Shown here one piece after another: positions 1 through 64,000 of a stretch of DNA of 64,000 nt. The notes beneath the pieces were generated by a model. The model saw only the letters and a list, made by a program, of their open reading frames with translations, did not search any database and was not told the origin of the DNA. The stretch's first letter is position 1; each line of letters begins with the position of its first letter. The position numbers were made by a program, and so were the translations under genes. Source of the stretch: Desulfurobacterium sp. TC5-1 (GTDB taxonomy: Bacteria > Aquificota > Aquificia > Desulfurobacteriales > Desulfurobacteriaceae); contig NZ_ATXC01000001.1 in the NCBI RefSeq assembly GCF_000421485.1, positions 620,001-684,000 on the forward strand. Reading direction: 5' to 3'.

Positions 1-144
1 ACAGCCGAAGAAGTGATAGACGCAAGGAGACAGGCTCTAAGAACCCCTCCACCTCCAGGTGCAAAAGTTATAAAAGTCGGCCCTGTTAGAGCTGAAGACG
101 TTCCAAAAACAGCAACCGATTACTTCCTTTTCATGAACAAATAA
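1..144 (+). CDS. C-terminal end of an unknown protein (cut by window edge)
   Basis: Frame 1 is open from the first base to a TAA at 142-144 and gives 47 residues ending in DYFLFMNK. It has a proline run (RTPPPPG) followed by a basic, valine-rich strand-like stretch. The reading frame is credible because a strong terminator hairpin follows within a few bases. Too little is present to name a family, and I do not recognise it. Confidence 0.6.
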   Translation, partial: TAEEVIDARRQALRTPPPPGAKVIKVGPVRAEDVPKTATDYFLFMNK

Positions 145-149
145 CCGTT

Positions 150-170
150 GAGGGGGGAAAGTTCCCCCTC
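150..170 (+). terminator. Rho-independent terminator after the truncated first gene
   Basis: A G-rich arm (GAGGGGGGAA) faces TTCCCCCTC across a two-base loop, giving about nine pairs with one bulged G. A pyrimidine-rich, T-containing tract follows. It lies six bases after the stop codon and separates that gene from the dnaG promoter. Confidence 0.7.
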
Positions 171-178
171 CATTTCTC

Positions 179-206
179 TTGACTTATCCACAGATAAGAA
201 TAATTT
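179..206 (+). promoter_or_regulatory. dnaG-rpoD promoter containing an exact DnaA box
   Basis: TTGACT (179-184) and TAATTT (201-206) are spaced 16 bases apart, a plausible vegetative promoter about 45 bases upstream of dnaG. The nonamer TTATCCACA, the exact consensus DnaA box of E. coli, occupies 184-192, inside the spacer. Bound DnaA at this position would be expected to block RNA polymerase. One exact nonamer could occur by chance in 64 kb, so the location is the argument. Confidence 0.5.
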
Positions 207-249
207 TAATGGTGCGTTCTCTTTACTACTTTTAAAAGAGGTGATATAA

Positions 250-1896
250 TTGGGGAGAAAAAAAATCCCCCACTCTTTTGTAGAAGACTTGCTATCAAGA
301 GTTGACATCGTTGACATAGTGTCAAGGTATGTCTCTCTCAGACAGGTAGGCCGCAACTTTTCAGCCCTCTGCCCCTTCCATCCAGAAAAAACTCCCTCAT
401 TTGTCGTAAGCCCGGAAAAGCAAATATTTAAATGCTTCGGCTGCGGCGTTGGTGGTAACGCAATCACCTTCATAGAGAAGTACGAGAATCTATCGTTTTA
501 CGAAGCGGTAAAGAGGCTCTGTGAACTTTCAGGCATTGAATTTCCATCAGAATTTTCAGAGGAAGATTCTGAAGCCGATACAGTATTTGAAAGCGCCAAC
601 AAAGCAGCAAAATTTTTCCACTCAAAAATAGACAGAATAAAGGAATATTTGAAAGCCCGTTCAATAGATAAAACAAGCGCTGAGAGATTTCTAATAGGAT
701 ACGCACCCGCCGATTACCACAACCACCTCAAAATAAATAGAGAAATACTCAAAAAGCTAAATCTTATAACTGAAAAAGGTTACCCATTCTTTAAAGAGAG
801 ACTCATCATTCCCATATTCAACCACAGTGGCAAAATTGTAGCGTTTGGCGGAAGAGCACTCAAAGCAACTCAGAAACCAAAGTACATCAACAGTCCAGAA
901 AGCGAGATATTCCACAAAAACAGCATCCTTTACGGATTTTTCCAGGCAAAAGAACGGATTTTAAAAGAAAAGGAAGCTGTTGTAGTAGAAGGTTACTTTG
1001 ACGTCATATCCCTGTTCCAGGCAGGAATAGAAAAAGCGGTAGCTCCCATGGGAACTTCCTTAACAGAAAACCATGCTAAAACGTTGAAAAGATACGCAAA
1101 TCGGATAATTCTATTTTTTGACGGCGATGAAGCTGGCGAAAAAGCCACACTGCGTTCTTCAAAAATTTTCACAGAGTTAGAAGTTGAACCTTTTATCGTC
1201 CGTCCACCGGAAGGTGAAGATCCTGATTCCCTCGCAAAGAAATCACCTGAAAAGCTTAAAAAACTTCTGTCAGAACCAATTCCGCTCATCCGGTACCTCA
1301 TAGAAAAAGTTGAAAAGGCACCACTTGAAATGCAGGCAGAAGAGATAAGAAAGGTCATCGACGTATTCTCACCTATGAAAGACAAAAATCCCTTCAAATT
1401 TAAAAAATTCCTCTCAGAACTATCTGCCGTTACAGGTGCAGATATAAAGTGGCTTAAAAAGCAGGTGCCGCAGTATAGAAACAGAAAAGATGCAGAAAAA
1501 ATCGAAAAACCCATAATACCTGAGTATGAAAAAGCTTTCATCAAAGGCATGATAGAGGGAAAAATACCCGTAAACCTCGACATATCACCAAACGTCTTCG
1601 TATCAGACGATTGCAGAAAACTTTTTGTTCTTTTCAAGATGAAAGGAAACATACCTTCATCGATAGAGATAGAACAGGAATACCCTGAACTTGGTGGAAC
1701 AATCGCAGAAATAGCACTTACCGAATTTACCGAAGAGGAAATAAAGGCTTCTCTGTGCAGAATTGTCAAGAAAGAGTTAGACAGAAGATTGAAAAACACA
1801 AAAGGCTTCATTGACAGGAAAAGGCTGAAAGAACTGTGTGTCAATCTAACACCTGAGGTTGGGGGAATTGAGGAAATTATTTCTTGCATCCATTAA
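250..1896 (+). CDS. dnaG: DNA primase DnaG
   Basis: Synthesises RNA primers for replication forks. The 548-residue protein has the three expected parts. An N-terminal CHC2 zinc finger has C41, H44, C62 and C65 ([18 protein letters not shown]). A central catalytic core carries the Toprim motifs VVVEGYFD and FFDGDEAG (about residues 240-300). The weak, lysine-rich C-terminal third would be the helicase-binding region. The start is TTG at 250, preceded by AGAGGTGA; no ATG fits before the zinc finger. It is followed directly by rpoD, the classical primase-sigma arrangement. Confidence 0.96.
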
Positions 1897-1913
1897 ATCA
1901 AGGAGGTGCAGCG

Positions 1914-3605
1914 TTGGAGAAGAACAGCTTTGAAGAGCTGATAGCCCTGGGGCGAGAGAAGGGCTATGTAACATTTGACGAACTTATAGAGCACATCGAC
2001 GAAGAAGCTCTCACCCCGGAACTCTTAGAAGAGCTGATGACGCAACTTGACGAGTACGATATAGACATTATACCAAAAGAAGGTGCCGAAGCCATAGATC
2101 TGTCAAAGCTCCAGATAACGATATCACCTGATACGCTCCCCCGTTCTGATGACCCCATAAGGCTTTATCTTAGAGAAATGGGCGGCATCCCCCTCCTTAA
2201 AAGGCATGAAGAGATAGTCTTAGCAAAAAGGGTTGAACTTGGAAGAAAAGCACTTGTCAGGTACCTTCTGAAAACGAGAGAAGTTTTAGACTTTGTTCTT
2301 AAAGCAGAAGAAGAAATAAGAGCTGAGAGATTAAAGGTAAGAGACATTCTCCGGTCACCTGATGACTTCGCTGAGGGTGGTGAATCAGAAAGACGAAAAA
2401 AGTTTTTCGCTATAACCGGAAAAATCAGAGAACTCCTGCCGGAGTTTGAAGCAAAGTACGAAACGTACAGAAAAAGACCGAGGAGCAAGAAAGCAAAGAG
2501 GGAACTCATAAAAGTGTGGGCTCAGATCAACACACTTTTAAGGAAACTTCCAATATCATTTTCCATATACGAGAACATGGCAGACAACCTCTACCAAAAA
2601 ATGAGAGAACTTAAAAAGTGTGAAAAGAATATACAGAAGCTCAGTGGAAAACTCTCATTCTTGGGCACGCCGATAGAGCAGCTACCTCTCATGTTTGATG
2701 ACCCGGAAATCCAGGAAAAGATAGACCGCTCAAAGTACACGACAAGAGAAGTGAAAAAGTTTGTAAAAAAGTATCTTGAATATAAAGAGAGATACGCAAA
2801 GATACTATCTGAAATTAACATGCCCAAAAAAGTCTTCTATGAAACAACAGAAAAAGTTTACTTCTATAAGAAAGATTCACAGGAAGCAAAACAGATACTT
2901 GTCCGGTCAAACCTGAGGCTTGTCGTTAGCATAGCCAAGAAATACATAAACAGGGGACTTCACTTCCTGGATCTTATTCAGGAAGGAAACATCGGACTTA
3001 TGAAAGCCGTTGACAAGTTCGAATACAGAAGGGGCTACAAGTTCAGCACATACGCAACCTGGTGGATAAGACAGGCAATAACAAGGGCAATAGCCGACCA
3101 GGCAAGAACGATAAGAATTCCCGTTCACATGATAGAGACAATAAACAAGCTCATAAAAGTCTCAAGGCAGATGTTCCTGGAAATGGGCAGAGACCCGAAA
3201 CCGGAAGAGATAGCAGAAAGATTAAAAATGCCCGTAAGCAAGGTAAGAGCTATCATGCAAATATCTCAAGAACCTGTATCCCTTGAAACACCTATCGGAG
3301 ATGATGAGGACAGCACACTGGGAAGTTTCATAGAAGATGCAAAAAGCCCTATACCCGAAGAGGTAATCATCAAGAATGACCTGAAGGAAAAAGTATCAGA
3401 GCTTCTATCGGTCCTGAACGAAAGAGAAGCAGATGTTTTAAAACTTCGCTTTGGTCTTGATGGCTATCCGGAACACACCCTTGAACAGGTAGGAAAGGCT
3501 TTCAGAGTTACAAGGGAAAGAATAAGACAGATAGAGTCAAAAGCTCTTAAAAAACTTAGAAATCACGGTCTTGATATTGACTTAAGCATATTCCTTGAGA
3601 GGTAG
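1914..3605 (+). CDS. rpoD: Primary RNA polymerase sigma factor (sigma-70/RpoD)
   Basis: Principal sigma factor, recognising -10/-35 promoters for housekeeping genes. The start is TTG at 1914, because a full AGGAGGTG lies at 1901-1908; an upstream in-frame TTG at 1884 has no ribosome site. That gives 563 residues. An acidic region 1.1 is followed by region 1.2 ([16 protein letters not shown]) and a long non-conserved insert. Region 2 has the classic [19 protein letters not shown] and [16 protein letters not shown] motifs. Region 3 follows, and region 4 has the helix-turn-helix [17 protein letters not shown]. It is co-transcribed with dnaG; the two stop/start regions are 17 bases apart. The 3' end overlaps the convergent pseudouridine synthase by 24 bases. 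Confidence 0.96.
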
Positions 3606-4430
3606 GGCTTCCCTGCCTCTCTCTAATATACCAATAAATGCAGAAAAATCATCAAAAACAGGTGCAGTTATCCTTACACTTTTACCGGTAAAAGGTGACT
3701 TAAAGGCAACTTCCTGAGCGTGGAGCATTATCCTCGGTGCAAATCTCAAGAGAAACGGGAAACTCCCCCTGAAGTACCTAAACTCACCTACAACAGGATG
3801 GTTCAAAAAGGCAAGGTGCCGCCTTATCTGATGCTTCCTACCGGTCTCTATTAAAATTAGAACTTCCGTAGCCCTATCAAACTGCTTAGTTGCTCTTATA
3901 TGACTTAACGCTTCCCTCCCATCAAGAGGAAGACAAATGCGCTTTTCCTCTCTAAAACTTCCGGATACAAGCGCCCTGTAAATTTTCTTTATTCTTTTTT
4001 CTCTGAATAACTTAACCATCTCTTCAAAAATCTGATCACTTTTAGCAAACAGCAAAACGCCCGTTGTTTGTTTATCTAACCTGTGAATAGCCCTGATTTT
4101 TTTAAACCTCTTTTTAAGAATCGATTCAACATCGGGAAAATTCCGGTTTGAATTTAAAAAAGGCGGCTTGTTGACAGCAAGAATAAAGTCATCCTCATAA
4201 ATAATCTCCAATTCGGGATGAGAAAAAAGATAATCAGAAACAGAAAACTCCACAACACTATCTTTCCTCAGCAGTAACTGTCTCTTTAAAACTTTTACAC
4301 TGTTAACAGAAACAAGACCTTCGTCAAGAATCTTTCTAACTTTGCGCTTTGAAATTTCAAGAGTTTCTGAAATTACAGGTTCAAGTTTTCCGGAGCGATT
4401 TCTAATCCTATAAGCGCTAAAAATCATCAA
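3582..4430 (-). CDS. RluA-family RNA pseudouridine synthase
   Basis: Isomerises uridine to pseudouridine in rRNA or tRNA. An N-terminal S4-like segment (about residues 15-65: [19 protein letters not shown]) precedes the catalytic domain. The signature HRLDKQTTG carries the catalytic Asp. Later motifs [23 protein letters not shown] and [10 protein letters not shown] are typical of RluA/RluC/RluD. At 282 residues it is a normal size. The exact target uridine cannot be assigned from sequence, so no symbol is given. It is transcribed alone, convergent with rpoD and divergent from the deacetylase-like gene. Confidence 0.88.
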
Positions 4431-4486
4431 CTATCTCCCGAAAAGTTATAAATTAAAATTATAGAACCATCTAACGGAGAAGAGAC

Positions 4487-5389
4487 ATGGGCGGATGTGT
4501 AATTTATGACGAAATCTTTCTAAAGCACAACCTCGAAGGACATCCGGAAAACAGAAATAGATTGATAAGCATAATGTCTTCCCTGCCAAAATTTAACATC
4601 CCTGTTGAAAAACCTGTAAGAATCAGCAAAGAACTCATAGAATCCATCCACGATAAAAGGTACATAAGTGCCGTAAAAAGTGCATCGTTAACCGGATTTG
4701 AATACCTTAACCCGGATACCTACGTGAATAATTATAGTTTTGACGCTGCAATAATGGCAGCAGGTGCCTGCGAAGAAGCAGTAAATCTCGTTGCAAACGA
4801 CAAATACCGTGCCGTCTTCTGCGCTGTAAGGCCTCCCGGCCACCACGCAGAAAAAGACAGAGCGATGGGATTCTGCATTTTCAACAATATAGTAATAGCC
4901 GCAAAAAAGGCCCTCAAATCGGGATTTAAAAAGGTGTTTATAGTCGATTTTGATGCTCATCACGGAAACGGAACAGAGCATCTAATAAGAGACGATGAGA
5001 ACATCTTTTACTTCTCAACCCACCAATACCCTTTCTACCCGGGAACAGGAAGTGAAGAAGAAAACAATAACCACATACTCAACATACCCCTTCCTTCAGG
5101 AACCGGCGATGAAGTTTTCATCCCTATTTACGAAAGAAAGCTTCCAAAAATTGTTCAGAACTTCTCACCTGACATTCTTCTCGTATCGGCAGGTTTTGAT
5201 TTCCACAGAGATGACCCTCTAACAGGACTTAACGTTTCCTATTCAGGAATGGAAAGAATAGTGGAATCAGTCTTTTCCATCGCAAAAAGTTTAAAAATCC
5301 CCATCATCCTGACCCTTGAGGGAGGATACAATTTAGATGTTCTGACAAAGGCCGGGGAATCCATATTCAGTCACCTTTCCGATTTTTAA
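4487..5389 (+). CDS. Histone deacetylase-family (arginase-fold) amidohydrolase
   Basis: Zinc-dependent deacetylase of the AcuC/HDAC/acetylpolyamine amidohydrolase superfamily. The catalytic His pair is in RPPGHHAEKDRAMGFC, followed by zinc ligands in VDFDAHHGNGTE and a third ligand Asp in SAGFDFHRDDPL. The C-terminal GGY (EGGYNLDVL) supplies the transition-state Tyr. All core residues are present in 300 residues. The start ATG has GGAGAAG eight bases upstream. Bacterial members deacetylate acetyl-CoA synthetase, polyamines or other small amides; the neighbours do not point to one substrate. Confidence 0.88.
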   Translation: MGGCVIYDEIFLKHNLEGHPENRNRLISIMSSLPKFNIPVEKPVRISKELIESIHDKRYISAVKSASLTGFEYLNPDTYVNNYSFDAAIMAAGACEEAVNLVANDKYRAVFCAVRPPGHHAEKDRAMGFCIFNNIVIAAKKALKSGFKKVFIVDFDAHHGNGTEHLIRDDENIFYFSTHQYPFYPGTGSEEENNNHILNIPLPSGTGDEVFIPIYERKLPKIVQNFSPDILLVSAGFDFHRDDPLTGLNVSYSGMERIVESVFSIAKSLKIPIILTLEGGYNLDVLTKAGESIFSHLSDF

Positions 5390-5484
5390 GCAGATAAGCA
5401 CCAACGAATGCGGTAAAAAAACGGCAAGAAGGCAATAATAAACTGTATGAACCTTCTCCTTGTAACTGTTTTCATACCCCTCAT
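5386..5484 (-). CDS. Small Tat-signal membrane peptide, probably frameshifted
   Basis: A 32-codon minus-strand reading frame starts at ATG 5484 with AGGAGGT well placed upstream. Residues 8-14 (TRRRFIQ) match the twin-arginine consensus S/T-R-R-x-F-L-K and are followed by a hydrophobic helix. As written it ends in an unnatural RIRWCLSA tail after a run of seven T (minus strand). Removing one T gives a smoother end (FTAFVGAYLLKNRKGD) stopping at 5367, so I suspect an indel in the homopolymer. The complete version would be a single-helix Tat-targeted or Tat-signal-anchored peptide of about 39 residues. Function unknown. Confidence 0.45.
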   Translation of the reverse strand: MRGMKTVTRRRFIQFIIAFLPFFYRIRWCLSA

Positions 5485-5588
5485 CTAAACCTCCTATCTA
5501 AAGTGTTTTACTTGTGGAAAAAGTACCATCATTTGTTTAAAGAATCTGTTAAGAACAGTGCTAAAATAACCAGGGTAGGAGGGTAAAA

Positions 5589-6911
5589 GTGGAAGAAAAA
5601 AAACTAACACTCCTGCAGGCAGTATCGCTGGCTGTAGGAACTATGATAGGAGCAAGTATCTTTTCCATTTTCGGCGTGGGCGTGGAAACGGCAGGAACTG
5701 ACCTTCCCTTCGCCTTCCTCTTGAGCGGCCTTTATGCCCTGATGGTGGGTTATTCTTACGCAAAACTTGGAACAAAAATCGTCTCAAACGCAGGACCTGT
5801 TGCCTTTGTCGAAAAGGCTTTCGGAAATAATCCTATTACCGGAACGCTAAGCATTTTAATGTGGACAAGCTATGTTGTTTCCATATCCCTTTTTGCCATA
5901 AGCTTTGCAGGCTATTTTCTCCCTCTCATTCACCTGAACAATTATGCCCTTAACACCTTCGTCGTAGTAATAATAATAGCGGTATTTGGTGCGCTTAACT
6001 ACTTCGGTGGAAGCAGCGCAGTGGGAAAGCTCGAATTCTGGATAGTGCTTACGAAACTGCTTATACTTCTGCTGTTCATTGTTGCAGGACTTGCATCCTT
6101 TAACCCATCCTACGTTAAACCGAATTTCTCACCGGAAGGAATAAGGGGAATCTTAAATGCATCCGTTATCTTTTTTCTCTCTTACATGGGATTTGGACTT
6201 ATAACAAACGCAAGCGAAAACATTGAAAATCCCCAAAGGACAGTCCCAAAAGCAATATACATAAGCATCATAACGGTCATCGTTATCTACGTTTTAGTAT
6301 CGCTATCAGCCCTCGGTGCTGTCCCTGTATGGAAACTAGCTAAATATCAGGAAAATGCACTTGCAGTTGCAGCAGAGCCGGCACTGGGTAAATTCGGATT
6401 TGTACTTTTAAGTATCGGAGCACTCATAAGCATATCTTCTGCCTTAAACGCAACCCTCTACAGCGGTGCAAACGCAGCGTACGCACTTATGAAAGAAGGA
6501 TACATCCCCCACCCCCGAAAACAGCTCAAAAGAGAATGGATGAGCGAACACTTCGGCCTATATCTAACCTGCACCCTCGCCCTCCTGTTTGCACTCCTGT
6601 TCAACATAACATCTGTAGCTTCAATAATCAGCCTTGTAACAACAATTCTCTACATTTTTGTTCTCTTTTCCCACATCAAGCTGATTGAAACAAAAAAAGC
6701 AGAAGGAAGAAAAGGCATTGTATTTTTTAACCTAATTGTCATTACATTCGTGGCGATAGAGATACTTATATTTCAGCTTAAAAACAGCCCAAAAACTTTT
6801 GTAACCTCTATCTTAATTCTCATCGGCTGTTTTACAGCAGAAATTCTTTACTACGGTAAGCAGCGGAAAATACGGATATTCAGAAGAAAAGAAGCAAAAC
6901 CAACAATATAA
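5589..6911 (+). CDS. APC-superfamily amino acid permease
   Basis: Inner-membrane secondary transporter for an amino acid or amine. The 440-residue protein has about 12 hydrophobic helices. The family N-terminus is present: a short basic start, then the unwound helix-1 motif VGTMIGASIFSIFGVGVETAG, which binds substrate backbone in this fold. A conserved helix-6 stretch includes FLSYMGFGLITNASENIENPQRTVPKAI. The start is GTG at 5589 with GGAGGG upstream. It stands alone between the Tat peptide and the cas operon; substrate cannot be read from sequence. Confidence 0.85.
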   Translation: MEEKKLTLLQAVSLAVGTMIGASIFSIFGVGVETAGTDLPFAFLLSGLYALMVGYSYAKLGTKIVSNAGPVAFVEKAFGNNPITGTLSILMWTSYVVSISLFAISFAGYFLPLIHLNNYALNTFVVVIIIAVFGALNYFGGSSAVGKLEFWIVLTKLLILLLFIVAGLASFNPSYVKPNFSPEGIRGILNASVIFFLSYMGFGLITNASENIENPQRTVPKAIYISIITVIVIYVLVSLSALGAVPVWKLAKYQENALAVAAEPALGKFGFVLLSIGALISISSALNATLYSGANAAYALMKEGYIPHPRKQLKREWMSEHFGLYLTCTLALLFALLFNITSVASIISLVTTILYIFVLFSHIKLIETKKAEGRKGIVFFNLIVITFVAIEILIFQLKNSPKTFVTSILILIGCFTAEILYYGKQRKIRIFRRKEAKPTI

Positions 6912-6974
6912 ACGACTTATAGCTAACATTTTTAAGCCTCTCAACAATTAAAAAATTTTGTTCTGACCAATCTA

Positions 6975-7003
6975 TTGATTTTTTAAAAAATTTCAGATAA
7001 AAT
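6975..7003 (+). promoter_or_regulatory. Putative promoter of the cas operon
   Basis: TTGATT (6975-6980) and TAAAAT (6998-7003) have an exact 17-base spacing in an A+T-rich gap, about 37 bases before the cas6 start. No other gap of useful length exists until after cas2, so this may drive all 14 cas genes. Confidence 0.5.
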
Positions 7004-7039
7004 CATTTTTGATAAGTAGCGCTAAACACAGGGGGTACG

Positions 7040-7789
7040 GTGAAATTAAAACTAACTTTTGAGGCAGAAAAAGAGATAGAGCTTCCAATTCATTACAATT
7101 ATATCCTCCAGGGTTTCATTTATAACAATCTTGCAAAACCATTCGCAGACTTCATCCATAATCAAGGTTATAGATACGGAAATCAGATTTTTAAACTCAT
7201 AACTTTCTCAAAAATATACGGCAGAAAGAGAATATTCAAAAGGGAAAAGAAAATAGTTTTCGGTCCTTCTTTTCATATATACGTCTCTGCTATAGATACC
7301 CACATCCTACAAAGCATAGCATTGGAACTCATACAGAAAGAAAATCTACGTCTGCATAAAAACTTAATAAATCTGAAAAGTGTAGAAGCAATAGAACAGC
7401 CTGTCTCTTCACCTAAAACCGTTGTAAAAACCATATCACCCATAACCGTTCACGAATCGCTAAATCGGAAAACAATGTACTACAATCCTTACCAGGAAAA
7501 ATTTTACAAGCTACTTGAAGAAAACCTCAGAAAAAAAGTAGCCGTAATCACAGGTAACGAAAACGATGAAATATCGATAAAACCTGTGGAAGACGTTAAA
7601 TACAAGAAAATAATAACCTACTACAAGAATAACTTCGTGATAGAAGCCTGGGACGGAAAATTCGAAATAGAGGCACCGCCGGAAGTGATAAAAATAGCCC
7701 TGCGTGCCGGCCTCGGCGCCCGCAACTCTCAGGGCTTCGGTATGGTTGCAATCCCGGAGGAAAAATGGAAAGCGGCAAAAAGGAGATAA
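7040..7789 (+). CDS. cas6: CRISPR pre-crRNA endoribonuclease Cas6
   Basis: Cuts the array transcript inside each repeat, leaving an 8-nt 5' tag that here would be AUUGAAAC. The 249-residue protein is a RAMP. Its N-terminal half carries H18 in PIHYNYILQGFIY, the position of the usual general base. The C-terminus has the diagnostic glycine-rich loop GLGARNSQGFG (residues 224-234). The start is GTG at 7040 after GGGGGT. It is the only Cas6 in the window, so it should process crRNA for both the type III and the type I-B complexes. Its 3' end overlaps the next gene by 25 bases and is noticeably more G+C-rich than what follows. Confidence 0.9.
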   Translation: MKLKLTFEAEKEIELPIHYNYILQGFIYNNLAKPFADFIHNQGYRYGNQIFKLITFSKIYGRKRIFKREKKIVFGPSFHIYVSAIDTHILQSIALELIQKENLRLHKNLINLKSVEAIEQPVSSPKTVVKTISPITVHESLNRKTMYYNPYQEKFYKLLEENLRKKVAVITGNENDEISIKPVEDVKYKKIITYYKNNFVIEAWDGKFEIEAPPEVIKIALRAGLGARNSQGFGMVAIPEEKWKAAKRR

Positions 7790-8766
7790 CAGTAACATTT
7801 AAGACAATAACCCCTTTATGGACGGGGGATGCGTGGGGAGAATGTAAAGAGATTAGACCATCTTCACTCATAGGAAGTCTGCGGTTCTGGTTTGCTTTTT
7901 ATTGGGAGATAATCAAAAATGGAAAAACTGAAAAACTAATTGACGGGATACCTCAAGAAAGTTTGACTGAATTAAAAGATAAAGGAAAAGTGAAAAACTT
8001 TCAAGATATTTTAAAAAGAAAACTAACTGAAACTAATTCTTTAGACGAAGCTATTGATAAAACATTAGATGAATTAGATTTATCTGTCCCTTCAAGAATT
8101 TTTGGTTGCACAGGTTGGAAAAGTAGAGTAAAAATATTAATCGAAAGTTACTCAGTAACTGAAATTGATTTTAACGGTATAGAGTTTAGATTTCCACTAG
8201 ACAGATTGTCGTTAAACAGCAGATTTTGGATAAAGAAGACTCTATTCAACAAGGATATAAAAAAATTAAAGTTGTTCAAAAATATAAAAGTCAAGCTTGT
8301 TACTACTAATTATTGGTGGAATAAATATTTGAGGGATTTCTTCGAATTTTCCAAAGATAAATTAATTCTTGTTGGTGGCAAAAACTCCTTCGGATTTGGA
8401 TTTGTAAATTTAAGTATTAAAGATAGCACAACTATTGATAAATATTCTTCCATTAAGAATAACGTAATAGTGAAAAAAATAGAAAATATCCCATACAGTG
8501 GAAGAAAAAAAGTCTTAGGATTTAATTTCAAATACTATTTACGAAAATTAGAAAATAAAAAGCATAGAGAAAAAATTTTTGGAAAACAAAAAGTGGCTTC
8601 CAAAATATACATTTCTAATTTATTAGAAGAAAAAAATAATTCAATTTATCTACTATTATTAAACAACCCGTTTTCTCGGGATGGAAAAATTCTAAACGAC
8701 GTATATTACAGGAAAATTTTAGAATCTTTAACTGGAGATAAAGATGAGTACAAAAAGAAAGCCTAA
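7765..8766 (+). CDS. cmr1: Type III RAMP protein Cmr1 (Cas7 group)
   Basis: Subunit at the 3' end of the crRNA in Cmr-type effector complexes. The N-terminus VTFKTITPLWTGD followed by EIRPSSLIGSLRFWF is the typical Cmr1 opening (beta strand, glycine loop, then R-x-x-S-x-x-G-x-x-R-x-W). A second ferredoxin-like half ends with a glycine-rich segment GGKNSFGFGFVNL near residue 208. At 333 residues it is within the family range. Its ribosome site GGAGGAAAA lies inside the end of cas6. The sequence is markedly A+T-richer than cas6. Confidence 0.82.
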   Translation: MESGKKEITVTFKTITPLWTGDAWGECKEIRPSSLIGSLRFWFAFYWEIIKNGKTEKLIDGIPQESLTELKDKGKVKNFQDILKRKLTETNSLDEAIDKTLDELDLSVPSRIFGCTGWKSRVKILIESYSVTEIDFNGIEFRFPLDRLSLNSRFWIKKTLFNKDIKKLKLFKNIKVKLVTTNYWWNKYLRDFFEFSKDKLILVGGKNSFGFGFVNLSIKDSTTIDKYSSIKNNVIVKKIENIPYSGRKKVLGFNFKYYLRKLENKKHREKIFGKQKVASKIYISNLLEEKNNSIYLLLLNNPFSRDGKILNDVYYRKILESLTGDKDEYKKKA

Positions 8767-9889
8767 ATTTGATATTTGCGCAGAATACACAGAAGATAGT
8801 AAAAATCTTCTCGAAAATACAGAAAAATTGTTCGAAAGTTTTATAAGATTCAAGTTTGAATACATCAAAAACAAAAGTAAGGAGTTAGAACAACGCAAAA
8901 AGTCTACACAAAATAAAATAAATAATAAAGAGAGTGAAACATACATCATTGGAAATATTCAAAAAACACAACAGATATCTGGAATTTATATAAATCCTCA
9001 AGAAAAATTACGGAAGCACATTAATAAGCTTCCAAAACATTCATTCATTATCTGGTTCAGATTCAAACTGAAAGCACCCTATTTTTCAAAAGATAATGAC
9101 GAAATCTACATTATCCAGAATCCTATCCTCAAAGAAACAAACTTCAAGACTCCAATGATTAGAGGTTCAGGCTGGAAGGGAGCTTTAGCACACGCATTTA
9201 GAGAATTAATAAACGAGAGCAAATGGGAAGAGAAAAAAAGTAAAATAGAGAGTTTCCTGCGAATCTTTGGTGCAGGCTCTGAAAGCATTAAAACTTTAGA
9301 AAAATATCTAAAAAACAAAACAGCAAATCTTAAAGAGTTTAAAGAGAATTTTTTAGCGTTCATCCTTTTTGAATTGGGTTTAGAGATTAATAAAGATTCA
9401 TTAATACAGATAAAGGAAGCAGATAGTTATAAAGATATAAGCAATAAGATAGCCGAATACGTATGGAAAAAATATAAAGAAATCAAAAATTCAGGCTTCC
9501 TACCTTTAGAATTTCAAACCCATAAAGGAAGAGCCATTTTTTACCCAACCTATTTCAACAAACTGTCTTTAGAGATAATAAATCCACATGACAGAAGGAA
9601 AAGAGCAGGAACAAAACCGATTCACTATGAAGTAGTTCCAGAAGGCACAGAAGGGATTTTCCAACTTACCTACATTCCATTTGACGGAATCGTGGAAAAA
9701 GACGATACTCTAAAAACCAAAGCAGAGAAGGATCTAAACAACTTAATTCAAGCTTTAGAAAAGTTAGCCGACACAGGCATCGGAGCAAAAACAAAATTAG
9801 GCTGGGGAAGGTTTAAAATTTCAGATAGAAAAGTTTTTGATAATTCAAGTTTAAAAATTCCTGAAGGGTGGGGAAAATGGCAGAATTAG
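8744..9889 (+). CDS. Type III RAMP protein, Cmr6-like (Cas7 group)
   Basis: The 381-residue protein begins with about 100 residues of charged, coil-like sequence. A RAMP domain follows with FKTPMIRGSGWKGALAHAFRE, the G-S-x-x-K-G-x-x-R/H motif of Cmr6/Cas7 proteins, and a C-terminal glycine loop GIGAKTKLGWGRFKI. Position between cmr1 and cas10 and overall motifs favour a Cmr6 role next to Cmr1 at the 3' end of the crRNA. The long N-terminal extension is not part of standard Cmr6. It overlaps cmr1 by 23 bases and cas10 by 13. Confidence 0.7.
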   Translation: MSTKRKPKFDICAEYTEDSKNLLENTEKLFESFIRFKFEYIKNKSKELEQRKKSTQNKINNKESETYIIGNIQKTQQISGIYINPQEKLRKHINKLPKHSFIIWFRFKLKAPYFSKDNDEIYIIQNPILKETNFKTPMIRGSGWKGALAHAFRELINESKWEEKKSKIESFLRIFGAGSESIKTLEKYLKNKTANLKEFKENFLAFILFELGLEINKDSLIQIKEADSYKDISNKIAEYVWKKYKEIKNSGFLPLEFQTHKGRAIFYPTYFNKLSLEIINPHDRRKRAGTKPIHYEVVPEGTEGIFQLTYIPFDGIVEKDDTLKTKAEKDLNNLIQALEKLADTGIGAKTKLGWGRFKISDRKVFDNSSLKIPEGWGKWQN

Positions 9890-12800
9890 ACTTAAACAGG
9901 TTAAAACAAAACAGAAATGAAGTTTTAAAAGCAGAAATCGGAGCATTGCTTTTTAATCTTGGAAAAACACACGCAGGAATTAATAACTGGAAAAAATATT
10001 TTCCAACTGTTAATTCAAAATTTGATAAATACAAAAAATATTACTCTAAGCATATTTTTGAAAACGAACTTCGGGACACGGATATAAAACTTAAAGACTT
10101 TATTTTCAACGAAATGGTAAAATTGCCTGATAATACAAATAATACAAATTTAAACTGGCTGGAATTTTTTAAAGGTGATGCATCAGGTGAAAATATAATT
10201 CAAAAAATCTTTTTCCGTGGCTGTGAGAATGTAAATTCCGGCATAGACAAAGGCTCACCGCAAGATGCAAATCAATTAGAAAATTTATGGATTTCAAACG
10301 CTTTTGGAAGTTTAAAAAAAGAAATAAACGACGAAAATGATTTTGACAGTTCCCGTCTGTGTTTTTTCAGGGATTTTCACAGATTTCTTGAAGACAAGTA
10401 TTATTACCGTTCCCCCGACTGGAAAGAAATAAGAAATTGGGTGTTTGAACACGTTAAACCATGGTACTCCCGTCTTTTAAGTGATTCCCGTTTTCCTGTA
10501 AATGATGTTACCCTGTTTGATCAGGCTTACATGACTGCTTCTATGTTTAAAGCCGTGCTGGCGTCTTTATATCTTGATAATTCAAACTATCAAAATTTTA
10601 TTAAAAATCCTCAATTGATTAAATGGTCAGTTCTTGGTATTCAATATGACAAATTAGCTCTGGCAGAAAAAGGACTGAAAGTTGCATCCATCAAGTGGTA
10701 CAGAGAAACGGTAAACAAGGTTGACAATCAATTAAAGAAACTCATTGAGATAGAATACCCGCTTGGCAACGAGGTTTACAGGGATGAAACAGGGATCTAC
10801 TTTGTGGTTGGAGAAAACATAAAAGGTGATAAAGATAGTGAGTTTTACAAATTGAATAATGCCTTGTCTGTAATTAAAACAAAAATTCAGGATATTTTTA
10901 CCCGTAATTTTGAAGGAGAAATTTATCCTGCAATTTTATTAACAGAACCTTCAAGGGGATTGATGAATCTTGGACACCTTGTTGAAAAGGCAAAAGAGAA
11001 TTTTTTAAAAGCTGAATACCCTTCTGATTTTAAAACAAAACTTAAACACGATTCCAATCCAAACGGTATCTGCCAGATTTGTAATATGAGACTTGCCCAT
11101 AAAGGTAATAAAGAAAACTTGATATGCAACGTTTGCTTCAAAAGACAGCAGGGAAGGGTTAACGATTGGTTAACAAATGCTGAGAAAGAAACCATCTGGA
11201 TAGAAGAAATCAAAGACAAAAACGACAGAGTAGCTTATGTATCCTTAAAATTTGAATTAGACGAATGGTTGAATGGGAATATGCTGAATAGTTTATTACA
11301 AAATACAGCTGATTTCCAATTATGCTATCAAAACATGAAAGACACATTAGAATGTGTCAGTAATTTATACAAAAACAATGCTTTTGATGTAAACTCATTT
11401 TTATTAGATTCATCAGGTAACTTTAATGAATGTCTTTTAATTAAGTTAGAAAACCTGATAAAGAAAGTTTCAGATATTTCTTTTAATCGTAAATTAGGAA
11501 AATTAACATTACATGTTGATTCTAATAGTGTCGAACTAAAAGATAAAAGAGGAAAACTTCAACCCCTAAAAAATCTACTCAATAATGAAATTTTCAAAAA
11601 GTTTATAAAACTATATGATTTTTCTATTTTTAATAATCTTAGCAAAGATGCCTATAATGGATGCAAGAAAAACAACGAAAGTTTTGACGATTTTATAAAA
11701 CAGATTTTCTTTGGCTCTATTAGAGGAAATCAGTGGGAAAATTTCATAAAAAAATCGACTATTAATAATAAGATTAAGTGGGAAAACGAAACAATAGACT
11801 GGAGCAAATTAAACAATCAAGATATTGAATTCCTTGCCTATTTGATTCTGCAATTCCTTCTCCGAAAAAATCCATCTCCTGCAAGGCTCAGGAGAATCTG
11901 GGAAACGACAAAAGAATTTTTTGAAGAAATGCATCAGGAATTGGAAGAAATTTTAAAAATTCCTGAATGGAGGAAGAAAAGGTTAGTCTGGGAAGTAACC
12001 CTTGATGAAAATAATAGACTTGATAAATCAACGGAACTGGAAGGAGATAGACTTCTATTTTGGGCTGAAAAGGAAGGCAGTAAAGCAAAGATTTATTTAA
12101 TAAGCTCTATAGAAAGCTTCCTGGAAAAATACGGAAAAGAAAAAATCAGAGAAATCCTGAACAGTAAAGATAATACTGAAATAATAGATAGTTTAAAAGG
12201 CGGATATGGACTGAAAAACAAGAAACTTCTTCTCAAAGAATATAAAACTAAGGAACATAAAATAGAATTAGACATTAAAGAAAATCTCAAAGAAATTATT
12301 TCTTACAAACCCTTTGCCCTAATAACAAATCCATCCCCTGTAAACTATCAGGTAATTATTCCGGCAGAATACTTACCTGAACTTATAGACAGGACGATAG
12401 AGAAATACAACAAAGAATTCAAGTACGTTTACGGAAAACTCCCTATTCACATAGGAATAGTCATTTCCGACTACAAAAAGCCGGTTTATGTAAACCTGAA
12501 AGCACTCAGGAAAATAAGAAGAAATGTCAAAGACACAGACAAATTATATAGACCAGTAAATGCAGGGAGGTTTTATACTTTGCAAAAACAAAAATTTACC
12601 TATGCAACGCCGGAAGAAAAGGCAGCTGAAGCATACTATTCATTATACTGGGACAATCCGGAAGGGAAAGGCTACAACTTTTACATAAACCCAGAAAACG
12701 GCCGGAAAAAATGGATCAGCACTATTTGTGAATTCAACGCAGATGAAAAAGTTCAAATAATTCCCAATACTTTCGACTACGAATACCTGGATCACAACAT

Positions 12801-13233
12801 CAGGAGAAGTGAAATTACCTACGATGAAAGCGGAAAAAGAATGTTAGCGCTCAAAAGCAACAGGCCTTACGAAATTGAAGTTTACTGGGAAAAATTTAAA
12901 GCTTTTAGAACTCTGTCTAAAGACACCAATCTTCAGACAAGCAGACTGCATAAACTGATAGGAATCCTTTACTCTAAAGTTCAATATGAAGAGTTTGCAG
13001 ATTGTGGAGCGTTTCTCGCCTCCTCATTTATAAATTGGCTTGAACTCGGTAAAAATGAAGACAGAAGAAAATTAATAAAAGAAATTTTTGAGCTGGACGC
13101 GGACTGCAAAACTTTATCCGAAGACTTTAAAAGGGAACTCAAAGAAAAATTAGAAATCAAAGAAAACATACTGCTCTTTTTAGATATGTTCAATTTCTGG
13201 CATACTGCATTAAAGGAGGTAAAGGATGAGTAA
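9877..13233 (+). CDS. cas10: Divergent Cas10 (Csx11/MTH326-like, type III-C large subunit), catalytic motifs missing
   Basis: Large subunit of the type III complex, 1118 residues from ATG 9877 (GGGTGGGG upstream). Near the N-terminus, LLFNLGKTH at residues 24-32 aligns with the LLHDIGK of Cas10 HD domains, but the HD doublet is replaced by F26-N27. A zinc ribbon is intact: C399, C402, C417, C420. No GGDD tetrad of the cyclic-oligoadenylate synthase palm occurs anywhere; the only double-glycine stretch is KGGYGLKNK. Cas10 proteins with inactivated palm and strong divergence define subtype III-C. I therefore infer a structural, non-signalling large subunit. No CARF or Csm6/Csx1 effector is encoded nearby, which fits. 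Confidence 0.75.
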   Translation: MAELDLNRLKQNRNEVLKAEIGALLFNLGKTHAGINNWKKYFPTVNSKFDKYKKYYSKHIFENELRDTDIKLKDFIFNEMVKLPDNTNNTNLNWLEFFKGDASGENIIQKIFFRGCENVNSGIDKGSPQDANQLENLWISNAFGSLKKEINDENDFDSSRLCFFRDFHRFLEDKYYYRSPDWKEIRNWVFEHVKPWYSRLLSDSRFPVNDVTLFDQAYMTASMFKAVLASLYLDNSNYQNFIKNPQLIKWSVLGIQYDKLALAEKGLKVASIKWYRETVNKVDNQLKKLIEIEYPLGNEVYRDETGIYFVVGENIKGDKDSEFYKLNNALSVIKTKIQDIFTRNFEGEIYPAILLTEPSRGLMNLGHLVEKAKENFLKAEYPSDFKTKLKHDSNPNGICQICNMRLAHKGNKENLICNVCFKRQQGRVNDWLTNAEKETIWIEEIKDKNDRVAYVSLKFELDEWLNGNMLNSLLQNTADFQLCYQNMKDTLECVSNLYKNNAFDVNSFLLDSSGNFNECLLIKLENLIKKVSDISFNRKLGKLTLHVDSNSVELKDKRGKLQPLKNLLNNEIFKKFIKLYDFSIFNNLSKDAYNGCKKNNESFDDFIKQIFFGSIRGNQWENFIKKSTINNKIKWENETIDWSKLNNQDIEFLAYLILQFLLRKNPSPARLRRIWETTKEFFEEMHQELEEILKIPEWRKKRLVWEVTLDENNRLDKSTELEGDRLLFWAEKEGSKAKIYLISSIESFLEKYGKEKIREILNSKDNTEIIDSLKGGYGLKNKKLLLKEYKTKEHKIELDIKENLKEIISYKPFALITNPSPVNYQVIIPAEYLPELIDRTIEKYNKEFKYVYGKLPIHIGIVISDYKKPVYVNLKALRKIRRNVKDTDKLYRPVNAGRFYTLQKQKFTYATPEEKAAEAYYSLYWDNPEGKGYNFYINPENGRKKWISTICEFNADEKVQIIPNTFDYEYLDHNIRRSEITYDESGKRMLALKSNRPYEIEVYWEKFKAFRTLSKDTNLQTSRLHKLIGILYSKVQYEEFADCGAFLASSFINWLELGKNEDRRKLIKEIFELDADCKTLSEDFKRELKEKLEIKENILLFLDMFNFWHTALKEVKDE

Positions 13234-14347
13234 TCAAGACATTGAAAACAAAAACAGTATGGTTGAAGAGATATCAATTTTTGCCATGGCAATGGATCCC
13301 GTTCATGTAGGAACCGGTGGTTATTCCATAGGAATGGTTGACAACACCATAGTAAGAGACCCTATCACCAATGTACCTAAGATTCCGGGAAGTACTCTGG
13401 CAGGCACATGGAGATATTATGTAACTTTGGAATTACAAAGTCATTTTAAAGAAGAATATAAAGCAGACCTGAAAAAAAGGGAAGAACATCAAGACGATAT
13501 TTCCAAGCTTTTTAACAATCCAAAAGATTGGATGAAAAATTTTAACGGCAATAGATTCGCAAAAATTAAATGTGCAGGACAGGATGAAGAACCACAAAAA
13601 ACCTTAGAAGAATCTAAAAACACAGATACCGGACATTGCGGACACTGCATAGTCTGTAAAGGTTTTGGATTTTCTAAAAAAAACATGCGCTGGCAGGGAA
13701 TGATATTTTTCAGCGACTTACAAATTTTGTTCTTCCCCGTATTTACGATAAAAGGAACAAAGTGGATAACCACAGCTTCAAAACTAAAAGAAACAGGCAT
13801 AGCACCCGAGATTGAAGATAAACAATCTGAGGATAAAATAAAAACGGAAACCGGAGATGAAAAATACCTGAACTTAGGCTGGCTGTACTTAGAGGTTGAA
13901 GGACCACACAACATAGACAAAAACAAATTTAAGATACCGAAATTTGGAAAGTTTAACTTAAAACCTGAAGATGTAATCGTCGTGCCTGAAAGTTTATTCG
14001 CCCACATAGTGAACTCAAATTTAGAAGTGAGAACTTCTGTGGCCATAGACCCCATCACCGGAGCAGCAAAAGAGGGAGCACTATTTACATCTGAAGCTAT
14101 CCCGAGAGGAACGATATTACACGGCACGATAAGAATCTTTAATAAAAAAGCATTTGAAGGGAAGAAAAATGATGAAAGTAATTCGGAAACTCTTCCGGAA
14201 ACAAAATATTTAATCGAGGCTTTAAAAGAAAGCAGACATTTCTACGAAACTCTTGGAATAGGTGGCATGACTACAAGGGGTTTCGGGAGATTAATCATAA
14301 ACTCTAACGAATTTGAAGGAGGTGAAAGCAGTGGAAACCGCAAATAA
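13226..14347 (+). CDS. cmr4: Type III backbone RNase, Cmr4/Csm3-like Cas7
   Basis: Repeated backbone subunit that grips crRNA and cuts target RNA every six nucleotides. The opening HVGTGG...MVDNTIVRDPITNVPKIPGSTLAG is the family hallmark. D39 in MVDNT occupies the catalytic Asp position of Cmr4/Csm3, so RNA cleavage is probably active even though Cas10 is not. A zinc-knuckle insert GHCGHCIVCKGFGFSKK (about residues 131-147) is as in many Csm3-like proteins. The C-terminal loop is GIGGMTTRGFGRLII. 373 residues; ATG has a near-perfect ribosome site AAAGGAGG inside the end of cas10. Confidence 0.85.
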   Translation: MSNQDIENKNSMVEEISIFAMAMDPVHVGTGGYSIGMVDNTIVRDPITNVPKIPGSTLAGTWRYYVTLELQSHFKEEYKADLKKREEHQDDISKLFNNPKDWMKNFNGNRFAKIKCAGQDEEPQKTLEESKNTDTGHCGHCIVCKGFGFSKKNMRWQGMIFFSDLQILFFPVFTIKGTKWITTASKLKETGIAPEIEDKQSEDKIKTETGDEKYLNLGWLYLEVEGPHNIDKNKFKIPKFGKFNLKPEDVIVVPESLFAHIVNSNLEVRTSVAIDPITGAAKEGALFTSEAIPRGTILHGTIRIFNKKAFEGKKNDESNSETLPETKYLIEALKESRHFYETLGIGGMTTRGFGRLIINSNEFEGGESSGNRK

Positions 14348-14729
14348 TAAAGGCAAAAACATAGAAGCCTTAACAAGCACAATAGCCTACGAAATAGTCA
14401 GTAAAGGAATTTTAAACGAAAGCGAGATAAATAAACTGCTTGGAGTTTTAACAAACAACGGTGTCTATGCAATGTGGGTGTACGCTCAGGCAAATTTTAA
14501 AAATGAAAAAATCAGTGAGTTCGCAAGAAGAATTGAAGAAATTCCTCCGCTTAGCGACTTTTCAAAAGACGAAGGAACGCCTAAAGAGAGTAAAAGAATC
14601 GAGCGTGTAAACAATAACCTTAGAGAAATATCCGAGAACCTTCCCCAGCTTTTACTTCTGAAACAACTTCTGGAAAAAACACTAACTTATGCAAGATACC
14701 ATGCAAAAGCATCAGGAGATAAAAAATGA
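14331..14729 (+). CDS. cmr5: Type III small subunit, Cmr5-like (Cas11 group)
   Basis: A 132-residue, mostly helical, charged protein starting at GTG 14331 behind AGGAGGTG; an upstream in-frame TTG at 14313 has no ribosome site. Motifs such as LGVLTNNGVYAMWVYAQAN and LLLLKQLLEKTLTYARYHAKA resemble Cmr5, including the C-terminal YARYHAKA helix. Small subunits stack along the target strand in the complex. Assignment rests on size, helicity and position between cmr4 and the Cas5-group gene. Confidence 0.72.
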   Translation: METANNKGKNIEALTSTIAYEIVSKGILNESEINKLLGVLTNNGVYAMWVYAQANFKNEKISEFARRIEEIPPLSDFSKDEGTPKESKRIERVNNNLREISENLPQLLLLKQLLEKTLTYARYHAKASGDKK

Positions 14730-15577
14730 AGTGGTATAAGCTGATTTTTGAACAGGTACAGCCGATTCACGTTGGAAAACTCAACTGGGGAGTGGTATCT
14801 GAAACAGAAATATTTATTCCCGGACAAACCATGTGGGGTGCCGTTGTCAACGCGTATTTATGTAAAAATAAGCATTCTGAAATAAAGACCGTCCAGGAGA
14901 ACTTTGAAACTATAACAAATTTCTTTCCATCTTTTGATGAAGAAAATATTTTAGAACCTGCCTATAAGGACGGAGAATTTGCATACAAAACAAAAAAAAG
15001 CTTAATAACAGAAGAAAAATTCAGGATTTACTTTGTAAGTGCCGACTTCAAAACATCTATAAATCCATTTACTGTAACGGCTAAAGAAGAGCAGCTGTAT
15101 GAAATTGAATACATTTTGCCGAAGCCGAAAAGAGAATTTTTAGAAGATGCAAAGCAATTGGGTTTCAAAGAAAATCTCTACTGGATAGGTTTAATAAAAT
15201 TAAAAGAAGACGACATAAAAGAAGTATTCGAAAGAGGAAACTTTGAAATCTTTGTAGGCGGAGATGCAAGATACGGCTACGGCTTGATGAAACTAAAGAA
15301 ATATAAAGAGGCAGAAGAAAAAGAATTACAAAAATGGAACTTAAATGACGATGGAAAGTTCAATCATGATAGCAAAACACCTTTAAAAAATTTTTTAGAA
15401 TTTAGCAGCGGCATAAAGTTCAAAGGGGATATCAAACTTATTCCCGAAATGGATTTTTCTCAAAACACTTCTTCCGTAAAAAATGCAAAATTTTACATAG
15501 CAATAGGAAGTATGCTGGAAAACAATCCCCCTCATGATTTAATTTTAAAAAAAGGGAAATTTATTCTGGAGTCTTAA
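14726..15577 (+). CDS. Type III Cas5-group RAMP protein, Cmr3-like
   Basis: Predicted crRNA 5'-tag-binding subunit that contacts Cas10. The 283-residue protein opens MKWYKLIFEQVQPIHVG and has a mid-protein glycine loop FVGGDARYGYGLMKLKK, as in Cmr3/Csm4/Csx10 proteins. The C-terminal part is weakly conserved. Start ATG overlaps the small-subunit stop as ATGA. It completes a six-subunit set for the type III complex. Cmr3 is preferred over Csm4 from the company of Cmr1/4/5/6-like genes. Confidence 0.65.
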   Translation: MKWYKLIFEQVQPIHVGKLNWGVVSETEIFIPGQTMWGAVVNAYLCKNKHSEIKTVQENFETITNFFPSFDEENILEPAYKDGEFAYKTKKSLITEEKFRIYFVSADFKTSINPFTVTAKEEQLYEIEYILPKPKREFLEDAKQLGFKENLYWIGLIKLKEDDIKEVFERGNFEIFVGGDARYGYGLMKLKKYKEAEEKELQKWNLNDDGKFNHDSKTPLKNFLEFSSGIKFKGDIKLIPEMDFSQNTSSVKNAKFYIAIGSMLENNPPHDLILKKGKFILES

Positions 15578-17296
15578 ATGATAGAAGCAATTTATAACCT
15601 TGGAAAAATTTTAATGCAGGATGACGGCAATTCCGGCAAAGTAACGCCAGAGCCGGTCAGCGCAGACAGATTAATAATCATAAACCTTGATAAGGATGGA
15701 AAGCTTATTAACGTTACAGATACAAAAAATGTATCCGAATACGAAAAAAAACTACTTTATAAAAGAGTAAGAGCCTCCAGACGATGCAATTCCTGCACTC
15801 CCACATTCTTTCTGAACATAAAAGAACCGCAAAAAAGCATAACCTGCTTAAAGTCCATCTTTAACTGGATGAAAAACTATAACAGTTCGGTTAAAGAACC
15901 AGAAGACTATGAAGCAATTCTCAAAGCACTGAAAAGTTACCTGAAAGACTTTCCTCCGCAAAGCAGAGAAAAGATTCTTCTTACCGTTACCGTGGACGGG
16001 AATTTCCCCTCAGAAATTCCGGAGATAGTTAGCGCATTTGAAACCGGCTATGTTCAAGAACTTGGATTTAACGAAATCGGAACATGTTCTCTGTGCGGCA
16101 GCACTACCAGAATTACAGGGAAAAAATCCCCCTTTGCCTTTTACACACTTGATAAAGTGGGCTACATTTCAGGCTTTTCAACTAAAAATCACGGGAAAGG
16201 ATTCCCGATATGTTTTGAATGTTTCAAAAAGCTGGAAAAAGCCAAACAGTACATATCAAGCAGAAGTTTTATTTTAACCAAAAACGCTCCCAGATACTGG
16301 CTCGTCCCAGGTGTTATTTTTGACACAGAAACTTCTGACAGTAACTCACTCAAAGAACTCATTGAAAACATTTACGACCTGGAATACATGAAAAAGTATC
16401 TTCATTTAACAGAAACGGAACATCAAAAACTTGCAGATACAGAAGAAGATATTCTGGACATACTGAAAGAGCTTGAGGACTATCTCACATTCCACTTTAT
16501 TTTTATTGAAAAGAACCAATCTCAGGAAATCATTAAACTGCATATCCAGGACATCTATCCTTCAAGAATAAAAAAGCTTTTCGAAGCCAAAACCCACGTT
16601 GAAAAGAACCTGGAACTTAAAAGAGAATTCACTTTCGGCACTTTAGGTCAGTTTTTCTGGAAATGGGATAAGCACTCTAAAAGGAAAGACCTGCAGAAAT
16701 ATTTCCTTGATCTCATTGACCGGATATTTCGGGAAGTCCCTTTCTCAGAAGCCCTGCTCATAAAGTTCTTGCTTAATGGAATAAGACGAGCTTACCTTGA
16801 CGAAGAATACGATAAATTAACAGCACTCAATGCTTTAGCATCGTTCCTGTTTGTTAAAGCAACTACGGAGGGAATAATGGAAACTATCAAAACCGACGAC
16901 GTCAGGAATTTATTAGAAACTCTACCTCTGCTAAATACACCGGAAGCAAAAGGATTATTTGTCCTCGGAGTCCTGACACAGCGCCTGATTGACAAGCAGG
17001 CTGGAACCAGAAAAGGCAACAAACCTTTCCTTAAAAAACTTTCCAGCTTTAAACTGGACCAGAGAGGCTTTGAAAAATTGATGCCTGAACTGAGAGACAA
17101 AATGGAAGCCTACGAAATTTTTGGAAAATTTGAAAGGGAACTGTTTGACCTGGCTTCAGAATGTTTTGCTAAAGCCAACCAGCCCTGGAAACTTAATGTT
17201 GAAAAGATGAACTTTGTATTTGCAGTCGGCATGGGAATGAAGGACAAAATCTACAATAAAAAATTTGAGAACAAAACTGATGGAGGTAAATCATGA
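15578..17296 (+). CDS. cas8b: Type I-B Cascade large subunit Cas8b (Csh1)
   Basis: Large subunit that recognises the PAM in type I-B Cascade. 572 residues. Two cysteine pairs, C170-x2-C173 (GTCSLCGS) and C212-x2-C215 (ICFECF), form the zinc ribbon of the Csh1 family. A further pair C70/C73 sits near the N-terminus. The helical C-terminal half (about 330-550) includes LLIKFLLNGIRRAYL and the KLNVEKMNFVFAVGMGM ending typical of Csh1. It starts at the base after the stop of the type III module, and the frame is joined to cas7 by an ATGA overlap, so both effector modules lie on one transcript. Confidence 0.82.
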   Translation: MIEAIYNLGKILMQDDGNSGKVTPEPVSADRLIIINLDKDGKLINVTDTKNVSEYEKKLLYKRVRASRRCNSCTPTFFLNIKEPQKSITCLKSIFNWMKNYNSSVKEPEDYEAILKALKSYLKDFPPQSREKILLTVTVDGNFPSEIPEIVSAFETGYVQELGFNEIGTCSLCGSTTRITGKKSPFAFYTLDKVGYISGFSTKNHGKGFPICFECFKKLEKAKQYISSRSFILTKNAPRYWLVPGVIFDTETSDSNSLKELIENIYDLEYMKKYLHLTETEHQKLADTEEDILDILKELEDYLTFHFIFIEKNQSQEIIKLHIQDIYPSRIKKLFEAKTHVEKNLELKREFTFGTLGQFFWKWDKHSKRKDLQKYFLDLIDRIFREVPFSEALLIKFLLNGIRRAYLDEEYDKLTALNALASFLFVKATTEGIMETIKTDDVRNLLETLPLLNTPEAKGLFVLGVLTQRLIDKQAGTRKGNKPFLKKLSSFKLDQRGFEKLMPELRDKMEAYEIFGKFERELFDLASECFAKANQPWKLNVEKMNFVFAVGMGMKDKIYNKKFENKTDGGKS

Positions 17297-18210
17297 TTAG
17301 AAACCGCCGTGAGTATCTTTTTTTCTACGATGTAACCGATGCGAATCCCAACGGCGACCCAATGGATGAAAACAAGCCGAGAATTGATGAAGAAACAAAA
17401 ATCTGCCTCGTAACAGACAGCAGACTGAAGAGGATAATCAGGGACGAACTGGCAGACATGGGTGAAGAAATCTTTATAAGGGAAGAAAGAAAAGAAGACG
17501 GAAAATTAAAAACAAAAGAGGAGCTGTTAAAAAGTTACAACAAAGGAGATTACAACGAAATTCTTAAAAGATGCATAGATATAAGACTTTTCGGCGGAAC
17601 GTTTGCTATCGGAGACAATGCTAAAAGCTTTACAGGACCTGTCCAATTTAAATTCGGAAGAAGTCTTCATAAAGTAGATGTAAAACTTATCAAAGGAACC
17701 ACTGTTATGCCGTCAGGAGAACAAAGAGGACAGGGGACAATGACAGATTTTTACATAATTCCCTATGGACTTTTCTGTTTCTACGGAATAGCCAATGAAA
17801 AAGCATCAAATGATACACAGCTGACCGACGAAGATCTGGAAAAAATGACAGAAGCACTATGGAAAGGAATAAAAGAGTCAACAGATGTAATTTCCCGTTC
17901 CAAATTTGGACACATGCCGAGACTCTTAATAGAGATTATCTACAAAGAAGGTGAAAAGTTCCACATTGGAGAACTTAACAAAAGAGTTTCTATAAATAAG
18001 CCGGAAGCCCTTGATGATCTTGCAATAAGAGATATTGAAGAGTTTGAACTTGACCTTTCAAAACTCAAAGAAGCAGTACAGAAGCACAAAGACAAAATAG
18101 AAAAAGTTTACTACTGTATAGATGAAAGAGTTAAACTCACCGAAGGTTCCACACTGAACGAAGTTTTTGAAAACATCACTCTGGAGAAGTTTCCATGGCT
18201 TGCAGAATAA
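17293..18210 (+). CDS. cas7: Type I-B Cascade backbone Cas7 (Csh2)
   Basis: Backbone subunit coating the crRNA spacer. The N-terminus has the highly conserved Csh2 stretch FFYDVTDANPNGDP followed by DSRLKRIIRDEL, and a mid-protein VISRSKFGHMPRLLIEI. 305 residues is the normal size for Csh2. ATG has GATGGAGGT upstream within cas8b. No irregularity seen. Confidence 0.92.
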   Translation: MIRNRREYLFFYDVTDANPNGDPMDENKPRIDEETKICLVTDSRLKRIIRDELADMGEEIFIREERKEDGKLKTKEELLKSYNKGDYNEILKRCIDIRLFGGTFAIGDNAKSFTGPVQFKFGRSLHKVDVKLIKGTTVMPSGEQRGQGTMTDFYIIPYGLFCFYGIANEKASNDTQLTDEDLEKMTEALWKGIKESTDVISRSKFGHMPRLLIEIIYKEGEKFHIGELNKRVSINKPEALDDLAIRDIEEFELDLSKLKEAVQKHKDKIEKVYYCIDERVKLTEGSTLNEVFENITLEKFPWLAE

Positions 18211-18983
18211 TTGCTTTTGATATATGGGGAGAACTGGCACACTTCAGGCGGTTTTTTACCACTTCTTCTCCCCTCACTTTCTCTTTTCCGCCGCCAACAA
18301 CCGTTAGGGGAATAATCGGAGCCATTTTAGGACTTCAAAAAAATGAATACATAGAAATTACAAATCGGTTAAGTATCGGAATATATATCACTTCCCCTAT
18401 CAGGAAGCTAAGAACCGGGCTAAACATAATTTTCACCAAGGGAAGCGGTGGGAAATTTGAACCAACGCTTTTTAAAGATAAAAAGGGAGATGTTAAAAAA
18501 ACCGTTAGAACGCAAATTCAAGTAGAATTCCTGAAAGATCCTGGTTACAGGATTTTCGTAGCCGGTGACGAAAAACTTCTTGATTCCCTTTTGAACTATC
18601 TGCCGTACCACAAGACAGAATACACTGTTTCCCTTGGTCTTTCTGAATGCCTTGCCGATTTTAAATTTGCAGGTGAATTTACCGCTGAAGAAGTAGAAGA
18701 AACGAGCGAAATACATTCAGCAATACCAACAAGAAAAATAAAAAACATCAGCTTAAGCAACCAGATTAAACTGGCTAAAGAGAGAATTCCCATATATATG
18801 AACGCAGAAAGAATTGTTCAGGAATATGACAATATTGTATTTGAAACCAGCGGTAAACCAATTAAGGGAGCTTTTAAAAATGTCTTCCACATTAAAGAGA
18901 CCGGAGAAAACGTTCACCTGTTTACTGTCCCATCCCAACAAATGTCTAAAAGATCATTTGAAAAAGACGCAAAATCTGGTTGA
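18195..18983 (+). CDS. cas5: Type I-B Cascade subunit Cas5
   Basis: Binds the 5' handle of crRNA in Cascade. The opening FDIWGELAHFRRFFTTSSPLTFSFPPPTTVRGIIGAILG region is textbook Cas5h/Cas5b. The family end, a GENVHLF-like strand, falls near base 18925. The remaining roughly 20 residues (TVPSQQMSKRSFEKDAKSG) are read from DNA that also encodes the start of Cas3, so the overlap of about 104 bases is unusual. The original stop may have been lost or a small indel is present. It overlaps cas7 by 16 bases. Confidence 0.88.
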   Translation: MACRIIAFDIWGELAHFRRFFTTSSPLTFSFPPPTTVRGIIGAILGLQKNEYIEITNRLSIGIYITSPIRKLRTGLNIIFTKGSGGKFEPTLFKDKKGDVKKTVRTQIQVEFLKDPGYRIFVAGDEKLLDSLLNYLPYHKTEYTVSLGLSECLADFKFAGEFTAEEVEETSEIHSAIPTRKIKNISLSNQIKLAKERIPIYMNAERIVQEYDNIVFETSGKPIKGAFKNVFHIKETGENVHLFTVPSQQMSKRSFEKDAKSG

Positions 18984-21189
18984 AAAATACTTTCCTTATA
19001 ACGACAACACGGCTAAAGAACTTGCCGCTTACGCTGCAAGGTTCCACGACGCAGGTAAAGCAACATCGTTTTTCCAGGAATACATAAAAGGAAACGGAAA
19101 ATGGTCAAAAGAAAAGAACCATTCACTCCTCTCTGCTGTTATTCTTTATTACTATTTGAGAAAAATTAGAGGTATAAGTCCTTTACAGGCATTTCTTTCT
19201 TTTCTCGCAGTAAAAAAACACCATTCATTTCCGGAAGACACGTTTGAAAACGGCGGTATAATCAATGACACAGAACTGATAAAAAAACAACTTAATGCTA
19301 TTTCAAAAGATAATATCAAAGAACTTGGAATTCCTGTTACTGTTCAAGAACTAAAAGAATCCATCAATGACATAATCAAAGAATTAAAATATTTCAGAAG
19401 TCTAAGGAGATTTAAAAGAAATTTTGGAGAAATAGAGAACTTTTCAATATATACAACTTTTTTATCAATATATTCCTCTCTTCTTTTCTCCGATAGAAAA
19501 GATGCTGTTGATGCTCCTGAAGTAAGTTTCCCGGACATTCCTTATGAAAAGTTTAAAAATTTGATTGATTCCATTCCTTTAAAACGGCCAATAGATGAAA
19601 AAAGACAGGAAGCAAAAGAATTTGTGCTTTCTAAAGAATTCAATCTGAAACAGCGAATCTACTCAATAAACCTCCCAACGGGTTTAGGAAAAACTTACAC
19701 AGGATTTTTACAAGCACTCAAAATGAAAAAAATTCTAAAGGAAAAAACGGGCAAAAGTTTCAGGATAATATACGCATTACCCTTTATTTCCATTATTGAC
19801 CAAAACTTCGAAGTACTAAAAGAAAAACTTGAACAAATTATAGACAGCACAGATTCCAGACTGATTTTAAAACACCACCACCTCAGCAACTTTGAATATT
19901 TAACTAACAATTCTGAAATCCTTCCTTTTGACATCGCAAAAGTATTAACAGAAGGTTGGGAAAGTGAAATTACTATTACCACAATAGTGCAAATATTTAA
20001 TGCAATCTTTCCAAAAAACCGAAGCCAGGCACTTCGCTTTTCCAGACTTCAGAATACCATAATTATTCTTGATGAAATTCAAACTATACCTGTTAAATAT
20101 TGGAAAATTTTTAATGAAATCATTGAGGATTTATCAAAAAAACTTGATTTCTACATAATATTTATGACAGCAACAAAGCCAGCAATATTTACCAACCATA
20201 CAGAACTTGCAGGTGGAAAATTTTTTACAGGACTCAACCGATACGAAATAGAAATAGATCTGAAAGAACGTACCATAGAAGAATTTTTAGAAAAAATTGA
20301 CATTAACATTGAGAAAAGTCATTTGTTTATCCTTAACACAGTAAAGTCCTCCCAGGAAGTTTATAAAAAGTTAAGTGAAACAATCAACGGAGAAATTGAA
20401 TACCTGTCAAGAGCAATTACACCATTTGAGAGGAGGGAAAGGCTCAAAAAAATTAGAGAGGGAAAAGTCAAATATCTAATTTCCACTCAAATTGTAGAAG
20501 CAGGAGTTGACATAGATTTTGATGTAGTTATAAGAGATTTTGCTCCTTTTGATTCCCTTAATCAATCAGCAGGAAGGTGCAACAGAAACGGAGAAAAAGC
20601 AGGACTGTTTAAAATCATAAAATTAATTGATGAAAATAATCAACGTCCATACTGGAGCTACATATACGATCCCATCCTTTCTTCAGCCACTATGGAAATC
20701 CTAAAAGATAAACACCGTCTAACAGAAGAAGAATTTATAAAATTGACTGAAAAGTATTTCAATCTTGTTAAAGACAGAGCCACAGACGAAGCAAAAACTG
20801 TAAAACCTTTTTTCGAAGCTGTTAAGTATCTACGATTTCAACCCATGGAAAATTATAGATGCAAGGAAAATGAAAAATTTATTTGCGACATGAACCTTAT
20901 TGAAGAAGACTGTGGAGAGGAAATTTTTGTTCAACTTAATGAAGAAGCGGTTGAAATATGGAATAAAATGATAGAAATTGTCACAAAGTTAAAAAAAGGA
21001 AACCGTGAAGCATTTAAAGATTACCTGCGAATTAAGCATAAGTTCTACGATTTCGTAATAAAGGTGAATTTAAACAAAAAAATACCAATACCGATATCAA
21101 AAGAGCTTGGTTTTTACTTCATTCCAATAGAAGAATTAGACAATTATTATGATAAAACAGGACTTAAAGAACCTAATCTAATCTGGTAA
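18880..21189 (+). CDS. cas3: Cas3 HD nuclease-helicase (type I-B)
   Basis: Recruited by Cascade to unwind and degrade target DNA. I start at ATG 18880 (AAGGGAG upstream, residues MSSTLKRPEK), because LLSHPNKCLKDH that follows is the usual Cas3 N-terminus. The HD nuclease domain has H18, FHDAGK (H56-D57) and KKHHSFPED near residue 112. The helicase has Walker A LPTGLGKT (265-272), motif II DEIQ (398-401), motif III FMTATKP and motif VI QSAGRCNRNG (from 562). All catalytic residues are present in 769 residues. The start lies well inside cas5. Confidence 0.92.
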   Translation: MSSTLKRPEKTFTCLLSHPNKCLKDHLKKTQNLVEKYFPYNDNTAKELAAYAARFHDAGKATSFFQEYIKGNGKWSKEKNHSLLSAVILYYYLRKIRGISPLQAFLSFLAVKKHHSFPEDTFENGGIINDTELIKKQLNAISKDNIKELGIPVTVQELKESINDIIKELKYFRSLRRFKRNFGEIENFSIYTTFLSIYSSLLFSDRKDAVDAPEVSFPDIPYEKFKNLIDSIPLKRPIDEKRQEAKEFVLSKEFNLKQRIYSINLPTGLGKTYTGFLQALKMKKILKEKTGKSFRIIYALPFISIIDQNFEVLKEKLEQIIDSTDSRLILKHHHLSNFEYLTNNSEILPFDIAKVLTEGWESEITITTIVQIFNAIFPKNRSQALRFSRLQNTIIILDEIQTIPVKYWKIFNEIIEDLSKKLDFYIIFMTATKPAIFTNHTELAGGKFFTGLNRYEIEIDLKERTIEEFLEKIDINIEKSHLFILNTVKSSQEVYKKLSETINGEIEYLSRAITPFERRERLKKIREGKVKYLISTQIVEAGVDIDFDVVIRDFAPFDSLNQSAGRCNRNGEKAGLFKIIKLIDENNQRPYWSYIYDPILSSATMEILKDKHRLTEEEFIKLTEKYFNLVKDRATDEAKTVKPFFEAVKYLRFQPMENYRCKENEKFICDMNLIEEDCGEEIFVQLNEEAVEIWNKMIEIVTKLKKGNREAFKDYLRIKHKFYDFVIKVNLNKKIPIPISKELGFYFIPIEELDNYYDKTGLKEPNLIW

Positions 21190-21190
21190 T

Positions 21191-21694
21191 ATGGAATTAG
21201 AGAAAATTTTTGTAAACGGAACACTCATCTGGTATTACTACATTTGCAAAAGGGAGGTATGGCTTATTGCTCACGGAATAGAAGCAGAGCAGGATAACGA
21301 TTTCATCGCCGTCGGAAGGCTGATTCACGAAAAAAGATATAAGAACAAAGCAAAAGAGCTGTTGATAGACAATAAAATAAAAATAGACCTTCTTGAAAAC
21401 AGAAAAGTGATCGGTGAAATTAAGAAAAGTTCAAGGTTTTTAAAAAGTGCAAAGATGCAGCTTGCATTTTATCTGTATTACATAAAAGAACAGAAAGGAG
21501 AACTTTTAACGGGAGAGCTTTTCATTCCCGAAGAGAGAAAAAGAATACAGGTTAAACTGAGCAAAAAGCTTGAAGAAGAAATCAAAAAGACCATAAAGGA
21601 AATAGAAAGGATAATTGATCTTCCCCATCCTCCGCCGGCTAAAAAAATCAGATTTTGCAGAAACTGCGGATATAGAGAATTTTGCTGGAGTTGA
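21191..21694 (+). CDS. cas4: Cas4 Fe-S nuclease of CRISPR adaptation
   Basis: Trims prespacers and selects PAM orientation with Cas1-Cas2. 167 residues, RecB-like. C19 (YYICKREVWL) and the C-terminal trio FCRNCGYREFC supply the four cysteines for a 4Fe-4S cluster. The nuclease core is GRLIHEKRY, VIGEIKKSS and MQLAFYLYY. Starts at ATG 21191, two bases after the cas3 stop. Confidence 0.92.
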   Translation: MELEKIFVNGTLIWYYYICKREVWLIAHGIEAEQDNDFIAVGRLIHEKRYKNKAKELLIDNKIKIDLLENRKVIGEIKKSSRFLKSAKMQLAFYLYYIKEQKGELLTGELFIPEERKRIQVKLSKKLEEEIKKTIKEIERIIDLPHPPPAKKIRFCRNCGYREFCWS

Positions 21695-21696
21695 AG

Positions 21697-22671
21697 ATGA
21701 AACAGCCCTTAATAATATTCAAAAGCGGAACAATAAAAAGGGAACAAAACACAATATTTTTTATTGAATACGAAGGTAGAAAGCATGTAATACCCGTTGA
21801 AGCCATATCCGAAATTGAAATTTTCGGTGAAGTCACCCTTAACAAAAGGGCTCTGGAATTTTTCTCAAAAGCCAAAATACCAATTCACTTTTACAACTAC
21901 TACGGATATTACGTCGGGACATACTATCCGAGAGAACACCTGAACTCGGGATATGTAATCCTAAAGCAGGCGGAACACCATCTTGACCCCGACCTCAGAC
22001 TTTTCCTCGCAAAAATGTTCGTTTATGGAGCCTACAGAAACATAAGACAAAATCTCAAAAACTACGACCGTGACAAAAGTGTAGAAGAAATAGATGCTTT
22101 CGCAGACAAAATAGAAGACACAAAGAACATACAAGAACTAATGGCTATTGAAGGTAACATAAGAGAAACCTACTATAAAAACTTTAATAATATTCTAAAG
22201 CAATTCAATTTTAATAAGAGGCAGAAAAGACCTCCCGATAATGAAATCAATGCCTTGATTAGTTTTGGCAACACACTCCTTTATACAAAAGTCCTATCGG
22301 AAATCTATTTTACCCATCTTGATCCCCGCATAGGGTACCTTCACCAGACAAACAACCGGAGTTTCACTTTAAATCTTGATATTGCTGAAATCTTCAAACC
22401 CATCATTGTTGACAGAGTTATTTTTTCCCTTGTAAACAAAAAAGTAATAAACAAAAAACATTTTGAAATTGAAGCCGGAACTTGCTTTTTAAACGAAGAA
22501 GGTAAAAGAATATTCGTAAAAGCCTTTGAAGAACGCCTCAAAAACACGATAAAGCACAGAAAGTTAAACAGAAAAGTTTCCCTGCAAAGACTCATAAGAT
22601 TGGAATGCTACAAACTGATTAAACATCTTATAGAAGATGAAGTCTATGAACCTTTTATAACGAGGTGGTGA
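21697..22671 (+). CDS. cas1: Cas1 integrase (type I-B)
   Basis: Integrates new spacers at the leader end. The start is ATG 21697 (CTGGAG upstream), giving 324 residues. Metal-binding residues are E152 (MAIEGNIRETYY), H216 (GYLHQTNNRSF) and E231 (NLDIAEIFKP). The N-terminal beta domain and the KIPIHFYNYYGYYVGTYYPRE junction are typical of Cas1 from I-B loci. Immediately follows cas4 and is coupled to cas2 by TGATG. Confidence 0.95.
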   Translation: MKQPLIIFKSGTIKREQNTIFFIEYEGRKHVIPVEAISEIEIFGEVTLNKRALEFFSKAKIPIHFYNYYGYYVGTYYPREHLNSGYVILKQAEHHLDPDLRLFLAKMFVYGAYRNIRQNLKNYDRDKSVEEIDAFADKIEDTKNIQELMAIEGNIRETYYKNFNNILKQFNFNKRQKRPPDNEINALISFGNTLLYTKVLSEIYFTHLDPRIGYLHQTNNRSFTLNLDIAEIFKPIIVDRVIFSLVNKKVINKKHFEIEAGTCFLNEEGKRIFVKAFEERLKNTIKHRKLNRKVSLQRLIRLECYKLIKHLIEDEVYEPFITRW

Positions 22672-22937
22672 TGTTCGTAATTTTAGTCTATGATGCCGGT
22701 GAAAAAAGGGTGCAAAAATTTTTAAAAATATGCCGCAAATACCTTGTTCACGTCCAAAACTCTGTATTTGAAGGAGAACTAACAGAAGCAACACTGAGAA
22801 TGCTTACGGAAGAACTTAAAACGATAATGAATGATGAAGAAGACTCCGTTCTAATCTACAAATTTCGGACAAAAAAATATTACGAAAGAATAAGCATAGG
22901 AATAGAGAAACCGTCCCACGAAAGTTTCATGTTTTAA
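22671..22937 (+). CDS. cas2: Cas2
   Basis: Structural partner of Cas1 in spacer acquisition. An 88-residue ferredoxin-fold protein starting MFVILVYDAGEKRVQKFLKICRKYL, with the D9 of VYD and the QNSVFEGEL motif. The ATG overlaps the cas1 TGA. Last gene of the operon; the CRISPR leader begins right after it. Confidence 0.95.
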   Translation: MFVILVYDAGEKRVQKFLKICRKYLVHVQNSVFEGELTEATLRMLTEELKTIMNDEEDSVLIYKFRTKKYYERISIGIEKPSHESFMF

Positions 22938-22968
22938 GCATGTGTCGGGAATCAATTTTTAGACCGAA

Positions 22969-23007
22969 ATGGTTTAAACACCATAGTCTCAATGGTTTCA
23001 AAACCAT
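22969..23007 (+). promoter_or_regulatory. Pair of near-identical palindromes in the CRISPR leader
   Basis: ATGGTTTAAACACCAT (22969-22984) and ATGGTTTCAAAACCAT (22992-23007) agree at 14 of 16 bases. Each is a palindrome with ATGGT/ACCAT arms. The repeat distance of 23 bases is about two helical turns, which suits binding of two protein dimers on one face. They lie about 43 bases upstream of the array promoter. A regulator or integration-host protein site is inferred. Confidence 0.4.
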
Positions 23008-23049
23008 ATATTAGAAGTTAATAATTATTTTAATCAACATCACCGACAC

Positions 23050-23079
23050 TTGACACCACACATTAACCGATGCTAATAT
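23050..23079 (+). promoter_or_regulatory. CRISPR leader promoter
   Basis: A perfect -35 hexamer TTGACA (23050-23055) and TAATAT (23074-23079) are separated by 18 bases, about 49 bases before the first repeat. The A+T-rich leader spans 22938-23127. Direction agrees with cas2 lying upstream, with the repeat ending ATTGAAAC (the 5' tag) and with the degenerate last repeat at the far end. Confidence 0.6.
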
Positions 23080-23392
23080 GAATATAAATCTTGACGTTCT
23101 TTGAAAAAAGAATAAGTTTTAAAATAGGTTTTAAGCGTACCTCTAAGGAATTGAAACCATAGATAGAAGTATCGGATATAATAGCTCTTACAAGTTTTAA
23201 GCGTACCTCTAAGGAATTGAAACGGTAGTGGAAGGATAAGGAAGGTAAGAATAAAGAAGAGAGTTTTAAGCGTACCTCTAAGGAATTGAAACTAATAGAA
23301 GGTGTTAAGCAAGTTCTGACATCTTTTTTGTTTTAAGCGTACCTCTAAGGAATTGAAACATGAATAGGTATAGAAATAATTTATACATTAGA

Positions 23393-25380
23393 GTTTTAAG
23401 CGACTCAAGGAATGAACTAATAAAAAAGTAATTATACAATTTTGTTATTTAGAGTTTTAAGCGTACCTCTAAGAATGAAACTATAGGCTGTGAGTAAATT
23501 GCAGGGATTATAGTTTAAGCGTACCTCTAAGGAATTGAAACATTTTTAATGAGGTCATCCAAATGAAAAAAGTTTAAGCGTCCTCTAAGGAATTGAAACT
23601 ACTCTGATCTCTAATATCCCAGATTTATGAGGTTTTTAAGCGTACCTCTAAGGAATTGAAACGCCGTTATTTGATTTCTCTGTAGTGGTAATGGAATTTT
23701 TAAGCGTACCTCTAAGGAATTGAAACTCAGCATTAGTAAGGGATTGAACAAGGGAATGTTTAAGCGTACCTCTAAGGATTGAAACGGGACGATAAAAAGA
23801 AGTTTCGACAGCAGATACTGTTTTAAGCGTACTCTAAGGAATTGAAACTGTCTTTGCCCAGTCAGCACCCAAACGCTCAGTTTTAAGCGTACCTCTAAGA
23901 ATTGAAACTGCCATGAGTATCTGCAAAAACTTTCTCTGATAGGGTTTAAGCGTACCTCTAAGGAATTGAAACAGAGAAAACCATCTGCAGGAAGACCAAA
24001 AACATGTTTTAAGCGTACCTCTAAGGAATTGAACCAAATGAAAAAAGGCAAGGGCAAGAACCCCGTTTTTAAGCGTACCTCTAAGGAATTGAAACTATTC
24101 AACGCCAAAACAGTTTTTGACTGATGAAAAGGTAACGTACTCTAAGAATGAAACTAGATATGAATTTCTGCCAGTATGGCGATTTCGAGTTTTAAGCGTA
24201 CCTCTAAGGAATTGAACAAATATAAGGAACATTCTGAGACTTCTAACATTCTGGTTTTAAGCGTACCTCTAAGAATTGAAACTTTCTCACGTTCTTTCAT
24301 TCTTCTTCCTGTCGCCTTGTTTTTAGCGTACCTCAAGAATGAACTCCGCAACATCCCCGAAAATCACTTTTCAATTGTTTTAAGCGACCTCTAAGGAATT
24401 GAAACATTTTCCATGTCTGCTTCAGAAATCCCAGCTCTGTTTTTAAGCTACTCTAAGGAATTAAACTGTATAAGCAACGATTTAGAATCATGCCAGTCGT
24501 TTTAACGTACTCTAAGGAATTGAACACGTTGCATTGCGAACGGGAATCCGCTTTTTTTGTGTTTAAAGCGTACCTCTAAGGAATTGAACCGCATTTTCAA
24601 ACGATGAGGAAAGATCAAAAGGAAAGTTTAAGCGTACCTCTAGGATTGAACTTTTTCTACACCTTCACACTACGATAGGTCAACAGTTTTAGCGTACCTC
24701 TAAGGATTGAAACGCAACTGCAATCGTGAGGTTGGAGCTTCCGGGTTTTAAGCGTACTCTAAGGAATTGAAACCCATTGTAAGCAGGTTTGCCTGCATAC
24801 TTTCCGGGAGAAGGTTTTAAGCGTACCTCTAAGGAATGAAACTAGTGACAAGGAACATACGGCGGTGGCGTATCAGTTTTAAGCGTACCTCAAGATTGAA
24901 ACCAACTTGCTGAGAAATGAAATCACGAATCTTGAGTTTAAGCGTACTCTAAGGAATAAAAAAACTTTTTGTTCCGAAAAAGAAAATGCTGTTTTAAGCG
25001 TACCTCTAAGGAATTGAAACATAAAGGAGGAACAGCCTATAATACACTTCGGAAGTGTTTAACGTACTCTAAGGAATAAACTGCGGAGTTGCCTCGTCGC
25101 GAGAGCTCTGTTTAAGCGTACCTCTAAGGATTGAACTTTTGATCAAAGACTCTTCTCGCGCCTTTAAGTTTAAGCGTACCTCAGAATTGAACCTTGATGA
25201 GCTTCTGCCGAAGAGCTTCGCTTATACTCGTTTAACGTACCTCTAAGAATTGAAACTTATACTACTTACTTCAAGTATCGCTTGGTCTGATTGTTTAAGC
25301 GTACTCAAGGATTGAAACCACCTCCTTGTTTTGTTTTCATCCCCGTCTGGATCGTTTAAGCGTACCACTAAGGAATTGAA
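23393..25380 (+). repeat. Tract of deletion-type CRISPR repeats inside the array
   Basis: About 33 successive repeats lie here and most lack bases. Examples are CTCT shortened to CT, GG to G, TTTT to TTT and CC to C; one copy keeps only GCGACTCAAGGAATGAAC of its core. Substitutions are almost absent. The spacers here are probably affected too. Uncorrected single-molecule sequence in a region short reads could not reach is the simplest explanation; true decay is the alternative. Confidence 0.7.
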
Positions 25381-26922
25381 ACTTTAGATTCATACAGGCT
25401 ACTTGCTCTAAATCATAGCGGTTTTAAGCGTACCTCTAAGGAATTGAAACTTGCGCTTCCAGTGTCAAGAGCGATAAAGAAGCGTGTTTTAAGCGTACCT
25501 CTAAGGAATTGAAACCAAGCCTGTAAGATGTTATCAGGGCAAAGGTTGTTTTGTTTTAAGCGTACCTCTAAGGAATTGAAACATAAGGCGCTATCTGCAC
25601 GGGCGGCCGGTATGAATCCTGGTTTTAAGCGTACCTCTAAGGAATTGAAACGAGCAAAGACAGCAAGAGCTTGATTACCTAAAAACGTTTTAAGCGTACC
25701 TCTAAGGAATTGAAACTGACCTGCTTGCAAAGTTCTTTCTTTTAAAGGAGAAGTTTTAAGCGTACCTCTAAGGAATTGAAACTAGCTATTGGAACTAAGA
25801 TTCTGGATATGGCTGAGAGTTTTAAGCGTACCTCTAAGGAATTGAAACTGTTGAGGTTCCTGAAAAGCTGTTTGATGAAATCCTGTTTTAAGCGTACCTC
25901 TAAGGAATTGAAACTTCATGTGCTTTGGTCTGTGAAATACGCTGTGAACGGTTTTAAGCGTACCTCTAAGGAATTGAAACTCGGACAAAGGCGACGGGAC
26001 AAAACCGTATATACACGTTTTAAGCGTACCTCTAAGGAATTGAAACAAGTAGTAGATACCATTTCACAAAAATACACGGGTGTGTTTTAAGCGTACCTCT
26101 AAGGAATTGAAACAGAACCCGCATATATCCAACTATGTCAACAATGGCAGGTTTTAAGCGTACCTCTAAGGAATTGAAACTAGAGAAGAAATTCAACGTC
26201 AAAATACCGGACACCCCAGTTTTAAGCGTACCTCTAAGGAATTGAAACACTGCTAAAGATAAAGCTGAAAAGGTGAAAGAGTTTGAGGTTTTAAGCGTAC
26301 CTCTAAGGAATTGAAACTACATTTCACCACGTTCATTTTTCTTTTTAATTTCTGTTTTAAGCGTACCTCTAAGGAATTGAAACGAAATTCAACACAACCG
26401 GCGTTTTTAATCGATATAGACAGTTTTAAGCGTACCTCTAAGGAATTGAAACAGCTCCTCAAAGGGAAACCGAGTATGCCAAGCCAGTGTTTTAAGCGTA
26501 CCTCTAAGGAATTGAAACCTCTGATGCCGAAAAGCCACCCGAAGGCACGAGGGAGTTTTAAGCGTACCTCTAAGGAATTGAAACTACTGAGTCATGGCTA
26601 TCTCTTTGTATCGCCGCTGAAGGGTTTTAAGCGTACCTCTAAGGAATTGAAACAAGAAGCCCGAAAGGTTTTCGGCCTTGGAAATCATTGCGTTTTAAGC
26701 GTACCTCTAAGGAATTGAAACAGGTCATCTTCTGTAACGGTTCCACCTACAACGATGAGTGTTTTAAGCGTACCTCTAAGGAATTGAAACGCCGAGTGCA
26801 CACAGACCGGAACCATCGGAAACGGCGTTTTAAGCGTACCTCTAAGGAATTGAAACTCAGATTTTCTACGATCCTAATCCTCAGGATGTTGAGTTTTAAG
26901 CGTACCTCTAAGGAATTGAAAC

Positions 26923-27054
26923 AAGCAGGCTTTCTATCTTTCAGCCTATCGTTAGAGAGTTTTAAGCGTACCTCTAAGGAATTGAAACAAGCAGGCTTTC
27001 TATCTTTCAGCCTATCGTTAGAGAGTTTTAAGCGTACCTCTAAGGAATTGAAAC
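26923..27054 (+). repeat. Tandem duplication of one spacer-repeat unit
   Basis: The 36-base spacer at 26923-26958 (begins AAGCAGGCTTTC) is repeated exactly at 26989-27024, each followed by a perfect repeat. This is a duplication of one 66-base unit, by recombination between repeats or by assembly. Confidence 0.9.
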
Positions 27055-27590
27055 AACTTTCTGGAGGATTATCTCTATTTGCACTAAGTTCAGTTTTAAG
27101 CGTACCTCTAAGGAATTGAAACAGAAAATTAGGCGGAAACTCATAATAACGTTTTACAATTTCGTTTTAAGCGTACCTCTAAGGAATTGAAACTGCAGAA
27201 ATCTCCACAAGCGAGTCGGCACCTTTCATGTTTTAAGCGTACCTCTAAGGAATTGAAACTTTCTTTAAAGTCCGGCGTTACATCTTCCGGAAGTTTCGTT
27301 TTAAGCGTACCTCTAAGGAATTGAAACAATCAACTTTCGGCGGAAAAGCGCCAGGAAGCTTTAGAGTTTTAAGCGTACCTCTAAGGAATTGAAACTCCTG
27401 CTGTATTAGGCTTGCAAAGCGTTTTGGAACATCTCGTTTTAAGCGTACCTCTAAGGAATTGAAACGAAAGTCAGGGTATTCTTTCAGCTGTTCCTCTATA
27501 GTTTTAAGCGTACCTCTAAGGAATTGAAATTACTTTTCGTTTTAAACTGGTAAAGAAAAAGATGAGAAATTTGTTAGTTTATACTAATAG

Positions 27591-27618
27591 TTGAATCATG
27601 CTAGACTCAGGTTAAATT
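27591..27618 (+). promoter_or_regulatory. Possible promoter of the structured RNA
   Basis: TTGAAT (27591-27596) and TAAATT (27613-27618) are 16 bases apart in the A+T-rich stretch just past the array. Transcription from here would start within a few bases of the GC-rich folded element. Confidence 0.35.
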
Positions 27619-27621
27619 TTA

Positions 27622-27731
27622 TTAGTAAGCGGTGGTGAAAGCCAGAAAGTCGCCCTGGCTGGCTGGGCGGGTCCTCCTGAGTGGAGGATTCGTTCTATGG
27701 AGGGGGTGGGCGTCCTCCCACCACCGCCTAA
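27622..27731 (+). ncRNA. Candidate structured RNA: closing stem with three hairpins
   Basis: A G+C-rich island of about 100 bases in A+T-rich DNA, a common mark of structured RNA in thermophiles. By eye GCGGTGGTG (27629-27637) pairs exactly with CACCACCGC (27719-27727), extended by TTAG/CTAA across a small bulge. Inside are three hairpins. AGCCAG (27640-27645) pairs with CTGGCT (27655-27660). TCCTCC (27672-27677) pairs with GGAGGA (27683-27688). GGAGG (27699-27703) pairs with CCTCC (27714-27718). The result is a four-way, cloverleaf-like junction. No reading frame crosses it convincingly. It lacks the conserved loop of SRP RNA and matches no riboswitch I know. Strand is uncertain; plus is favoured by the promoter-like sequence. 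Confidence 0.55.
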
Positions 27732-27826
27732 CTTAGTTTAATTTACATTTCAATTAACGGGGATATTTTAGATTTAGGATTTCTATAAACCCAGAGAAAG
27801 GTGGAAATCTTATACCGGAGTGGAAA

Positions 27827-28084
27827 ATGAAAATTATCAAAAATCCTGCCACGGTAGAAGATAGGGATTTGGCAAGGGCTTACAAGATAGCTTTAAAGTT
27901 CTTTGCAGAAAGGGGTTTTAAGGTAAAAAAAGTAAGGATGGGTATTTCTCCTTTTGCCCCTACTCATAAAAAATCAATGATAGTCGAAATTTCGCCGGCT
28001 CCCAAACACATTGTTGATCTTGTTCATCTAAAGCAAGACCTACAAAAAAGAATAGGTAAGAAAGTTGGGGTTACCCTGGTATGA
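27827..28084 (+). CDS. Unknown 85-residue protein, copy 1
   Basis: Starts MKIIKNPATVEDRDL, with CGGAG seven bases before the ATG. It is alpha/beta in appearance, with an invariant MGISPFAPT segment and a C-terminal helix ending KKVGVTLV. No signal peptide, cysteines or known motif. A second copy at 29437-29709 shares about 51 of 85 residues by hand alignment, and the first 15 residues are identical. The upstream DNA is also shared (GAAAGGTGGAAATC, CCGGAG, GGAAAATGAAAATT), so the duplication included the translation-start region. I do not recognise the family. Confidence 0.7.
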   Translation: MKIIKNPATVEDRDLARAYKIALKFFAERGFKVKKVRMGISPFAPTHKKSMIVEISPAPKHIVDLVHLKQDLQKRIGKKVGVTLV

Positions 28085-28103
28085 AAAAAATTTCCTGACA
28101 AAA

Positions 28104-28133
28104 ATTTAAAGCATACCTCTAAAGAACGGAAAA
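28104..28133 (+). repeat. Isolated degenerate CRISPR repeat, relic 1
   Basis: The stretch contains GCATACCTCTAAAGAACGG. Against the last 23 bases of the repeat consensus 18 match, in the same orientation as the array and about 570 bases beyond its end. It lies 20 bases after the stop of the unknown 85-residue gene. No second repeat follows at normal spacer distance. Confidence 0.6.
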
Positions 28134-28138
28134 TTGTT

Positions 28139-29032
28139 GTGAATTTCACAGGGTTTGACGCCGCAGAAAAAAGTAAAAGAAAAACTTGCCGGGGCGATAG
28201 AAAAAAACTTAAAGAGTAACCACATAAGCTGGGAGCAAAACTGCCACCTGATGACCCATTCTCCCCCAACCAATTTAACCACCATTCAACAGTAAGAGCG
28301 ATTTTTAAAGGTTCCAATGAGGCGAAAAAGATTAGGAAAAGGAAACCAAAAGACATTTCGCCGGTTCCTGAAAGATTTGACGCAAGTCCATTGGAAAGCT
28401 GGTGGAAGTTAACGGACTCTATGGCCAGGAGAATCGTAGAATACGGAGCGAAAGATGAGGTTCTGGAAAAGGCTAAGAAGCTCTGCCAGAAAAACTTTGC
28501 CGATGAGTGCCCAGAGTGGGAAGAGGTTAAGAGGTTGATTGAGAAATACAACAGAAGACGAGAAGTTTTGAAGAAACTTATTGGAGAAGAACGCACTCCA
28601 AAGGTCAGGCTTATAGACGGCCGGATTGCTGATGTCAAAAAAGGGCCAGGAATGGGTAAGGAGTAAGGTTGTTGAGGTGTTTGAGGATGAGCTTGGTAAT
28701 AAGTATTATCTTTCGGAATTTCATCTCAGGAGACACTTGCTTCGCGATAATTTGAACAAACTCAAAAAAACTGGCATCACAACGGAAAAAGCAGTCATAT
28801 TTTTCATTAGAAATTTTTCATTAGAAAGACCTTCAAGGAACCGCAAGTGATAATTCACGATACTGAAGAAAATGCAATTCTTTTCGGAAGAAAGTCACCT
28901 TCAGACCAATTCGTTATGTTGCCTGTAGCAGGTTTGGATAGTGGTAGAATAGAGACAATCTTGGTGAGAAGGACTAAATTCCAAAATGTGAAACGTTATA
29001 AAGTGCTTTATAGCGAGGTAGAGGGATGGTAA
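28139..29032 (+). pseudogene. Frameshifted gene, possibly phage-derived
   Basis: Pieces in alternating frames read as one protein of roughly 290-300 residues. In order they are FTGFDAAEK, then VKEKLAGAIEKN, then KLPPDDPFSPNQF through RLIDGRIADV, then KKGQEWVRSKVVEVFEDELG through FIRNFSLE, then RKTFKEPQVIIHDTEEN through YSEVEGW. Joins fall near 28165, 28230, 28640 (within AAAAAAGGG) and 28820. Either a decayed gene or sequencing indels. The final domain, with GRIETILVRRTKFQ, vaguely recalls the barnase/EndoU/RelE-like nuclease domains at the ends of phage head-morphogenesis proteins. That is only a guess. Confidence 0.5.
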
Positions 29033-29376
29033 CTGTTCTTCACTTTGAAGATAGGGAACTTGCTTTTGCTCTTGATTCAGGAATGGAAGGTGAAGGGGTT
29101 GATTTTTCTGGGGAGTTTGGAGATAACATCTACGACAACAATGGAGTAATTTGTTTTTACAACTATGCTTTTCGCTCTCTCAATGGAGAGGGTAACATCT
29201 TTAAAGAGCTGGAAAACTTGGTAAAAGATACTACACTTTTTGAAAACCAAATCAAAGGTCGTTACACCGTTCCAGAACTCGGCGTAGAAAACGCCACTTT
29301 CAAAGAAGTTCTTGAAGCAGTGAAGAGGTATTACGAAGCTAAACTCTCACAAAAATGGCCTGCTAAAACATTTTAA
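29026..29376 (+). CDS. Unknown 116-residue acidic protein
   Basis: Starts at ATG 29026 behind GAGGTAGAGGG, overlapping the end of the broken gene. The sequence MVTVLHFEDRELAFALDSG is followed by an acidic, aromatic-rich middle (GEFGDNIYDNNG) and a helical C-terminus (FKEVLEAVKRYYEAKLSQKW). No recognised motif. Its stop lies inside or next to a relic of the CRISPR repeat. If the preceding gene is phage-like, this may be too. Confidence 0.55.
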   Translation: MVTVLHFEDRELAFALDSGMEGEGVDFSGEFGDNIYDNNGVICFYNYAFRSLNGEGNIFKELENLVKDTTLFENQIKGRYTVPELGVENATFKEVLEAVKRYYEAKLSQKWPAKTF

Positions 29377-29398
29377 TCTACCTCGAAGAAATTAAAAT
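29370..29398 (+). repeat. Isolated degenerate CRISPR repeat, relic 2
   Basis: The 29-base stretch beginning ATTTTAATCTACCTCGAAG matches the repeat consensus at about 23 of 30 positions with one gap, in array orientation. It sits just before the second copy of the 85-residue gene. With relic 1 it brackets the broken gene and its neighbour. Confidence 0.6.
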
Positions 29399-29436
29399 TA
29401 TACTCACTATAATTATTTAAGAAAGGTGGAAATCCT

Positions 29437-29709
29437 ATGCCGGAGCGGAAAATGAAAATTATCAAAAATCCTGCCACGGTAGAAGATAGAGACCTTAAAA
29501 AAGCCTATGAACTTGCCTTAAAGTTTTTAGAAAGTGAAAGGTATAAGATAGAAAAAGTTAAAATGGGCATTTCACCTTTCGCACCAACTTACGAAAAGTT
29601 TATGATTATTCATATAACACCATCGCCTAAAAAAATATCTGAACTTATAGAGTTAGAAGACAAACTTCAGAAAAAAGCAGGAAAAGAGGTGGGAATTTCT
29701 TTATCATGA
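29437..29709 (+). CDS. Unknown 85-90-residue protein, copy 2
   Basis: Paralogue of the gene at 27827. It can begin at ATG 29437 (MPERKMKIIKN, after AAAGGTGG) or, like copy 1, at ATG 29452. In copy 1 the equivalent of the first ATG is ATA, which favours the shorter form as ancestral. The conserved blocks KNPATVEDRDL, KMGISPFAPT, P-x-P-K and GK-x-VG are kept while the helices differ, so both copies look to be under selection rather than freshly duplicated. Confidence 0.7.
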   Translation: MPERKMKIIKNPATVEDRDLKKAYELALKFLESERYKIEKVKMGISPFAPTYEKFMIIHITPSPKKISELIELEDKLQKKAGKEVGISLS

Positions 29710-29767
29710 AATTTCTCCCTTACAAATCACAAAACCATGCAAAAGTCTTCCATAATCTTTGTAAGGA

Positions 29768-30151
29768 ATGATAAAATATTTTAAAATTGCTTCGGACCCG
29801 GAGAAAAAGTTGAAAACAAAGAGTGAAAAATTAGGCAACATTGAAGAAAAACTAGTTACATTACTGGTTTCGGGATTTACCGTTTATATCATTTTTTTTG
29901 AATTTCCATGTATCTATCTGTATAAACATGAATACATTACGCCGGAACAATATGACCTCTGTCTTCACGCCACACATTATAGATACAGATTCACACTTCT
30001 CATATCTTCTCACCTCATCATAGCATTTTTTTCGGTTTTATACTTATACAAAGTTTACAAAGCTGGCCAAAAACGGCTGGTAATTAGTTGTTTATTCTTT
30101 TATGCATTTCTTATTATTATTTATTTTATATCCCAATTTCACTTATTTTAA
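29768..30151 (+). CDS. Small membrane protein, about three helices
   Basis: 127 residues with a charged N-terminus (KIASDPEKKLKTKSEKLG) and three hydrophobic segments, roughly residues 29-52, 74-95 and 103-125. No conserved motif recognised. The ATG has only AGGA touching it, so the start is uncertain. It may be part of the accessory tail beyond the array. Confidence 0.55.
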   Translation: MIKYFKIASDPEKKLKTKSEKLGNIEEKLVTLLVSGFTVYIIFFEFPCIYLYKHEYITPEQYDLCLHATHYRYRFTLLISSHLIIAFFSVLYLYKVYKAGQKRLVISCLFFYAFLIIIYFISQFHLF

Positions 30152-30287
30152 AAAGTAAAAACGAGCATCTAAAGCATCTAAAGAAAGTTAAGAAAATAAC
30201 CATAAAAGCAGGTCTTCAAGGCTGGATTTTCGGTAAGGCAGCGGCGTAAGAATACCATGATATCTTTTTAAGGATACAAAGAAACCT
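30152..30287. other. Intergenic remnant region
   Basis: A short open stretch on the plus strand (about 30165-30249) reads EHLKHLKKVKKITIKAGLQG and ends WIFGKAAA at a TAA, without a start or ribosome site. It has the look of a leftover C-terminus of a lost gene. Nothing else seen. Confidence 0.3.
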
Positions 30288-31112
30288 TTAACCGCAGTAG
30301 TATCCGACCATCCGGCCAGTTATTTTTATCCTTTCACCTTCAGAAACTTTATCCTTTAAAAGAACGGCGAGATTTACGCCTTCCGTTTCTAAAACTGTAC
30401 TGAACAGTTCCTGATTATCCAAATTGACAGCAGCCGAAGATACTGCCCTTCCGATTACGGTGTATCTATCTTTTGATATATGCAAAATCGCACTCCTAAA
30501 AAACTCTTCCGGATTTCTGCGAACTTTCTTTAAAAGCAACGATGCGTTATCAATGTTTAAAACCTTTTCAAGTCTATCTATCGCCTTTCCGTGTCCCTTT
30601 AGCGCAAGTTTCAAAAGACGAATAACACGGCTGTCCTCTATTGGCGACGACGGTTCTTCAACCTTTTCAGCCACGCCGTCCGCAAATATTGCTACTTTTA
30701 CAGGAACCTCCCATTTCAATGCTTTTGGCAGGTCACAGATATTGGCAAGTGTAAATGAATAGATATTACCCGATTCCACTTCCACCGCTTCCGCTAAAAG
30801 TGTAAAATCCGAAAAATCCTTGATTTTAAACGAGAAATCTTCAAACAACATCTCCGTACCGCTTTTAAACCCTGCAAAGCATCCGAGATAATTTTCATCC
30901 CACTTTCTAAAAATGTTACGACTTTTTTTTAATAGAAAGTAAGTAATAAAAGAGAACTCATCAACTTCAAACTTTTTGCCGATTAGCAACTCTCCCGTAT
31001 CAAGTAGATCTTCAAATATAAAATATTTGACCTCTTTCCTGATACCTTTTTCTTTTGCCTTATAACAGAACCTGTTTTTTATTTCGGAAGCAATGAGAAA
31101 ATTAGATTTCAT
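30288..31112 (-). CDS. Conserved-looking hypothetical protein, 274 residues
   Basis: No signal peptide or membrane segment. The N-terminal part (about 1-150) is beta-rich with aromatic residues. A helical middle follows the linker EEPSSPIED (RVIRLLKLALKGHGKAIDRLEKVL), and the C-terminal strand-rich part ends GERIKITGRMVGYYCG. I do not recognise it. It lies downstream of ndk but a strong terminator intervenes, so it may have its own promoter or depend on readthrough. Confidence 0.7.
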   Translation of the reverse strand: MKSNFLIASEIKNRFCYKAKEKGIRKEVKYFIFEDLLDTGELLIGKKFEVDEFSFITYFLLKKSRNIFRKWDENYLGCFAGFKSGTEMLFEDFSFKIKDFSDFTLLAEAVEVESGNIYSFTLANICDLPKALKWEVPVKVAIFADGVAEKVEEPSSPIEDSRVIRLLKLALKGHGKAIDRLEKVLNIDNASLLLKKVRRNPEEFFRSAILHISKDRYTVIGRAVSSAAVNLDNQELFSTVLETEGVNLAVLLKDKVSEGERIKITGRMVGYYCG

Positions 31113-31126
31113 AAATTTCCCCGGAA

Positions 31127-31146
31127 AAAGGGGGCAAGCCCCCTTT
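31127..31146 (-). terminator. Terminator after ndk
   Basis: AAAGGGGGC and GCCCCCTTT form a perfect nine-pair stem around a two-base loop. On the minus strand the stem runs into Ts, so it ends the long operon that finishes with ndk. Confidence 0.8.
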
Positions 31147-31148
31147 AT

Positions 31149-31574
31149 TTAAACAGAATGAATTTCAAGAGCACTGAAGAAATAAGGAATCTCGTAGGCC
31201 GCTGATTCCGGTGAGTCTGATGCGTGAACGGCATTTCTTCCTACATCAGTCCCGTATTTACTTCTAATTGTTCCTTCAGCAGCTTTTGCCGGATCTGTTG
31301 CACCGATAATTTCTCTAACCTTTGCAATGGCATTTTCACCTTCAAAAACCATAGGAACACAGGGACCGGAAGACATGAAGTCTGTAAGTTCATCGTAGAA
31401 AGGTCTATCCTTGTGAACGATATAGAATCCCTTTGCCTCTTCTTTTGACATGTGAATCATTTTGAGAGCTATCAGTTTCAGGTCATTTTCCTGTAAGATT
31501 CTGATAATGTCACCGACAGCGTTTTTCTTAACAGCATCCGGCTTTACGATAACAAGTGTTCTTTCAACTGCCAT
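31149..31574 (-). CDS. ndk: Nucleoside diphosphate kinase
   Basis: Transfers phosphate from ATP to other NDPs. 141 residues, full length. VERTLVIVKPDAVKK at the start, and the active-site His lies in GRNAVHASDSPESA. The start ATG follows GGAGGTTCAGG. Last gene of the minus-strand operon headed by the response regulator; a 66-base gap separates it from ispD. Confidence 0.96.
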   Translation of the reverse strand: MAVERTLVIVKPDAVKKNAVGDIIRILQENDLKLIALKMIHMSKEEAKGFYIVHKDRPFYDELTDFMSSGPCVPMVFEGENAIAKVREIIGATDPAKAAEGTIRSKYGTDVGRNAVHASDSPESAAYEIPYFFSALEIHSV

Positions 31575-31640
31575 CCTGAACCTCCATATTTTTTGTTGTG
31601 AGATTATACCCGAATTAATGGGAAGAAGAAATTGAAACTT

Positions 31641-32336
31641 TTACCTTTCCATCTGATTAAGGAAAACTCTAAAAATATCAATATCCTCTGGCGTTGTAAT
31701 TTTTATATTTCTGTAATCCCCCTTTATTGCAACAACCGTATAACCGTAACGCTCAAGCAGAGAAGCATCGTCTGTTCCCCAGAAGCCCTCTTCGGCTGCT
31801 TTTCTATGACACTCCATTAAAACTTCAAAATTAAAAAGCTGCGGTGTTTGAACAAGGATCAACTTCTCCCTGTTGAGGGTCTCTTTAACAAGAAAATCGC
31901 TTCCTTCAAGGGAAGCTCCCACAGCCTTTACCGTGTCCTTTGGTTTTACTGCAGTTATTACTCCCTCCACTCCGTACTCCTGATATGCCGACACAAGTTC
32001 ATCTATCATCCTTTTTGTTACAAGGGGCCTCACGCCATCATGAATGACCACCTCTGAACATCTACCGTCTATGTACTTCAAACCGTTGAAAACAGACTCC
32101 TGCCTTTCGCACCCTCCGGGAATAATTGCTTCAACCTTTGAAAAGTCCTTTACTCTGAGCTCCATTTCCGGAATGGACTCTTCAGGCGCAACAACAACAA
32201 TTTTATCTATAAATGGACTCTCTTCAAAAGGTTTTAGAGTAAACTCTATAATAGCCTTTCCACTCACTTCTATAAACTGTTTTTTTCCTCCAAACCTTTT
32301 CCCTCGCCCGGCAGCAGGAATAATTGCGTATCTCAC
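31641..32336 (-). CDS. ispD: 2-C-methyl-D-erythritol 4-phosphate cytidylyltransferase
   Basis: Third step of the MEP isoprenoid pathway, making CDP-ME. 231 residues. The CTP-binding loop is IIPAAGRGKRFGGKKQF. IPGGCERQESVFNGL, IHDGVRPLV and LVQTPQLFN are all family signatures. The GTG start overlaps the preceding stop by four bases. Confidence 0.95.
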   Translation of the reverse strand: MRYAIIPAAGRGKRFGGKKQFIEVSGKAIIEFTLKPFEESPFIDKIVVVAPEESIPEMELRVKDFSKVEAIIPGGCERQESVFNGLKYIDGRCSEVVIHDGVRPLVTKRMIDELVSAYQEYGVEGVITAVKPKDTVKAVGASLEGSDFLVKETLNREKLILVQTPQLFNFEVLMECHRKAAEEGFWGTDDASLLERYGYTVVAIKGDYRNIKITTPEDIDIFRVFLNQMER

Positions 32337-33319
32337 TTCACAACCTCTTTTGGCTTAACAAAGATTATCTTTCCCGAAGATGTTTGAAGAACGTTGTTTA
32401 CCACAGCCCTTATCCTGTGTCCTATGTAGGCTTTACCTCCGTCAACAACCACCATCGTCCCGTCATCAAGATATCCCACTCCCTGTTCCTTCTCTTTTCC
32501 TTCTTTCATAACAAAAACGACCAATTCTTCACCAACTGCCACAACAGGTTTAAGGGCGTTCGCAAGATCATTAACGTTCAAAATCTCAACACCCTTTATA
32601 GAAGCAACCTTGTTCAGGTTGTAGTCTGTAGTTATAAGCTTTGCCTTTAAAAGCCTGCACAGTTCCACGAGCTTTGCGTCAACCTCTTTTATCCTTGGAA
32701 AATCCCTTTCGTATATTTCAACCGGCGGATTTTTGATCCCCTTAAGCAGAGAAACCTGCTCAAGTCCTTTCTTACCTTTGGTTCTGACATTCGGGTCAGT
32801 TGAATCGGACAGGTATTGAAGTTCTTCAAGAACAAATCTCGGAATTACTATCTTTCCTTCAACGAACCCCAATTTTATAACTTCAACAATCCTTCCATCT
32901 ATCAAAGCGCTTGTGTCAAGAACCTTAATTGTTGCGTAAAGACCCGTTTCTCCTTTCCATATCTCGGAAAGGGGCTTATCACCTATCATTTCAAGAAAAG
33001 CAAAACCAAACAGGTAGGGAAGTGTCAGGTAGAGAATTTCCTGAAGATAGGGAAAATTGGTAAAAACAGCATACAGGGATATGGTTATTCCCTTTGCAAG
33101 GTACAGACCTAAAAAGAAACCTGCAGAAAATACTAAAAGTCCCCTGATTTTAAACTTCTTCTGGTGAAAGACAAAAGTGTAGAGCAAAACAGCAGCAGCA
33201 GTTATAAGAATGCCTATAAACATGGATTGAGTAGCGGCGAAACCGTAGTTTCGGAAAATAAGCGTAGATACCAAAAGCAGAAAGATAAAGAAAACACCTA
33301 TGAGCCTCTGTATGTTCAT
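32333..33319 (-). CDS. Membrane-anchored PIN-TRAM domain protein (YacL-like)
   Basis: Predicted membrane-bound nuclease or RNA-binding protein. Four hydrophobic helices (about residues 7-110) precede a PIN domain with acidic residues in LDTSALIDGR, PRFVLEELQ and TTDYNLNKVA. A C-terminal TRAM domain follows (GVGYLDDGTMVVVDGGKAYIG). 328 residues, same architecture as Bacillus YacL, which also neighbours carD- and ispD-like genes. Overlaps both neighbours by four bases. Confidence 0.88.
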   Translation of the reverse strand: MNIQRLIGVFFIFLLLVSTLIFRNYGFAATQSMFIGILITAAAVLLYTFVFHQKKFKIRGLLVFSAGFFLGLYLAKGITISLYAVFTNFPYLQEILYLTLPYLFGFAFLEMIGDKPLSEIWKGETGLYATIKVLDTSALIDGRIVEVIKLGFVEGKIVIPRFVLEELQYLSDSTDPNVRTKGKKGLEQVSLLKGIKNPPVEIYERDFPRIKEVDAKLVELCRLLKAKLITTDYNLNKVASIKGVEILNVNDLANALKPVVAVGEELVVFVMKEGKEKEQGVGYLDDGTMVVVDGGKAYIGHRIRAVVNNVLQTSSGKIIFVKPKEVVK

Positions 33320-33807
33320 CGCTTTTTAACCTCTTTCAAAATCTTCCTTATTTTCTTTTTTACTTCTTTTATGTCTTTTCCCAAGGAAAGAGCTATCTCT
33401 TCCGAAAGCTTTTCAAAGGCTTCTTCAAACATACGCTTTTCCGAGTAAGAAAGTTCTTTCTCCTTCGTTCTATAAGATAGATTTCTCACAACAACCGCAA
33501 GCTCTTTTACATCACCTGTCTTTATTCTATCAACGTTTAGCCTGTGCCTTACAGTCCACTTGCTACTTATATTTTCAGGAACTTCCGACAGAAACTGAAA
33601 GATTTCATCTATTTCCTTTTCGTCAAGTACAGGACGGATGCCCGAACTTTCAATAATATTTTCAGGAACAAGCACAGACATGTTTTTACCTAAAAGTTTA
33701 ATGCGGAAGAAGAGAATCTCCCTTTCCCCCACGGTTCTTTTTTCCTCTCCTTCCACAATTCCTACACCGTGAGGCGGATAGGCAACCTTATCTCCTATTT
33801 TAATCAA
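33316..33807 (-). CDS. CarD/CdnL-family transcription factor
   Basis: Binds the RNA polymerase beta subunit and stabilises open promoter complexes. The N-terminal Tudor-like domain is MIKIGDKVAYPPHGVGIVEG with LPEN-like LVPENIIESSGIRPV. The C-terminal helical DNA-binding part ends in a strongly basic tail (IKEVKKKIRKILKEVKKR). 163 residues is typical. carD-(PIN-TRAM)-ispD is a recurrent bacterial gene order. Confidence 0.9.
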   Translation of the reverse strand: MIKIGDKVAYPPHGVGIVEGEEKRTVGEREILFFRIKLLGKNMSVLVPENIIESSGIRPVLDEKEIDEIFQFLSEVPENISSKWTVRHRLNVDRIKTGDVKELAVVVRNLSYRTKEKELSYSEKRMFEEAFEKLSEEIALSLGKDIKEVKKKIRKILKEVKKR

Positions 33808-33816
33808 TGGTCTCTC

Positions 33817-34671
33817 CTAATGAGGTTTCTTTATCGGAATGTTTTCCTTTTTAGGCTCTCCGTATGGAACCGGAATGTATTGAACGGAACTTGTTGCAGT
33901 AGGTTGATAGTAAAGTTCCATAAGGTCATAAACCTCATCCGGAACATCAGTCTTAACGTTTATTCCTATATCTTTTAAAACATCAACCGTTAGAGGATAG
34001 TCGTGGGTCCAGTAACCGCAGGTTAAAAGCTCGGCAATTTCTTCTGCCTGTTTTTCCTTTTTTCCCTTAGCTATTAAAATTCTTTTTATTGTGTTTTTCA
34101 TTTGATTTAAAGCTTTCTCTGCAACATCTGCAAGAATTAAAGTTTCATCCTTTAAGTTCACATTTTTCATTTTATAAGCTTTTATAACTGAAGGAGCTGG
34201 AAACTGCCCCAACTGCGGATCAAGAGGACCGAGAACGGCGTTGGGATCCATTATAACTTCATCGGCAGCAAGGGCTATCAGTGTCCCTCCAGACATAGCG
34301 TAGTGGGGAACTATTACCCTTACAGGGCTTTTATGTTTAATAAGGGCTGAAGCGATCTGTGTTGCTGCAAGGGCAAGTCCTCCTGGCGTATGAAGTATTA
34401 AATCTATCGGCATATCATCGGGAGTCATCCTTATAGCTCTTAAAATTCTTTCAGAATCTTCTATCGTAATGTAGCGCATAATAGGAAAGCCCATAAAAGC
34501 CAATCTTTCCTGTCTGTGTATCATCGTTATTACGCGGGACTTTCGTTTCTCTTCTATTTTTCTTATAAGCCTCAACCTTGCCCATTCAATATTTTTTTGT
34601 TGAATAAGTGGCCAGAGAGAAAAAATGATTATTAACATCCAGAAAATATCAAAAAATGAACCTCCCTGCAT
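33817..34671 (-). CDS. SDH-type (ClpP-fold) membrane serine protease
   Basis: Member of the serine dehydrogenase proteinase family (formerly DUF114), with a crotonase/ClpP fold. One N-terminal helix (FFDIFWMLIIIFSLWPLI) anchors it. LHTPGGLALAATQIA forms the oxyanion region, and the nucleophile Ser is in YAMSGGTLIALAADEVIMDPNA. 284 residues. The substrate is unknown. Sits between pyrC and carD with short gaps, so co-transcribed. Confidence 0.85.
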   Translation of the reverse strand: MQGGSFFDIFWMLIIIFSLWPLIQQKNIEWARLRLIRKIEEKRKSRVITMIHRQERLAFMGFPIMRYITIEDSERILRAIRMTPDDMPIDLILHTPGGLALAATQIASALIKHKSPVRVIVPHYAMSGGTLIALAADEVIMDPNAVLGPLDPQLGQFPAPSVIKAYKMKNVNLKDETLILADVAEKALNQMKNTIKRILIAKGKKEKQAEEIAELLTCGYWTHDYPLTVDVLKDIGINVKTDVPDEVYDLMELYYQPTATSSVQYIPVPYGEPKKENIPIKKPH

Positions 34672-34683
34672 CCTGCCTCCCTT

Positions 34684-35967
34684 TTAAAAATCCTTATAAA
34701 CTATTTTACCATTTCTGATTGTAAGCTTTACCTTTCCCTTTAAAGGCCTGTTAAGAAAGGGGGTATTTCTACTCTTGGACTTAATCATCTCCTGCGTAAG
34801 GATGTACTCTTCGTCAGGATCAAATACGGTTATATTTGCACGGCTCCCCGGTTTAAGTGTTCCTATATCTTTCCTGTTAATAATTTCTGCCGGGTTTTTA
34901 GATAATTTTTCTACCATCTGTGAAAGTGTTAGATAACCTTTTCTCACAAGGTCAAGAGAGAGCGGAAGAAGAGTCGGAAAACCAATTATTCCAAACGGTG
35001 CATAGTTAAACTCAACCATCTTCTCATCAACAGAATGGGGGGCGTGATCGGTAGCTATTATGTCTGCAACTCCCGTTTTTAAAGCTTCTCTACAAGCTCT
35101 AACATCCTCTTCAGTCCTAAGTGGTGGTGCCATTTTAGCGTTTGTATCAAATGTTCTGACCGCTTCCTCTGTTAGTGTAAAGTGGTGAGGTGTTATCTCA
35201 CACGTAACGTTAACACCCTCCTTCTTTGCCTCCTCTATTATCTTTAAAGCTCCTTTCGTTGAAACGTGACAGATATGAATCTTTGCTCCTGTAAGCTTCG
35301 CAACCATTATATCTCTGATAGTTCCAATCTCTTCTGCTTCGGGCGGAATACCCGGAATACCAAGGTAGGTAGAAAGCCGGCCTTCGTTCATGTGCCCGCC
35401 CGCTGAAAGAGTTTTGTCTTCACTGTGACAGAAAATTGGTATTCCGAAACTTTTTGCGTAATCGAAGGCGTTCCTCAACAGTTTTGAATCTCTTGGCGTT
35501 TCTCCGTCATCTGAAACTGCAACAATTCCCGCTTCAACCATCTGACCGATTTCTGCTATCTCTTCACCTTTAAGTCCTTTAGTCAAAGCACCTACAGGGA
35601 AAACATCACACAGGTTTACCCTCTTTGCCTTTTCTATAATGTATCTTGTAACAGAAGGGTTATCGTTAACAGGATCAGTGTTGGCCATACAGCAAACAGA
35701 GGTAATACCTCCAGCAACTGCACAAAGACTTCCAGACTCAATATCTTCTTTCCATTCGTAGCCGGGATCTCTCAGGTGAGTGTGTATGTCAACAATTCCA
35801 GGCATCAAAACAAGTCCGGAAACGTCAATAATATCTTTCGCTGAAGAAGCTTCTATGTTCTCTTCAATCTTAACAATTCTGCCATTATCAATTAAAACGT
35901 CTACCTGTTTTTCTATCCCCTGAGAAGGGTCAACAACAAGAGCACCTTTTAGAAGACAGCTATCCAT
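34684..35967 (-). CDS. pyrC: Dihydroorotase
   Basis: Third step of UMP synthesis. 427 residues, class I. The HxH metal motif is in VDIHTHLRDPGYEWKEDI, with further His ligands in IFCHSEDKT and IHICHVSTKGAL, and the catalytic Asp in ATDHAPHSVDEK. Ends with the beta-sandwich residues GKIVYKDF. Grouped with pyrB, but a cytochrome gene lies between them. Confidence 0.95.
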   Translation of the reverse strand: MDSCLLKGALVVDPSQGIEKQVDVLIDNGRIVKIEENIEASSAKDIIDVSGLVLMPGIVDIHTHLRDPGYEWKEDIESGSLCAVAGGITSVCCMANTDPVNDNPSVTRYIIEKAKRVNLCDVFPVGALTKGLKGEEIAEIGQMVEAGIVAVSDDGETPRDSKLLRNAFDYAKSFGIPIFCHSEDKTLSAGGHMNEGRLSTYLGIPGIPPEAEEIGTIRDIMVAKLTGAKIHICHVSTKGALKIIEEAKKEGVNVTCEITPHHFTLTEEAVRTFDTNAKMAPPLRTEEDVRACREALKTGVADIIATDHAPHSVDEKMVEFNYAPFGIIGFPTLLPLSLDLVRKGYLTLSQMVEKLSKNPAEIINRKDIGTLKPGSRANITVFDPDEEYILTQEMIKSKSRNTPFLNRPLKGKVKLTIRNGKIVYKDF

Positions 35968-35977
35968 CTACATTTCC

Positions 35978-36301
35978 TCACTTAACACTGTGGCATCTTG
36001 TACACTGAGTTTTATCCTTGGCACTGAAAGCCTTCTGTCCGTTGTGGCACGTTCCGCAGTATTTTCCTGCCCATATATCTTTCATTGTAATTTTGTCGTA
36101 ACCGAACTTTTTCTTAAATACTCCTGGATGGCAGGCAGAACAGTGTTCTTTTTTCACCTTGCAATGATAGACGTGGCTGAAAACAACGTCACCAGGTGCA
36201 CCTTTATCTTTTGCTTTAAAAACCAAATCCTTGTTTAAAACGCCACTTTGCCCGCATCCAACAACAAATACGAAAGGTAAAATCAAAAGTGCTTTACGCA
36301 T
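35978..36301 (-). CDS. Triheme c7-type cytochrome lipoprotein
   Basis: Exported electron-transfer protein. The signal MRKALLILPFVFVVGCGQSG ends in a lipobox cysteine, so it is probably membrane-tethered. Three haem-binding CxxCH motifs are CSACH, CGTCH and CTRCH. FSHVYHCK supplies extra His for bis-His ligation. 107 residues, matching the c7 triheme fold used in sulfur- and metal-reducing bacteria. It overlaps pyrB by eight bases and is 10 bases from pyrC, which is odd for a redox gene. Confidence 0.85.
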   Translation of the reverse strand: MRKALLILPFVFVVGCGQSGVLNKDLVFKAKDKGAPGDVVFSHVYHCKVKKEHCSACHPGVFKKKFGYDKITMKDIWAGKYCGTCHNGQKAFSAKDKTQCTRCHSVK

Positions 36302-37232
36302 CTATCTCCTCCAGAAGTTTTTTCTCTCTGCTACAAAGTGTCGTAAGAATTGCCATTCTCACGGCAAGCCCGTTCTCAACCTGATTAAATATAAAGGTTC
36401 TGTCAGAGGTTATCACATCATTATTAATTTCAACACCTCTGTTAACAGGCCCTGGATGCATTACAAGAACATCTTTTTTCATCATCCCAAGCCGTTTCCT
36501 GTTAAGACCAAAGAAACGGCTGTACTCCCTTAAAGATGGAAAGACTTTTTTTGCATTAAGCCTTTCAAGTTGAATCCGCAGCAGTATCAGTACGTCTGCC
36601 ACCTCAGCCACTTCTTCAAAAGTTTTCAAAACCGTAACGCCTAAAGCTTCCGGATACCTTGGCATCATCGTGGAAGGGCCGAATATAAAAAGGTTAGCAC
36701 CTAACTTTTTAAAAAGAATTATGTCCGACCTTGCCACACGGCTATGAACAATATCTCCAGCTATAACAACGTTTAGACCTTTTAAACTCCCTTTGACGTC
36801 AATAATTGTCATAGCGTCAAGGAGTGCCTGAGAAGGGTGCTCGTGACATCCGTCTCCTGCATTCACTATTGAAGCTTTTATGTGTTGTTTTATCGTTTCT
36901 CCAGCACCTTCACAGGGATGCCTTAAAACAATTATATCCGGATGCATCATATCAAGGTTTTTCACCGTATCTATGAGCGTTTCTCCTTTCTTTACACTGC
37001 TGGTTGAAGCCGATATGTTTATCACGTCAGCAGAGAGAAACTTTCCAGCCTTCTCAAAAGATGTTCTTGTCCTTGTACTTGCTTCAAAAAAGAGATTAAC
37101 GACACATTGTCCCCTTAAAGCTGAGAACTTTTTCTTTCCTTTTCTAAGTGTCTCCCTAATCTTGAAAGCAAGGGACATTAGATTATCAATATCTTCTTTT
37201 TCAAGCTCTTCACAGCTCAAAAGATGTTCCAT
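36294..37232 (-). CDS. pyrB: Aspartate carbamoyltransferase catalytic subunit
   Basis: Second step of UMP synthesis, condensing carbamoyl phosphate and aspartate. 312 residues. The carbamoyl-phosphate loop is FFEASTRTRTSFEKA, then LRHPCEGAG and GDGCHEHPSQALLDAMTI. HPGPVNRGVEI near the end is the Asp-binding loop. No pyrI is adjacent, so a non-allosteric or PyrC-associated form is likely. Carbamoyl phosphate comes from CarAB, whose small subunit is at 59135. Confidence 0.96.
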   Translation of the reverse strand: MEHLLSCEELEKEDIDNLMSLAFKIRETLRKGKKKFSALRGQCVVNLFFEASTRTRTSFEKAGKFLSADVINISASTSSVKKGETLIDTVKNLDMMHPDIIVLRHPCEGAGETIKQHIKASIVNAGDGCHEHPSQALLDAMTIIDVKGSLKGLNVVIAGDIVHSRVARSDIILFKKLGANLFIFGPSTMMPRYPEALGVTVLKTFEEVAEVADVLILLRIQLERLNAKKVFPSLREYSRFFGLNRKRLGMMKKDVLVMHPGPVNRGVEINNDVITSDRTFIFNQVENGLAVRMAILTTLCSREKKLLEEIDA

Positions 37233-37243
37233 TGAAAACCTCT

Positions 37244-38581
37244 TTAACCTTTAACGTTTTCTTCCTCTTTTGTAGAAACTTTTATACGGCTTCCCGCCCT
37301 CACCCTTGCAGCAAGGCTGTGAGCTTCAAGTCCTTCAACGTCTGCAAGGAGCGCAGTGGCCGAAGAAACTCTTTCAAAACCATCTCTGCTAACGTAAAGG
37401 ACTGAACTTCTCTTTACAAAGTCATAAACTCCAAGAGGAGAGAAGAACTTAGCGCTTCCACCCGTTGGTAGAACATGATTTGGCCCAAGAACGTAATCTC
37501 CTAAAGATTCACAGGTGTAATGTCCAAGGAATATAGCACCTGCATTTTTAATAAAGTCAAGCAGGGCAAAAGGCTCTGCCGTTGCAACTTCAAGGTGTTC
37601 TGGTGCAACAATGTTTGCCACTTCACATGAATGGTAAACGTTTTCCGTGAGAAATACTGTTCCAAAATTCTCTATCGATTTTTGAGCTATTTCTTTTCTC
37701 TTAAGTGTCTTTAATTTTCTGTTTACCTCTTCAATTACAGCCTGAGCAATTCTGTCATCGTGAGTTACCAAAAAGGCACCGGCAAGTTCATCGTGTTCTG
37801 CCTGAGAGAGAAGGTCTATAGCCACCCACTCAGGATTTGCCGTTTCATCGGCTATAACCAATATTTCACTCGGACCCGCAACCATGTCAATATCAACCTG
37901 ACCAAAGAGAAACTTCTTGGCAAGGGCAACATAGATGTTACCGGGACCGACTATTTTATCAACCTTCGGTATTGAAGCAGTTCCAAAAGCTATTGCCGCA
38001 ACACCGTGGGCACCACCCACACGGTATATCTCATCAACACCAGAAAGTTTCGCTGCTACAAGAGAGTAAGGATTTACCTCTAAGCTCCCTATCGCAGGCG
38101 TTACCATTACAACTTTCTCAACACCTGCAACCTTTGCAGGAACTGCGTTCATAATAACGGAAGACGGATAAGAAGCCTTACCACCAGGAACGTATATCCC
38201 CGCACTTTCAAGAGGAATCACTTTCTGTCCCAATACCATTCCCGGTTCTGTAACAAAGTATGAATTCTCTTTCTGATGTTCGTGAAACTTTCTAACTCTA
38301 TCAACGGCAAGCTTAATTGCATCTATAACTTCAGGTTTTACTTTTTCAAAAGCCTCTTCTATCTCTTCCTCTGAAACCTTAACATTTTCTGGTGTCAGTT
38401 CCACTCTATCAAACTTTTTTGCGTAGCCAAAAACGGCTGTATCGCCGTACTTTCTAACATTTTCAATTATTTCAAGAACAGATGTGGCATACTTGCTCTC
38501 AAGACCCTGACCGCGGGTCTTTATCCTGCTAAGTTCTGCATCCTCCTGCCAGTTCTCTTTACGTAAATCTACTATTCTCAT
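37244..38581 (-). CDS. hisD: Histidinol dehydrogenase
   Basis: Last two oxidations of histidine synthesis. 445 residues. GIYVPGGKASYPSSVIMNAVPAKVAGV and the signature DMVAGPSEILVIADE...LLSQAEHDELA contain Zn ligands and active-site residues. VAPEHLEVAT and GPNHVLPTGGSAKF follow. The ATG overlaps the response-regulator stop by four bases and has GGAGGAGAA. An isolated his gene in a mixed operon. Confidence 0.96.
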   Translation of the reverse strand: MRIVDLRKENWQEDAELSRIKTRGQGLESKYATSVLEIIENVRKYGDTAVFGYAKKFDRVELTPENVKVSEEEIEEAFEKVKPEVIDAIKLAVDRVRKFHEHQKENSYFVTEPGMVLGQKVIPLESAGIYVPGGKASYPSSVIMNAVPAKVAGVEKVVMVTPAIGSLEVNPYSLVAAKLSGVDEIYRVGGAHGVAAIAFGTASIPKVDKIVGPGNIYVALAKKFLFGQVDIDMVAGPSEILVIADETANPEWVAIDLLSQAEHDELAGAFLVTHDDRIAQAVIEEVNRKLKTLKRKEIAQKSIENFGTVFLTENVYHSCEVANIVAPEHLEVATAEPFALLDFIKNAGAIFLGHYTCESLGDYVLGPNHVLPTGGSAKFFSPLGVYDFVKRSSVLYVSRDGFERVSSATALLADVEGLEAHSLAARVRAGSRIKVSTKEEENVKG

Positions 38582-39255
38582 TTCTCCTCCGCTGTTAGCT
38601 TGTAACCAAGACGTGGAAGTGTCTTCAAATACTTACCGTAACTTCCAAGTTTCTTCCTTAATCTGCTTATATAAACGTCAAGCGTCCTCGTATTTTCACT
38701 ATGTTCCTTTCCCCAAATCTTTTCTAAAAGCTCTTCCCTTGAAAAGACTTTATTGGGATTGGAAAGAAAGAGTTCCATAAGCTGGTACTCCGTTTTAGTT
38801 AACTGAACAGGCTGACCGTCAACCGTTATCTCTTTTGAAACTCTGTCAAGCGTTATCCCTTTAAATGAGAGTTTTTCATTTTCAGATATTTTAAGTCGCC
38901 TATTTATGGCTCCTATTCTGGCTATTAACTCTTTTATGCTGAAAGGCTTTGTAACGTAGTCATCAGCACCGTAATTAAAACTTTCAACTTTCGTATCTTC
39001 ATCGCAAAGGGCAGTCAACATTATTATTGGAACATCTTTTGTTCTCTCATTTTCTCTCAAAAGTTTACATATCTCTTTACCATCCATACCTGGAAGCATT
39101 ATGTCTAAAATGATAAGGTCGTAATTACCAAAAAGTCCTTTATCTAACGCTTCTTTACCATCAAGCACCCAATCAACTTCAAAATTTTCTTTTTCAAGAT
39201 TGTATTTGACTATTTCTCCAAGGTCTTCGTCATCTTCGACAAACAGTATCCTCAT
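38578..39255 (-). CDS. OmpR/PhoB-family response regulator
   Basis: 225 residues. The receiver domain has phospho-acceptor Asp in LIILDIMLPGMDG (about D52), acidic pocket VEDDED, and the Thr/Lys switch in LTALCDE and VTKPFS. A C-terminal winged helix follows (VQLTKTEYQLMELFLSN through RTLDVYISRLRKKLG). No sensor kinase gene is adjacent; it is instead the first gene of a ten-gene metabolic operon (hisD, pyrB, cytochrome, pyrC and onward). Confidence 0.92.
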   Translation of the reverse strand: MRILFVEDDEDLGEIVKYNLEKENFEVDWVLDGKEALDKGLFGNYDLIILDIMLPGMDGKEICKLLRENERTKDVPIIMLTALCDEDTKVESFNYGADDYVTKPFSIKELIARIGAINRRLKISENEKLSFKGITLDRVSKEITVDGQPVQLTKTEYQLMELFLSNPNKVFSREELLEKIWGKEHSENTRTLDVYISRLRKKLGSYGKYLKTLPRLGYKLTAEEK

Positions 39256-39293
39256 GTGAGCCTCTTAAGTACAGAGTTTCAGACGGTTAACCA

Positions 39294-39299
39294 ATTATA
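39294..39299 (-). promoter_or_regulatory. Extended -10 promoter before the response regulator
   Basis: Read on the minus strand, TGGTATAAT is a TGN-TATAAT extended -10 element, 39 bases before the response-regulator start codon. A clear -35 is not seen, as allowed for extended -10 promoters. It would drive the long operon ending with ndk. Confidence 0.5.
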
Positions 39300-39335
39300 C
39301 CACAGATGAACAGCCATTCACCAAAGAAAAGAGCA

Positions 39336-39713
39336 TCAGAGAGAAAATGAATGAGGAAGCAAACCACCAAGGGTAAATTTTTCTATCCTTTCATCAGAAG
39401 CAACGACAACCAAAAAGTCCCTATTGCAAAATTCTGAAAGAACCTGCCTGCATGCACCACACGGATAGGGCATTCCGTCAGGTGAATAGATTAAAATCTT
39501 CAAAAAATCCCTTACCCCTTCAGAAACAGCTTTAAACAGTGCAACCCTCTCGGCGCACATCGTAAGTCCGTAGGACGCATTTTCTACATTTACACCTGTA
39601 TAGACCTTACCTTCCTTTGTTTCTATCGCTGCTACAACACGAAAGTTTGAATACGGCGCGTAGCAGTTTTTTATATTTTCTTTAGCCACTCCAAGCAGTT
39701 CTTCAACTTTCAT
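39336..39713 (-). CDS. cdd: Cytidine deaminase
   Basis: Pyrimidine salvage, cytidine to uridine. 125 residues, the tetrameric form. Zinc ligands and catalytic Glu lie in TMCAERVALFKAV and MPYPCGACRQVL; substrate contacts are in VNVENASYGLT. It is the last gene of the PqqD-ATP-grasp-decarboxylase operon and overlaps the decarboxylase by 11 bases. Confidence 0.95.
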   Translation of the reverse strand: MKVEELLGVAKENIKNCYAPYSNFRVVAAIETKEGKVYTGVNVENASYGLTMCAERVALFKAVSEGVRDFLKILIYSPDGMPYPCGACRQVLSEFCNRDFLVVVASDERIEKFTLGGLLPHSFSL

Positions 39714-41064
39714 TTAACCTTAACCTCTCTGGAAGTCTCTCCCTTCTAACAATGTCTTCAAGAGTTTCTGCTTCCCTTATCAAATCAATTTCACCATTTT
39801 GACCTATGAGAACAACATTCGGTCTATAGCGGATAAACTGCATCCACTGCGTTACATTGTAGGCTCCGACAGGTGAAAGTATCAGATTTGTCCCTCTCGG
39901 AAGGGGCGGTAGATATGCAAGGTCATCAACAACATCAATGTTCATACAGAGAGGACCGTAAAGGACGCAAGGCTCTGAAGGTCCCTGAACTTCTCTATCA
40001 ACTTCAATGTTAAAGTGGTACCAAAATGCGGTAAAGAGAATGTTGACGCCTGCATCAAGGATGTAACCTTTTCTACCGTCAGGAAGCCTTTTGGTAGCGT
40101 GAACCTGTGTTATCAGATAGCCAGCCTCGTCAACAATTGCTCTGCCACTTTCTATTATCAGCTTTGGAAAATCTCCCGGTCTCAAAGAAGAAAGAAGGGC
40201 GTTGCATACTCTATCGGCAATCTCGTCAATCGACGGAACTGCAACTTCCGGCGGTAAATAGACACCTTTAAGTCTGTTCCTTGATGGAAAACCGCCACCA
40301 ATATCAATGTACTCAATCTTAAATCCAAATTCATCTTCAACTTTATAAGCAAAATCAACCATCTTTCTAACTTCTGTTTCATAGGCTTTTGGTTCAAGTA
40401 TGAATGTTCCTATGTGACAGTGAAGACCGACCAATTCAAGCTTTCCGCCAAAGGCAATACGCTTAACGGCATCAAAAGCCTGACCTGACTCTAAATTAAA
40501 CCCAAACCTGCTCCACTGAGGATGGATACCCGTATCCATATTCAACCTTATTGCAACTTTTGGCTTCACACCAAGCTCTACTGCAACTTCCTCAAGGTCT
40601 GCAATCTCTTCAAAAGTGTCTATGTTTATCCTTGCTCCCTCAGATACAGCGACTTTAAGAGCCTCAATAGGTTTATAAGGACCATTGAAAACTATTTCGC
40701 TACCTTTGACTCCAAGTCTTCTTGCCTTGCTGTATTCAAATTCTGAAACAACTTCTGCCGTTTCACCTTCACCGTGCAGAACAGCACAAATTGCGTCAAG
40801 ATAGTTTGTCTTGTAGGACCATGAAAATTCAACGTTGGGATAACGTGTGGTGAAAGCTCTTTTTATCTCTCTAAACTTTGAACGGAGGGTTTTTTCTGAG
40901 AAAACAAACAGCGGCGTGCCAAACTTTTCTACAAGATCCGCTATTTTTACACCGTCAATCTCTTTTCTTACTTTTCGGGAAAGCGGTGAGGCAAAACTTC
41001 CAAATTTATTCATCATACCAGTGTGAAGTTTAAATATCGCCGGTTTCTCGTAAGTCTTTTTCAT
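39703..41064 (-). CDS. PLP-dependent decarboxylase (LysA-like fold) with RiPP-leader-like N-terminus
   Basis: Fold-type III decarboxylase acting on an amino acid or a peptide end. The PLP Lys is in FSWSYKTNY, then GLHCHIG, YIDIGGGFPS and IIESGRAIVDEAG; the C-terminal Cys is in LYGPLCMNIDV. These are all LysA/ornithine-decarboxylase group motifs. Residues 1-24 lie before the normal fold and read YEKPAIFKLHTGMMNKFGS, which resembles the Y-x-x-P-x-[L/I] leader motif bound by PqqD-like RRE domains. A PqqD-like gene is two genes upstream. Role therefore probably not plain lysine synthesis. 453 residues; overlaps both neighbours. Confidence 0.75.
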   Translation of the reverse strand: MKKTYEKPAIFKLHTGMMNKFGSFASPLSRKVRKEIDGVKIADLVEKFGTPLFVFSEKTLRSKFREIKRAFTTRYPNVEFSWSYKTNYLDAICAVLHGEGETAEVVSEFEYSKARRLGVKGSEIVFNGPYKPIEALKVAVSEGARINIDTFEEIADLEEVAVELGVKPKVAIRLNMDTGIHPQWSRFGFNLESGQAFDAVKRIAFGGKLELVGLHCHIGTFILEPKAYETEVRKMVDFAYKVEDEFGFKIEYIDIGGGFPSRNRLKGVYLPPEVAVPSIDEIADRVCNALLSSLRPGDFPKLIIESGRAIVDEAGYLITQVHATKRLPDGRKGYILDAGVNILFTAFWYHFNIEVDREVQGPSEPCVLYGPLCMNIDVVDDLAYLPPLPRGTNLILSPVGAYNVTQWMQFIRYRPNVVLIGQNGEIDLIREAETLEDIVRRERLPERLRLNES

Positions 41065-42089
41065 CTTTCACCTCTCGTGACTATTTTCTGGAACGTATCC
41101 ATATCGGTTACAAAATCGTCCGTAAACCTTATATAAAGCTTTCCAGCTTCGTAATCGGATCTCCTCTCAGGTTCTCTGCCAAGGGCAGCATCAAGAAGCC
41201 TTGCAGGAAGATTAATTCCAACACCAACAGAAAAATAGACCCAGGCTGGAAAACGAGGATTTATCTCTATAAGATAAATATCATCACCTGAGACGATACA
41301 CTCAAGTTCAAAGGCACCTCGCCACCTGTACTTTTCAACAAAATTCTCTGCCGCTTTAAGCATTTTTTCATGTTTAACGGTAACACCTGTCCATATTTTC
41401 CCGAGTGAGGTTATCCAGAGTTTCTTTATTCCTACCATCCCGAAATGACCACCTTCACCATCACCAACACCCACAACATTCATCTCTTCACCGGAAATAA
41501 CCTTTTGAACGATTATCGGATATCCCCACTCGGAGGCTATTTTGTTGAAATAGGAAGTGGCTTCCTGATAGTTAAAGGCTTTGTAAGCTTTGTAGAAAAT
41601 CCCCTTTATCATAACGGGAAAACCAATTTCGTTAATGGCTGCGGTTAAATCCTCGTAGGAAACGACTATAAAACTCTCTGGCACTTTTAAACCAATATCT
41701 TTTGCTAACTCCGATACCCTATCTTTTGAACGAAGTTTAAACTGCTCCTTCGTAGGAAGGAAAGTCGATATTCCATAGCTATTAAGTTTTTCACTGTTTG
41801 CGATAAACAGGGGAAGTTCTGCATCAAGCGTGGGTATGACTGCATCAAGCCCAGCAGTTTCTTTTATGTAGAGAAGTCTGTTGATAAACGGTTCCTCACC
41901 TTCCGAAGGATACGGCATTATGTAAACCCTGTTAATCAACCAATCCATGTAAACGCCCGGTTCCATCGCATCGTATGCCAATCCAACTATCGCTGTTTCT
42001 TTATATTTCTCTTTAATGCCTTTTATAACCCCAATACCTGGACCTGGATTGTCAACAGCGTTTATTCCGGAGACGGCAACTTTACACAT
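41061..42089 (-). CDS. ATP-grasp ligase
   Basis: Forms an amide or peptide-like bond through an acyl phosphate. Starts at ATG 42089 (AGGGAG upstream), giving 342 residues. There is a pre-ATP-grasp Rossmann part (VSGINAVDNPGPGIGVIKGIKEKY). The ATP-grasp core has the Lys strands FPVMIKGIFYKAYKAF and YPIIVQKVISGEEMNVVGV. The Mg-binding end AFELECIVSGDDIYLIEINPRFPAW is intact. It resembles CarB-like orphan ligases. Flanked by the PqqD-like gene (8-base overlap) and the decarboxylase (4-base overlap). Confidence 0.82.
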   Translation of the reverse strand: MCKVAVSGINAVDNPGPGIGVIKGIKEKYKETAIVGLAYDAMEPGVYMDWLINRVYIMPYPSEGEEPFINRLLYIKETAGLDAVIPTLDAELPLFIANSEKLNSYGISTFLPTKEQFKLRSKDRVSELAKDIGLKVPESFIVVSYEDLTAAINEIGFPVMIKGIFYKAYKAFNYQEATSYFNKIASEWGYPIIVQKVISGEEMNVVGVGDGEGGHFGMVGIKKLWITSLGKIWTGVTVKHEKMLKAAENFVEKYRWRGAFELECIVSGDDIYLIEINPRFPAWVYFSVGVGINLPARLLDAALGREPERRSDYEAGKLYIRFTDDFVTDMDTFQKIVTRGER

Positions 42090-42342
42090 TTTCTTCTCCC
42101 TCTCGACCTGCAAGTCCTAAAAGTCTCAATTGCTCAATAAAATCAGTAACATCTCTCGTCGCCTCTTCCCTGTCAACTTCAAATTCCTCAGTCAGAGCCT
42201 CAACAATATCCTCAACATCTTTACCCTCTTTAAGCAAGTTGAGAATAAACAATCCCGTTTTATTAACTGTGAAACTGTTCCCCGTTTCTGGGTCAAAGAT
42301 GAAACCCTCCTCGCTTATAGCCAGTCTATTCAGTTTATTCAT
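42082..42342 (-). CDS. PqqD-like peptide-recognition protein
   Basis: 86 residues, winged-helix PqqD/RRE family. FIFDPETGNSFTVNKTGLFILNLL is followed by the helices DVEDIVEALTEEFEVDREEATRDVTDFIEQLRLLGL. In characterised RiPP systems such proteins hold the leader peptide for the modifying enzyme. Here the partners are an ATP-grasp ligase and a decarboxylase, with no radical-SAM gene and no obvious separate precursor. ATG has GGAGGAG six bases upstream. Confidence 0.82.
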   Translation of the reverse strand: MNKLNRLAISEEGFIFDPETGNSFTVNKTGLFILNLLKEGKDVEDIVEALTEEFEVDREEATRDVTDFIEQLRLLGLAGREGEENV

Positions 42343-42355
42343 AACTCCTCCGCAA

Positions 42356-43153
42356 TTACTGAGATATCATCGCAGCTATATCTCTCGGTAAAACACCGTT
42401 TTTAGCCGCTATAGATCTTAACGTCTCATCAGGTAATGCCACTATTCCTTTTTTCTGCAGCTTTTCCATACACTCATCCACAGTGAGTCCATTCATTAAA
42501 CAGGCTTCTTTAAGCGTCATCCTGCCAAAACCCACTCTCATTCCCGTTGTATATGTCCTTCTAACTGCCCTCTTTATAAGATTATAAACCATTGCAGGTG
42601 TAAGATGGTTATTTTCCGCTATCTCTTTTAAAGTTTCGTCTGGCGAAGCTGAAATTCCGTTTTGATGAAGTACAGAAAGAACAGTCTGAAGCGGAATGTC
42701 ATCTTTCAGGCATAGCTCTTTCAAAGTCATAAGTTCAGCATGGGGTAGAGGTGCCGCAGGAAGACGTCTTTCCCAACTTTTCTTTATCCCTTGCTCAATA
42801 TTGATAATGGTTGAAAATGGTGGAAGTCCGGCAATTGTAGCAGCGGTGCAGATAACGACCACCATGGCAGAAACGAGACTTTCCCTTTTAACCAGGTAGT
42901 TTTTAAGAGGTTTCCAGTTTAAAATTGTGTGCCATACGGCAAGAATAACTATGCCGATTCCAGATATAACATGAACTGCTTCCCACTGATCTTTTGAAAG
43001 TCCTAAAAGTCTCCATCCACTCCAGTAAGCAACCCTCCCGTAGGGCATTATGTAAAGAACGACGCTACTTATTATCAGAACCACCAAAGTGTAAAAAAGA
43101 AAGAGACTTACAAAAACACGTGAATTGCAAGATTTAGCGGACTTCTTTTTCAT
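42356..43153 (-). CDS. DUF4405-like membrane protein with two tandem soluble repeats
   Basis: 265 residues. The N-terminal half has three helices. His residues in EAVHVISGIGIVILAVWHTILNWKP could ligate haem, as in cytochrome b561-like/DUF4405 proteins. The C-terminal half repeats a module of about 55 residues twice. The first copy begins MTLKELCLKDDIPLQTVL and the second MTLKEACLMNGLTVDECM, each ending in a P-D-E-T-L-(K/R)-x-I-A helix. The repeats look like small helical recognition domains. First gene of the PqqD operon. Confidence 0.7.
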   Translation of the reverse strand: MKKKSAKSCNSRVFVSLFLFYTLVVLIISSVVLYIMPYGRVAYWSGWRLLGLSKDQWEAVHVISGIGIVILAVWHTILNWKPLKNYLVKRESLVSAMVVVICTAATIAGLPPFSTIINIEQGIKKSWERRLPAAPLPHAELMTLKELCLKDDIPLQTVLSVLHQNGISASPDETLKEIAENNHLTPAMVYNLIKRAVRRTYTTGMRVGFGRMTLKEACLMNGLTVDECMEKLQKKGIVALPDETLRSIAAKNGVLPRDIAAMISQ

Positions 43154-43181
43154 TTAGCCCTCCGCTAAAATTTTAAAGGAA

Positions 43182-43200
43182 GGCGGACTTTCTGTCCGCC
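43182..43200 (-). terminator. Terminator after the DUF2202 gene
   Basis: GGCGGAC and GTCCGCC pair perfectly around a five-base loop. On the minus strand it is followed by TTCCTTTAAAATTTT. It separates the sigma-54-type DUF2202 gene from the PqqD operon. Confidence 0.75.
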
Positions 43201-43206
43201 AGAAAA

Positions 43207-44229
43207 TTATCGGTTCTGCAATTTAAATTTTCTGTTAAGCCTGTTACAATTCCTTATCTTATATGTTACTCCTCTTTTTGGATTTTTGATAGTGCAGGCC
43301 ATTAGACCTTTTATGTTTCTAAACCTCCAGAACGGAGGCACGTAGCCGGCAACCTCTATCGTATCACCGGGAACAATATCAAGGGAAGGGTAAAGCCATA
43401 TAGGTGCAACCGCTATCTCTTCCTTACCATTTGGTGTTTTCACTTCAACTACCCACCATATAACCCTTTTGTTACCATAACCTGGACGCTGGTAAACTTT
43501 CGTAACCCTTCCACTTACGGTTATTGTTTGATAAGCAGCAACACTTCTTCCGTTATCTCCATAAACAACGCCTGCCTCGTGCTTTGAACCGACAATAGCT
43601 CTGTATTCAGCAGGCGTTATAAACTTAGGTTTATATTCTATACCGTACCTTCTCAGTATGGCCGTAAAAGCCCTCATGTGATTTCTCGAACCTTTCATAA
43701 GATTTTCATAAACAGTCGCAATGTCCCTGTTATCAGTCCTTTTTAGAGCATCCTGAAGATCTTTTATATCAAGGTCTTCTATAGTCGCACCAACTTCAAG
43801 GGCATCTATAAGGGACTTACTACCCTGTTTCACAAGTTTTGTATAAAGTCTCTGAAGTTTCTTATTCTCAAATTTCCCAAGTTTATCTCCCGTCCTTGCA
43901 ACAGGATCCTCAAGGTTGTACCTATCAATCAAAAACTTAAGCATATCCATGTGTCTCTGCTCTGAACGGGCAATGTTTCTGAAAACCGGCATCTGCCACA
44001 TTTCATAAAGAGCTGTGTAAACGTCCCTTGCTAATTTTTCCTCCTCTCTCATATGAAGAAGGTCTTTAATCTCCTGCTTACTGAGAGGCTGTTTTGGAAG
44101 TGATGCCACGTAGGCAGGGCCTATCCCCGGTAAAACAGTCGCATTTGTTGCAGCGCTAACTGTTGCACATGAAAATAGATTTCCCGCAAGAACTACTCCA
44201 GACAGTAGAACCGTTATTAACTTTCTCAT
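43207..44229 (-). CDS. Exported DUF2202 ferritin-like protein with C-terminal OB-like domain
   Basis: 340 residues. A signal peptide (LITVLLSGVVLAGNLFSCATVSAA) is followed by a ferritin-like four-helix domain: LLHMREEEKLARDVYTALYEMW, then RNIARSEQRHMDMLKFLIDRY, then an E/H-bearing second pair ending GSRNHMRAFTAILRRYG. The E-x-x-H pattern suggests a di-metal site. After about residue 220 a strand-rich segment (VSGRVTKVYQRPG through GDTIEVAGYVPP) looks like an OB fold not usual for the family. The start has AAAGGAGGAAGCT. Preceded by a sigma-54 promoter. Confidence 0.8.
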   Translation of the reverse strand: MRKLITVLLSGVVLAGNLFSCATVSAATNATVLPGIGPAYVASLPKQPLSKQEIKDLLHMREEEKLARDVYTALYEMWQMPVFRNIARSEQRHMDMLKFLIDRYNLEDPVARTGDKLGKFENKKLQRLYTKLVKQGSKSLIDALEVGATIEDLDIKDLQDALKRTDNRDIATVYENLMKGSRNHMRAFTAILRRYGIEYKPKFITPAEYRAIVGSKHEAGVVYGDNGRSVAAYQTITVSGRVTKVYQRPGYGNKRVIWWVVEVKTPNGKEEIAVAPIWLYPSLDIVPGDTIEVAGYVPPFWRFRNIKGLMACTIKNPKRGVTYKIRNCNRLNRKFKLQNR

Positions 44230-44272
44230 AGCTTCCTCCTTTAGATTGTTTTCTAACTCTGCTGCTTATATG

Positions 44273-44288
44273 AGCAAGTACCGTGCCA
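44273..44288 (-). promoter_or_regulatory. Sigma-54 (RpoN) promoter of the DUF2202 gene
   Basis: Read on the minus strand, TGGCACG-GTAC-TTGCT matches the consensus TGGCACG-N4-TTGCW at every position, with the invariant GG and GC correctly spaced. It ends 44 bases before the DUF2202 start codon. The matching RpoN and its AAA+ activator are not in the window. Confidence 0.8.
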
Positions 44289-44397
44289 AAATTTCCTTAA
44301 CGGCTGTATCTCCTTGTTTCCAGTTCTATCAAAGATTTTGTAGAATTTTCCCGGCTTTACAGTCGGAAATTTTTCCGAAATAGGGGGTAATTTTTCC

Positions 44398-45105
44398 GTG
44401 GAATTTGAACTTTTCGAAACGGTAAGGGTTGAAAACAGAAAGGCAATCTTCATTGACAGACACTACGAAAGAATACAAAGAAGCGCTATTATTCTAAAGA
44501 TTCCGTTTAACTTGCCAAAAGAGGATTTCAAAACATTGATAGAAGACGCAGCCCCCGAATCTGGCAATTACCTTGTTAAATTCACACTGTCTTACAGCGG
44601 AAAAACCTCTATATCTTTTAGGGAATGTCAAATTCCTGGAGAAATTTCTCTCATGTTTTCCGACAGGATAAAAAGAAAAAACGATTTCCTCTCAAGGCAC
44701 AAAACGTCGTCCATATACGAGTCAATTATCGCCGTTCAAGCTGCCAGAGAAAAAGGATTCACAGAGGTAATACTTTCAGACACTAAAGGCTTTATCTCCG
44801 AAACTGCCTTCGCCAACATCTTTTTTGTAAAAAATGGTGTCTTTTTCACACCTTCACTTGAAACGGGATGCCTTCCGGGAACAAGAAGAGCTATAGTTTT
44901 AGAAATTTTAAAAGAAATGAACGTTCCCGTTTTCGAAGGATTCTTCACAAAAGAGAAAATTCTAAAAGCTGACGAAGTGTTAATAACAAGCACAAGGTAT
45001 GATGTTGTTTCCGTTCACAGAATAGAAGACAAAAATTTCAACCTTGCAGGAAAAACCTGGGGAGAAAGACTAAAAAAGGTGATGGATTTGATTAAATTTA
45101 AATAA
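44398..45105 (+). CDS. pabC: Class IV aminotransferase, probably aminodeoxychorismate lyase
   Basis: PLP enzyme of fold type IV. 235 residues. The PLP Lys is in RHKTSSIYESI. The cofactor-binding ending is GFISETAFANIFFVKNG, and LPGTRRAIVLEI and LITSTRYDVVSVHRI follow. Short length and lack of branched-chain motifs favour 4-amino-4-deoxychorismate lyase (p-aminobenzoate for folate) over IlvE or D-amino-acid transaminase. GTG start with GGGGGTAA upstream. Confidence 0.7.
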   Translation: MEFELFETVRVENRKAIFIDRHYERIQRSAIILKIPFNLPKEDFKTLIEDAAPESGNYLVKFTLSYSGKTSISFRECQIPGEISLMFSDRIKRKNDFLSRHKTSSIYESIIAVQAAREKGFTEVILSDTKGFISETAFANIFFVKNGVFFTPSLETGCLPGTRRAIVLEILKEMNVPVFEGFFTKEKILKADEVLITSTRYDVVSVHRIEDKNFNLAGKTWGERLKKVMDLIKFK

Positions 45106-45106
45106 T

Positions 45107-45127
45107 GGGGAAGGAAAAACCCTCCCC
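45107..45127. terminator. Convergent terminator between pabC and ctpA
   Basis: GGGGAAGG and CCCTCCCC pair with one bulge around an A-rich loop, followed by AAAAAG on the plus strand and TTCC-rich sequence on the minus strand. It could serve both genes. Confidence 0.6.
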
Positions 45128-45136
45128 AAAAAGTTA

Positions 45137-46423
45137 TCAGGCTGCCTTTTTAACTTCCTGATTTTCCATTTTTTGAAAGAGCTTAAACTCTTTTATAACT
45201 TCAATAGCCCTCTTAAGCTGATTGTCTATTCTTTTCTCTTTCTCTTTCCTCAGCTCCTCTGTTTTTTCAGGATGCTCTTCCATCTCCTTAGCTTCTTTCT
45301 TGAGAAAATCGATATCTTCCTGAGAAAGTTTAACCTCTATATCGGGTGTTATGCCTTTACCGTCAATACATTTATGGTTAGGCATGTAATATCTCGCAGT
45401 CGTTATCTTAACACCATATCCCATTTCAAGAGGGAAAAGTGTCTGAACAGAACCTTTTCCGAAAGTCTTTTCACCAACAACTATCGCCCTATCGTTATAC
45501 CTTAAAGCGCCTGTAAGAATCTCTGCAGCACTTGCCGTTCCACCGTTAACAAGCATCACAACAGGAATGTCTTCAGGAACTATCGGTGGATTTTCTGAGT
45601 AGAATTTCTGATTGCTGTCCGGGATTCTACCTTTTGTGTAAACAATTAAATCCCCTTCAGGAAGGAAGTAATCACTTATTTCAACTGCCGAATCAAGCAA
45701 TCCACCTGGATTGTTCCTCACGTCAACAATTATGCCTTCAAGATGCTTATCCTTCAAAAGACTTTTAAGTGCTTTCCTGAACTCATCAGGTGAATTTGCC
45801 TGAAACATTGTAAACCTAATATATCCAATATCTCCCTTGAGCTTTTTGTATTTGACACTTTTTATCTTGATTATAGCCCTTGTAATGGTAAAAGTTTTTG
45901 GCTTATCCCAGCCTTTTCTCATCACCTTTATCGTAACTTTCGTTCCCGGCTTACCTCTCATCATCTTTACAGCATCCATGAGGCTCATCTCCGGCGTAAA
46001 CGGCTTACCGTCTATTTCAACTATGATATCGCCAGGTTTAAGGCCAGCCCTATAGGCCGGTGTGTCTTCTATTGGGGTTATTATCAACAGCTTACCGTCT
46101 TTAGTCTTTGTTATTTGAATGCCCAAACCACCAAACTCTCCCCTCGTTTCAACTTCAAACTCTTTAAAATCTTCCGGCGTAAAGAGAACGGAATGGGGGT
46201 CAAGCTTTGAAAGCATCCCCTGAATCGCACCTTCAAAAAGCTTTTTAGGACTTACAGGGTCAACGTACTTTTCTTTAACAAGGTGATAAACTTCTGTAAA
46301 GAGAGAGATGTAAGAAAGCTCTCCACCATTATCATTTTTTGAGGCAAAGCCTGAAGTTACAATGGCAAATGAAAAAAGCACAAAAGCTAAAACGAACAGT
46401 CCCTTTTTCACAGATTTTTTCAT
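45137..46423 (-). CDS. ctpA: Carboxy-terminal processing protease (S41, CtpA/Prc type)
   Basis: Periplasmic serine protease. 428 residues. N-terminal signal or anchor (KKGLFVLAFVLFSFAIVTSGFA). PDZ domain at about 85-170 (FGGLGIQITKTKDG through RGKPGTKVTIKV). The catalytic dyad is Ser in VNGGTASAAEILTGAL and Lys in VVGEKTFGKGSVQTLF. A charged, helical C-terminus follows. Overlaps the upstream transketolase stop by four bases. Confidence 0.93.
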   Translation of the reverse strand: MKKSVKKGLFVLAFVLFSFAIVTSGFASKNDNGGELSYISLFTEVYHLVKEKYVDPVSPKKLFEGAIQGMLSKLDPHSVLFTPEDFKEFEVETRGEFGGLGIQITKTKDGKLLIITPIEDTPAYRAGLKPGDIIVEIDGKPFTPEMSLMDAVKMMRGKPGTKVTIKVMRKGWDKPKTFTITRAIIKIKSVKYKKLKGDIGYIRFTMFQANSPDEFRKALKSLLKDKHLEGIIVDVRNNPGGLLDSAVEISDYFLPEGDLIVYTKGRIPDSNQKFYSENPPIVPEDIPVVMLVNGGTASAAEILTGALRYNDRAIVVGEKTFGKGSVQTLFPLEMGYGVKITTARYYMPNHKCIDGKGITPDIEVKLSQEDIDFLKKEAKEMEEHPEKTEELRKEKEKRIDNQLKRAIEVIKEFKLFQKMENQEVKKAA

Positions 46424-47361
46424 CTTTTCTTCCTCTCAAGAACCTTTCTAATTTTCTCAATTATACCGCTTGCATCCAAATTATAATATTTTACAAGTTC
46501 CCAGGCTTTTCCAGAACGGCCAAAAATGTCAGGTGTCCCAACTCTCTCCATAGGAACCGGTACCGTCTCCACAAGGGCTTCAGCAACTGCAGACCCAAGA
46601 CCACCAATGATTGAATGTTCTTCGGCAGTAACTACCGCACCTGTTTTTGCAGCCGATTCAGCAAGAAGTTCTCTATCTATAGGTTTAACTGTTGGCATGT
46701 GGATAACTTCAACAGATATACCTTCCTTCTCAAGAACCTCAGCCGCTTCAAGTGCAAATGATGTTTCTAAACCGTTTGCAACGACGGTTACATCTTCACC
46801 CCTTCTTAACACATATCCTTTTCCTATTTCAAACTTGTAGTTTTCGTCAAAAATTCTTGGAAACTTCTCTCTTGTCAACCTGACATAAAAAGGACCAGCC
46901 GTGTATGCAACCTTTTCTATTACCTGCTTTGTCTCTATATCATCGGCAGGAACTACCACCCTCATATTTGGAATATTTCTCATATTTGCCACATCTTCCA
47001 AAGCCTGATGAGTTGCACCATCCTCTCCAACGGTTATTCCACCGTGAGTACACACAATCTTAACATTAAGCTCAGGATAACAGACCATCTGTCGTACCGC
47101 TTCCCATGCCCTTCCGGTAGCAAATATAGCAAATGTGCTAACAAAAACGATCTTCCCTGTCGTTGCAAGTCCAGCTGCTGTATTTATCATATTAATCTCA
47201 GCAATACCCATGTTGAAAAACCTCTCCGGAAAAACCTTTCCAAACTTTCCCGATTTAGTCGAACCGGAAAGATCAGCATCAAGAACAACAATCCTGTCGT
47301 CCTTCTTGCCAAGTTCTACCAAGGTATCACCGTATGCATCCCTAAGGCTTACTTTCTGCAT
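46420..47361 (-). CDS. Transketolase, C-terminal half
   Basis: Second polypeptide of a split transketolase. 313 residues with the pyrimidine-binding domain (FFNMGIAEINMINTAAGLA, whose Glu activates ThDP; THGGITVGEDGATHQALED) and the transketolase C-terminal domain. Must pair with the N-terminal half encoded at 48394. Normally the two genes touch; here a DUF3800 gene lies between. GGAGGAAAA precedes the ATG. Confidence 0.92.
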   Translation of the reverse strand: MQKVSLRDAYGDTLVELGKKDDRIVVLDADLSGSTKSGKFGKVFPERFFNMGIAEINMINTAAGLATTGKIVFVSTFAIFATGRAWEAVRQMVCYPELNVKIVCTHGGITVGEDGATHQALEDVANMRNIPNMRVVVPADDIETKQVIEKVAYTAGPFYVRLTREKFPRIFDENYKFEIGKGYVLRRGEDVTVVANGLETSFALEAAEVLEKEGISVEVIHMPTVKPIDRELLAESAAKTGAVVTAEEHSIIGGLGSAVAEALVETVPVPMERVGTPDIFGRSGKAWELVKYYNLDASGIIEKIRKVLERKKR

Positions 47362-47406
47362 TTTTCCTCCTTGACATTGAAAGTAATCTTATATAAATTA
47401 CCTACC

Positions 47407-47457
47407 AGCAGGCAAGGGGTCCCATGTACCCCGGGCCCTATGTGCCGTTTGCCTGCT
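47407..47457. repeat. Large nested hairpin between DUF3800 gene and transketolase half
   Basis: AGCAGGCAA (47407-47415) is exactly complementary to TTGCCTGCT (47449-47457). Inside, GGGGT and ACCCC pair around CCCATGT. One arm lies in the last codons of the DUF3800 gene. There is no T run after it on either strand, so it is not an ordinary terminator; it could be an end structure of an inserted element or an mRNA processing site. Confidence 0.55.
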
Positions 47458-48376
47458 CTTTCTTCAATGTTTCCATCATGGCTCTAAAGCCGGATAAATA
47501 AAAATCACCAAACATAACATCAAAAGCTTTTTTTCTATAACACAGAAAAGTTACAATACTTTTTGTCTTGGAAAGGAAGAACAAAAAATCTTCTGCAATT
47601 GCTTCAAACAACTTTCCTTTGTCAACAAAAAAACCTTCAGTTTCCTGAAACTCTAAAGCAATATTAAACAAAAATAGAACAATATCAGAAAGTTGGTTAA
47701 ATATAGAAAAGCTTGAATTAACATAATGAATATTGTCAATTACTGCATAAATTTGACTTTCAAATTTATATTTAAGAGATATTATAGGTTCAAAACTATA
47801 CTCACCAAACCTATTAAGCTTTTCAAAGTAAACCCTTCTTATCAAAAAGGAAAGCTTAATCCCTCCCTTCCTTCCAGTAAGGCTATTTCTATTTAAAAGT
47901 TCCTTTATGCTCTTAATATCCTTTTCCAGCTCATCAGCTATTACAAGTCCATATTTACCTCGTTGCAATAAAAAACTATCAAGAGCATAAAAAAATGCGT
48001 AAATAGCAGAAGATATCTTTTCCAAATCAGACCTAAACAGATTAGTATCCTTGTAGACTAATCCTAAAATTAAAGGAACATTAAATTTTGCCAGAAGCTG
48101 CAAAACTTCTTTAAAAAAATCTTTTTTCTTTTCAAAATCTAAATCTTTAAACTGTTTTCTTCCATAAAAAATATCTCCAGTATGGATTTCTGTCTCATAT
48201 ATATTATTAATCCCCAAAATTTCCTTACACATAGATTTAAAAGCATTCTCGATTAAATGGTGTTTTTCCACTTCTACAGCAAGTCCTCCATAAAGAAAAC
48301 AAGGACCATCACGGTAAAAACCTTCTTCATTTTTTTTAAGCTCCTTTCCACTTTCATCTGTATAGACAAGAAACAC
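47438..48376 (-). CDS. DUF3800 family protein
   Basis: 312 residues, starting at GTG 48376 with GGAGGA upstream. The N-terminus MFLVYTDESGKELKK carries the D-E-S-G motif that defines DUF3800, and VIADELEK carries a later acidic motif. The fold is thought to be RNase H-like and such genes are common on mobile and defence-related DNA; activity is unproven. It splits the transketolase pair and is clearly more A+T-rich than its neighbours, so I infer insertion by transfer. Confidence 0.78.
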   Translation of the reverse strand: MFLVYTDESGKELKKNEEGFYRDGPCFLYGGLAVEVEKHHLIENAFKSMCKEILGINNIYETEIHTGDIFYGRKQFKDLDFEKKKDFFKEVLQLLAKFNVPLILGLVYKDTNLFRSDLEKISSAIYAFFYALDSFLLQRGKYGLVIADELEKDIKSIKELLNRNSLTGRKGGIKLSFLIRRVYFEKLNRFGEYSFEPIISLKYKFESQIYAVIDNIHYVNSSFSIFNQLSDIVLFLFNIALEFQETEGFFVDKGKLFEAIAEDFLFFLSKTKSIVTFLCYRKKAFDVMFGDFYLSGFRAMMETLKKEQANGT

Positions 48377-48393
48377 TACTCATTCCTCCAAGG

Positions 48394-49257
48394 TTATACA
48401 ATCTCTCCAAGTTCTTTTAAAGCTTCCTTGAGTAAATCTGGTGAAAGTGCCTTTCCATGCCATTCAGCACGGTTCTCCATGAAAGAGACACCTTTTCCTT
48501 TCACAGTCTTTGCAACAATCATCGTAGGCTTGTACTTTACCCTGTCAGCTTCATCAAGAGCCGCTCTTATTTCATCAAAATCGTGTCCGTCTATCTCCAT
48601 AACATGCCAGCCAAAAGCCTTCCACTTTTCCATTGCCGGATATATAGACATAACCTCATCAACAGGACCATCTATCTGAAGGTTGTTGTTATCAAGAATC
48701 ACACATAAGTTATCAAGGTTGTAGTGAAATGCTGCCATTGACGCTTCCCAGACGCTTCCCTCCTGGGCTTCACCATCACCGATAACACAATAAATTTTTG
48801 AATCAAGACCTGAAAGTTTTGAACCTAAGGCCATTCCAACGGCAGCACCTATTCCAAGACCAAGCGAACCGGTAGAAATCTCTATACCTGGTGTTTTCAA
48901 CATATCCGGATGTCCCTGAAGGCTGCCATCAATCTTTCTAAACGTCATTAAATTTTCAACAGGAAAGTATCCACACCTTGCAAGAACAGAATAAAGAGCT
49001 GGACTGACATGACCTTTAGAAAGAACAAATCTGTCTCTCTCTTCCCAGCGGGGATTATCAGGATTGTGTCTCATCTTGTAGTAATAGAGTGTAACCAAGA
49101 TATCTGTAACAGACATTGAACCGCCTGGATGGCCTGAATTTGCATTTGTTGTCATTTTTAGAATATCCTTCCTGACCTCCCTTGCAATTACTCTTAATGT
49201 ACTGTTATCTATATCCCTGTTCCTTTCCATAAAAAACTGAGGCTCAAACCTTATCAT
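48394..49257 (-). CDS. Transketolase, N-terminal half
   Basis: ThDP-binding half of a split transketolase. 287 residues. TTNANSGHPGGSMSVTDIL at the start, VLSKGHVSPALYSVL, and the ThDP/Mg motif GDGEAQEGSVWEA...LDNNNLQIDG. Forms the active enzyme with the C-terminal half. Overlaps the argH stop by four bases. Functions in the non-oxidative pentose phosphate pathway. Confidence 0.93.
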   Translation of the reverse strand: MIRFEPQFFMERNRDIDNSTLRVIAREVRKDILKMTTNANSGHPGGSMSVTDILVTLYYYKMRHNPDNPRWEERDRFVLSKGHVSPALYSVLARCGYFPVENLMTFRKIDGSLQGHPDMLKTPGIEISTGSLGLGIGAAVGMALGSKLSGLDSKIYCVIGDGEAQEGSVWEASMAAFHYNLDNLCVILDNNNLQIDGPVDEVMSIYPAMEKWKAFGWHVMEIDGHDFDEIRAALDEADRVKYKPTMIVAKTVKGKGVSFMENRAEWHGKALSPDLLKEALKELGEIV

Positions 49258-50654
49258 TTTTCCTCCTTAAAACCTTCTTCTGTTTCTATTTTCTCAAGCT
49301 CTTTTAACACCTGTTCTTTAGCAGTTCCACCTATGATGTTTCTACTTGAAGTGGAACCTTCTACACTCATTAAATTTAAAACATCTCCGTCAAATGCGTC
49401 CGAAAACTGTTTAAATTCTTCTATCGTCATTGATTCAAGCGTTTTTTTGTTATCAAGACAGTAAGCAACGATTTCACCAACAATCCTGTGGGCATCCCTA
49501 AATGGAACGCCTTTCTTTGCAAGATAGTCCGCAACATCGGTAGCAAGGGAAAAACCTTTTGAGGCCTGAACCTTCATTCTATCTTTTTTGGGCTTCATTC
49601 CCTTTACGACCCTTGAGTTTACGGCAAGGGCAAGCTTAACTGTATCTATTGCATCAAATAGAGGTTCTTTATCCTCCTGCAAATCTCTGTTGTAGGTCAT
49701 CGGAAGCCCTTTAATGATGGTAAGAATAGCCACAAGATCACCGTAAACTCTACCTGTTTTTCCCCTTGTAAGCTCTGAAACATCAGGATTTTTCTTTTGA
49801 GGCATTATGGAACTTCCCGTACAGAAAGCATCCGGTAAATCTATAAATCCAAACTCTTCCGTTGACCAGAGAATCAACTCTTCTGAAAGTCTTGAAAGGT
49901 GGGCCATTACAAGAGCACAGTTAAAAATCGTTTCAGCAACAAAGTCTCTATCACTTACCGCATCCATGCTGTTTCTTGATACAGAATCAAACCCTAAAAG
50001 GGAAGCAGTAAACTCTCTATCAAGGGGATAACTTGTTCCTGCTAAAGCCGCAGAACCAAGAGGCATAACATTTACTCTTTTTAATGTGTCTTTAAAACGC
50101 TCCTCATCCCGTTTAAACATCTGATAGTAAGCAAGCATGTGGTGAGCATATAGGACAGGTTGGGCTATCTGAAGGTGCGTATAACCGGGCATAATTACAT
50201 CAATATATTTCTTTGCCTGAAGATAAAAGGCTTTCCTTAACTTTTTTAAAAGGGAAATAATCTCGTTTATTTCATGCCTTACGTAAAGTCTCACATCTGT
50301 GGCAACCTGGTCGTTTCTTGATCTTCCTGTATGCAGCTTACCACCAACAGGACCTATCTTTTCAATAAGCCTCTTTTCTATGTTCATATGAACGTCTTCA
50401 AGTTCCTGCTTCCATTCAAACTTTCCCTCTTCTATCTCTCTTAAAATCTCGTTAAGACCATCAACTATTTTTTTTGCTTCTTCCTCTTTGAGTATTCCCT
50501 GTTTTGCGAGCATCGTAACGTGAGCGATACTACCTGCAATGTCAAATGGCGCAAGCCTTCTATCGTAAGATACCGATTCCGTGTACTTTTCTACAAGAGC
50601 GTCTGTAGACTCCTTAAATCTGCCACCCCACAACTTTTTTTCGCTTTCAGCCAT
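49254..50654 (-). CDS. argH: Argininosuccinate lyase
   Basis: Final step of arginine synthesis. I start at ATG 50654 (MAESEKKLWGGRFKE) because AGGAGG precedes it; 466 residues. TGRSRNDQVATDVRL, the general-base region AGTSYPLDREFTASLLGF, and the fumarase-superfamily signature GSSIMPQKKNPD are intact. First gene of the argH-transketolase-DUF3800-transketolase-ctpA operon. Confidence 0.96.
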   Translation of the reverse strand: MAESEKKLWGGRFKESTDALVEKYTESVSYDRRLAPFDIAGSIAHVTMLAKQGILKEEEAKKIVDGLNEILREIEEGKFEWKQELEDVHMNIEKRLIEKIGPVGGKLHTGRSRNDQVATDVRLYVRHEINEIISLLKKLRKAFYLQAKKYIDVIMPGYTHLQIAQPVLYAHHMLAYYQMFKRDEERFKDTLKRVNVMPLGSAALAGTSYPLDREFTASLLGFDSVSRNSMDAVSDRDFVAETIFNCALVMAHLSRLSEELILWSTEEFGFIDLPDAFCTGSSIMPQKKNPDVSELTRGKTGRVYGDLVAILTIIKGLPMTYNRDLQEDKEPLFDAIDTVKLALAVNSRVVKGMKPKKDRMKVQASKGFSLATDVADYLAKKGVPFRDAHRIVGEIVAYCLDNKKTLESMTIEEFKQFSDAFDGDVLNLMSVEGSTSSRNIIGGTAKEQVLKELEKIETEEGFKEEK

Positions 50655-50657
50655 TAA

Positions 50658-52184
<1,527 letters not shown>

Positions 52185-52190
52185 AATTAT

Positions 52191-52205
52191 GCCCCCCTCG
52201 GGGGC
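52191..52205 (+). terminator. guaB terminator
   Basis: GCCCCC-CTC-GGGGGC is a perfect six-pair, three-base-loop hairpin seven bases after the stop, followed by TTCTTC. Also usable by the small minus-strand gene that ends five bases away. Confidence 0.8.
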
Positions 52206-52209
52206 TTCT

Positions 52210-52371
52210 TCATTCACACGCAGACTCTATTATTTCTACTATTTCATCAGCACTTTCAACATTTGCAACGTAAAACTTTAAATAGTGTCTTTCATCTATG
52301 TAAATAGCAAAAACGGTGACTAGTGTAATGACAAAAATTAAAAGAGTAATAGCTCTCTTTATAAGCGTCAT
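52210..52371 (-). CDS. Small single-helix membrane protein (53 residues)
   Basis: A minus-strand frame of 53 residues: MTLIKRAITLLIFVITLVTV then FAIYIDERHYLKFY, and an acidic tail ADEIVEIIESACE. It has one N-terminal transmembrane helix with a positively charged inside start. The coding look is good but no clear Shine-Dalgarno precedes the ATG. Ends against the guaB terminator. Unknown function. Confidence 0.5.
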   Translation of the reverse strand: MTLIKRAITLLIFVITLVTVFAIYIDERHYLKFYVANVESADEIVEIIESACE

Positions 52372-52414
52372 TCTAAATGCCACAATCGGTTGTGCTTTTA
52401 ATTATAACCTCTTG

Positions 52415-52454
52415 AAATACAATTGAGAATGATTATCTTTTTAAGATAAAATAG
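52415..52454 (+). promoter_or_regulatory. Promoter of the small regulator gene with a Fur-box-like site
   Basis: TTGAGA and TAAAAT lie 18 bases apart just before AAAGGAGG of the wHTH gene. The overlapping GAGAATGATTATC matches the Fur-box half GATAATGATAATC at 11 of 13 positions. Iron control of this gene is possible but only suggested. Confidence 0.35.
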
Positions 52455-52469
52455 TTAAAGGAGGTAAGT

Positions 52470-52664
52470 ATGGCAGAGTTAAACGAAAAGGAAAAGGCCG
52501 TTTTTGAATTCATGAAAGAGAAAGGCAAGCCAGTTCGTCCCGGTGACGTTGCAAAAGCGATTGGTATGGAAAGCAAAGAGGTTTCTAAAATCATCAAATC
52601 TTTGAGAGAAAAAGGGCTTGTTAACTCACCAAAAAGATGTTACTACGCACCTGTTGAAAGTTAA
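52470..52664 (+). CDS. Small winged-helix DNA-binding protein
   Basis: 64 residues that are little more than one MarR/ArsR-like winged helix: EKEKAVFEFMKEKGKPVRPG, then DVAKAIGMESKEVSKIIKSL as the recognition helix, then a short wing ending CYYAPVES. Good AAAGGAGG site. Targets unknown. Its stop overlaps the convergent mnmC-like gene by four bases. Confidence 0.8.
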   Translation: MAELNEKEKAVFEFMKEKGKPVRPGDVAKAIGMESKEVSKIIKSLREKGLVNSPKRCYYAPVES

Positions 52665-53518
52665 TAGATACATTCAAGGGGATACACTCTGTTTAAAAGA
52701 TAGATACAGCCGTTCCGCCGGTTTTTTATTAGGGCCGGCGGATCATTCAAATAAGGATCCCTGTAAGGAACGGCAAAAATTGAACTTTCAAGTTTTCTTT
52801 TCAACTTATCAGGCAAAACAGTTTCAGCACCTTTAACCGCCACTGTACTTTTACTTTTTCTACCGACGGCTATTCCTTCCCTAACACCAAAACCAGCCAT
52901 CTGCAAAGCCTTTCTAACAGGTAAAGATGAAGAATATGTGGCAAGTATCCCCCCTTTTCTAACCATTTCAGAAATTTTCTTAAAGAAATCAAAACTCCAG
53001 AGTTCTGGATTGACTTTTGGAGAAAAGGGATCGTGAAAAACAACGTCAAAAAAATCTCTATAACTGTCAGAAATTCTTTTTACAACACCTCTTCCTTCAC
53101 CGATAAAAACTCTAACACCAAGTTCTTTGTCACAATAGTTGAGAGTCAGGAAACCGTCTTCAAAAGAACGATTTCTCAAAAGTTCTTTCAACACCACTTT
53201 AAAACCTGACATATCTCCCCAGTCAAGCCGGAGGGAAGCCTTTATAACTTCTATATCTTTTTCAAAACCGATAATCAGAAGGCGCCTTCCAGCTTCAGAA
53301 GCAACTTTAACGGCAGATACGGAATTAAAACCGAGGCCAAAGCAAACATCAAGAATTTTTAAATCTCTTTCTCTTAAGGTTTCCCTTACCCTACAGGGCT
53401 TTATAAACTTTTCCTCTGCTTCCCTGAAAGCACCTGCTGTTATAGAATGATAAGGCTCTCCATACTCTTCCGAAAAAAAAGTAGGAGAGCCGTCAGCGGT
53501 TATTATCTTTTTTATCAT
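52661..53518 (-). CDS. MnmC-like tRNA 5-aminomethyl-2-thiouridine methyltransferase
   Basis: SAM-dependent methyltransferase resembling the N-terminal domain of MnmC (stand-alone MnmC2/DUF752). The opening [18 protein letters not shown] has the family pattern of T-x-x-S-x-x-(F/Y)-x-E-x-YHS. The SAM loop is [11 protein letters not shown], and the catalytic region is [17 protein letters not shown]. 285 residues, with no oxidase half. Completes the wobble-uridine side chain in tRNA. Last gene of the carA operon; ATGA overlap with lon. Confidence 0.85.
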
Positions 53519-55920
53519 TTCACAGTAGCTGTTTTTCTGTGCTTCTTCGTTTTAGATTTGTGAATGGCAGTTTCAAAGACCTTCTCAACTCTATCAACAA
53601 AGAGAAGCTTAAGCTGTTTCTTCGCATCTTCCGGCAACTCTTCCATAACTTCCGCCCTGTTCTTGGCGGGAATGATAACGGTTTTTACACCGTACCTTAA
53701 AGCAGCAAGAATTTTCTCTTTTAAACCACCAACTGGAAGAACTTTACCACCAAGTGTTATCTCACCTGTCATTGCAACATCTTTTCTTACCTTTCTACCT
53801 GTTAAGGCTGAAAGCATTGCAGTAGCTATCGTTATACCGGCAGAAGGACCGTCTTTTGGAATGGCACCTGCAGGCACATGAACATGGATATCTATCTTCG
53901 AAAAATCCTTATCTATACCGTAGTCCTGTGCATGTGCCCTAATAAATCCAAGAGCAGCCTGCGCGGACTCTTTCATTACATCACCGAGACGTCCCGTCAG
54001 GATAAGCTTACCAGTTCCCGGCGTTACTATCGCCTCTACAAAAAGAACGTCTCCACCGGCGGCCGTCCAGGCAAGACCCGTAACAACTCCCACTTCATCC
54101 TCACCAAGTTCCATTTCAGGAATAAATTTCGGAGCGCCTAAAATCTCCTCCACACGCTTCTTTGTAATAACATACTTTTTCTCTTTTCCCTCACTTATCC
54201 AGAGGGCAACTTTTCTACAGACCGCTGCTATCTTCCTATCAAGGTTCCTCACACCAGCTTCTTTCGTGTAATGTCTTATTATGTGAATAACAGCATCGTC
54301 TCTAAACTGAATATCCTTTGTCGTCAAAGCGTGGTTTTTTATCTGCTTTGGAATTATGTACTTTTTGGCTATGTTAAGTTTTTCTTCTTCCGTGTACCCT
54401 GGAATATTTATAACCTCAAGTCTGTCGTAGAGAGGTTCCGGAATGGTATACGGTGTATTTGCAGTAGCTATAAAAAGTACCTCTGAAAGGTCAAAAGGCT
54501 GGTTTATATAGTTATCAACAAACTCTTTGTTCTGCTCAGGGTCAAGAACTTCAAGAAGTGCCGCCGCTGGATCACCCCTGAAATCAGAAGACATCTTATC
54601 TATCTCATCAAGGAGAATTACCGGATTTTTTGTTCCTGCTTTCCTCAATGCCTGAACAATCTTACCGGGCATAGCACCTACATAGGTTCTCCTGTGACCA
54701 CGGATTTCCGCCTCATCTCTCACACCACCAAGAGATATCCTCACAAACTTCCTTCCCATAGCTCTTGCAATGGAACGGGCAAGAGATGTTTTACCAACAC
54801 CTGGCGGTCCAACAAAACAAATGGTTGGCTGCTTCATAGAGTAAGACTTCTTCTTCCTCTTCTTCATAAGAGCTTTTACAGCAAGAAATTCAAGAATTCT
54901 ATTCTTAACCTTCTCAAGGTCGTAGTGATCCTCATCAAGAATCTTCTTTGCCCTTTCAATATCAAGTTTATCTCTTGAACGTTTTGACCACGGAAGCTCA
55001 ATCATCCACTCTATATAAGTTCTCAGAACGGCTGCTTCAGCAGATTCCGGATGCATTTTTTCAAGTCTTGAAAGCTCTTTTAAAACAGCTTCCTCAACCT
55101 CTTCAGGCATCTTTGCCTTTTTAATCTTTTTTCTGTACTCTTCTATCTCCTTACTCTTCTCTTCTTCTTCACCAAGCTCCTTCCTTATAGCTCTAAGCTG
55201 TTGCCTGAGGAAGTATTCCCTCTGCTCTTTTTCCATAGATTCCCGGGCTTTTGTCCTTATCAGTTCTTGAATCTCAAGGACTCTCATTTCGTGTTCAAGC
55301 TTCTTGCTTATCTTCTTGAGTCTCTCAACCGGATCAGTAGTAGAAAGAAGGTCTGCAGCCTCCGCGGTATTAAGCTCTATCTGTCCAGCAATGAGATCTG
55401 CAAGTCTGCCCGGGTCTTCAATACTCCTTAAAATCGCCACCATATCTGGTGGTATCTGCTTTCCAAGGGCGACAATCCTTTCTATCTGATCCTTTACAAG
55501 CTTTATAAGTGCTTCATCTTCTAATTTTTCCGCAACAAATTCTGGTTCTTCTATGTGTTCTACTTCCGCTTCAAAGTGGTCATCTACCACCTCAAGCTCT
55601 TTAAGTCTGGCTCTACCAAGGCCCTGAACCAGAATCTTTACTCTGCCGTCAGTCATCTTCATCGCTTTCAGGATAACGGCAACAGTACCTATATCATAAA
55701 GATCTTCTCTCTTTGGCTCTTCGATATCTTTATCTTTCTGCGTTGCAAGAAAAATAAGCTTATGCTCTTTTAAAGACTCCTCCACAGCCCTCAATGAAAA
55801 AGGTCTTCCAACAAAGAGAGGTGCTATCATCATGGGAAAAACTACAACATCCCTGAGAGGAAGCACCGGAAGCCTGTCAGGAAGCTTTGGCTCATTAACC
55901 GGCATAATTCCTTCAGCCAT
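53515..55920 (-). CDS. lon: ATP-dependent protease Lon
   Basis: AAA+ serine protease for damaged and regulatory proteins. Starts at ATG 55920 ([11 protein letters not shown]) with GAGAGGTGA, giving 801 residues. N-terminal substrate domain ([23 protein letters not shown]), coiled-coil linker, Walker [14 protein letters not shown], Walker [12 protein letters not shown]. The catalytic dyad is Ser in [16 protein letters not shown] and Lys in [15 protein letters not shown]. Complete. Confidence 0.97.
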
Positions 55921-56800
55921 TCTTTTCACCTCTCTCTTTCAGTTTTTCTTCCATATAATTTATGATGGAATCTCTAAGGTCATCTCTCATGAGAGCAAAA
56001 TCTATCGTTGCTTTCAAAAATCCAAGTTTTGAACCTGTATCGTATCTATTACCTTTCATTACCTTCGCATAAACAGCCTCTCTCATGGAAAGTCTCACTA
56101 TAGCGTCGGTTAGCTGTATCTCGTTTCCCTTTCCTGGCGGAGTATACCTGAGCATATCAAAGATAGTTGGCGTCAGTATGTATCTTCCTGTAATAGCAAG
56201 GTTTGAGGGTGCTTCTGAAACTGCTGGTTTTTCAACAAGCTTGTCAATCTTAATTACATTTTCCTCAACTTCATGCCCGGAAACGATACCGTAATTTGAA
56301 ACCTCCTCTTCTGGAACATGTTGAACACCAAGAACCGAACACCTATAACGGTCATAAGTTTCCATTAACTGTTTTATGGCAGGCGTTTCAGAAACCATTA
56401 TGTCATCACCAAGAAGCACGGCGAACGGTTCATTTCCAACCGCTGGCTCTGCCGTCAAAATGGCATGTCCAAGTCCAAGAGGCTCTTTCTGTCTCACGTA
56501 AATTATCTCTGCAAGGTTAGTTATTTCTCTCACTATTTTAAGAAGTTCCGTCTTTCCTTTTTTTTCAAGGGCCGTTTCAAGCTCAAAATTACTATCAAAA
56601 TGATCCTCTATAGCTCTCTTATGTTTACCCGTTACAAAAACAATCTGATTGATACCGGCCTTTACAGCTTCTTCAACAATGTATTGAATAACTGGTTTGT
56701 CAACCAGAGGAAGCATCTCCTTCGGCTGTGCCTTTGTAGCTGGAAGAAACCTCGTCCCAAGACCTGCAACAGGGATAACTGCCTTCCTTATCGCTGTCAT
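55913..56800 (-). CDS. galU: UTP-glucose-1-phosphate uridylyltransferase
   Basis: Makes UDP-glucose. I start at ATG 56800 ([13 protein letters not shown]) with GGGAGGTAAA; 295 residues. The nucleotide loop is [29 protein letters not shown]; then [21 protein letters not shown] and [10 protein letters not shown], and VEKP for the sugar. Overlaps lon by eight bases and the methyltransferase by four. Confidence 0.95.
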
Positions 56801-58005
56801 TTTACCTCCCACTCAAACCGTCTGGCGAATATACATTTTAAATATCTTGACTCCGGTATTTGAAGAACAAACGGATGGTCTTTAGCCTGATAAGTTGTGT
56901 AAAGAACCCTGAGGGGCGTTCTCGTGTCAAGAGCTGCCGATAGCAAAATTTCCTCAAGTATAGGTGGAGTAATGTGGTGAGAACAGGAACAGACAACGAT
57001 CTTTCCACCAGGTTTAAGCATTTTTAATCCTCTAAGGAACAATTCCTTGTAACCTCTCTTTGCCTGTTCTACCACAGTTCTGCTCTTAGCAAAGGCAGGG
57101 GGATCTATGACAATAGAATCGAACATTTCACCATCTTTCTGCATCTTCTTTAAGACTTTAAAACAGTCACCCTTCACAAAAGTGAATCTATTGACTACAC
57201 CGTTTATCTCCGCATTTTCTTTCGCAAGCTCAAGTGCCATCTCAGAACTATCAACGGCAACAACACTTCCTGCCTTACCTATTACAGCTGCATGAATGCC
57301 GAATCCTCCCAAGTGGCAGAATGCATCAAGAACCCGATCACCTTCATCGACAAATTCCCTGGCAAAAAGTAGTTTATTTTCTCTCTGATCAAGAAAATAT
57401 CCAGTTTTCTGACCGCCTATTATCTGAACGCGAAACTTTATCCCGTTTTCGAGTACCGTTACCTTTTCAGGAATTTCACCATAAAGTTTTTGCTCACACA
57501 GCGGAAGTCCCTCTAACTCCCTCGTCTGAACGGTTGACTTTTCGTAAATACCCTTCGGTTGTACAACTTCAACTAAAGCTTTCACTACCAGAGGCTTTAA
57601 AATTTCCATTCCAAGTGTTGTAAACTGAGCTACAAGATAGCCATCATAACTATCCACAACTAAGCCTGGAAGGTAATCAGCCTCAGAATGTATTAAACGA
57701 AACGCCGTAGTTTCATTAGTATCCGAAAGCAGTTTTTTTCTGTAGGCAAAAGCCTCCCGAATTCTCCTGACAAAGAACTCAAGGTCTATTTCCTCATCTT
57801 TCCTGTAAGTCAAAACTCTTATAGCTATGTAAGAATCCGGATTTATATATCCTTTGGCGAGAAATGCACCCTTATAATCCCTTACAATGCATATTTCACC
57901 GGGTTTTGGTCTCCTTGAAAAAGAGAGAATATCTTTCTTATATATCCAGGGATGAAAGCCCTTTATCCTCTTTTCTCTGCCTCTTTTTATTGAAACCTGT
58001 AACAT
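56797..58005 (-). CDS. RlmI-like 23S rRNA cytosine methyltransferase
   Basis: Class I SAM methyltransferase with an N-terminal PUA domain (SIKRGREKRIKGFHPWIYKKDI through AFLAKGYINPDS). A central EEHEE-like part is followed by the Rossmann domain: GDRVLDAFCHLGGFGIHAA, VAVDSSEMALELAKENAEIN, DSIVIDPPAFAKS. Layout matches RlmI (m5C1962) and relatives. Starts at ATG 58005 behind GAGGTTTG; 402 residues. Overlaps the FAD reductase end by 68 bases. Confidence 0.88.
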   Translation of the reverse strand: MLQVSIKRGREKRIKGFHPWIYKKDILSFSRRPKPGEICIVRDYKGAFLAKGYINPDSYIAIRVLTYRKDEEIDLEFFVRRIREAFAYRKKLLSDTNETTAFRLIHSEADYLPGLVVDSYDGYLVAQFTTLGMEILKPLVVKALVEVVQPKGIYEKSTVQTRELEGLPLCEQKLYGEIPEKVTVLENGIKFRVQIIGGQKTGYFLDQRENKLLFAREFVDEGDRVLDAFCHLGGFGIHAAVIGKAGSVVAVDSSEMALELAKENAEINGVVNRFTFVKGDCFKVLKKMQKDGEMFDSIVIDPPAFAKSRTVVEQAKRGYKELFLRGLKMLKPGGKIVVCSCSHHITPPILEEILLSAALDTRTPLRVLYTTYQAKDHPFVLQIPESRYLKCIFARRFEWEVK

Positions 58006-59119
58006 AAACAAACCTCATTGGTAACTTGATGGATTTTGCAACAAACCTTTTAAAGGCTTCATGGTAACTTATGTTACCTGAAATTATATCAGTTGCTACA
58101 GTACGAATTTCATCACTCGTTTCCATAATTTTGAACATTGCACCTTTGAATCTAAAAAACAAACGTCTTAGAAAAAGTGCCCATTTAAAATCCGCAGCAA
58201 ATTTATCAAGAAAACGTGCATAGACAACTAACGCCTCTTGTGGATTGTCGTAATATTTTAAAATACTTTCAGCAGCCCTTTTGCCGCTCAACGCGGCAAA
58301 ATATATACCTTCACCGGTAAATGGGTCAACAAGAGACGCCGCGTCTCCCGTGAGAAATATCCTGCCTTTTCCAGGATACAATTGTCCATCAAAAACTGGA
58401 ACAAACGCCCCACCCCTGGAAATCACTTTCCCTTTAATCCTATACTTTTCATTAAACTTCTTATTAACCACTTCCGGGTTTTTCATTTTAACAGTAGAAA
58501 AATCACCAAATCCCGTCGTGTAAAAATTTCCTTTCGGAAATATCCAGTAGTATCCTGAATTAAAGTCAGAAAAATCTATAATCGCTGATTCCTTTGTATC
58601 AGATTCAATATCCATTTCAAACGTTAAAGCTTTCTTTAAATTTATGCCACAAATTCTTGGCGTTAATCCGTTCACACCGTCACAACCTATAATGAAACGT
58701 GCTCTATAAAAACCCTTAGATGTTTCTATTCTATAGCCACCCTTCTCTTCTGTTATAGCCACTACCTTCTCACCGTCATGAACTGCAATACGAGAAATCT
58801 TAGAAAACAAAAAGTTGTCAAACTCTTCTCTATCTACAAACAGAACAAAAGGAACATCAGACACCGCTTCAAGAACTGACTCTTTGTTAACAAGATAGAT
58901 TTTCGTTGCTTTTTTCCTGATTATAGGAGCAACTTCACCGAAAATATCTGTAATAAGGTGGTAACATTTTAATGTTAACCCACCACCGCACAACTTTTTC
59001 CTGGGAAAATTAAACGTATCAAAAGCAATAACTTTCAGGCCACTGCCCTCCAAAACTTTAGCAGCACAGCAGCCTGCTACACCAAGCCCTACAATAGCAA
59101 CGTCGTAGGAATCGTTAAT
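57938..59119 (-). CDS. FAD-dependent geranylgeranyl reductase-family protein, apparent ATT start
   Basis: Flavoprotein of the geranylgeranyl reductase/PHBH superfamily, perhaps reducing isoprenoid or quinone side chains. The dinucleotide-binding motif YDVAIVGLGVAGCCAAKVL is encoded upstream of the first ordinary start codon (TTG near 59053). The frame is open only to a TAG at about 59134, and contains no ATG, GTG or TTG before the motif. An ATT at 59119-59117 lies four bases after GGGGAGG and is the best start, giving 393 residues. Later motifs: FIIGCDGVNGLTPR and GRIFLTGDAASLVDPFTGEGIYFA. A sequencing error in ATG is the alternative. Confidence 0.78.
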   Translation of the reverse strand: MNDSYDVAIVGLGVAGCCAAKVLEGSGLKVIAFDTFNFPRKKLCGGGLTLKCYHLITDIFGEVAPIIRKKATKIYLVNKESVLEAVSDVPFVLFVDREEFDNFLFSKISRIAVHDGEKVVAITEEKGGYRIETSKGFYRARFIIGCDGVNGLTPRICGINLKKALTFEMDIESDTKESAIIDFSDFNSGYYWIFPKGNFYTTGFGDFSTVKMKNPEVVNKKFNEKYRIKGKVISRGGAFVPVFDGQLYPGKGRIFLTGDAASLVDPFTGEGIYFAALSGKRAAESILKYYDNPQEALVVYARFLDKFAADFKWALFLRRLFFRFKGAMFKIMETSDEIRTVATDIISGNISYHEAFKRFVAKSIKLPMRFVYVTGFNKKRQRKEDKGLSSLDI

Positions 59120-59134
59120 TTTTCCTCCCCTCTA

Positions 59135-60277
59135 TCAAATTCCCCTATAGTCTGATATCAATTTAGCAAATTCACGGAAAAGGTACCTGGAATCGTGAGG
59201 ACCAGGCGAACTCTCAGGGTGATACTGAACAGTAAAAAGTGGCTTTGACTTATGTTTCAAGCCTTCTACCGTTTTATCGTTAAGACTGTAATGGGTTACC
59301 TCAAGTTCGTCAGGAAGCGTTCTATCATCAACAGCAAAACCATGGTTCTGGGCCGTTATCTCTACTTTTCCATTTTTAAGATTTTTAACAGGCTGGTTGG
59401 CACCTCTATGTCCAAACTTTAATTTGTAAGTCTTAGCACCCAAAGCAAGAGCTGTAAGCTGGTGGCCAAGACAGATACCAAAAATTGGTTTTTTAAACGT
59501 TGCAATGAGGTAACGAATGGTCTCTATCGCATAATCAACAGCCGCCGGATCACCAGGACCACACGATAAGAATATGCCATCAGGATTATACTTAAGAATC
59601 TCTTCAGGAGGCGTACTCGCCGGAACAACCACAGGTTTAATACCCACATCCACCAAATTTCTAAGAATGTTCTTTCTTATACCAAAATCAAGAACTACAA
59701 CGCTGTATTTAAAGTTTTTAACTTCTGAATAACCTTTCTTCTCTAACTTCCACGTTCCCTGACTCCACTCATAAGGCTCTTTACAAGTTACAACATCAAC
59801 AAGGTTTTGACCTTCCATAGGAGGAATACTTTTGGCCTTTTCTACAAGGGATTCAGGATTTAGATCAACCGTAGAAATTACACCCCTCATCGTACCAACA
59901 TCTCTCAATCTTTTAACCAGGGCTCTCGTATCTATCTCTGCAATTCCAACAACACCATATTTCCTGAGATAATCTTCAAATGAAAACTCTGCCCGCCAGT
60001 TAGAATAAATCTCAGAAATTTCTTTTACTACAAAACCTTCTGCCTGTGGCTTATCAGACTCAATGTCTTCACTGTTAGCACCGACGTTTCCTATCAAAGG
60101 ACAGGTCATTGTTACTATCTGACCCTTAAAAGAAGGATCCGTCACTATTTCCTGATAACCTGTCATACTGGTCGTAAATACTACTTCACCAGACACCTCA
60201 CCTTCTGCACCAAAATTAACTCCCTCAAAGTATGTCCCATCTTCAAGAGCAAGAATTGTCTTCTTTCTGTCTAACAT
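59135..60277 (-). CDS. carA: Carbamoyl-phosphate synthase small subunit
   Basis: Glutaminase subunit supplying ammonia to CarB for arginine and pyrimidine synthesis. Starts at ATG 60277 (MLDRKKTILALEDGTYFEG); 380 residues. The N-terminal domain has VFTTSMTGYQEIVTDPSF. The glutaminase triad is Cys in IFGICLGHQLTALALG and His/Glu in FTVQYHPESSPGPHDS. carB is not in the window. Heads the operon to mnmC. Confidence 0.96.
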   Translation of the reverse strand: MLDRKKTILALEDGTYFEGVNFGAEGEVSGEVVFTTSMTGYQEIVTDPSFKGQIVTMTCPLIGNVGANSEDIESDKPQAEGFVVKEISEIYSNWRAEFSFEDYLRKYGVVGIAEIDTRALVKRLRDVGTMRGVISTVDLNPESLVEKAKSIPPMEGQNLVDVVTCKEPYEWSQGTWKLEKKGYSEVKNFKYSVVVLDFGIRKNILRNLVDVGIKPVVVPASTPPEEILKYNPDGIFLSCGPGDPAAVDYAIETIRYLIATFKKPIFGICLGHQLTALALGAKTYKLKFGHRGANQPVKNLKNGKVEITAQNHGFAVDDRTLPDELEVTHYSLNDKTVEGLKHKSKPLFTVQYHPESSPGPHDSRYLFREFAKLISDYRGI

Positions 60278-60297
60278 AATCTCTCTCCGCAGCATAG

Positions 60298-60325
60298 ATT
60301 ATAATTGTCACAGTTAGTTTACCAA
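60298..60325 (-). promoter_or_regulatory. Promoter of the carA operon
   Basis: On the minus strand TTGGTA and a perfect TATAAT are 16 bases apart, with the -10 about 20 bases before the carA ATG. It lies in the 64-base gap to the divergent lipoprotein gene. Confidence 0.55.
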
Positions 60326-60341
60326 AATTTACGGAGGAACG

Positions 60342-61193
60342 ATGAAGAAACTACTGCTCATAGTTGCACTTTTAACAGGACTGGCAGTTTACGGCTGTAA
60401 TATAGAATCCAACAAACCTCTTATAGTTTCAAGTCTTCCGATATGGAAAAATGTTGCAGAATATTTAGCTGGCGGAGATTTCAAATACTATTCCATTTTA
60501 AAGGGAGGTGAATCCCCCCACGGATACGAAATGAAACCTTCAGACATCGCCAAGTTAAAAAAGGCAAAACTAATAGTAATTCATGGGCTGGGCCTTGACA
60601 ATTGGATACTTAAAGGAATCGATAACAGGGAAAAGGTATTTAACATAGGAAAACTCCTCTCAAAAAAGTACCCTTTTATAAAAAAAGCCGGGTATCACAT
60701 ATGGACAAATCCAATTTTAATGGAAGACGTGTATTTCGAAATGGCTAATAAACTCAGCAAGTTCTACCCCGGAAAAAAAACATATTATGAAAAAAGGGCT
60801 GACGACTATAGTGCTATGATACAACAGTTAATTTCAAGAGTTAATGAATGCACGGCAAAATTGAAAAATAGAAAAGTTATTGCATTTCACCCCGTATGGG
60901 AACCTCTCTTTGAAACTATAAACATCAAATGCATAGGCTATATAGTTAACAATCCTGAAGAAGAACCTAAACCGGAAATCATAAAAGAACTTATCAAAAA
61001 AGGAAAAGAGGAAAATGTCAAAATTGTAATAGCCGAAAAGGGTGAACCTCAAACTCTTGTAAATGAAATAGCCTCTGAAATAGGTGCAAAAGTTATCGTG
61101 CTAAACCCAATTCCTGACAAAGATTATGTTATAGCTTTAAGTAACTGGTGCAATAAAATATGCACCGCTTTGAAGGAGGTAAACGAACAATGA
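60342..61193 (+). CDS. Zinc/manganese ABC transporter substrate-binding lipoprotein (ZnuA/TroA-like)
   Basis: Exported metal-binding protein. Signal MKKLLLIVALLTGLAVYGC ends in a lipobox Cys. Candidate ligands: His in GGESPHGYEMKPSD, His in GYHIWTNP, His in VIAFHPVWEPLF and an acidic residue in the C-terminal lobe (IAEKGEPQT, where family members have Asp or Glu). 283 residues. Unusually there is no permease or ATPase gene beside it. Start has ACGGAGG. Followed by trpG/pabA with overlapping stop/start. Confidence 0.85.
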   Translation: MKKLLLIVALLTGLAVYGCNIESNKPLIVSSLPIWKNVAEYLAGGDFKYYSILKGGESPHGYEMKPSDIAKLKKAKLIVIHGLGLDNWILKGIDNREKVFNIGKLLSKKYPFIKKAGYHIWTNPILMEDVYFEMANKLSKFYPGKKTYYEKRADDYSAMIQQLISRVNECTAKLKNRKVIAFHPVWEPLFETINIKCIGYIVNNPEEEPKPEIIKELIKKGKEENVKIVIAEKGEPQTLVNEIASEIGAKVIVLNPIPDKDYVIALSNWCNKICTALKEVNEQ

Positions 61194-61759
61194 TTCTTAT
61201 GATAGATAACTACGATTCTTTCACTTACAACATTGTTCAATACTTCGGGACGCTCGGTGCAGATATTACCGTTAAAAGAAACGACAAAATAACGATCGAT
61301 GAAATTGAAACGTTTAAACCTGAAGCCATTGTAATTTCTCCAGGTCCCTGTACACCTAAAGAAGCGGGTATTTCTGTAGAGGTGATAAAAAGGTTTTCTG
61401 GTAAACTGCCGATTTTAGGTATCTGCCTTGGTCATCAATCAATAGGTTATGCATTCGGTGCAAAAATAATAAGAGCGAAGAAACTTATGCACGGCAAAGC
61501 TTCCCTGATAAAACATGATGAAAAATATCTTTTTGAAGGAATGAAAAATCCCTTTTCTGCCATTAGATATCACTCCCTTGTAATCGATAGGGGAACTCTC
61601 CCTGAAGATTTTATAGTAACGGCAGAAAGTGAAGATGACGGAGAAATTATGGGCATAAGGCACAAACAGTTCCCCTTATTTGGCGTTCAATTTCATCCTG
61701 AATCCATTCTTACAGAAGATGGCCTGAAAATCATAGAAAACTTTACTAAACAAATTTAA
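61190..61759 (+). CDS. Glutamine amidotransferase of anthranilate/aminodeoxychorismate synthase
   Basis: Class I glutaminase (TrpG/PabA). Starts at ATG 61190 behind AAGGAGGT; 189 residues. LMIDNYDSFTYNIVQYFG, ISPGPCTPKEAG, nucleophile Cys in ILGICLGHQSIGYAFGA, and His/Glu in GVQFHPESILTEDG. It may serve both tryptophan and folate synthesis; a pabC-like gene lies elsewhere in the window, but no trpE or pabB. Overlaps the lipoprotein stop. Confidence 0.93.
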   Translation: MILMIDNYDSFTYNIVQYFGTLGADITVKRNDKITIDEIETFKPEAIVISPGPCTPKEAGISVEVIKRFSGKLPILGICLGHQSIGYAFGAKIIRAKKLMHGKASLIKHDEKYLFEGMKNPFSAIRYHSLVIDRGTLPEDFIVTAESEDDGEIMGIRHKQFPLFGVQFHPESILTEDGLKIIENFTKQI

Positions 61760-61762
61760 ACG

Positions 61763-62923
61763 ATGAAACTGTACTCCCACATAAAAAAGATTCCTGAGGA
61801 CTTTGTCGTTGAAGAAGTTCCGGCCTTAAAAGTTGGAAGTGAAGGTGCCTTTGATGTTTTTATTCTTAAAAAGAGGAATGTATCTACTTTGGAAGCAGTC
61901 AGGATAATATCAAAACTCTTAAAACTTTCACTTAAATCCATAGGATTTGCAGGATTAAAGGATAAATATGCCGTAACGTCACAGTACATAACGGTGCCTT
62001 CAGGGAAAATCACCGAAGAAAAACTATCTTTTTACAACGACGGCAGATGGAGGGTCGGCAAAAGGCAATCTAATTCTTCCTTTGAAATCAAGTTTATTGG
62101 AAAATCTAAAAAACCCCTGACTATTGGAAATATCTACGGCAACAAATTTACAATAAAAATTAGAAATTTTGAAAAATCAATGAGGGAAAAATTTTACAGA
62201 AACCTTCAAACAGTTAAACTGTACGGATTCCCAAATTATTTTGGAGAACAAAGGTTTGGAAGCGTTAAAAGCAGAGACGACTTCGTTCTAAGGTACATTT
62301 TAAAGGGTGACTTTGTGAAGGCTTTAAAGGTTTATTTCTTAGGAAGAGAAAAAATAGATATGCTCACAGATTGGCAGGACATATATAAAGTACTAAAGCC
62401 AACACTTGAAGAGTATGAAAAAGATCTACTAAGAGGACTACTAAAAGGGCTTCCTGCAGAAAAAGCTTTCCGAATCCTTCCAAAAAATATAAGAATTATG
62501 TTTAACTTCGCTTTTCAAAGCTACCTTTTTAACCGCATTCTTGGCGAATACATATTGAATAAATATCCATACAGACAAGTTCCCTTCATAAACAATTGGA
62601 AACTTTACTTTTACTTAGAAGTTACCGACTTTGAATATTTCAAAAACCTGCAGATACCTTATACCGGAAAGGATTTACCGCCGGAAGATTCTCTCCTTAA
62701 AAAAGTAATGAAAAAAGTATTTAAAGAAGAAAAAGTTAACTCTTCTGTATTTGACATGGAAATTGCCGGAATGAAAGTAATGACTGATGGTCAAAGAAAA
62801 GCTGTTGTTATTCCGGAAAATTTCAAAATAGTTTCAAAAACAAAAAAGGATGTTACCATACAATTTATCTTACCACCGGGAAGCTACGCTACAATTCTTT
62901 TGAGAGCACTCCTCTCTGTGTGA
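61763..62923 (+). CDS. truD: tRNA pseudouridine synthase D
   Basis: Makes pseudouridine 13 in tRNA. 386 residues. N-terminal IPEDFVVEEVP, catalytic Asp in GFAGLKDKYAVTSQYI, FPNYFGEQRFG, and an inserted domain typical of TruD followed by FAFQSYLFNRILGEYI and a glycine-proline end (ILPPGSYATILLRAL). Three bases after the glutaminase stop, so co-transcribed. Confidence 0.93.
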   Translation: MKLYSHIKKIPEDFVVEEVPALKVGSEGAFDVFILKKRNVSTLEAVRIISKLLKLSLKSIGFAGLKDKYAVTSQYITVPSGKITEEKLSFYNDGRWRVGKRQSNSSFEIKFIGKSKKPLTIGNIYGNKFTIKIRNFEKSMREKFYRNLQTVKLYGFPNYFGEQRFGSVKSRDDFVLRYILKGDFVKALKVYFLGREKIDMLTDWQDIYKVLKPTLEEYEKDLLRGLLKGLPAEKAFRILPKNIRIMFNFAFQSYLFNRILGEYILNKYPYRQVPFINNWKLYFYLEVTDFEYFKNLQIPYTGKDLPPEDSLLKKVMKKVFKEEKVNSSVFDMEIAGMKVMTDGQRKAVVIPENFKIVSKTKKDVTIQFILPPGSYATILLRALLSV

Positions 62924-62931
62924 GGTGTAAA

Positions 62932-63216
62932 ATGGTCTCCATAGGCTATCTTGAAGTAGAACTTTACATACCCCACAGCCACTCTTTAAAAGAGAAAAGA
63001 ATGGTAGTCAAACGAATCAAAGAAAGAGTTAAAAATAAGTTTAACGTTGCCATCTGCGAAGCAGAAGCACATGACAAATGGCAAACTGCCGTAATCGCCA
63101 TTGTATCGGTCTCGACATCATCAAAAAAAGTTGATGAAACACTTGAAAAGGTTGTTGGATTTATAGAAAAACTCTACCCTGGCATGATAAAAAGCTACCA
63201 CAAAGAACTGATTTAA
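62932..63216 (+). CDS. DUF503 family protein
   Basis: Small conserved bacterial protein, 94 residues from ATG 62932 (MVSIGYLEVELYIPHSHSLK) with GAGGTG upstream. The HSLKEKRMVVKRIKERVKNKFNVA segment defines DUF503 (YlxP-like), often found beside rbfA and translation genes. Possible role in ribosome maturation is only inferred from that context. Confidence 0.9.
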   Translation: MVSIGYLEVELYIPHSHSLKEKRMVVKRIKERVKNKFNVAICEAEAHDKWQTAVIAIVSVSTSSKKVDETLEKVVGFIEKLYPGMIKSYHKELI

Positions 63217-63221
63217 AATAA

Positions 63222-63238
63222 GGGGGAAAAATTCCCCC
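63222..63238. terminator. Bidirectional terminator
   Basis: GGGGGAA and TTCCCCC pair perfectly around AAA. It lies five bases after the DUF503 stop and two bases from the end of the convergent outer-membrane protein gene. Confidence 0.75.
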
Positions 63239-63240
63239 AA

Positions 63241-64000
63241 TTACCATTCTATAGACAATGCACCGGTATACCGCCTATCAGCATCCTGACCTGCATAAGC
63301 TCCAACTTCCTCAGCATAAGTGGCAAATTGAAGGTTAAATACTCCTAATCTGAAATCTGTACCAAAGGTAGGATACCCTTCGTACAATCCACCCCTTACT
63401 ACCCAAGATGTAAACCTATTATCCCAGACCTTTATCTCTGCACCTACCCTTATCCTCTTTCCCCAATCATCATCAACGCCATTGTTATGGGTCACATCAA
63501 CAATATCAAGAGCAAATACAGGCTCTTTAAAAAATCCCCCAAATCCATTAAACTCCGGCTTGAGTGCGAAACCAAGGTTTACACTCATTGGAATCTTCCC
63601 TGCATCTCCAAAGTCAAGATCACCAATATTCAATACAGAAAGTCCTATTTGAGGATGGAGTACGTTATCAGGCATCGGTGCATATTCCAAACCAAAATCA
63701 AAAGAAAAACCATTCCCAGTTTCAAGATAATTATCTTTAATGTAATCACTCAAATCATCACTGTTAGCAACAATTTCAGAGGTTGTAAACGTATGATCAA
63801 CACTTTGAGCGTAGAAGAACTTAGCACCTACACCAACTTTTAACCTGCTATCCATGAACTTTCTCGAATATCCTCCTATGATACCACCATAGGCGTGCTG
63901 ATGAACCTCTATTAAACCATCTGTACCTGCACCTTCATGAGTCGCAAAATTCGCCTGAACATTTCCCACAAGTGTAAATCCAAAGCTGGATGTTTCACCG
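63241..64000 (-). CDS. Outer-membrane beta-barrel protein, C-terminal part (cut by window edge)
   Basis: The frame is open to the end of the window without a start; 252 residues are visible. Alternating hydrophobic strands (RLKVGVGAKFFYAQSVD, FSFDFGLEYAP, RIRVGAEIKVWDNRFTSWVVRGGLYEG) and a final strand ALSIEW ending in an aromatic residue indicate an outer-membrane barrel. The pattern resembles proteins annotated TraF-like/long-chain fatty-acid-transporter-like. Exact family unsure. Confidence 0.7.
   Translation of the reverse strand, partial: GETSSFGFTLVGNVQANFATHEGAGTDGLIEVHQHAYGGIIGGYSRKFMDSRLKVGVGAKFFYAQSVDHTFTTSEIVANSDDLSDYIKDNYLETGNGFSFDFGLEYAPMPDNVLHPQIGLSVLNIGDLDFGDAGKIPMSVNLGFALKPEFNGFGGFFKEPVFALDIVDVTHNNGVDDDWGKRIRVGAEIKVWDNRFTSWVVRGGLYEGYPTFGTDFRLGVFNLQFATYAEEVGAYAGQDADRRYTGALSIEW

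Follow-up and report, generated by a model that had tools for sequence, protein, structure and literature searches.

What is encoded by the short GC-rich element at the distal end of a CRISPR array in Desulfurobacterium sp. TC5-1, and to which of its neighbors does it belong? The window analyzed here is the whole stretch of 64,000 nucleotides (contig NZ_ATXC01000001.1, positions 620,001 to 684,000 of the forward strand; coordinates below count from its first letter), in which cas genes at 18814-22937 lie upstream of a plus-strand array (Rfam CRISPR-DR2) at 23128-27530. A preliminary description had proposed a cloverleaf-like RNA at this site, linked to the CRISPR system or to a mobile element, or else serving as a cis-regulatory leader of a small gene at 27827.

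A Structured RNA at the Distal End of the Array

Positions 27629-27727 of the plus strand encode a very stable RNA with a four-way junction, located, as had been described, just beyond the last CRISPR repeat (27501-27530). The nine-pair closing stem reported earlier (GCGGTGGTG/CACCACCGC, 27629-27637 with 27719-27727) is present and encloses three hairpins, namely arm 1 (27640-27664), arm 2 (27665-27695), which is variable in sequence with its pairing kept, and arm 3 (27699-27718). The loops of arm 1 (CGCCC, 27651-27655) and arm 3 (GGGCG, 27708-27712) are predicted to form a kissing contact, being complementary in all eight family sequences. On the plus strand, the segment 27600-27760 folds at −66.9 kcal/mol (z −4.65), a stability reached by none of 200 dinucleotide shuffles, and the fold of the minus strand is weaker (−52). 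The composition is likewise as first noted, with 58% GC in a 100-base frame at the RNA against 26–41% in the surrounding A+T-rich DNA. The RNA occurs as a single copy in the Desulfurobacterium sp. TC5-1 genome. It had been left without a match to any known RNA family, and a scan of Rfam 15 agrees, giving no family at gathering thresholds and nothing credible down to an E-value of 10; ARAGORN did not call the RNA as a tRNA, and a tmRNA scan was likewise empty.

A promoter-like sequence upstream had also been suggested. This stands as far as the boxes themselves are concerned (TTGAAT-16-TAAATT, 27591-27618, plus strand, about 10 nt before the RNA, read from the sequence), although a consensus scanner gave the window copy no score. 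The position of the boxes is constant in all relatives while their sequence varies (TTGCAG-17-TATCAT in G019, G004, G010, and G013), and the scanner flags the orthologous TTTGCA-18-TATCAT in L036, the G019 version, and lists only that kind. No terminator-like site or T-tract was found at the RNA on either strand in a scan of the window and the L036 copies.

Covariation and Strand

Covariation among homologs, which the preliminary description had proposed to look for, was found in two sets of sequences. Among the eight Desulfurobacteriaceae RNAs, seven pairs have changed on both sides, with a covariation of 0.230 vs. 0.03–0.09 in slid controls, and arm 2, the central arm, occurs in several sequence versions that retain the pairing. 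In a diverse set of ten members, two-sided changes affect 12 of 23 pairs and the covariation is 0.386 vs. 0.04–0.10 in slid controls. Included among these 12 is one compensatory change in the kissing pair, from CG to GC in L108; the loop contact reads CGCC with GGCG in the ten-member alignment and CGCG with CGCG in L108. From this alignment, the predicted closing stem gains support, as do arms 1 and 3 with their loop-loop contact; covariation overall backs all three arms.

The RNA strand is more stable than its complement in nine of the ten diverse members, and the covariance model R1 scores 108.5 bits on the RNA strand vs. 19.3 bits on the complement. A protein-coding reading was rejected, since the loop of arm 2 varies in length by 1–4 nt, which breaks every frame while the pairing is kept, and therefore no reading frame is conserved. 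Within the family, two versions of arm 2 and two versions of the promoter occur in all four combinations (L006/L036-L041/L047), pointing to recombination within the RNA locus.

Homologs Lie in Mu-Like Transposable Phages

A DNA search of 60 relatives returned six clear homologs, all from Desulfurobacteriaceae and 78–95% identical, and a covariance search of 136 Aquificota genomes found the RNA only in Desulfurobacteriaceae (7 of 136), adding none to those from the DNA search. In all, seven homologs of the RNA are present in other Desulfurobacteriaceae genomes or phages. In four of them (G004, G015, G010, and G019), the RNA meets a Phage_Mu_F gene tail-to-tail at the 3′ end of the latter. This minor-head gene, hereafter gpF, is preceded by a Mu-type portal gene in G004 (contig 1) and G015; G004 also has sheath and capsid genes. 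The record IMGVR_UViG_2890528774_000002 (G061) is a nearly whole phage of 39 kb with a MuA-like transposase, MuB, a repressor, a terminase, and a tape measure protein.

In the relatives, no further feature separates the RNA from a repeat block of about 150 bp (GTAAAGAAAAAGATGAGAAAT and variants), after which unrelated host DNA begins. The intact relatives have several such terminal repeats over about 150 bp, which resemble transposase-binding ends, and in the Desulfurobacteriaceae phages the distance from the RNA to the phage end is a few hundred bp. This order of RNA, repeat block, and host DNA is the anatomy expected of the end of a transposable phage, as read at one end, the contigs breaking at the left end. 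The relatives thus have the genes and repeats of a Mu-like phage (MuA, MuB, Mu-type portal/gpF, and terminal repeats), whereas the window copy is only a remnant. Of the origins first suggested for the RNA, the link to a mobile element was borne out, the RNA being a gene of Mu-like transposable phages.

Nucleotide-similarity searches of known phages and plasmids gave chance matches only. RNAs of the same plan lie at the gpF end in L112, in L116, and in Pseudomonas phage B3, where the RNA is found mid-genome, at 18971-19056 of 38439 (NC_006548.1). In two IMG/VR phages with distantly related gpF C-termini (34–38% identity), the RNA at the gpF end has the same plan and loop sequences. B3ORF34 (NC_006548.1, 18980-19078), annotated as a hypothetical protein of 33 amino acids, lies partly over the RNA gene and is probably a spurious annotation. 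With a covariance model, the RNA was found in phage B3 and in many proteobacterial phages, and the family thus spans phages of Aquificota and Proteobacteria. We consider it almost certain that the RNA is real and of phage origin, and it belongs to a new structured RNA family of phages without an Rfam entry.

The Phage Remnant and the CRISPR Array

By comparison with these relatives, the window copy is what remains of a Mu-like transposable phage that had integrated into the CRISPR array; a terminal repeat, the promoter region, the RNA itself, and some 70 bp of gpF persist. The remnant starts 19 bases past the last CRISPR repeat with the outermost phage end, represented by one terminal repeat (27550-27570, plus strand). 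At its other side is the 3′ end of gpF (27727-27796, minus strand), truncated and frameshifted by a 7-bp deletion according to a by-eye comparison with the gpF 3′ ends of G010 and G061. The RNA between them is intact and identical to that of G019.

Two degenerate CRISPR repeats on the plus strand beyond the remnant, at 28105-28134 (score 18) and 29370-29398 (score 17), each exceed the maximum of 15 obtained from 60 shuffles, and show that the array once continued past the remnant. Between these two repeats, at 28140-29376 (plus strand), sequence comparison identified a decayed piece of another, distinct Mu-like phage, with a gpF similar to that of G004 contig 28. An ORF at 29026-29376 (116 amino acids), overlapping and downstream of the frameshifted gpF of this second phage, looks like an immunity-type partner, and on G004 contig 28 (L076 2-2077) the gpF of the second Mu-like phage seems to be split by an intein-like LAGLIDADG insertion. 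Further, two small genes at 27827-28084 and 29437-29709, which lie between or beside the degenerate repeats, are duplicates of 85–90 amino acids that are about 61% identical; they occur in only some Desulfurobacteriaceae and have no Pfam or PHROG match.

The first of these small genes is the one for which the RNA had been considered a possible leader. This reading was rejected, as the constant neighbor of the RNA is gpF and the gene is not tied to the RNA, its homolog in G013 lying beyond the phage end, on the host side. The suggested CRISPR link, in a functional sense, was abandoned as well: the phage is inserted in or beside the array, and CRISPR-linked function is rejected on the ground that the homologs of the RNA follow gpF, not arrays or cas genes. 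A CRISPR-associated RNA such as a tracrRNA, a scoutRNA, or an anti-CRISPR repeat mimic was rejected too, only the array's own repeats matching CRISPR models.

CRISPR arrays do recur as insertion sites. Three of the seven readable host junctions of the phage lie in or at CRISPR arrays (the window, G015, and G061), a fourth (G019) adjoins degenerate CRISPR repeats, and the window array also holds the second phage fragment; the sites where phage ends and CRISPR sequences meet are 27501-29398 in the window, L038 1-420, L047 11780-12450, and L036 735-1135. About 0.3% of the window genome consists of arrays found with this repeat, and even at 1% a share of three in seven has a probability of about 3e-5, to be read as the answer to a question posed post hoc. 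The simplest reason for these insertions is low target specificity combined with selection, which might favor dispensable sites or the disabling of immunity. In lysogens of the Mu-like phage DMS3, CRISPR regions were lost by transposition (PMC11406979). When 60 spacers from three arrays were compared with the phage, no full-length match was better than the reversed-spacer controls.

Linkage of the RNA to gpF

To avoid circularity, IMG/VR was scanned by an RNA motif alone, 15 bases in length, and the 120 stretches listed were scored with the model R2. At least 15 matches scored 61–91 bits and the next 23 bits among the stretches listed, some of the 15 being records used for R2 or near relatives of these. 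In all 14 of the listed matches with a long enough contig, the RNA is convergent with the 3′ end of gpF, at a gap of −32 to +10 nt, and the gpF protein carries the same C-terminal domain (domain HMM E-values of 3e-67 to 7e-18). With the protein domain as the starting point in the reverse direction, B3, L107, L108, L112, L116, and G061 all carry the RNA, with the qualification that L107, L108, L112, L116, and B3 also served to build R2.

Every phage examined of this gpF subfamily has the RNA, except Pasteurella phage AFS-2018a. There, a related gpF is followed by a different tRNA-like cloverleaf of 75 nt (L109 at about 1903-1977; MH238466.1 at about 16052-16126, minus strand), closed by a stem of 8 bp and bearing a canonical tRNA T-loop (CCTG TTCGAAT CAGG), which is neither called as a tRNA nor recognized by the RNA model. 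In phage Mu, which served as a control, gp30 and G overlap by 4 nt, leaving no gap and no RNA. More distant gpF relatives in IMG/VR are also without the RNA, and the two of them scanned with Pfam show only the MuF domain; ten PBECR3 loci, apparently of other architectures, in 385 alphaproteobacterial genomes (the class of L079) have no such RNA. These RNA-less PBECR3 loci limit the link to the MuF subfamily, and the link could reflect common ancestry of one phage module. Within these bounds, linkage of the RNA to gpF is very probable.

A Predicted RNase Domain in gpF

The gpF gene encodes a MuF domain and directly follows the portal gene, the arrangement by which MuF polymorphic toxins are recognized. 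In Pfam, its C-terminus scores above the cut-off as PBECR3 only in Desulfurobacteriaceae, and elsewhere gives a weak match to MuF_C. An invariant His, Lys, Asp, and Asn together with Thr/Ser are present in all 14 gpF C-termini, and this combination is the published signature of active PBECR RNases (PMC5512222). PBECR domains are predicted to act as RNases on host, phage, or CRISPR RNAs, and the PBECR domain of phage Mu has been described as inactive (PMC5512222).

An AlphaFold model built from the domain alignment reached a pLDDT of 90 and consists of a helix and a mixed sheet, the helix preceding 4–5 strands, compared with a pLDDT of 37 when gpF was folded from a single sequence. Entries from contact-dependent-inhibition toxin systems take the first, second, and fourth places among the structural matches, at low Z-scores of 4.2, 2.8, and 2.7; Foldseek with the domain model gave no significant match (E above 0.3), and a PDB sequence search with the gpF domain returned nothing. 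With fold matches this weak, the RNase assignment rests on the family and the residues, from which the gpF C-terminus is predicted to be a toxin-type RNase domain of the PBECR type with conserved active-site residues. A small immunity ORF directly 3′ of gpF is absent, and the slot holds the RNA (B3ORF34, at 33 amino acids, only overlaps it).

Comparison with Known Systems

Type III toxin-antitoxin systems, such as ToxIN, CptIN, and TenpIN, tie a structured RNA to an endoribonuclease, and the present RNA is likewise genetically tied to a predicted endoribonuclease. However, it is a single convergent RNA 3′ of gpF, without tandem repeats and without a shared operon upstream; the protein domain is of the BECR type on a virion protein, as opposed to ToxN, and the RNA is a cloverleaf instead of an H-type pseudoknot. 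The packaging RNA (pRNA) of phi29 is a further phage RNA with paired ends and complementary loops, features that recur here, but the present RNA has a four-way junction and lies beside gpF instead of at a fixed genome end, in phages that have ordinary terminase subunits.

The likeness to tRNA is in the general plan, comprising a closing, acceptor-like stem, a two-base linker, a D-like arm, a long middle arm, and a T-like arm that abuts the stem, with the loops of arms 1 and 3 in contact. The RNA differs from tRNA in having no CCA end and a long, variable second arm without an anticodon loop, and, together with the negative ARAGORN and Rfam results, these differences led us to reject its identity as a tRNA.

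The closest protein-side comparison is to MuF polymorphic toxins, with which gpF shares its place after the portal gene, a predicted nuclease at the C-terminus, and a dedicated element at the 3′ end, although this element is here a convergent structured RNA and not a small ORF (PMC5576092). A search of the available literature found no report of a MuF protein with an RNA antitoxin, nor of this RNA.

Possible Functions of the RNA

It has been proposed that MuF toxins reach the target cell together with phage DNA, and 89% of their genes have a small putative immunity ORF downstream (PMC5576092). We infer, by analogy, a course of delivery, toxicity, binding, and protection, in which gpF with its RNase domain would enter the target cell along with the phage DNA, the RNA would fill the immunity-gene slot 3′ of gpF, and the RNA would bind the RNase domain, either inhibiting it or acting as a decoy that resembles tRNA, thereby shielding the lysogen or the producing cell. 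The putative promoter of the RNA would point inward, that is, away from the host junction or, in B3, from the next late gene, and with an inward promoter of its own the RNA could be transcribed in lysogens during the silence of the late genes. The position in the slot of the immunity ORF and the separate promoter together favor an RNA immunity factor or decoy. The orientation counts against an immunity role, since immunity genes usually share the direction of the toxin gene and the RNA runs toward gpF. We put this proposal forward tentatively: that the RNA confers immunity to the gpF RNase, or serves it as a tRNA-like decoy, is possible, at clearly less than an even chance. Taken as a whole, a phage RNA family tied to gpF in combination with an RNase-inhibitor mechanism is the best explanation of the data, and one to which we give slightly less than even weight.

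The same linkage to gpF would also be seen if the RNA were a partner of the RNase instead of its inhibitor, serving as a substrate, a cofactor, or a virion cargo that guides or restrains the cleavage of host RNA until release. A scaffold that is strongly conserved in sequence, next to an arm 2 that varies freely, is consistent with such a role, as is the prediction that PBECR domains act on host, phage, or CRISPR RNAs (PMC5512222). However, the RNA's own promoter and its direction, against that of the late operon, speak for expression separate from the late program, and we consider a partner role unlikely.

The convergent layout, with an overlap of up to 32 nt with gpF, and the promoter-like boxes on the RNA strand might alternatively suggest that the RNA regulates gpF and the late operon in the lysogen as a cis-antisense or 3′-end element, or that it shapes the end of the gpF mRNA, in either case without protein contact. 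This is quite unlikely, as pure antisense control needs no conserved fold and leaves the covarying stems and kissing loops unexplained, together with the specificity for a gpF with an apparently active PBECR domain; the absence of a terminator-like site from both strands also speaks against it.

The tRNA-like plan, the tRNA T-loop of the Pasteurella element (TTCGAAT), and the three of seven phage junctions that adjoin CRISPR arrays could each be taken to indicate a decoy against host defense, such as one aimed at tRNA-cutting or CRISPR nucleases, for which the gpF module is no more than a vehicle. The strict association with a single gpF subfamily, in phages whose hosts differ widely, is difficult to reconcile with such a decoy, and likeness to host CRISPR repeats was not noticed, making this role very unlikely in our view. 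Finally, it is highly improbable that the element acts as DNA or as a transcription barrier, such as a GC-rich cruciform or insulator that marks the end of the phage or follows the gpF operon: it has strong inverted repeats and in the Desulfurobacteriaceae phages is within a few hundred bp of the phage end, but it is mid-genome in phage B3 and lacks a T-tract, G-U pairs favor one strand as RNA, and the loop-loop complementarity is kept.

Implications

The RNA family described here is absent from Rfam, is supported by covariation, and accompanies a single phage gene in phages of both Aquificota and Proteobacteria, among them the laboratory phage B3. Returning to the immunity factor or decoy, we propose, more tentatively still, that the family may be a widespread class of tRNA-like phage RNAs that neutralize MuF-borne RNase toxins co-injected with the DNA. 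If inhibition of the gpF RNase is true, the RNA would represent toxin immunity in RNA form, and polymorphic toxins would have RNA as well as protein immunity. It would also provide a first handle on the role of PBECR domains in phage head proteins, for which the C-terminal domain of phage Mu gpF poses a puzzle of a similar kind.

Follow-up and report, generated by a model that had tools for sequence, protein, structure and literature searches.

The PLP decarboxylase encoded in the window (the whole stretch of 64,000 nucleotides of Desulfurobacterium sp. TC5-1 analysed here) carries a conserved leader-like tag at its N-terminus, which could dock the enzyme to a discrete PqqD-like RRE encoded in the same cluster. 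The best overall explanation, to which we give a probability of roughly 0.6, combines docking of the tag by PqqD with the conjugation of a small molecule and its transport. The evidence was obtained by computation and consists of the conservation of the tag, its disorder, its co-occurrence with PqqD, the gene order and the conserved residues of the PqqD pocket. RRE-leader recognition is already known; since the enzyme bears a leader-like tag and its partner keeps the gripping residues, it seems that a system for recognising substrates has been put to a new use, the docking of an enzyme.

Genes of the locus and the wider gene set

The genes of the locus are transcribed in the order DUF2202, DUF4405, PqqD-like, ATP-grasp, PLP decarboxylase and cytidine deaminase (Table 1), with overlaps of a few bases joining those for PqqD, the ligase, the decarboxylase and the deaminase. 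The five genes from DUF4405 to the deaminase lie on the minus strand at the positions given in a first-pass annotation, and Pfam and NCBIfam upheld the families named there. For the ligase, the alignment of relatives makes the ATG at 42089 a likelier start than that of the longer TTG frame from 42113. DUF2202 also lies 5' of DUF4405-PqqD in Desulfurobacteriaceae and Thermosulfurimonas-type loci, and DUF4405, with linkage in 15 loci only, is an accessory, lineage-restricted gene. The cytidine deaminase, at first counted as a member of the system, was linked in 5 loci, all of one genus, and is probably an incidental genus-level neighbour.

Table 1. Features of the tagged decarboxylase locus (positions in the window)
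Feature	Position	Strand	Basis
DUF2202 ferritin-like protein, first of the conserved upstream block	43207..44229	-	PF09968, 4e-60
DUF4405 membrane protein, C-terminal helical repeats	42356..43153	-	PF14358, 3e-15
Discrete PqqD-like RRE	42082..42342	-	PF05402, 8e-21
ATP-grasp ligase, carbamoyl-phosphate-synthase-like kind	41061..42089	-	Pfam/NCBIfam
PLP decarboxylase, alanine-racemase fold, with N-terminal tag	39703..41064	-	Pfam/NCBIfam, sequence and fold comparison
Leader-like tag, decarboxylase residues 5-22	40999..41052	-	conservation, predicted disorder
Tag core Y5-I10	41035-41052	-	part of leader-like tag
Cytidine deaminase	39336..39713	-	TIGR01354, above cut-off

In most relatives PqqD is followed by ATP-grasp, decarboxylase, UT/M23 (in which a urea-transporter domain is joined to an M23 peptidase), barrel and TPR. 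The His/Asp motifs of UT/M23 were found with loose patterns in 59-60 of 60 full-length copies, and the outer-membrane barrel was modelled with a signal helix and 14 strands (pLDDT 92), its nearest structures being OmpG and CymA. All six members are present in this genome, spread over three loci: UT/M23 and the barrel lie at about C1:464515-467500, and the TPR gene (C1:615669-616250) lies roughly 4 kb beyond the edge of the window. The earlier statement that there is no transporter gene is true within the window, to which that view was limited, but not for the genome, where UT/M23, the barrel and TPR are present and unlinked. The gene set was found in Aquificota, Thermodesulfobacteria-like and Desulfobacterota bacteria, Campylobacterales, Ignavibacteria, Cyanobacteria, giant sulfur bacteria and others, and points to an uncharacterised metabolite common to its many host phyla.

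The decarboxylase tag and its co-occurrence with PqqD

The N-terminus of the decarboxylase reads MKKTYEKPAIFKLHTGMMNKFGS, with YEKPAIFKLHTGMMNKFGS at residues 5-23. The first-pass annotation had likened it to leaders of the Y-x-x-P-x-[L/I] type and proposed a search for the motif in homologues, and the likeness proved to be real. A scan of 84,980 species' genomes yielded 365 relatives, of which 80 were kept; [Y/W]xxPx[ILVMF] was present in all full-length decarboxylase relatives (90/90), which come from many phyla, YxKP in 85/90 and the NK half of the tag in 79/90. Because one of the scan patterns included the tag, the relatives that it could not have found were counted separately. The other pattern, the C-terminal YN[VN]TQWM, is unrelated to the tag, and the 69 relatives recovered through it alone, in which the exact tag pattern string is absent, all carry the tag (69/69). 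The first 21 genomes included 12 with a close decarboxylase orthologue, tagged in every case (12/12).

Across 54 diverse decarboxylases, Pro8 was found in all and Tyr5 in 53, the linker behind the tag was variable and gapped in the alignment, and the tag was conserved about as strongly as the enzyme body. In the tag, proline and glycine are each encoded by all four of their codons, indicating that the peptide is conserved and not the DNA. The MNKFG half is conserved in most lineages, which goes beyond what RRE binding alone explains. Thermosulfurimonas- and Campylobacterales-type relatives have lost the NKFG half but kept YxKPxI, which marks this core as the part that is indispensable. The tag is also kept where PqqD is unlinked and in a two-ATP-grasp cluster, whose divergent decarboxylase still starts with YEKPTIVRN. 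AlphaFold2 monomer modelling with the 54 sequences gave pLDDT values below 50 at residues 1-3 and 6-29, rising to more than 90 at about residue 31 and beyond; conserved and predicted to be disordered, the tail has the look of a docking motif. YxKPxI occurs 19 times in this genome, and only the decarboxylase occurrence opens a real gene.

PqqD accompanies the tagged decarboxylase in 48 of 49 genomes among 319 searched, a count in which kinship was ignored. The sample was composed of 198 genomes from the phylum of L057 (Desulfobacterales), in which PqqD and the decarboxylase share the same ten genomes, nine of them with UT/M23, and of 121 genomes from the phylum of the window, in which PqqD is present in 38 of the 39 decarboxylase genomes. 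In the sole exception (G010) the decarboxylase gene lies at a contig end and contains an internal stop. Decarboxylases with the extension in genomes lacking a PqqD-like gene, which had been named beforehand as evidence against a role of PqqD, are limited, among the genomes searched, to this broken gene at a contig edge. Three genomes carry PqqD without the decarboxylase; two of them have completeness values of 83% and 71%, and the remaining one is a draft of 1.1 Mb with a rating of 95%. A single PqqD of this family is encoded in the Desulfurobacterium genome. Three decarboxylase-only contigs (L032-L034) were rejected as exceptions, as their genomes encode PqqD and UT/M23 at other places and the decarboxylase retains its tag. 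A frame of 429 aa in G136 was likewise discarded as a fusion of the family PqqD, being a protein of a different kind that combines PqqD with a radical-SAM-like (CxxxCxxC) part.

The PqqD pocket and a putative mechanism

The PqqD domain scored 74.6 bits against a curated cut-off of 23.4 (PF05402), and its profile matched best the lasso RREs TbiB1 and TfuB1, followed by 9x90, PqqD itself and LppB (9x8z). Discrete RREs, PqqD included, recognise W/Y/LxxP (PMC12710340). In the crystal of LppB with its leader, Asp70 holds the Tyr, Val35 and Phe74 hold the Pro, Asn33 fixes the kink, and the hydrophobic residue two positions after the Pro is held by Thr30, Leu32, Phe74, Met78 and Leu83; complex formation is nearly abolished by N33A and lowered by D70A (PMC13381572). 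Profile alignment showed that LppB Asn33, Asp70, Phe74 and Met78 correspond to Asn27, Asp64, Phe68 and Leu72 of the PqqD described here, which are conserved in 61, 63, 64 and 62 of 65 sequences, respectively; Leu77 is also among the conserved putative leader-binding residues. Covariation between tag and PqqD in 71 pairs showed a slight excess, confined to the top pairs.

The proposal of the first-pass annotation, that PqqD recognises a leader-like tag on an enzyme, was borne out wherever a computational test had a clear outcome; the binding is predicted, and we consider it likely that the tag is the PqqD ligand. The RRE would bind the tag fused to the decarboxylase in place of a precursor peptide, with Tyr5 in a first pocket, hydrogen-bonded to Asp64, and Pro8 against Phe68, the backbone kink being held by Asn27. 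Ile10 would occupy a second pocket composed of Phe68, Leu72 and Leu77, as in solved RRE-leader complexes. PqqD could thereby hold the decarboxylase beside the ATP-grasp ligase, as PqqD proteins do for modifying enzymes, a step for which we see about even chances. The first-pass annotation had named a peptide with a like tail as another candidate for delivery to the ligase, which would be a conjecture of the same order.

The decarboxylase had been described as LysA-fold, which is right for the fold, but the enzyme is no typical LysA, its nearest solved relative being N-citrylornithine decarboxylase. It scored below the cut-offs of both TIGR01048 (diaminopimelate decarboxylase equivalog, 230 against 298 bits) and NF041039 (N-citrylornithine decarboxylase FslC, 211 against 500 bits). 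Sequence comparison gave 2e-84 with N-citrylornithine decarboxylase and 3e-63 with the best diaminopimelate decarboxylase; the former is also nearest by fold and has the GPxCM and GAYN motifs in common with the enzyme studied here. The substrates of N-citrylornithine decarboxylase and BtrK are conjugated or carrier-held amino acids (PMC7857480).

Since the nearest relatives act on conjugates and the partner is an ATP-grasp enzyme, we infer a ligation plus the decarboxylation of the conjugate. The ligase would join an amino acid by an amide and the decarboxylase would strip the carboxyl from that amino acid once conjugated, a type of reaction known from N-citrylornithine decarboxylase and BtrK, although substrate and step order rest on family analogy. 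Both enzymes would act on one small molecule, the intermediate passing between them, and the product could cross the envelope via UT/M23, the 14-strand barrel and the TPR protein. Export, rather than import or sensing, is a tentative assignment of direction made by analogy. That the tag serves for RRE docking of the enzyme throughout the family, within a widespread six-gene pathway producing a small molecule and carrying it through both membranes, is a proposition that could go either way.

Other readings of the tag and related systems

The tagged decarboxylase could instead be a substrate, PqqD presenting its N-terminal peptide and the ATP-grasp enzyme attaching something to the tail of a carrier-like or self-modifying protein. 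In other systems, amino acids are attached to carrier proteins by ATP-grasp enzymes; the tag frequently contains Lys and Asn (K12, N19, K20), and the conservation of its NKFG half reaches past the RRE footprint. However, no residue outside the presumed footprint is universal, given the lineages that lost NKFG, and 14 of the 54 decarboxylases have Arg, Pro or Gln in place of K12. We regard a modified tail as unlikely. It is improbable, too, that the extension serves the structure of the enzyme (as a dimer contact, an active-site lid or a folding element) and resembles a leader by coincidence: it is predicted to be disordered, does not appear in the part of LysA and N-citrylornithine decarboxylase that aligns, and co-occurs with a PqqD that has kept its YxxP-binding residues. 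Its level of conservation, close to that of the enzyme body, would fit a structural role, and, the disorder model being that of a monomer, the tail may pack on a dimer partner.

A true RiPP pathway, in which PqqD would act on a precursor that is unlinked or unannotated, the decarboxylase tag being a leader mimic or a fused remnant, was considered because discrete PqqD-like proteins usually signal RiPPs (PMC7470986). The first-pass annotation had suggested that short precursor genes with the same motif be sought; no motif-bearing ORF of at least 30 aa was found near about 99 clusters, and no precursor with the motif was detected in a genome-wide search with Ile at the last motif position. The families that recur in the conserved neighbourhood include no lasso cyclase, B2 protease or radical-SAM enzyme, single neighbours being only partly annotated. 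With the single family PqqD in this genome and a tag that is universal rather than occasional, a RiPP pathway appears quite improbable. Ordinary amino-acid metabolism, with a diaminopimelate decarboxylase paralogue lying beside unrelated genes, is hardly credible: the homology to diaminopimelate decarboxylase is there, under the cut-off given above, but the genome has a separate LysA-like gene at C1:1164647, GPxCM and GAYN are as in N-citrylornithine decarboxylase, and the same gene order recurs in many phyla.

The preferred reading, docking of the enzyme through its tag, bears on genome mining, where RREs are used to find RiPPs and a discrete PqqD-like protein is taken as the sign of a modified peptide. 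Should PqqD-like proteins also act as enzyme-docking adaptors, some predicted RiPP clusters would not be RiPPs, and a natural tag-adaptor pair for enzyme assembly would be at hand. Searches of the open-licence PubMed Central literature found no description of an RRE with an enzyme tail as conserved ligand and without a precursor, none of PqqD combined with ATP-grasp plus decarboxylase, with a urea transporter or with a pyridoxal-dependent decarboxylase, and nothing relevant on the UT/M23 fusion.

The discrete RREs of lasso, LPP and PQQ systems (TbiB1, 5v1u/5v1v; TfuB1, 6jx3; LppB, 9x8z; PqqD) likewise have the PqqD fold, a ligand of the [Y/W]xxPx[L/V/I/F/A] type, and conserved Asn and Asp residues binding Pro and Tyr. 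Here, in contrast, the ligand would be the N-terminus of a 450-aa enzyme, and the motif search and the recurring neighbours revealed neither a precursor or core peptide nor a lasso cyclase or radical-SAM enzyme. The N-citrylornithine decarboxylase FslC/FigC (7kh2) of rhizoferrin biosynthesis, nearest by sequence and fold, follows a ligase and has an amide conjugate as its substrate, a likeness that extends to the decarboxylase described here by family analogy. Identity with FslC/FigC is about 30%, far under the NCBIfam cut-off; FslC/FigC has neither tag nor PqqD, and its partner is a NIS synthetase whereas here it is an ATP-grasp enzyme.

The butirosin proteins BtrJ, BtrK and BtrI likewise combine an ATP-grasp enzyme (BtrJ) with a LysA-fold decarboxylase (BtrK), whose amino-acid substrate is held by a small protein. 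That protein, BtrI, is an acyl carrier protein, whereas PqqD is no carrier and the tag is on the decarboxylase. In borosins, where the precursor is fused to its methyltransferase, a RiPP-type peptide segment is likewise joined to an enzyme; the fused peptide there is substrate and product, while the segment on the decarboxylase would be a leader-like binding segment only.

The decarboxylase tag and variant cassettes

The second half of the leader-like N-terminal tag of the decarboxylase, GxMNKFG (residues 16-22), is kept in most lineages and lost in some. It lies outside the presumed footprint of the RRE, the PqqD-like protein, and possibly contacts the ATP-grasp ligase as a candidate role.

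A divergent cassette at L141 comprises genes for a TPR protein, PqqD, two tandem ATP-grasp proteins and a decarboxylase, which retains the tag despite this divergence (YEKPTIVRN). Tandem duplication was found in L023 and on contig C65 of G259, with two PqqD genes of the cassette family next to a single decarboxylase; in L023 the first PqqD is followed by a second ATP-grasp fragment.

Membrane-associated proteins

In relatives, among them L022, L038 and L123, an M23 peptidase is fused to a urea-transporter domain (UT/M23), with the zinc-site motifs of the peptidase conserved. The DUF4405 protein of the window contains repeated helical segments (LKELCLKDDIPLQTVLSVLHQNGI and LKEACLMNGLTVDECMEKLQKKGI), located C-terminal to its membrane part.

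CRISPR-Cas-like block

A gene block resembling type III CRISPR-Cas proteins, with names assigned by eye from reading, is followed by repeats; one ORF is a CRISPR-like repeat in translation (FNSLEVRLK).

Coordinates of the features described
Feature	Location	Position
GxMNKFG	window	40999-41019
DUF4405 protein	window	42356-43153
RAMP-type, Cas10-like, Cas3-like, Cas4-like and Cas1-like genes (by eye)	window	7040-22671
Repeats	window	about 23600-24100
Repeat ORF	window	23611-24108
UT/M23 fusion	L022	6942-9041
UT/M23 fusion	L038	7358-9445
UT/M23 fusion	L123	6516-8660
Two-ligase cassette	L141 (G058:C301)	1-4769
PqqD duplication	L023	188-3849
PqqD duplication	G259:C65
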